21,841 nucleotides of DNA, from positions 1-21,841 of IMG/VR virus record IMGVR_UViG_3300017750_000140, one strand, 5' to 3'. Every line of letters begins with the position of its first letter. The first letter of the stretch is position 1. Positions 1 to 21,841 of the stretch are shown here, in pieces. This DNA is from a virus. The position numbers and the translations under genes are program-made. The notes beneath the pieces are model-generated. The model had not been told where the DNA came from, searched no databases, and worked only from the letters and a program-made list of their open reading frames with translations.

Positions 1-674
1 AAGAATATTTTACCCACGACACCGAATTAGCTATCGGTGAGTATTTAGCTTCCGATCATGAAGCAACTCGAAATAAAATATTTAACGACCGTATAAATTA
101 TTCGTTTTATAAATTAGCTGAAAATCTTATTCATACCTTTAAATTTTACTACACAGAAGTTGAATCGTTAGAAGATTTAAAACACGAAGTTGTTTGTTTT
201 CTTTTAGAAAAACTCCATTATTTTGATCCAACTAAAGGTTCTAAAGCATTTAGTTATTTTTCAATTGTAGGTAAAAATTACCTTATTCTTTATAACAATA
301 CAAATTATAAGAAGAAAAAAATTAAAGCAGACGTGTTGGCAGCTGATGAAGATGATAAAGTAATTCACGAACTTGGACGTCCTGAACGTAAAGAAGACAT
401 GAAAGATTTTATAGACTATTTTACAGCATACATAGATAAACATATGTTTAGGTTATTTAAAAAAGACCACGATAGAAAAGTGTGTGATGCTGTTAATATT
501 TTATTTAAACGTAGAGAAAATTTAGAGATTTTTAATAAAAAGGCCCTTTACATTTACATTCGTGAAATCACAAACGTAGACACTCCAGTAATTACTAAAG
601 TAACTAAAGTACTTAAGAAAAAATACCACGAATTGTATTCTGAATACGACAGAACAGGATATGTAAGAGTTTAA
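1..674 (+). CDS. 55: Late-transcription sigma factor, T4 gp55-like (5' partial)
   Basis: The frame is open from base 3 to a TAA at 672-674, giving 223 visible residues, and the true start lies before the window. A GTG at 333 could serve as a start but would cut off the most conserved part, so I reject it. Visible residues 74-92 (FDPTKGSKAFSYFSIVGKN) look like sigma region 2, the stretch that binds RNA polymerase and melts the -10 element, and compare with the FD..K..NP.AY.T segment of T4-type gp55. A lysine-rich patch (YKKKKIKADV) follows. In T4, gp55 joins host core polymerase with gp33 and the clamp gp45 to read late promoters. T4 gp55 is about 185 residues, so this one is longer. Placement just before the structural cluster fits late control. 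It could instead be another small phage sigma-70-like factor; the role is inferred from the region 2 pattern. Confidence 0.68.
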   Translation, partial: EYFTHDTELAIGEYLASDHEATRNKIFNDRINYSFYKLAENLIHTFKFYYTEVESLEDLKHEVVCFLLEKLHYFDPTKGSKAFSYFSIVGKNYLILYNNTNYKKKKIKADVLAADEDDKVIHELGRPERKEDMKDFIDYFTAYIDKHMFRLFKKDHDRKVCDAVNILFKRRENLEIFNKKALYIYIREITNVDTPVITKVTKVLKKKYHELYSEYDRTGYVRV

Positions 675-680
675 AAAATC

Positions 681-702
681 TATATTTATAACAAAATACA
701 AT
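681..702 (+). promoter_or_regulatory. Candidate late promoter / start element, copy 1
   Basis: This 22-base element in the 28-base gap before the 703 gene reads TATATTTAT followed by AACAAAATACAAT and touches the ATG. It matches the element at 14761-14782 at 21 of 22 positions and the one at 4107-4128 at 18 of 22 without gaps. All three lie immediately before a start that follows a real gap. If the TATA-like part is a -10 box, the transcript would begin at or a few bases before the ATG. The promoter role is inferred from position and recurrence; a translation-initiation signal is the alternative. Confidence 0.5.
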
Positions 703-1056
703 ATGGATTCATTAAATCAAGTAATATTTGACGATAAAACCTTTTCTGATCTCCTTAAAGAGATTCACGTTAATCAAAAGAAAAAAGGTAAACAAATTGG
801 TCAACTCATAGCTGAGTTAAGGCCCCTTATTCAAAATTTAGGAGATGCCACTGTTGTTGTTCCATTAATTAAAGAATATATGGAAATCAGTGTTAAAAAC
901 GACGACCATCTTCTAAAAATGGCAGCTATAGTACAACGTTTATCTACAGGTAACGCAACTGGTGGTGGTGGAGACATGTTAACTGAAGAAGAAATGAATC
1001 AACTTCAAAATATTGTAGAAGAAACAGAAAAAGGGAAAGATGTCAACAACTCTTAA
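703..1056 (+). CDS. Small helical protein of unknown function
   Basis: I do not recognise this 117-residue protein. It is almost entirely predicted alpha-helix: residues 10-45 are charged (DDKTFSDLLKEIHVNQKKK and onward), residues 46-82 contain a VVVPLIKEYMEISVKNDDHLL segment, then come a Gly-rich hinge at 85-90 (ATGGGG) and an acidic helix at 92-110. It has no signal peptide, membrane segment or cysteine. The start is supported by the promoter-like element ending at 702. The end overlaps the spike gene by 17 bases, so the two are probably translated together. A chaperone-like or accessory virion role next to the spike gene is possible but only guessed from position. Confidence 0.75.
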   Translation: MDSLNQVIFDDKTFSDLLKEIHVNQKKKGKQIGQLIAELRPLIQNLGDATVVVPLIKEYMEISVKNDDHLLKMAAIVQRLSTGNATGGGGDMLTEEEMNQLQNIVEETEKGKDVNNS

Positions 1057-2833
1057 AAAAAATATTAAAAAACTTATTGAGGGCACAGGACAAAAACTTA
1101 CTGCCGTTAGAGTTATTGATATAATTTTAGATATTAATCATCCAAAAGCTATTGAATTTGGTGGGTATGATTCTATAGGAACTATTTTTTATACTATTTT
1201 AGAAAATAATACCCCTTTAGAAGAGGTTAGTAGTGCTAATATTGCACGACCAATGTCTTCTAATATAAAACATTACCCTTTAAAAAATGAAATTGTTTTA
1301 ATTATATCATCTAAAGATAAAGATATATATAATTCTAAAGGATCCTCAACAGCTTATTATTTTTCTACATTAAATATATGGAATCATCCACATCATAATG
1401 CTCTACCTTCAGTTAAGGGACTTAAAAATACCCCAACAGAACAAGATTATGAAAAAACTGAAGCAGGTATAGTAAGAAAAGTTACAGATGAGGGTACAGA
1501 CATTAATTTAGGTAAATATTTTAGTGAAGCATTAAATATTAAACCCTTATTACCTTATGAAGGGGATTATATTATAGAAGGTAGATTTGGCAATTCTATA
1601 AGATTAGGATCTACTAATATAGGGGAGGATATACCAGATGAAAATAATAATAATTGGAGTAATATAGGTAATACAGGAGATCCCATCACTATTATACGAA
1701 ATGGTCAATCAAATGATTTAGATAATAAAGGATGGGTACACACAGTAGAAAATATAAATGATGATTTAACGTCTTTATACTTAACTTCAAATCAACAACT
1801 ATCTAATTTTAGAGTAGCATCTACTAATTTTCAATCATATCAAGCAAAATTAGTACTACCTGAAGACTTAGAAACTACTTTAACTGATCCCCAATTAAAT
1901 ATTATGGTTGAACCTGAATTACCTGTAAAAGATCCACTAGAAACAACACCTACAATTTCTACCCCTCCTTCAGACCCCCCTATTTTATCCTCTCCCCCAG
2001 TTATAGAAGAGGAAGAAGGAGAACAATCACCCTTTGATTTATTTATGACAGATCCTGAAAACTTCTCTATACAAGAAATAGAAGGCGAAACAGAAGACCA
2101 AACAATTACCCCTACATCAACAGAAAAATCGAATCCAAATAATGTAGAAACTGACACAACGGGACCTATAGATAATGTAGAAAAAGTAGGAAAATATTTT
2201 TCTTTAGAAAAATGCTTTACTTCCGAAATAGCACGTACTGGTATTAAAGATGGAGAATATGTGTTAGCGAATGGGGAATTATTAAGTCCCCGAATTGAAG
2301 TTGATGTTTATATAGATGCCATAAAAAGAGGAGGAAAATCATTTAAAAGTGTCGGATGTAATAATTTACCTGGTATAGATGGTTATGCTAGTAAAGAAAC
2401 TATAATTAATAATCTTAAAGCTTTATTTGAAAATGTAGTTGATAAAATATATGAAAAATATCCTAATATGGAAATAAATTCAGCTTATAGAACTAAATTA
2501 TTAAATGATGCTGTAGGATCTAACGATAATTCAAATCATCTATATGGTCAAGCTATTGATATTAAAGTACCAGGTGTAAGAACATCTGAAATATTTAATT
2601 GGATTGTAGGGGGTGGTATACCTGATTGGCATCAAGTAATTTGGGAATATCCAGAAAATGGAGAAAGAAGTTGGGTCCATATAGCATATATGAAAAGTGG
2701 AAATAAGAAGAAACGTACACTAGCAACATCAAATTCTAAATTAAAAGAATGGAACAAAGCAGGTAACGAAACCTATTCTAATATGATAACAGCAGGAAAT
2801 TTAACAGCAGACCAATCTAAAGTATTATCATAA
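1040..2833 (+). CDS. Baseplate spike / hub protein with OB-like domain and C-terminal M15 zinc peptidase
   Basis: 597 residues in three parts. Residues about 20-245 resemble the N-terminal OB domain of T4-type gp5 spike proteins as found in marine phages: IGTIFYTIL, then ARPMSSNIKHYPLKNEIVLI, then IEGRFGNSIRLGSTN and GDPITIIRNGQ. Residues about 270-378 are a low-complexity Pro/Glu/Thr linker. Residues about 400-575 are a peptidase M15-type domain: SNHLYGQAIDI at 498-508 carries the first Zn ligands (His500, Asp507), IWEY the probable catalytic Glu, and WVHIAY at 545-550 the third ligand (His547). M15 enzymes cut peptide crosslinks of peptidoglycan. The expected role is the cell-puncturing spike that opens the cell wall during injection, standing where T4 gp5 has a lysozyme. 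The ATG at 1040 lies inside the previous gene after AGGGAAAG, the only weak SD-like sequence I saw. The stop overlaps the next ATG (TAATGA). Confidence 0.8.
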   Translation: MSTTLKKNIKKLIEGTGQKLTAVRVIDIILDINHPKAIEFGGYDSIGTIFYTILENNTPLEEVSSANIARPMSSNIKHYPLKNEIVLIISSKDKDIYNSKGSSTAYYFSTLNIWNHPHHNALPSVKGLKNTPTEQDYEKTEAGIVRKVTDEGTDINLGKYFSEALNIKPLLPYEGDYIIEGRFGNSIRLGSTNIGEDIPDENNNNWSNIGNTGDPITIIRNGQSNDLDNKGWVHTVENINDDLTSLYLTSNQQLSNFRVASTNFQSYQAKLVLPEDLETTLTDPQLNIMVEPELPVKDPLETTPTISTPPSDPPILSSPPVIEEEEGEQSPFDLFMTDPENFSIQEIEGETEDQTITPTSTEKSNPNNVETDTTGPIDNVEKVGKYFSLEKCFTSEIARTGIKDGEYVLANGELLSPRIEVDVYIDAIKRGGKSFKSVGCNNLPGIDGYASKETIINNLKALFENVVDKIYEKYPNMEINSAYRTKLLNDAVGSNDNSNHLYGQAIDIKVPGVRTSEIFNWIVGGGIPDWHQVIWEYPENGERSWVHIAYMKSGNKKKRTLATSNSKLKEWNKAGNETYSNMITAGNLTADQSKVLS

Positions 2834-3300
2834 TGAGTTACATACCCGAACAACCAAATATATATCAAGGTAAACAAGCAATAATAAATTCAGACAGAAT
2901 TTTATTTAATGCTAAGGAAGATTCTATCCTTTTATTTTCAAATAAAGCTATAGGATTTAGTACTAATGGTAATTTTCATTTTGACACTGGAAATAATGAA
3001 GAAAATAAATTCATAGTAAATGCTCCTAATATTTATTTAGGATTACAAGACAATGGAAATTACCCTATAGATTCTGCTTTATTAGGCGATAAAACTGAAG
3101 AATGGTTAATAGAATTATTAGATATGATAGAAGGATTAATGAATGATGTTAAATATAAAGTAGCATACACCGCAGGTAAAGAAGGAAAAACTAAACCTCA
3201 TCCTGACAATGAATCTATGTTATCTTTAAGATACCAACAAATTGAAAGATTAAAAACTGACATAAAAGATATAAAAAGTAAACGTATAAAAGTAGTATAA
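2833..3300 (+). CDS. Small beta-repeat protein, candidate spike tip
   Basis: 155 residues. Residues about 14-72 alternate short beta-like strands: IINSDRILFNA, SILLFSNKAIGFSTNG, FHFDT, FIVNAPNIYLG. This is the kind of repeat seen in the C-terminal beta-helix of gp5/VgrG-type spikes. A short motif ALLGDKTEEWLIELLDMIE (82-100) follows, similar to the helix that closes such regions in phage spike proteins, and the tail is helical and basic. The gene overlaps the peptidase-bearing spike gene by one base (TAATG) and the next gene by one base, so all three should be translated in a coupled way. I infer that it supplies the beta-helical shaft or tip which the upstream spike protein lacks. This is a pattern judgement, not a recognised family; a small baseplate plug protein is the alternative. 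Confidence 0.6.
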   Translation: MSYIPEQPNIYQGKQAIINSDRILFNAKEDSILLFSNKAIGFSTNGNFHFDTGNNEENKFIVNAPNIYLGLQDNGNYPIDSALLGDKTEEWLIELLDMIEGLMNDVKYKVAYTAGKEGKTKPHPDNESMLSLRYQQIERLKTDIKDIKSKRIKVV

Positions 3301-4100
3301 TGGCAGTAGAAGCTATAAGAAATTTATTAAACCAAAGTGATAAAGCTATTTTTGATGTAAAAAATAAGCTTAAGGAAGAAAAAGACAAGGGTATTTCTAA
3401 GGTAAAAGAACAACTTCCTACTCAAGAAGAAATCACATCACAAGTTAAATCAAATGTTTGTAGTACTGAAACCGCAGGCGCTATAGATAAAAATTTTAAT
3501 AATCTTAAAGATAAAGTAAATGGTATAAAAGGTAAATTAGAAGGGGGAATTAAAAAACTACAAGCTTTGAAAGCAAAACTAGATAAAATCACAGAATGGA
3601 TGGAAAAAATAAGTAAACTTTTAGTAGCTTTAAAATCAATAATATTAATATGTGATATAATTGTTAAAGTATTACCTAAAGCTTTAAATTTTCTCACAGG
3701 ATTATTAGCTAATGGTTTTGCTATTAAAAAACTATCAGACTTAATAGATAAAGCTAAATCAAAAGTTGAAAATTTTAAAGCTTCAATAACCTCCTTTACG
3801 AAAGCAGTATTAAGTATCACAGCTGCCGCCTCTATTCCGGGCCTCCTTATAGATGCAGCTATTGCAGCTTTACAAAAAATTATTAATTTTATATCATCAC
3901 TTATGAGTATCTTAGAACAATTATATTTAGGATATTTAGCCCAATGTAATTTACCATCAGACCCACCTATTAATTCAGATGGTAGTCTTAATTTAGGTTT
4001 AATCATAGACGGATTAGAACAAAACGAAAAAACAGAAATTATAGAAAAAATTTATAACGCTAATTTTGAAACAATAGGATATAGACGTTATAAAGCTTAA
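3300..4100 (+). CDS. Coiled-coil protein with long hydrophobic helices, probable tail/baseplate component
   Basis: 266 residues, not assigned to a family. Residues 1-100 are Lys/Glu-rich and heptad-like (NLLNQSDKAIFDVKNKLKEE, then DKVNGIKGKLEGGIKKLQAL), consistent with a coiled coil. Residues about 103-145 contain LLVALKSIILICDIIVKVL and FLTGLLANGFAI, and residues about 168-215 contain LSITAAASIPGLLIDAAIAA and IINFISSLMSILEQLYLGYL, two strongly hydrophobic helical stretches. Coiled coil plus hydrophobic helices recalls tape-measure proteins or membrane-inserting tail proteins, but 266 residues is far too short for a normal myovirus tape measure. It sits between the spike genes and the wedge gene gp25, so a role at the tail tip or in membrane passage is reasonable but inferred. 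The start overlaps the previous stop (TAATG). Confidence 0.7.
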   Translation: MAVEAIRNLLNQSDKAIFDVKNKLKEEKDKGISKVKEQLPTQEEITSQVKSNVCSTETAGAIDKNFNNLKDKVNGIKGKLEGGIKKLQALKAKLDKITEWMEKISKLLVALKSIILICDIIVKVLPKALNFLTGLLANGFAIKKLSDLIDKAKSKVENFKASITSFTKAVLSITAAASIPGLLIDAAIAALQKIINFISSLMSILEQLYLGYLAQCNLPSDPPINSDGSLNLGLIIDGLEQNEKTEIIEKIYNANFETIGYRRYKA

Positions 4101-4106
4101 TTTAAT

Positions 4107-4128
4107 TATATTTATTAACAAACACAAT
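4107..4128 (+). promoter_or_regulatory. Candidate late promoter / start element, copy 2
   Basis: In the 32-base gap before the 4133 gene, TATATTTATT is followed by AACAAACACAAT. It matches the 681-702 element at 18 of 22 positions without gaps, and better if a one-base gap is allowed within the TATA part. It lies 4 bases before the ATG and there is no Shine-Dalgarno sequence. The recurrence at a transcription-unit boundary suggests a promoter for the gp25-gp6 wedge block. Confidence 0.42.
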
Positions 4129-4132
4129 TATT

Positions 4133-4522
4133 ATGAAGGCAAGCGCTTTTGAAAATTTATTTAGAAAAGTCGTAAGAGAAGAAATAGATTATGCTCTTCG
4201 ACGTGAAATTAAAACACTTAAGGAAGACTTACGTGACGAATTAAAACCTACAATTATAGAACAACAAGTACAACGTACACCAGTACCACAAAATGTACAA
4301 ACTTCTTTAAAAGAAAAAATTATGGGCAATTCCCCCGCTCAAAGTTTTACCTCTAATGGAGCCTTAAATGATTTATTAAATGAAACAGCTCAAGGAAGTA
4401 CAAATCTTGAATCAACATTAACTCCAGAAGCCCCAATACCCACCGAAGTTTCAAATGTAGTAAATAGAGATTATCGTGAATTAATGAGAGCAATAGATAA
4501 AAAGAAAAATAGCAGACCTTAA
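4133..4522 (+). CDS. Small helical protein, probable baseplate accessory
   Basis: 129 residues, not recognised. Residues 4-40 form one charged helix (AFENLFRKVVREEIDYALRR, then EIKTLKEDLRDELK), likely a coiled coil. Residues 45-100 are polar, Gln/Pro/Thr-rich and probably disordered. The end (YRELMRAIDKKKNSRP) is basic and helical. The layout of an oligomerising helix plus a flexible tail resembles small adaptor or chaperone proteins. It is the first gene after the second promoter-like element and overlaps the gp25-like start (TAATG), so its product is probably made in step with gp25. Confidence 0.7.
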   Translation: MKASAFENLFRKVVREEIDYALRREIKTLKEDLRDELKPTIIEQQVQRTPVPQNVQTSLKEKIMGNSPAQSFTSNGALNDLLNETAQGSTNLESTLTPEAPIPTEVSNVVNRDYRELMRAIDKKKNSRP

Positions 4523-4929
4523 TGGCAATTATTAATAAAAATAGAAGAATTAACCCATTAGACATTAATCAAGATGTTACTATAGGGGTTCGTTTTCCTC
4601 TTAATAATGTTAATATATTTAAAGGTACAACCACAGTTAAAGAACAAGTTAAAAGTAACTTAATTAATTTATTATTAACTGAACAAGGTGAACGTGTAAA
4701 CGAACCTGATTTTGGTGTTGGGTTAAAAAGATTATTATTTGAACAAAATATTAACAAAGAAAAATTAGAAGAAAAAATTAATTTCCAAATTGGTTTTTAC
4801 ATACCTGAAATTACTTTAATGTCAGTTTCAGTAGGTTCTATAGATGATGAAAATAAAGTATATTTAACAATATCATATAGATTTAATTTGGATGGAGCAA
4901 CAGATGCTCTAACCACAACATTTGAATAA
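4522..4929 (+). CDS. 25: Baseplate wedge subunit, T4 gp25-like
   Basis: 135 residues, the usual size of the GPW/gp25 family. Residues 20-68 carry the family signature: GVRFPLNNVNIFKGTTTVKE, then LINLLLTEQGERVNEPDFGVGL, with the Glu-Pro pair (61-62) at the place of the conserved EPR motif (here EPD). gp25 is homologous to type VI secretion TssE. It joins the wedge to the central hub and helps start sheath assembly. The C-terminal half (INFQIGFYIPEITLMSVSVG) continues the fold. The gene overlaps its upstream neighbour and the gp6-like gene by one base at each side, and the gp25-gp6 pairing is standard in myoviruses. Confidence 0.92.
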   Translation: MAIINKNRRINPLDINQDVTIGVRFPLNNVNIFKGTTTVKEQVKSNLINLLLTEQGERVNEPDFGVGLKRLLFEQNINKEKLEEKINFQIGFYIPEITLMSVSVGSIDDENKVYLTISYRFNLDGATDALTTTFE

Positions 4930-6818
4930 TGGCATATAGTAAAGTATCAAATAAAACACAAGATAAAGATGTAAAATATCTTAATAAGGATTTTAATTCT
5001 TACAAAAATCAGTTAATGGAATTTGCGGAAGTTTACTTTCCTAATAGTTTTAATGATTTTAGTGAAGGTAATCCAGGAATGATGTTTCTTGAAATGGCCG
5101 CTTACGTTGGTGACGTTTTATCATTTTACACTGACACCCAATTACGTGAATCATTTTTAACTTTAGCCCAAGAAAAGGAAAATCTGTATAATTTAGCTTA
5201 TGCTATGGGTTACAAACCTAAGGCAACCTCAGCTGCATCTGTTGATTTAGAAATATTTCAATTAGTTCCTTCTTTACCAAATAATGATTTTAAACCAGAT
5301 TTTAATTACGCATTAAAAATAGATGAAAATTCATCATTTAAATCTACTGAAGGTTCTATATTTTACATAAGTAACCAAGTTGATTTTAGTTATTCAAGTT
5401 CATTCTCCCCCACAGATGTAAGTATATATCAATATAATGATAATAATGACCCCGAATATTACTTACTTAAAAAATCTACTCAGGCAATTTCAGGTGAGAG
5501 AAAAACCCAAACATTTACTGTAGGTTCAGCTGAACAATTTAAAACACTAACATTATTTGATGGAAGTATTATATCAATTGAATCAGTAGTTGATAGTGAA
5601 GGAAATAATTGGTCTGAAGTTCCTTATTTAGCACAAGATACAATTTTTGAAGAAATTGAAAACACAGGTGCAAATGATCCTGAATTAAATCAATATAATC
5701 AACAAACACCTTATCTTTTAAAATTAAAAAGAGCATCAAGACGATTTGTATCTAGATTTAAAGCTAATAATGAATTAGAAATACAATTTGGAGCGGGTAC
5801 AAGTGATAAAGCCGATGAAGAAATTATCCCTAACCCAGATAATATAGGTTTGGGGATTAAAGATGGAAGGTCATCATTAAACCAAGCTTATGATCCATCT
5901 AATTTTTTATATACTAAGGCATATGGACAAGTACCTGCCAATACTACATTAACAGTAACATATTTAGTAGGAGGAGGTTTAAATGCTAATGTAAATTCAA
6001 ATACAATCACTAAAGTTGAAACTTTATTTCCCGTCAATAAACCCAACTTAAATCCATCAATATTAAAATTTATTCAATCATCAGTAGCTTCTACAAATAA
6101 AGAAGCAGCAAAGGGTGGGGGAGCAGGTGATTCAGTAGAAGATATTAGACTAAATACAATGGCTAATTTTTCTGCACAACAAAGAGCAGTAACAAAAGAA
6201 GATTATTTAATAAGAACTTTATCTCTACCTCCTAAATTAGGTAGAGTAGCAAAAGCTTACATAATACAAGATGATCAATCTTCACCATTACTAACATCAC
6301 CAGAACGTATACCTAATCCATTAGCATTAAATTTATACACTTTAGGATATAATTCATCTAAACAACTAACAACACTAAATACAGCTACTAAAACAAATTT
6401 AGCGACGTATTTAGAACAATATAGAATGTTAACAGATGCTATTAATATTAAAGATGCATTTGTAATTAATTTTGGATTAGATTTTGAAATTACAGCTTTT
6501 AAAAGTTATAATAATCAAGAAGTAATACTCCAATGTATAACTGAACTGAAAAATTACTTTAACGTAGACAGATGGCAAGTTAATCAACCTATTATTATAT
6601 CGGAGATATCTAATTTATTAGCGGGTGTTACTGGTGTACAAACGGTTGAAAAAGTAACATTAGAAAATAAAAATGGGGTATCTTTAGGATATTCACAGTA
6701 TAAATATGATTTTGAAGGTGCCACAAGAAAAGGCGTAATATACCCTTCATTAGACCCAAGTATTTTTGAATTAAAATACCCAAACACAGATATTAAAGGA
6801 CGCGTAACAACATACTAA
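4929..6818 (+). CDS. 6: Baseplate wedge subunit, T4 gp6-like
   Basis: 629 residues, close to T4 gp6 (660). The N-terminal part at residues 18-98 is typical of gp6: DFNSYKNQLMEFAEVYFPNS, then GNPGMMFLEMAAYVGDVLSF, YTDTQLRESFLTLAQEKENL and YNLAYAMGYKPK. Around residues 408-425 comes the Baseplate_J-like stretch NFSAQQRAVTKEDYLIRTL. gp6 dimers tie neighbouring wedges into the continuous ring of the baseplate and, with gp7 and gp53, make the wedge core. It directly follows gp25 with a one-base overlap (TAATG) and is followed by the next gene after a single base. Confidence 0.9.
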   Translation: MAYSKVSNKTQDKDVKYLNKDFNSYKNQLMEFAEVYFPNSFNDFSEGNPGMMFLEMAAYVGDVLSFYTDTQLRESFLTLAQEKENLYNLAYAMGYKPKATSAASVDLEIFQLVPSLPNNDFKPDFNYALKIDENSSFKSTEGSIFYISNQVDFSYSSSFSPTDVSIYQYNDNNDPEYYLLKKSTQAISGERKTQTFTVGSAEQFKTLTLFDGSIISIESVVDSEGNNWSEVPYLAQDTIFEEIENTGANDPELNQYNQQTPYLLKLKRASRRFVSRFKANNELEIQFGAGTSDKADEEIIPNPDNIGLGIKDGRSSLNQAYDPSNFLYTKAYGQVPANTTLTVTYLVGGGLNANVNSNTITKVETLFPVNKPNLNPSILKFIQSSVASTNKEAAKGGGAGDSVEDIRLNTMANFSAQQRAVTKEDYLIRTLSLPPKLGRVAKAYIIQDDQSSPLLTSPERIPNPLALNLYTLGYNSSKQLTTLNTATKTNLATYLEQYRMLTDAINIKDAFVINFGLDFEITAFKSYNNQEVILQCITELKNYFNVDRWQVNQPIIISEISNLLAGVTGVQTVEKVTLENKNGVSLGYSQYKYDFEGATRKGVIYPSLDPSIFELKYPNTDIKGRVTTY

Positions 6819-6819
6819 A

Positions 6820-7977
6820 ATGGCATACTACTCTATATTCCCCGAAAAAACATCAACAATATATAGTCACCCTGATAGACTTGAATTAAATACGGGTAAT
6901 GATGAAATTATTGAACTAATAAAGGAAAAAGGAAATTCAGGATCTGATTATTATCCATCAAGAGTTTTAATTCAATTTAAGGATGAAGATATAAATAAGG
7001 CATATAATATATTTAAATTAAATCCTAATTATATAGATAATGACACAGAAGCCTCATTAATATTACCCGCTTTCTTAGAATTATTTTCCACAGAACATCA
7101 AAATTTAGGACAACTCCAAGAATTAGAAATATTCCCACTATCCCAATCATGGAATGCAGGTACAGGAAAATACTCGGACAAACCCCAAACCTCAAATGGA
7201 TGTACTTGGAAATATTCAGATAACTCAATTCGTACTACAAATTGGTCTACAGAATTTAATAACTATTCTACGGGATCTATAGAAAGTGAAATAATTAAAG
7301 CGGGTGGGGGTACATGGTACACCTCCTTCCCCGGTAGATTTGACAATGTTTTATATACCCAATCATTCAACAATGTAGACATATTAGACATAAATGTAGA
7401 TATAAAGAATCAAGCTTATTATTGGAATAATGGAACAATAGAAAATAATGGACTTATTATTAAATATAATAATAATATAGAAACATACACACCTAGTAGT
7501 GTAGGTAACTTACAATTTTTTTCTGTTAATACTCACACAATCTACCCCCCTAAATTAACTTTTAAATGGGATGATAGTGTACATTATTCCCAGTCAATAG
7601 CTAAAACTAAGGGGGAATTAAATGTTTCTTTATATAGAAATAAAAAAGAATACAATCAAAATGATGAAGCCATAATTAGGTTACATGTAAGAGACAAATA
7701 TCCTACACGACAATTTACATCCTCATCTAATTACTTAAACCCCGGATATTTTACAACCTCCTCTTTTTATAGTATTAGAGATGCCCACACAGAGGAAGAA
7801 ATTATCCCGTTTGATAATGATTACACTAAATTAAGTGCTGATGATGAAGGAATGTATTTTAAATTATATATAAAAAGCTTACAACCCGAAAGATATTATC
7901 GTATTTTATTTAAACATACAAATAATGATGGTACTGAAATTTATGATAATAATTACCACTTTAAAGTAGTTAGATAA
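6820..7977 (+). CDS. Virion protein with DNRLRE-like beta domain
   Basis: 385 residues. Residues about 1-230 fit the pattern of DNRLRE-type domains, beta modules of extracellular and virion proteins: SRVLIQF (47-53), SLILPAFLELF (79-89), LEIFPLSQSWNAGTGKY (102-118), CTWKYSD (128-134), then DILDINVDIKNQAYYWNNGT and IENNGLIIKYNN. Residues about 255-385 form a second, Ig-like beta region ending SLQPERYYRILFKHTNND and FKVVR. It lies in the wedge block after gp6 and is coupled to the next gene by TAATG, so it is probably a baseplate or fibre-attachment protein, perhaps in the position that gp8 or gp10 hold in T4. The DNRLRE match is by eye and moderate. Confidence 0.62.
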   Translation: MAYYSIFPEKTSTIYSHPDRLELNTGNDEIIELIKEKGNSGSDYYPSRVLIQFKDEDINKAYNIFKLNPNYIDNDTEASLILPAFLELFSTEHQNLGQLQELEIFPLSQSWNAGTGKYSDKPQTSNGCTWKYSDNSIRTTNWSTEFNNYSTGSIESEIIKAGGGTWYTSFPGRFDNVLYTQSFNNVDILDINVDIKNQAYYWNNGTIENNGLIIKYNNNIETYTPSSVGNLQFFSVNTHTIYPPKLTFKWDDSVHYSQSIAKTKGELNVSLYRNKKEYNQNDEAIIRLHVRDKYPTRQFTSSSNYLNPGYFTTSSFYSIRDAHTEEEIIPFDNDYTKLSADDEGMYFKLYIKSLQPERYYRILFKHTNNDGTEIYDNNYHFKVVR

Positions 7978-9134
7978 TGGCACAAGAAAGAATAAAATTA
8001 ACTAAAAAAGTTTATGATAAACAATCAGCCAGTGATTTATTAAATAGATCATTTTCTGAATTAGCTAATTCTAATGATTCTGTAACTAATACTAATTTAA
8101 ATAATAAAATTAATCAACTTTTTACACTATACAATGATTTATTTTATGATGTCCCTAAAATAGGAAAAAAATCACATACTTCATTTTTTCAACAAAGTAG
8201 AGATTATTTAGGTAATTATATTGATAGTAAAGACACAGAAATAGATGCTTTAATAGAAAGAATAATTGAATTAGAAGAAAAACTTAACACCTCAGAAACA
8301 CCTGATAAGGAACACCCTTTCTACAGAAATGGATCTATAATAGTAGACAGAGAAGCCGATTGGAATATATATTATATGGAAAAGGCAACTAGACGTAAAC
8401 TTGAAGGAGACACAAAATCTGAATTATTTATAGATTTACTAGCAGCCTTAGGACATAGGGGAACATGGACGGAGGGAGTCACATTAGTATCCCCCTCAGT
8501 TATTTCTAATATCCCCCCAGGTCCAAGATTTGGTCCTGAAGATTTAGGATCAGCCGAAACTAATGTTGAAGAAGAAACAGCAACATTTGCAGATTCATTT
8601 AATTACAATGCTTTACAAGATGGCGAACTTAATCCTAACAATTACCCAATCACAGAAATGACAAGACCATCAAATTATAGCTCTATGGCAGTACAAAATC
8701 GACAAAGAGTAGATAATGAAATATATCAAGTTGGTGTCGCTAATAAGAATAGTTATGATACATATCGTGAATATCTAAAAAATAGAATTACGGAAACTTG
8801 GTCAACTGAAAGACGCTTAGATGTTTTATCAGATAAATATAGAAATGATATAGAATATAGTTTTACCCAACCTGAAAGAGATAAAGCTCAAATATTATTA
8901 GATAATTTAGGACCTGTATTAAGAAGATCCCAAGAAACTTTAGTATATTATAAAAGATTATGGACTTTTGTTAAAAATAAAAGTGCTAATAATGCACAGG
9001 CTAAAAAATTAATGCTAGAAGCACAAGCTAATTTTGAAAATAATATAAATACTCCTGTTGCTGATAATGAAAGAAATGAATATGGTGGGTGGAAAAAAGG
9101 TAAAGATAACTTTCAAAATATAGATCTTAACTAA
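7977..9134 (+). CDS. Helical virion protein of unknown function in the wedge block
   Basis: 385 residues, no family recognised. Residues 1-105 are helical (LTKKVYDKQSASDLLNRSFS, then ALIERIIELEEKLNTSE). Residues about 115-150 contain DREADWNIYYMEKATRRKLE. The middle (about 165-245) is Pro/Gly-rich and probably extended (VSPSVISNIPPGPRFGPEDL). Residues about 250-375 return to charged helices (AQILLDNLGPVLRRSQETLV, AQAKKLMLEAQANFENNINT). There are no signal or membrane segments. TAATG overlaps on both sides place it firmly in the baseplate operon between the DNRLRE-like protein and the giant wedge protein, so a structural or assembly role is likely. Confidence 0.65.
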   Translation: MAQERIKLTKKVYDKQSASDLLNRSFSELANSNDSVTNTNLNNKINQLFTLYNDLFYDVPKIGKKSHTSFFQQSRDYLGNYIDSKDTEIDALIERIIELEEKLNTSETPDKEHPFYRNGSIIVDREADWNIYYMEKATRRKLEGDTKSELFIDLLAALGHRGTWTEGVTLVSPSVISNIPPGPRFGPEDLGSAETNVEEETATFADSFNYNALQDGELNPNNYPITEMTRPSNYSSMAVQNRQRVDNEIYQVGVANKNSYDTYREYLKNRITETWSTERRLDVLSDKYRNDIEYSFTQPERDKAQILLDNLGPVLRRSQETLVYYKRLWTFVKNKSANNAQAKKLMLEAQANFENNINTPVADNERNEYGGWKKGKDNFQNIDLN

Positions 9135-12100
9135 TGGCAAAAAATCAAGTAGACATATCAACTAACGAACGACTCCAATTAAATGGAGATTCTATTAATT
9201 CAGGTACTATAGATAGAAAATTTGGTAGACCAGAAGATTTTATTGAGTTACATATCTATAATCAAAGTGATCAACTATTATCATCTGATTATAATTTTAC
9301 TAAATATAAATTTCCTGAGGGAACTACTGAAAATGAAGTTTCTGAACTAAATATGGATCCTGTTGATATTTTAAGATTAAAAGGATACACTTCGGGTCAA
9401 TATAAATTAATATTTAATATACAAAGATCTAAAATATTTAATACTTCTACTTTACCCTTTTCTGTAAAAGAAATTTCATCTACAAGAAGAGAACTTAAAT
9501 CAGTTACCCCTAAATTAACTAATAACCAATTAGATCCTGAAGTTTCTCGTTTTATAAGAGAAATAGAAGTAGCCCCCTATTTAAAAGATTTTGTTCTTAA
9601 TTTTAAAAATAATATTAATGTAGTAGGAGTAAACATAGCATTAAATAAGAGTACAAATAAACATGAAATATTACTTAAACTAATAGACCCTTTACCCCCT
9701 AATATAAACATAACAGATGCCTTTAAAATAGTAGAAGAGATTACAGACCCTATTATTTTAAATGTAGATTTAGGTTTAGAAACTAGCGAAGATGAAGGTA
9801 TACCTCTTCAAGGACCTAACTTTAAAATAGATGTTAGATTAAATAATAGTGTTCCCTCAAGTTTTAAAAATTATGATGAAGTGTTAGATTATAGTTTAAC
9901 ATCATCTTATCATAATCTTCTAAATCATTTAGAAAATAGAGAAATACCAGACATATCTTATGATTTTATAAGAACAGTTTCGGGTAGTAATGAAGGGGAT
10001 CCTTTAGAAGAAGTTTATCATTTTGAAAACTTTACCCATTTTAGTAGTGCGGTTGAACGTTTAAAAAACTTTGAATATAAAATCCAACTTATAGAATTAT
10101 ATAATTCCCAAACAACAGACATAAATAATATAACAGGAGACACTGCTAATTCAACTTATGTTTTAGAAAATAAAGAAGCAATTAATGTAAAAAAACAAAA
10201 TCTTATTAAAGGTTTTGATGGGTATGAACGTTTTTTATACTATACTTCAGGTACATTTGCTTGGCCTAAACAAGAGTCAACATCCCCTTACACTCTATAC
10301 TCAGTAACTTCACCTGAAGTTAAAACATGGTTAGGAGATGAAAGGGATAGTTTTCCTAATTATGGGGGTCAATTATTGTCAGCTTCCCAATTTGACAGAC
10401 AAAATGAAAATGCATTAACAAGATTAGTTCCTAATCATATAATGGACAATCCAGACAATTCATTTTACTCCTCATTTGTAAATATGGTTGGTCAACATTT
10501 TGATCAAATTTGGGTTCATATAAAACATTTAACAGAAGTTAATGACGCACATCATTCAAGAGGTATTTCAAAAGAATTAGTTTATTTTTCCTTAAAAAGT
10601 TTAGGATTAGAAACATTTGATCAATTTGAAAATTCAAATTTAATTGAATATATTTTAGGTGAAGGTACAGAAGGTAGTGTACTTTATGATACACCTACTA
10701 ATCAAACATTAGTAACTGCATCAAATGCAGGATCAATTCCCAAAGGTGATATTACTAAAAATATATGGAAACGTTTATACCATAATGCACCCTACTTATT
10801 AAAAACCAAAGGTACTGAACGCGGTCTTAGAGCGCTCATGAGTTGTTATGGTATTCCATCTACCATACTTAACGTTAAAGAATATGGTGGTTCTACGTCG
10901 GATAAAACCACATACAAAACATTTACAAATGATAAGGGAAGTTTAGTTTTAAAAGGAGATTCAGGTATAAATGGGTATTTTATAAAAACCCCTTGGAATA
11001 CTTCTTTAACCCACCCTTTATCTGCATCAGCTAAAACAGTTGAATTTAGAATTAAACCTCATAGATCAGATGAAAATTACCATTTATTTAGTTTATCAGG
11101 AAGTTATTTAGAGGCACAACATTTAATATTAGAACCATCCTCATCAGGTACTGATGTATCATCATCAGGAGACGCTAATCAATATGGAAGGTTAAAATAT
11201 ATAAAAGAAATTGATGAAAATCAACAACAAATAACAACAACTGAATACTTCCCCGCTTACAATGGAGATTTTTGGAATATATTTGTAGGAACTGAAATTA
11301 AAGATCCCGATAGTATCACAGATAATGGTGCATCAACTTATACTCCCATAACTTTTGGTGCTTACCAAGCAAATCATTTAAAAAATTGTAATTATGTTAA
11401 TGTAACTACAAATAATGATATGGGTCCCTTTAGTAATAATATTAATTCTACTTTTAATGTAGCTACAACTTGGGGATTAGAATATTTAGGTAGTACTAAT
11501 GTAACTCGTTTAGGAGCCCATTCTGCTTTTATAGGGGGATTTCCCTCAGGTCCCTCAATAGATGAAGTTGATAGACTACGTTATTCAGGATCACTTCAAG
11601 AAGTAAGATACTACTTTGGTGAATTACTTTCACACGAAACTCTTAAAAAACATGCCCTTGAACCTTTTATGTATGCAGGTAACACAGTTTCATCATCATA
11701 TGAAAATTTAATTTTAAGATTACCTTTAGGAAGTAATGATAAAAGAGACAGTGGAAGTTTTCATCCTAACTTTAATGTAGATTATTTAGGAGAGGCAACT
11801 AGTAATATGACTACCCAAACATGGGAAGAAGTTGTTGAAGAACATTATATACCAACCCCTGACACAGTAGGAATTTCAACTACAAGTGAAAAAACAAGAA
11901 TAGACATTGGTACAATAGATGACGATTGGCTGTCACCAACAAGAAAAACTGAAACATCAACATTAGACAATCAACCACCTGACTATGAAGATTTAGGAGT
12001 ATTTTTCTCGCCTACAAATGAATTAAATGAAGACATAATTTACACTTTAGGTGCATTTAGGTTGGATGATTACATTGGTTCACCATTACCTGACCAACAA

Positions 12101-12655
12101 AAAGCTTCCACATATAAAGATTTATCTACTATAAAAGACATTTACTTTAAAAAAGTAGAACGACGATACAACTATTGGGATTACATTAAATTAATTCAAT
12201 ACATTGACCATACACTATTTAAATTGGTAGAACAATGGGTCCCAATGAAAGCCAATTTAAAGACTGGATTATTAATTGAACCACATTATTTAGAAAGAAC
12301 TAAATTTGCAAGAGAATTACCTTCAATTGACCAAGGTCAAAGTATGGTAAATGGTTCATACAATACAATTAATTCAGAAATTGAACCAAATAGGCGATTT
12401 AATTTGGATGGTTCATCAGTGATTGTTACTAACAACTTGTCAGACACTACAGGTAGTAAAGGACAAAGATTAGAACAAGGAACAAACACAACAATTAATC
12501 TTAATGATTACATAATAGAAATAGCAAGAGAAGCTTCTCAAGCACCAGTAGGTAGAACATCATCAACACTTTTAGGAAATGCAACTAAAGGAAAAACATC
12601 TAGTAGGTATTATAGAAAGCGATCAGCAGATACTAATAAAGAAACAGAATATTAA
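9134..12655 (+). CDS. Giant baseplate wedge protein with LamG-like module, gp7-like in position
   Basis: 1173 residues, the longest gene here and close to T4 gp7 (about 1030). Residues 1-420 look like a series of beta domains. Residues about 440-575 are more conserved in feel: SFVNMVGQHFDQIWVHIKHL, ISKELVYFSLKSLGLETFDQ, then RLYHNAPYLLKTKGTERGLR and ALMSCYGIPS at 547-576, a pattern like the LLKTKGT..GL....YGI motif of wedge and P2 gpI-type tail proteins. Residues about 615-845 resemble a LamG/concanavalin fold: AKTVEFRIKPHRSDENYHLF to YSGSLQEVRYYFGELLSHET. Residues about 1000-1080 include ERRYNYWDYIKLIQYIDHTL and WVPMKANLKTGLLIEPHYLE, shared with large phage wedge proteins. I infer the wedge initiator role from size, position after gp6 and the gpI-like motif. 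Confidence 0.65.
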   Translation: MAKNQVDISTNERLQLNGDSINSGTIDRKFGRPEDFIELHIYNQSDQLLSSDYNFTKYKFPEGTTENEVSELNMDPVDILRLKGYTSGQYKLIFNIQRSKIFNTSTLPFSVKEISSTRRELKSVTPKLTNNQLDPEVSRFIREIEVAPYLKDFVLNFKNNINVVGVNIALNKSTNKHEILLKLIDPLPPNINITDAFKIVEEITDPIILNVDLGLETSEDEGIPLQGPNFKIDVRLNNSVPSSFKNYDEVLDYSLTSSYHNLLNHLENREIPDISYDFIRTVSGSNEGDPLEEVYHFENFTHFSSAVERLKNFEYKIQLIELYNSQTTDINNITGDTANSTYVLENKEAINVKKQNLIKGFDGYERFLYYTSGTFAWPKQESTSPYTLYSVTSPEVKTWLGDERDSFPNYGGQLLSASQFDRQNENALTRLVPNHIMDNPDNSFYSSFVNMVGQHFDQIWVHIKHLTEVNDAHHSRGISKELVYFSLKSLGLETFDQFENSNLIEYILGEGTEGSVLYDTPTNQTLVTASNAGSIPKGDITKNIWKRLYHNAPYLLKTKGTERGLRALMSCYGIPSTILNVKEYGGSTSDKTTYKTFTNDKGSLVLKGDSGINGYFIKTPWNTSLTHPLSASAKTVEFRIKPHRSDENYHLFSLSGSYLEAQHLILEPSSSGTDVSSSGDANQYGRLKYIKEIDENQQQITTTEYFPAYNGDFWNIFVGTEIKDPDSITDNGASTYTPITFGAYQANHLKNCNYVNVTTNNDMGPFSNNINSTFNVATTWGLEYLGSTNVTRLGAHSAFIGGFPSGPSIDEVDRLRYSGSLQEVRYYFGELLSHETLKKHALEPFMYAGNTVSSSYENLILRLPLGSNDKRDSGSFHPNFNVDYLGEATSNMTTQTWEEVVEEHYIPTPDTVGISTTSEKTRIDIGTIDDDWLSPTRKTETSTLDNQPPDYEDLGVFFSPTNELNEDIIYTLGAFRLDDYIGSPLPDQQKASTYKDLSTIKDIYFKKVERRYNYWDYIKLIQYIDHTLFKLVEQWVPMKANLKTGLLIEPHYLERTKFARELPSIDQGQSMVNGSYNTINSEIEPNRRFNLDGSSVIVTNNLSDTTGSKGQRLEQGTNTTINLNDYIIEIAREASQAPVGRTSSTLLGNATKGKTSSRYYRKRSADTNKETEY

Positions 12656-12657
12656 TT

Positions 12658-13956
12658 ATGGGTTATACACAATTAACATTAGACTATAATAAAGTAACAG
12701 CTACTAAGGATTCTGATGGGAGTACAATTTCTACTGATACAGATCGTGGTTTAGACCAATTATTTAATGGAGAGATAGTTGCCCCTAATATAACAGAGTT
12801 ATTAAATGCAGACGCTGCTTTTACTTTAGAATATGATTTTGGTGCAAATAATAAACAATATATTGGTGATATTCGCATACGATTTGGGGCCCCCCGACCT
12901 ACAGCATATACTATTCAAGTATCTGAAAATGGTACTGATTATGTTACAATTCACACTGTATCATCTCCATCACAAGATGCATATTTAAGAATTTATGGAG
13001 GGGGTAGTGAACCTGGTTTACAAAATTTAACTTCTCCCAAAAAATACCAAAAGTGGAAATTCAATTTCACTGGGTTTACTGATACTAATCAAGTAGTAAT
13101 TAGATTAATAAATGTTTACATAATACCCTCTACAGATCTTACATATAAAGACTACAACGTAGAATTTGACGATGCACTTTTAGACTTAGAAGGATGGAAA
13201 AATCCTCGTTATGAAGGTTCTAAATTAACAGGAGTAAGAATAAATCAATTTAACCAAGGTGACATTTCTTATGGTTTAAATCCAGTAATAGAAAGAAAAA
13301 CAGCATGTATATTTTTAGGAAAAGACATAGATGAAGGAATAGCTAATGACCAAGATATACCTCTAGCTGAAATAATAAACCATAGCTATCTTACTATAAA
13401 TAAAATTTTATTCATAGACTTAGATTCGGATGAAGTAGAAATTGTTTCTCGAGAAAATATGAGTTCTACTGCTTTTAATAGAATTATATCTGATAATTTT
13501 CCTGAAGGTTCAACCACAATAGTAAAGTCATTAGAAGAACAAGCAGACAAATTAAAAACCCAACACACCGTAAAATTCAATAGAGGCCAACTAATGAAAA
13601 TATATTCATATGTTGCTAATGAAGAGGGATATGAAGATGGTGTATTTGGAGGACATGAAGTTTGGGAACATAAAGGAACCAATCAACCTGTTTTAAGTGG
13701 ATCTGGATTATTTGGATATGGCCAAACAGCAGCAGATTCACAATCATTATTTAATACTAATTCCCTTTTATTTACTACTTTATTACCTTCAGAATTAAAT
13801 TTCTATGAAGGAAATTATAGTACAGCAACAATGGGAAGTACATTAACTAATATCACAGCTTCAATTTCAGGCTCAAGCACATCAGGTTTTTCAATTTGGG
13901 ATGGTGAAAATGAGGCAGTAGAAATAGACCCAATAGAAGAATCAGGGGGTAACTAA
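12658..13956 (+). CDS. Virion protein with N-terminal discoidin-like (F5/8 type C) domain
   Basis: 432 residues. Residues about 45-165 have the strands of a galactose-binding-like jelly roll: FTLEYDFGANNKQYIGDIRI, then YTIQVSENGTDYVTIHTVSS, KYQKWKFNFTGFTDTNQVVI and RLINVYI, the usual arrangement of F5/8 type C domains that bind glycans. Residues about 215-350 contain DIPLAEIINHSYLTINKILF and KFNRGQLMKIYSYVANEEGY, not recognised. The C-terminus is Ser/Thr/Gly-rich (TASISGSSTSGFSIWDGENE). The start lies 2 bases after the giant gene's stop. It is probably an adhesin or fibre-attachment protein on the baseplate. Confidence 0.6.
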   Translation: MGYTQLTLDYNKVTATKDSDGSTISTDTDRGLDQLFNGEIVAPNITELLNADAAFTLEYDFGANNKQYIGDIRIRFGAPRPTAYTIQVSENGTDYVTIHTVSSPSQDAYLRIYGGGSEPGLQNLTSPKKYQKWKFNFTGFTDTNQVVIRLINVYIIPSTDLTYKDYNVEFDDALLDLEGWKNPRYEGSKLTGVRINQFNQGDISYGLNPVIERKTACIFLGKDIDEGIANDQDIPLAEIINHSYLTINKILFIDLDSDEVEIVSRENMSSTAFNRIISDNFPEGSTTIVKSLEEQADKLKTQHTVKFNRGQLMKIYSYVANEEGYEDGVFGGHEVWEHKGTNQPVLSGSGLFGYGQTAADSQSLFNTNSLLFTTLLPSELNFYEGNYSTATMGSTLTNITASISGSSTSGFSIWDGENEAVEIDPIEESGGN

Positions 13957-13975
13957 TACTTAAAATTAAAAATAT

Positions 13976-14743
13976 ATGCCAAAAGGATCTCAAACACCAT
14001 TAGACATTACCTCTAAACAACCAATAAATTTAGCTATTGGAACAAGCGCAGCAGGTGCTAATACATTTATATCAAGTTTAGCAACATCAAGTTTAAAAGG
14101 ATTTTATGATGATGTAGTATATTGGGAAATTGCAAAAAATACTAATAAATTTTTTGTTACTTTTGAAAGGGGTCAATATGCTGTTCAAAATGGTAAACAA
14201 GAATCTATTGGAACAATGGAACTTCATTACCCTCGTGTAGACAATAATTCAGGTAGTGGTTTTTTAAATTCTGCAAGTTTAGGAGGTTCTAGAGAAAATG
14301 CTCCCTATAACTCATTCTTCCAAGAAGATGAAGAAACTAGTGTATCTAACCAACAACATCATGGGTATAATGGTTTTATCCCTATTACAGAAATTAGGGG
14401 TACTAGATATTGGCAAACAACTTTAACAAGTTCAATTTCAAAACCATACACATTAAATTATGAAGTTAGTACCTCTGCACAAATTACAAAAACAAGAAAT
14501 ATAACAGCTTCATATTTTTACCCCTTTTCAAATTATCAATTGTCTGTATTAAGAAATAGTCCTACTATAATAATTGATTTAGACAAAGCTAGTGAATTAC
14601 CCAGTTATGCTGCCGAAAAAGGATTTGCTGCTATACCTTTTCAAACACATCAAAAAGTTAAAGATAATTTTGAATATTATCTAGAAAAAGCGGGATTATT
14701 AAATAAAACAACAAAAACAAAAATGCCTAAAAAGGGAATATAA
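13976..14743 (+). CDS. Virion structural protein, unknown family
   Basis: 255 residues. The composition is beta-rich and Ser/Thr/Asn-rich with no membrane segment: YDDVVYWEIAKNTNKFFVTF, then ERGQYAVQNGKQESIGTMEL, TRYWQTTLTSSISKPYTLNY and EVSTSAQITKTRNITASYFY. The C-terminal 40 residues are helical and basic, ending KTKMPKKGI. The ATG at 13976 follows an A/T-only leader of 19 bases and no SD sequence. It is the last gene before the third promoter-like element. I cannot name the family; context puts it among baseplate or fibre proteins. Confidence 0.65.
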   Translation: MPKGSQTPLDITSKQPINLAIGTSAAGANTFISSLATSSLKGFYDDVVYWEIAKNTNKFFVTFERGQYAVQNGKQESIGTMELHYPRVDNNSGSGFLNSASLGGSRENAPYNSFFQEDEETSVSNQQHHGYNGFIPITEIRGTRYWQTTLTSSISKPYTLNYEVSTSAQITKTRNITASYFYPFSNYQLSVLRNSPTIIIDLDKASELPSYAAEKGFAAIPFQTHQKVKDNFEYYLEKAGLLNKTTKTKMPKKGI

Positions 14744-14758
14744 TATTTTTTAAATAAT

Positions 14759-14782
14759 TATATATATATAACAAAATACAAT
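14759..14782 (+). promoter_or_regulatory. Candidate late promoter / start element, copy 3, with (TA)6 tract
   Basis: The 43-base gap before 14787 has only A and T up to base 14771, then AACAAAATACAAT. Bases 14761-14782 match 681-702 at 21 of 22 positions, the single difference making the TATA part a pure TA repeat (six TA units at 14759-14770). The spacer to the ATG is 4 bases. Two near-identical copies 14 kb apart, each right before a gene start, are hard to explain by base composition alone. The promoter role is inferred. Confidence 0.5.
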
Positions 14783-14786
14783 TACA

Positions 14787-15476
14787 ATGGGATACTTAGA
14801 CAACAGTTCAATTACCGTAGATGCAATCTTAACAAAAAGGGGCCGCGAATTATTAGCTCGAAATGATGGCTCTTTTAATATTACACAATTTGCATTAGGT
14901 GATGATGAAATTGATTATACATTATTTAATGAAAACCATCCAAATGGTTCTCAATATTCAGGTGAAGCAATTGAAAACATGCCTCTATTAGAAGCATTTC
15001 CTGATGAAAGTAATATTATGATCCATAAGTTAATTACTTTACCTAGAGGAACTTCTAAATTACCTATTATATCAGCTAATGTTTCTAAAATTACTCTTAC
15101 TATTGGTTCAAGTTACACTTTATCCCCAACAACTATGAACTTAAATGGTCTAGTAAATCAATCAGAAACAAGTGGCTATTCAGCGACAATCGCAGATAGA
15201 AGATTATTAGCAGCCTTCCAATCAGCAGGAGGCGGCACAAGTGCAACTCAAAGACCATACACATCAGTAGCAGTTAGTGAAACCATATTAGGTAGTAGTT
15301 TTAACTTAACAGCAATTAATAGTACCTCATTATTTGGTACAAACACAAAATTATTAACAACCATCACTATTGAAGGTAGAGATTCAGGAGCTAGGATTAC
15401 TGTTCCCTTAGAAATTTCTAAAGAAGTTATAGCTAATAAAGCTACAAGAGGTGAAACAGGTATAACATTAAGATAA
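14787..15476 (+). CDS. Virion structural protein with conserved GYLDNS...TKRGRELLAR N-terminus
   Basis: 229 residues. The N-terminus MGYLDNSSITVDAILTKRGR, followed by ELLARNDGSFNITQFALGDD, is a pattern I associate with structural proteins of T4-like phages from marine samples, but I cannot give it a T4 gene name. Residues about 95-225 are beta-rich (ANVSKITLTIGSSYTLSPTT, then TKLLTTITIEGRDSGARITV). Residues 150-160 (SAGGGTSATQR) form a Gly/Ser loop. It begins a new run of genes after the third promoter-like element, with the next gene 6 bases downstream. The number of copies per virion, and hence whether it is a major structural protein, cannot be seen from sequence. Confidence 0.68.
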   Translation: MGYLDNSSITVDAILTKRGRELLARNDGSFNITQFALGDDEIDYTLFNENHPNGSQYSGEAIENMPLLEAFPDESNIMIHKLITLPRGTSKLPIISANVSKITLTIGSSYTLSPTTMNLNGLVNQSETSGYSATIADRRLLAAFQSAGGGTSATQRPYTSVAVSETILGSSFNLTAINSTSLFGTNTKLLTTITIEGRDSGARITVPLEISKEVIANKATRGETGITLR

Positions 15477-15482
15477 TAAAAA

Positions 15483-16514
15483 ATGGCCGGACTTACAAGA
15501 TACGACAATTCAGACAAAGTAATAGATACTCAAAAAATAGTAACTTCTACATGGTCAGACAATACTAATGATGCTGAGGTATATTTTAATTTTACATCAT
15601 CAGTAACCACAGCAACTGACATTACAAGTTCAGCAGCATTTTATAGAGAAGTGTACAATGATGAAGCCCAAACAGAAACCCAGTTTGCAATAGCTTATGG
15701 TAATAAAAAAGGATCAGGTTCTAAAGATTTTACCAATGACACAGGAGCTCATGGTAATAGCGCAGCTAGGGTAATATATAATCAATATCGTCAATTAGTT
15801 TATGGTGATGAAACCTCAGATTTTAATTTTGAAGGAACTACCCCAGACAGTATATGTGTTATTAATATTAATAGAGCTCGCTATAAACATAATTTAAAAG
15901 CAGGGTCTTTAAATATATTTTTATCTGGATCAGATGCTGGTACGTTAGCGCACGGAACTATACATTTAACTGATGATTCAGTAAGTACATCAGGTTCTGC
16001 AACTATTACAAATGCAGGTAGACAATTTAATTTAGTTAGTGGATCAAGTGGAGTAATGTTAGATGGCACTACATTAGCACAAACTAATAGTGGTTCTTAT
16101 GGTTTCTTTTACCCAGATTCAGGATTTATTATATTAAACACATCAGCTTTAAGTTGCTCTCTTAATTTTTCAGAATCAGTAGGATCCCATGTTAATAATG
16201 ATAATCTAAACCAATTTATGGCAGCGATATCAGGAGGGGCTGAATTTGTAGTTGACAGTGAAGAAAAAGTAACATCACAATATTTCTTTACAAGAGCTAA
16301 AAATAATGAATATAATTATACTACTAATCCTTCATTTATAGACACTAATGGTAATTTAAATTATACATCTATGGTAGACAATCCCAAAACATTTATTACA
16401 ACAATTGGATTGTATAATGATAGTAACGATTTAGTAGCAGTAGCTAAAGTAAGCCAACCAATTTCCAAAGATTTCTCAAAAGAAGCTCTTATGAGAGTAA
16501 AATTAGATTACTAA
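15483..16514 (+). CDS. Virion protein sharing a scaffold with its downstream neighbour
   Basis: 343 residues. The N-terminal half has TQKIVTSTWSDNTNDAEVYF, then HNLKAGSLNIFLSGS (136-150) and GTIHLTDD. Residues about 205-343 hold GFFYPDSGFIILN, EYNYTTNPSFI and FITTIGLYNDSNDLVAVAKV followed by SQPI. The same order (IFYSSGIVAIT, EFTDTLNPS, YITTVGLYNENNELLVVGKL, GQPI) appears in the next gene, so the two are paralogues over this region. No signal peptide or membrane segment. The start lies 6 bases after the preceding stop in A-rich sequence without an SD. Likely a tail or fibre-base protein; the paralogy is visible, the exact role is not. Confidence 0.65.
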   Translation: MAGLTRYDNSDKVIDTQKIVTSTWSDNTNDAEVYFNFTSSVTTATDITSSAAFYREVYNDEAQTETQFAIAYGNKKGSGSKDFTNDTGAHGNSAARVIYNQYRQLVYGDETSDFNFEGTTPDSICVININRARYKHNLKAGSLNIFLSGSDAGTLAHGTIHLTDDSVSTSGSATITNAGRQFNLVSGSSGVMLDGTTLAQTNSGSYGFFYPDSGFIILNTSALSCSLNFSESVGSHVNNDNLNQFMAAISGGAEFVVDSEEKVTSQYFFTRAKNNEYNYTTNPSFIDTNGNLNYTSMVDNPKTFITTIGLYNDSNDLVAVAKVSQPISKDFSKEALMRVKLDY

Positions 16515-16526
16515 AATGTCATCTGA

Positions 16527-18920
16527 ATGTCAGTTTATAAAAAATTTTCACCCCTAGATTATGCTACGGTCCCGTTTAATGCTCATAAACAATATACATT
16601 TAATTCTTCCTCAGCTGTCTCTAATCAAATCACAGTATTTGACACAAGATGGACATCTGAGTCTATAAGTACATATAGTGGAAATAGTGGAAATAATGAT
16701 AGTATAAACGCTATTAAATATCAACAACTTGACCATCTTTATTATAGAAATTTTAAAAGAGATGTTAATAATAGATTAGGTGATAATCACTATTTAAAAC
16801 AAAGAAGAGTATTATACGAAAATGCAAACATACTTTCAATTCCCGCAGGTCTTTATGGTCATCAAGTAAAACCAGGTTCATTTTTTCTTTCATCTAGTAA
16901 TAGAAAAATAGTAGATGACAAAAATGGAAATTTAATAATAGAGGGAACCAACATTTCTAATTATATTACTGATCCTCGTGCAAATGTATTAAATATAGGA
17001 CCTGTTAAGGGTTTTAAAAGATATGATTTAAATACAATTGAGGGGTATTTAAACGACACCTATTATAGGGATGGTGAAGTCAACCCCGACCAAGTCACAT
17101 CATATAGTACTCCAGACAGAAGTGGGGATGAATTTGATGATAGTTATTATTTTAATATACTTGAATATAAAGACGTTACATTTTCTGAAAAATCATTATT
17201 TGATTTTGATGAATTTCCTGGAATAAATTTTAATGGTTTTTCTTCTGAAGTTAGAATAGGACATGATGATAAATTTAATTATAATAAAGGAGATGATTTT
17301 ACCCTTATGTTCTTTTTGGGAGAAAATGAAGAAGGAGACATAATAAATTCAGCAGGAGTTACAAATTATATTTTAGCTAAAAGTACTACTAAAACAATAA
17401 TTCCAACACCTAGTGAGGGAACAGCAGGAATAAAAAGAATCCAAGCAACAGGTTCTTCACAACCCATAGATATATTTTCAGAACCTCAATATCCTTTTGA
17501 AGTATACTTAGAACATGCTGACAATAGTCCTCATATATTCTTTAGAAGATCTGATGGTGAAATAACTACTACAATTAGTGCTTCATTTAATACATCAAGT
17601 ACTGACAGAACTCAATTACCTATAAATAACCAAACAGAAGATATATATATAACTTCATCATTGACTGACAGTTTTCATCAAATAAATCATGGACTTCATG
17701 GTGTTCTAGATGGGAATAATACAAACGTTTTATGTTTTGACAATATAGGATCATCTGTAGAATTTACTGATGGTGGGGATGATGACCATCCAAATTCAGT
17801 TCAAAATGGTGGAACAGGTAGAGACATAAAATTAGACTTTGACATGTTTGGTATGACCGATGGTGAATCTCCTATCATAACTGAAATAGAATTAGAGTTT
17901 GGGGATTATTTAGGACATGGTAGAGTTCAAATATCAGGATCTAATAATGGAACTACATGGACAAGTATATCACAAGAAGCAGATTCATTATCAAATATAC
18001 CTGGTCGAGATGAATATGCCCCAGATACATTTCAAATAGAACCAATTAGATTATTTAAGTTCCCAAACCTAACAGGATTTAAATGGTATAGATTAAGATT
18101 TGAAGAAAATGGATTTAATAATTCATCTAATTATGACACGAATACAAATCAGTTTACATCTATTATTAATCCTATTACAGTAACTGATTTTCAAATTAAT
18201 TCCCTTAAATTCTTTGAAGGAAATAGACAACCCCACATAACTTGTAGAGCATCATCATCACAAATGCAAATTTTTGTAGATGGTATACTCACAGGAACAA
18301 GTGGATCTGACAATTCAATTAACCAAACACAAAACACAGCCAACCTCTACATTGGTAATAAAGGAGGAAAAACAAATCATTTTACAGGTTCTTTAAGTCA
18401 AATTAACATTTTTAATAGAGCTCTAACAGATGTACAAGTAGAAAATCATTTTAAAAGTAGTGATGGTTCACCTTATGTAGGAAATATATTTTACTCTAGT
18501 GGTATAGTTGCTATTACACAACCAGGTGTTGAAGAAAGTGCTTTAGCAACTTTAGGTTTAGGTGAAATGATAATTGGGGAAAATTTTATAATCGATCCTA
18601 ATAGTGAAGAAGGTAAAGCTTTTGTAGCAATAAATCAACTTAAATTTCAAGGTTCACATTTAATTTATGAACATGAATATCAATGTACTTTAGATGAATA
18701 TGAATTTACAGACACTTTAAACCCTTCAGCAAGAAAAATTAGATCACATCAATCTGCAGATTTAGCAGATTTTGCAACAGGTTCACTTTTTAGACCTTAC
18801 ATTACAACTGTTGGTTTGTATAATGAAAACAACGAATTACTTGTTGTAGGTAAATTAGGACAACCTATAAGAACCTCTGATGAAACTGACACCACCCTTA
18901 TTGTAAGATGGGATACCTAA
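16527..18920 (+). CDS. Large adhesin-like virion protein: paralogue scaffold carrying LamG-like domain with nested discoidin-like domain
   Basis: 797 residues. Residues about 100-135 (HQVKPGSFFLSSSNRKIVDD) and about 650-797 (IFYSSGIVAIT, EFTDTLNPS, YITTVGLYNENNELLVVGKL) match the upstream protein. Between them, residues about 232-355 look like the first half of a LamG domain (SEVRIGHDDKFNYNKGDDFT, then LMFFL, YILAKS, FEVYLEHADNSPHIFFRRSD) and residues about 566-642 like its second half (PHITCRASSSQMQIFVDGIL, then NLYIGNKGG and GSLSQINIFNRALTDVQVEN). The roughly 200 residues inside contain a discoidin-like stretch (ITEIELEFGDYLGHGRVQIS, GSNNGTTWTSIS, FKWYRLRFEENG). LamG and discoidin folds usually bind glycans, so this is probably a host-recognition protein. 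I chose the ATG at 16527; an out-of-frame ATG at 16516 opens only 13 codons. Confidence 0.7.
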   Translation: MSVYKKFSPLDYATVPFNAHKQYTFNSSSAVSNQITVFDTRWTSESISTYSGNSGNNDSINAIKYQQLDHLYYRNFKRDVNNRLGDNHYLKQRRVLYENANILSIPAGLYGHQVKPGSFFLSSSNRKIVDDKNGNLIIEGTNISNYITDPRANVLNIGPVKGFKRYDLNTIEGYLNDTYYRDGEVNPDQVTSYSTPDRSGDEFDDSYYFNILEYKDVTFSEKSLFDFDEFPGINFNGFSSEVRIGHDDKFNYNKGDDFTLMFFLGENEEGDIINSAGVTNYILAKSTTKTIIPTPSEGTAGIKRIQATGSSQPIDIFSEPQYPFEVYLEHADNSPHIFFRRSDGEITTTISASFNTSSTDRTQLPINNQTEDIYITSSLTDSFHQINHGLHGVLDGNNTNVLCFDNIGSSVEFTDGGDDDHPNSVQNGGTGRDIKLDFDMFGMTDGESPIITEIELEFGDYLGHGRVQISGSNNGTTWTSISQEADSLSNIPGRDEYAPDTFQIEPIRLFKFPNLTGFKWYRLRFEENGFNNSSNYDTNTNQFTSIINPITVTDFQINSLKFFEGNRQPHITCRASSSQMQIFVDGILTGTSGSDNSINQTQNTANLYIGNKGGKTNHFTGSLSQINIFNRALTDVQVENHFKSSDGSPYVGNIFYSSGIVAITQPGVEESALATLGLGEMIIGENFIIDPNSEEGKAFVAINQLKFQGSHLIYEHEYQCTLDEYEFTDTLNPSARKIRSHQSADLADFATGSLFRPYITTVGLYNENNELLVVGKLGQPIRTSDETDTTLIVRWDT

Positions 18921-18942
18921 TATGTATAATAAAATAATTATC
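18921..18942 (+). promoter_or_regulatory. Weak variant of the promoter-like element
   Basis: The 27-base gap before the fibre gene contains TATGTATAATAAAATAATTA. It keeps the TAT..TAT part and the A-run of the element at 681-702 but loses the ACAAT end. The fibre gene has no other visible start signal. In such AT-rich sequence this match may be chance. Confidence 0.2.
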
Positions 18943-18947
18943 ATAAA

Positions 18948-20615
18948 ATGGCAGAATTAAACAAAACAGATTTAAAGGAAATATTCAAAGCAGGTGCTAA
19001 GCCTACAGAAGCACAATTTGCTTCTTTAATAGAATCTCAAGTTAACACAAAAGAGACTACAACAGAAGCTGAAGCAACAGGTTCTTCTGTATTATCTGTA
19101 GCTAGTGGGATGCTTAATCTTAAAGCTGATCAACCATTTATAGGATTAGTTGCAACTAATTCTACAACAGGCTCAGGTATATCAATGCATGCTGGATTTG
19201 GATCTGATTTTGGTTTAGGTGAATTACCTAATAATCCCTTTTTCAAATTAAATAATGGTGTTGATTTCCTTATGGATAATGGAAATAACTACACTAATAC
19301 AAAATTTCGTATATTTAAAAATACATCTCTTCCAAATATCTCTCCATCAACTGAATTATTATCATTAAATGATGATGGTGGTTTACGTATTACTGGGTCA
19401 TTAACATCTTCAGGAGCAATTAGTGCAAGTGGAAATCTAACAGTAGGTGGTGCAGTTACAGCGGGTTCAATTACGGCGGGCTCAATTACGGGAACCTCTA
19501 CTACATTTACAAATATAACAGCCTCAGGAATAATAAGTGCAAGTGGAAACATAACATCTTCTAACATTCACATAGTAGATGAACATCCTAAAGTTAATTT
19601 ACGACCTAATACCGCTAATGGAGACCCTCAGGTTACATTTAAAAATAGTTTAGGTGAAATGAGAGGGCATATTAGAGTAGGTATAACTAATAACACAAGT
19701 AGTTTTATGTCTATAGGTGCAGACACTACTGACCCTAGTAATCCTACAACTTCTATGGAAAAGCAACTATATCTTAGTGCTTCTGGAGATGTAGGTATTG
19801 GATTTATGGATCCATCTGAAAAATTAATGGTATCAGGTAACCTAAAAGTAATAGATGAACATCCTAAACTTTTTATACAAAGTAATGCAGCTAGTGGGGA
19901 TCCATCTCTTCAATTTAAAAGTGGTGATGGTTCCACAATGGCTACTATTCGTTGTGATGTTACTAATAATGTAATGAACCAACTTTCTATAGGCTCAGGT
20001 ACTAATGAAACCCATTTAGTAGTTGATGCTAACGGAAATATAGGAGTAGGACTTTTAACTCCAGGAGAAAAATTAACAGTTACAGGTAATGTAAGTGCAA
20101 GTGGTGCACTTACAGCAGGAGCATTAACAGTTACAGGAACAACTACATTTACAAGTGCCCAAGTAGGTCAAAGATTAACAAAGAGAGTTCTTACAACAAC
20201 TAATGAAACTTTAACAGCTGCAGAATCCGGAAAATTATGTTTATTTAGTGATGCTGATGGGGCCACAGCTGTATTACCAGATTCAGGTAATGGTTCATTA
20301 GTAGGAGTATATTATGATTTTTATGTAGCGGAACAATTAACTTCAGGAAATTATAATATAAAATGTACTGATACTACAAATGAAGCTATTATAGGATTTT
20401 TACATTTTTGTGATATAGATACAAACCCAGCAGTAAGTGAGTTTACTTGGAGAGCCTTAGCTTCAGACAGCTACGACCAAATACAAATGAATGGTACTAC
20501 CACAGGAACTGTAGGGACATTTTTTAGAATAACTAATATAGCACCAGATAAATGGATGGTAAATGGAAGCTTAATGGCCACAGGAACTCCAGCTACACCA
20601 TTTGTTGCTAATTAA
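18948..20615 (+). CDS. Tail-fibre-like protein with tandem 92-residue modules
   Basis: 555 residues. Residues 1-40 form a helical head (KTDLKEIFKAGAKPTEAQFA). Residues about 145-205 are Ser/Gly/Thr repeats (GSLTSSGAISASGNLTVGG, AGSITAGSITGTSTTFTNIT, SGIISASGNITSS). Two tandem modules follow: one begins VDEHPKVNLRPNTANGDPQV (210 onward) and ends near VGIGFMDPSEKLMVSGNL, the second begins IDEHPKLFIQSNAASGDPSL (302 onward) and ends near IGVGLLTPGEKLTVTGNV. The VGIG...P.EKL.V.GN pattern is frequent in phage tail fibres. The C-terminal 150 residues (TLTAAESGKLCLFSDADGAT, then VYYDFYVAEQLTSGNYNIKC) look like a separate tip domain. There is no visible S74 chaperone. Position at the end of the structural cluster fits a receptor-binding fibre. 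Confidence 0.72.
   Translation: MAELNKTDLKEIFKAGAKPTEAQFASLIESQVNTKETTTEAEATGSSVLSVASGMLNLKADQPFIGLVATNSTTGSGISMHAGFGSDFGLGELPNNPFFKLNNGVDFLMDNGNNYTNTKFRIFKNTSLPNISPSTELLSLNDDGGLRITGSLTSSGAISASGNLTVGGAVTAGSITAGSITGTSTTFTNITASGIISASGNITSSNIHIVDEHPKVNLRPNTANGDPQVTFKNSLGEMRGHIRVGITNNTSSFMSIGADTTDPSNPTTSMEKQLYLSASGDVGIGFMDPSEKLMVSGNLKVIDEHPKLFIQSNAASGDPSLQFKSGDGSTMATIRCDVTNNVMNQLSIGSGTNETHLVVDANGNIGVGLLTPGEKLTVTGNVSASGALTAGALTVTGTTTFTSAQVGQRLTKRVLTTTNETLTAAESGKLCLFSDADGATAVLPDSGNGSLVGVYYDFYVAEQLTSGNYNIKCTDTTNEAIIGFLHFCDIDTNPAVSEFTWRALASDSYDQIQMNGTTTGTVGTFFRITNIAPDKWMVNGSLMATGTPATPFVAN
19461..19490 (+). repeat. 15-base tandem duplication in the fibre gene
   Basis: GCGGGTTCAATTACG at 19461-19475 is followed directly by GCGGGCTCAATTACG, 14 of 15 bases identical. 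It encodes AGSIT twice within the Ser/Gly/Thr shaft. The unit is in frame, so gain or loss would lengthen or shorten the shaft by five residues. Confidence 0.85.
19575..20126 (+). repeat. Tandem 276-base (92-residue) module in the fibre gene
   Basis: Module 1 begins at 19575 (GTAGATGAACATCCTAAA) and module 2 at 19851 (ATAGATGAACATCCTAAA), an offset of 276 bases. The protein similarity extends over the whole module (DEHPK, N.A.GDP...FK, I...TNN, SIG, G.IG.G...P.EKL.V.GN), while DNA identity is high only at the start. The end of module 2 is approximate. This is an old internal duplication in the fibre. Confidence 0.75.
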
Positions 20616-20626
20616 AATATTAAAAT

Positions 20627-21064
20627 ATGAAATGGTTATATAATAAAAAAGAAATTAATGATATAGCCGACCTCCCTGAAGGAGCGTTCGGCTTTATCTA
20701 TCAAACAACCCACACACCTACAGGTAAAAAATACATTGGTAAAAAATCCCTAATGTACAATTTAAAGAAAAAATTAGGTAAAAAAGAAAAGGCCCTTTGG
20801 GAAGGTAAAGGCCGTCCACCAATTTTTAAACGTGTATTAAAAGAAAGCGATTGGAAAACATACCACGGTTCACATGCATTTATAAAAGACTGTGTAAATG
20901 AATCACCAGACGACCTTACACGTGAAATTATCCACATTGCATATCACAAAAAAGAATTAACATACCTTGAATGTAAATATCAATTTAGTTTAGGTGTGTT
21001 AGAAGACAAAAAATATCTAAACGACAACATTCTCGGAAAATTTTTCGATAGAGACTTTGATTAG
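20627..21064 (+). CDS. GIY-YIG-like endonuclease
   Basis: 145 residues. Residues 22-25 (GFIY) and 35-38 (KYIG) are the two halves of the GIY-YIG motif, with a PTGKK turn between as is common in phage versions. Later come W76, a Y..GS motif at 79-82 (YHGS), LTREIIHIAYHKKELTYLEC with Glu115 as the candidate metal-binding residue, and KYQF. Enzymes of this fold cut DNA. Free-standing versions occur widely in T4-like phages as homing endonucleases or as nucleases of unknown role; nothing here shows an intron. It lies 11 bases after the fibre gene, ends with the only TAG stop in the window, and marks the change from structural to replication genes. A GC-rich hairpin sits in codons 13-23. Confidence 0.72.
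   Translation: MKWLYNKKEINDIADLPEGAFGFIYQTTHTPTGKKYIGKKSLMYNLKKKLGKKEKALWEGKGRPPIFKRVLKESDWKTYHGSHAFIKDCVNESPDDLTREIIHIAYHKKELTYLECKYQFSLGVLEDKKYLNDNILGKFFDRDFD
20665..20693 (+). terminator. GC-rich hairpin inside the nuclease gene, possible attenuator/terminator
   Basis: AGCCGA (20665-20670) pairs with TCGGCT (20688-20693), and inside it CTCC (20672-20675) pairs with GGAG (20681-20684). The stem is followed by TTATCTATC, only a weak T-tract. It is unusually GC-rich for the window and stands 50 bases after the fibre stop. It also encodes a probably conserved stretch (DLPEGAFGF), so the hairpin may be incidental. Confidence 0.25.
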
Positions 21065-21086
21065 CCACTCTTCTTTCGTATATTCA
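21056..21086 (+). promoter_or_regulatory. Candidate Bacteroidota-type promoter before the primase
   Basis: TTTG at 21056-21059, a 19-base spacer and TATATTCA at 21079-21086 approximate the Bacteroidota housekeeping promoter (TTTG, then TAnnTTTG about 19 bases later). The 26-base gap lacks the element seen before late genes, as expected if the primase is transcribed earlier. The last two bases of the -7 box do not match. Confidence 0.22.
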
Positions 21087-21090
21087 CCGT

Positions 21091-21841
21091 ATGAAGGAAG
21101 ATCTACTTAAACAACTTTTAGAATCAATTTTAGGACCATGTAAATCCTCTAGAGGCGCTAGGGGAGAAGAATCTGCCGTCTTTAATTGTCCAAGTTGTAA
21201 CCACAGAAAAAAGAAACTCACAGTTAATCTTGTAACCCAACAATTTCAATGTTGGGTTTGTGATTTTAAAGGTCATCGAGCATTTAAATTACTTAAAGAA
21301 GCTAAAGCACCCCCAAAAGCATACGACATTTTAAAGTCGGTTGACCTTGAATATAAGTTTAAAAACAAAAAACAATTTAAACCTGATGCTACTACTTTAC
21401 AATTACCTAAAGGCGTTGAACCTATTATATCTTCATCTGCAGTTTTATCAAGGCATGCACTTCATTATCTTACACAAAGAGGAGTTACTCAACAAGATAT
21501 AGTAAAATACAACATTCAATATTGTGAAACAGGTGACTTAAAAAATATGGTTGTAATTCCATCATATGATAGTACAGGTAACATTAATTATTATGTTGGT
21601 AGATCATTTGATAAAAACGCATATATCAAACATAAACTCGCTTCCAGTACTAAGGACATAATTGGATTTGACCTGTATATAAACTGGGACTTACCCGTGA
21701 TTTTATGTGAAGGTGCATTTGACGCAATGGCGATTAAAAGAAACGCAATTCCATTGTTTGGTAAGAAAATTTCATCAGCTTTAATGAAGCAAATTTTAAC
21801 ATCTAATTGTAAAAAAGTGTATCTTGCATTAGATGAAGATG
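21091..21841 (+). CDS. 61: DNA primase, T4 gp61-like (3' partial)
   Basis: The frame is open from the ATG at 21091 to the window end (250 codons) with no stop, so the gene is cut by the window edge. Residues 33-57 hold a zinc ribbon (CPSC at 33-36, CWVC at 54-57), used by primases to read the template. Residues 150-180 contain NMVVIPSYDSTGNINYYVGR, the start of the catalytic core. Residues 203-250 are Toprim: VILCEGAFDAMAIKRNAIPL with catalytic Glu207, then VYLALDED with Asp248 and Asp250 as metal ligands. The enzyme makes RNA primers for lagging-strand synthesis with the phage helicase. ILGPCKSSRGARGEES at 13-28 is also typical of phage primases of this type. No SD precedes the ATG. A combined primase-helicase cannot be excluded without the missing end. 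Confidence 0.85.
   Translation, partial: MKEDLLKQLLESILGPCKSSRGARGEESAVFNCPSCNHRKKKLTVNLVTQQFQCWVCDFKGHRAFKLLKEAKAPPKAYDILKSVDLEYKFKNKKQFKPDATTLQLPKGVEPIISSSAVLSRHALHYLTQRGVTQQDIVKYNIQYCETGDLKNMVVIPSYDSTGNINYYVGRSFDKNAYIKHKLASSTKDIIGFDLYINWDLPVILCEGAFDAMAIKRNAIPLFGKKISSALMKQILTSNCKKVYLALDED

Follow-up and report, generated by a model that had tools for sequence, protein, structure and literature searches.

The closest described promoters are those of the late genes of phage T4, which consist of a single 8-bp -10-like box, consensus TATAAATA, without conservation in the -35 region (PMC2988020). Divergent T4-like phages, S-PM2, KVP40, 44RR and Aeh1, likewise place single boxes before their late genes; the S-PM2 box NATAAATA and the near-identical boxes of KVP40 and 44RR retain the AAATA end, and the Aeh1 box varies only at -13/-12 (PMC2988020, PMC2984593). 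In Bacteroidota the sigma-A promoter is composed of a -33 TTTG and a -7 TAnnTTTG element, and its T-rich -10 region lies near the start in mRNAs that lack Shine-Dalgarno sites (PMC6847099). Phages of the Far-T4 type are widespread in fresh and sea water. The work in which their genome fragments were assembled found none of the T4 core genes of transcription regulation and left the transcription programme open (PMC4360716).

The element described here has the known architecture, gene class and sigma family of T4 late promoters; what is new is a different box core. As in T4, a single 8-bp -10-like box with no -35 conservation stands before virion genes, a sigma factor of the gp55 family is encoded and the box comes out as the top word of the same unguided search. 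The T4 consensus is not matched, however; the central AA of T4 is TT in the box found here, TATTTATA, a centre which is present in none of the S-PM2, KVP40, 44RR and Aeh1 boxes, and here the box is followed by an A-rich stretch. It is highly likely that the element is the late promoter of a T4-like phage, with the box read by host RNA polymerase together with the gp55-like sigma. The late-promoter reading, which was first put forward in an initial annotation, is supported by conservation, by enrichment before gene starts, by the virion genes concerned and by a prediction made for the tail-sheath gene. In the literature searched, outside of which most subscription journals lie, no paper pairs this box with phage late promoters.

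The stretch analysed, hereafter the window, is the 21,841 bases of an IMG/VR virus record and holds a block of baseplate and tail genes. All of its genes are on the + strand, and the opposite strand is without any gene. Besides the gp55-like gene they encode a protein with an M15 peptidase, gp25-like and gp6-like baseplate wedge proteins, large tail proteins, a SegE-type endonuclease and a primase-like protein. The nearest named relatives are Flavobacterium phage immuto (complete, 160 kb), Microcystis phage Mel-JY01 (190 kb) and the uncultured LR756508, and the host of the window phage is probably a member of the Bacteroidota. The features under discussion are as follows.

3 to 674, + strand: gene for a gp55-like late sigma factor, its 5' end truncated by the window edge.
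681 to 702, + strand: putative late promoter 1; box TATTTATA at 683-690 and A-rich leader; ATG 703 is 12 nt past the box; predicted start about 696.
4107 to 4128, + strand: putative late promoter 2; box TATTTATT at 4109-4116; ATG 4133 is 16 nt past the box; predicted start about 4122.
14761 to 14782, + strand: putative late promoter 3; variant box TATATATA at 14763-14770; ATG 14787 is 16 nt past the box; predicted start about 14776.
18921 to 18928, + strand: probable late promoter 4; variant box TATGTATA, then ATAAA; ATG 18948 is 19 nt past the box.
21057 to 21086, + strand: candidate host-type (Bacteroidota sigma-A) promoter; TTG at 21057-21059, 19 nt, TATATTCA at 21079-21086; a single site.

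The first three sites had been described as 22-mers, and their coordinates and identities proved exact: the copy at 681 differs from that at 14761 at one of 22 positions and from that at 4107 at four. They stop 0, 4 and 4 bases 5' of the ATGs at 703, 4133 and 14787. Apart from the copies at 681 and 14761, no two 22-mers on one strand of the window agree to within a single mismatch, and any such pair was yielded by just 4 of 200 dinucleotide shuffles. As had been claimed, the element occupies larger gaps, of 28, 32 and 43 nt respectively, which are all among the five window gaps of at least 26 nt (before 703, 4133, 14787, 18948 and 21091), and it is missing at the coupled starts, where gaps run from -17 to 12 nt. 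The T4 box does indeed precede no window gene; its forward copies, at 6699, 6990, 9044, 13395 and 17621, are all intragenic. All three sites were therefore real, but a fourth had been overlooked: TATGTATAATAAA at 18921 fills the gap before gene 18948. Sites 3 and 4 are one-base variants of the box.

A set of 80 IMG/VR loci that share the gp6-like gene of the window was retrieved. The box is kept in 59 of 65 distinct orthologous upstream regions (19/21 at site 1, 30/33 at site 2 and 10/11 at site 3), at 8-21 nt from box end to ATG, and ATATTTAT is invariant across the aligned rows while the surrounding DNA drifts. It is clear that a conserved unit exists, as had been proposed, but that it is an 8-9-base box, (A)TATTTATA, with the rest of the 22 bases being an A-rich leader; the entire 22-mer was thus rejected as the element, the box alone being invariant among orthologs. 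At site 3, 10 of the 11 ortholog regions carry TATTTATA at the equivalent place, and TATATATATA at 14761, judged from this alignment, is a variant specific to the window, the orthologs having TATATTTATA. The pattern ATATTTATWA was found in none of 243 regions before ten coupled genes on the same contigs. A chance origin from AT-richness was rejected by these coupled-gene controls, by opposite-strand and same-composition word controls and by the sheath test described below; one control column is uninformative, as ATATTTATA is identical when read backwards.

For a search in which no motif was supplied, 8-mers were counted in the 50-60 bases before predicted starts and compared with gene bodies, using a simple, untrained, ATG-only gene caller. 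With T4 as positive control TATAAATA ranked first (21 observed against 0.77 expected), which shows that the method recovers real late promoters. In immuto TATTTATA was the top upstream word, with 24 observed against 0.31 expected, and it was also enriched in the relatives G002 (14 against 0.7, rank 2), Mel-JY01 (13 against 1.0, rank 4) and G001 (18 against 1.4, rank 6, where some of the box counts overlap sigma-70-like early promoters). In G014 it ranked 15th, below another AT-rich class around ATAAATAA, and in the 300 kb examined of LR756508, which carries gp55-, gp6- and gp23-like genes, the box was not enriched. The enrichment test that the initial annotation had proposed as the one to decide its claim, run in this way on complete and partial relatives, thus supported it: upstream of gene starts, mostly those of virion genes, the coding strand is strongly enriched in the box. 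Gaps make up 6% of the immuto genome and yet hold 26 of its 30 coding-strand copies of TATTTATA. The boxes there precede genes for terminase, gp20, sheath, tube, hub and tape measure, as well as the orthologs of window genes 703 and 14787. The window sites are very probably late promoters of a kind that a large group of aquatic T4-related viruses has in common.

Since TATATTTA is one base off the Bacteroidota -7 element, 7 of its 8 bases fitting TAnnTTTG (PMC6847099), the host holoenzyme could read the box, and the element might then be an ordinary sigma-A promoter usable at any time; consistent with this, one third of the immuto box sites lie outside the virion blocks. The immuto genome itself provides the comparison, as it has a second class of sites, TTG-N20-TATATTTAG (also given as TTG-N20-TATATTTAGGTAT), before small early-region genes. 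The two classes are split between gene blocks, with virion blocks against the rest holding 16:8 of the late class and 0:17 of the host-type class (p = 9e-6). The sigma-A promoter requires the -33 TTG and a G at -5, neither of which the late class has and both of which belong to the type carried by the early genes; TTG near -33 occurs in 7 of 24 late-class sites, close to the background of 43/213, but in 17 of 17 of the host-type class. Nor does immuto conserve the TA which a -7 element must have two bases upstream; the logo there is the 8-base box with A/C before it and nothing informative further upstream, so that the late class is a T4-type single 8-bp -10-like box with no -35. Furthermore, G001 shares the box though its other promoters are of the form TTGACA-N17-TATATT. 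A host sigma-A promoter is therefore an improbable explanation of the box. The candidate host-type promoter at 21057 in the window, which precedes the primase-like gene at 21091, is of the immuto early class.

The tail sheath is a classic T4 late gene, and its gene lies outside the window. Were the box the clade's late promoter, it should be found before the sheath gene in other viruses, and this gene was chosen beforehand as the test. A scan of IMG/VR sheath genes gave 63 distinct upstream regions, of which 58 contain ATATTTAT and 43 contain TATTTATA. A matrix made from the sheath regions alone then placed the window sites at 681, 4107, 18921 and 14761 at ranks 1, 2, 3 and 6 respectively among about 43,600 positions on both strands; none of 20,000 random placements of the starts equalled these ranks. 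The same regions bear upon the direction of the box, since TATTTATA is the exact reverse complement of TATAAATA and it could be supposed that the true promoter is a T4 box which points the other way and makes antisense RNA. On the opposite strand of the sheath regions, however, ATATTTAT occurs 0 times, against the 58 in the sense direction. The box always faces the gene downstream, its flanks are asymmetric in that A's are conserved on the downstream side alone, and a reversed promoter would find no gene to serve in the window. There is hardly any likelihood that the box is a reversed T4 promoter.

The initial annotation had predicted leaderless or nearly leaderless mRNAs from the position of the 22-mers directly before the ATG. 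The T4 geometry, in which the transcript starts about 6 nt past the box (PMC2988020), was used for start prediction. From box end to ATG there are 12-19 nt in the window, less than the T4 median given below, which leads to predicted leaders of about 7-14 nt (about 7, 11, 11 and 14 nt), so that leaderless mRNAs are wrong for the window. The only hint of the start position is an A, 92% conserved in immuto, at the fifth base past the box. Shine-Dalgarno-like sites are missing from all window genes, 76% of which have A at -3; A at -3 without Shine-Dalgarno is likewise found in Flavobacterium (PMC6847099). The spacing from box to ATG tends to follow the mode of translation: its median is 25.5 nt in T4 and G001, where 56-59% of genes have Shine-Dalgarno-like sites, as against 16.5 nt in immuto and 12 nt in G002, with 3% of such sites. 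In Mel-JY01 the median is 33 nt, with 28%.

It could be argued from the A-rich 3' half of the 22-mer, and from the A at -3 and the lack of Shine-Dalgarno-like sites just mentioned, that the whole stretch, box included, is a translation-initiation signal of the Bacteroidota ribosome entry type. However, the distance from box to ATG ranges from 3 to more than 40 nt; nor is the box found before coupled genes or in the leaders of immuto early genes. In G001, which uses Shine-Dalgarno sites, the box shifts further upstream and the Shine-Dalgarno site lies in between. This persistence of the box sets it, as the transcription signal, apart from the A-rich leader as the translation context, these being the two halves of the 22-mer. 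It is very unlikely that the box is a signal for translation, and the 3' half of the 22-mer is probably a ribosome entry context.

The call of a gp55-like sigma gene beside site 1 was borne out by a match to the late sigma family PHROG 234 (E 7.1e-5), which is also matched by 6 of 18 orthologs, and by a predicted fold similar to that of T4 gp55 within its promoter open complex (7d7c). The predicted structure (mean pLDDT 78) aligns to 7d7c_F over 112 residues with Z 10.2 and rmsd 3.2; its structure matches are almost all sigma factors, the others scoring similarly to gp55. When PDB sequences were searched with the sigma profile, no relevant entry came up. From its association with the box we infer that this sigma is what reads it, and that transcription from the box is late. 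On this reading the host RNA polymerase, carrying the phage gp55-like sigma, would need no -35 element to recognise the 8-base -10-like box (consensus (A)TATTTATA), and transcripts would begin some 6 bases further on, within the A-rich stretch. The blocks of virion genes would then be transcribed as mRNAs with short leaders; their translation would do without Shine-Dalgarno sequences and use the A-rich leader as ribosome entry context.

The T4 late system also involves the coactivator gp33 and activation by the sliding clamp gp45. The Pfam family of gp33, PF16805, which is poorly conserved, had no match in five relatives (two of them complete), and that of gp45, PF02916, had none in the relatives, neither result being taken to mean that the protein is absent; the clamp loader is a strong match in Mel-JY01 with none in immuto. 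Past about residue 126 the gp55-like protein has an extra helical domain with no aligned counterpart in T4 gp55, which contains the most conserved stretch of the family and whose best structural match, when taken alone, is the sigma-4 end of SigD. Since this match reaches just a middling Z of 6.0, a fused gp55-gp33 or sigma-2/sigma-4 protein stays a hypothesis. A one-piece late sigma, in which a gp55-like sigma-2 and a sigma-4- or gp33-like C-terminal domain together read TATTTATA with no need of a separate gp33, or perhaps even of a phage sliding clamp, is a speculative and rather doubtful possibility; if true, it would be the fused late sigma about whose absence a review of T4 late transcription asks (PMC2988020).

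With a defined late box and a recognisable late sigma, direct annotation of late operons would become possible for hundreds of uncultured genomes, and the control of late genes in a little-studied group of viruses becomes testable. The group also offers a clean case in which to ask how the box of a gp55-type sigma comes to change, and how leader length follows the translation mode of the host.

A similar box was returned by the same search from Rhodothermus phage RM378, an isolated Far-T4 phage, in which TATTTAAA was found 27 times against 0.11 expected. This box, TATTTAAA-nn-AAAA, shares the TATTTA core, the following run of A's, the lack of a -35 element and the presence of a phage sigma of its own. 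It differs in ending in AAA rather than ATA, in having sites across the whole genome and in its distance to the ATG (median 8 nt, with nine sites at exactly 5 nt), and its sigma is only weakly alignable. Given TATTTAAA in RM378, a TT centre may be a common feature of T4-like phages with Bacteroidota-related hosts; the Shine-Dalgarno sites and TTGACA promoters of G001 are an argument that phage lineage plays a part as well.

In the Rhodothermus phage RM378, 27 genes are preceded by TATTTAAA-nn-AAAA, and at 9 of these the spacing between the element and the ATG is exactly 5 nt. With that spacing, and given the start-site geometry of T4, the mRNAs of these RM378 genes would be leaderless. Further features of the window are:

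375-674 (+), extra helical domain, the C-terminal part of the gp55-like protein
20627-21064 (+), SegE-type GIY-YIG endonuclease gene, with the tail genes on one side and the primase-like gene on the other
21057-21091, candidate promoter of the host type, TTG-N19-TATATTCA, upstream of the primase-like gene

The promoter candidate ends just 4 nt upstream of the primase-like ATG, and so an mRNA initiated from it would either be leaderless or start further in. The GIY-YIG gene has a counterpart at the equivalent position in phage Mel-JY01. The most conserved stretch of the gp55-like family (FNKKALY) lies within the C-terminal helical domain, which weakly resembles sigma region 4.

Among the relatives, the 161 kb contig G001 carries both a gp55-like gene and the same late box. 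Since Shine-Dalgarno sites are found at 59% of its genes and its early promoters are of the form TTGACA-N17-TATATT, its host probably lies outside the Bacteroidota. LR756508 (484 kb) has related gp55-, gp6- and gp23-like genes; in the 300 kb examined, neither TATTTATA nor TATAAATA was enriched upstream of genes. In the related contig G014 a second AT-rich word, ATAAATAA, occurs closely upstream of small genes (12 observed vs 0.16 expected).

The recorded host of Mel-JY01 (PP395634) is a cyanobacterium, Microcystis elabens. This label deserves a check, because the Bacteroidota-type word TAnnTTTG is present in 17 gaps preceding its genes and its nearest relatives infect Flavobacterium.
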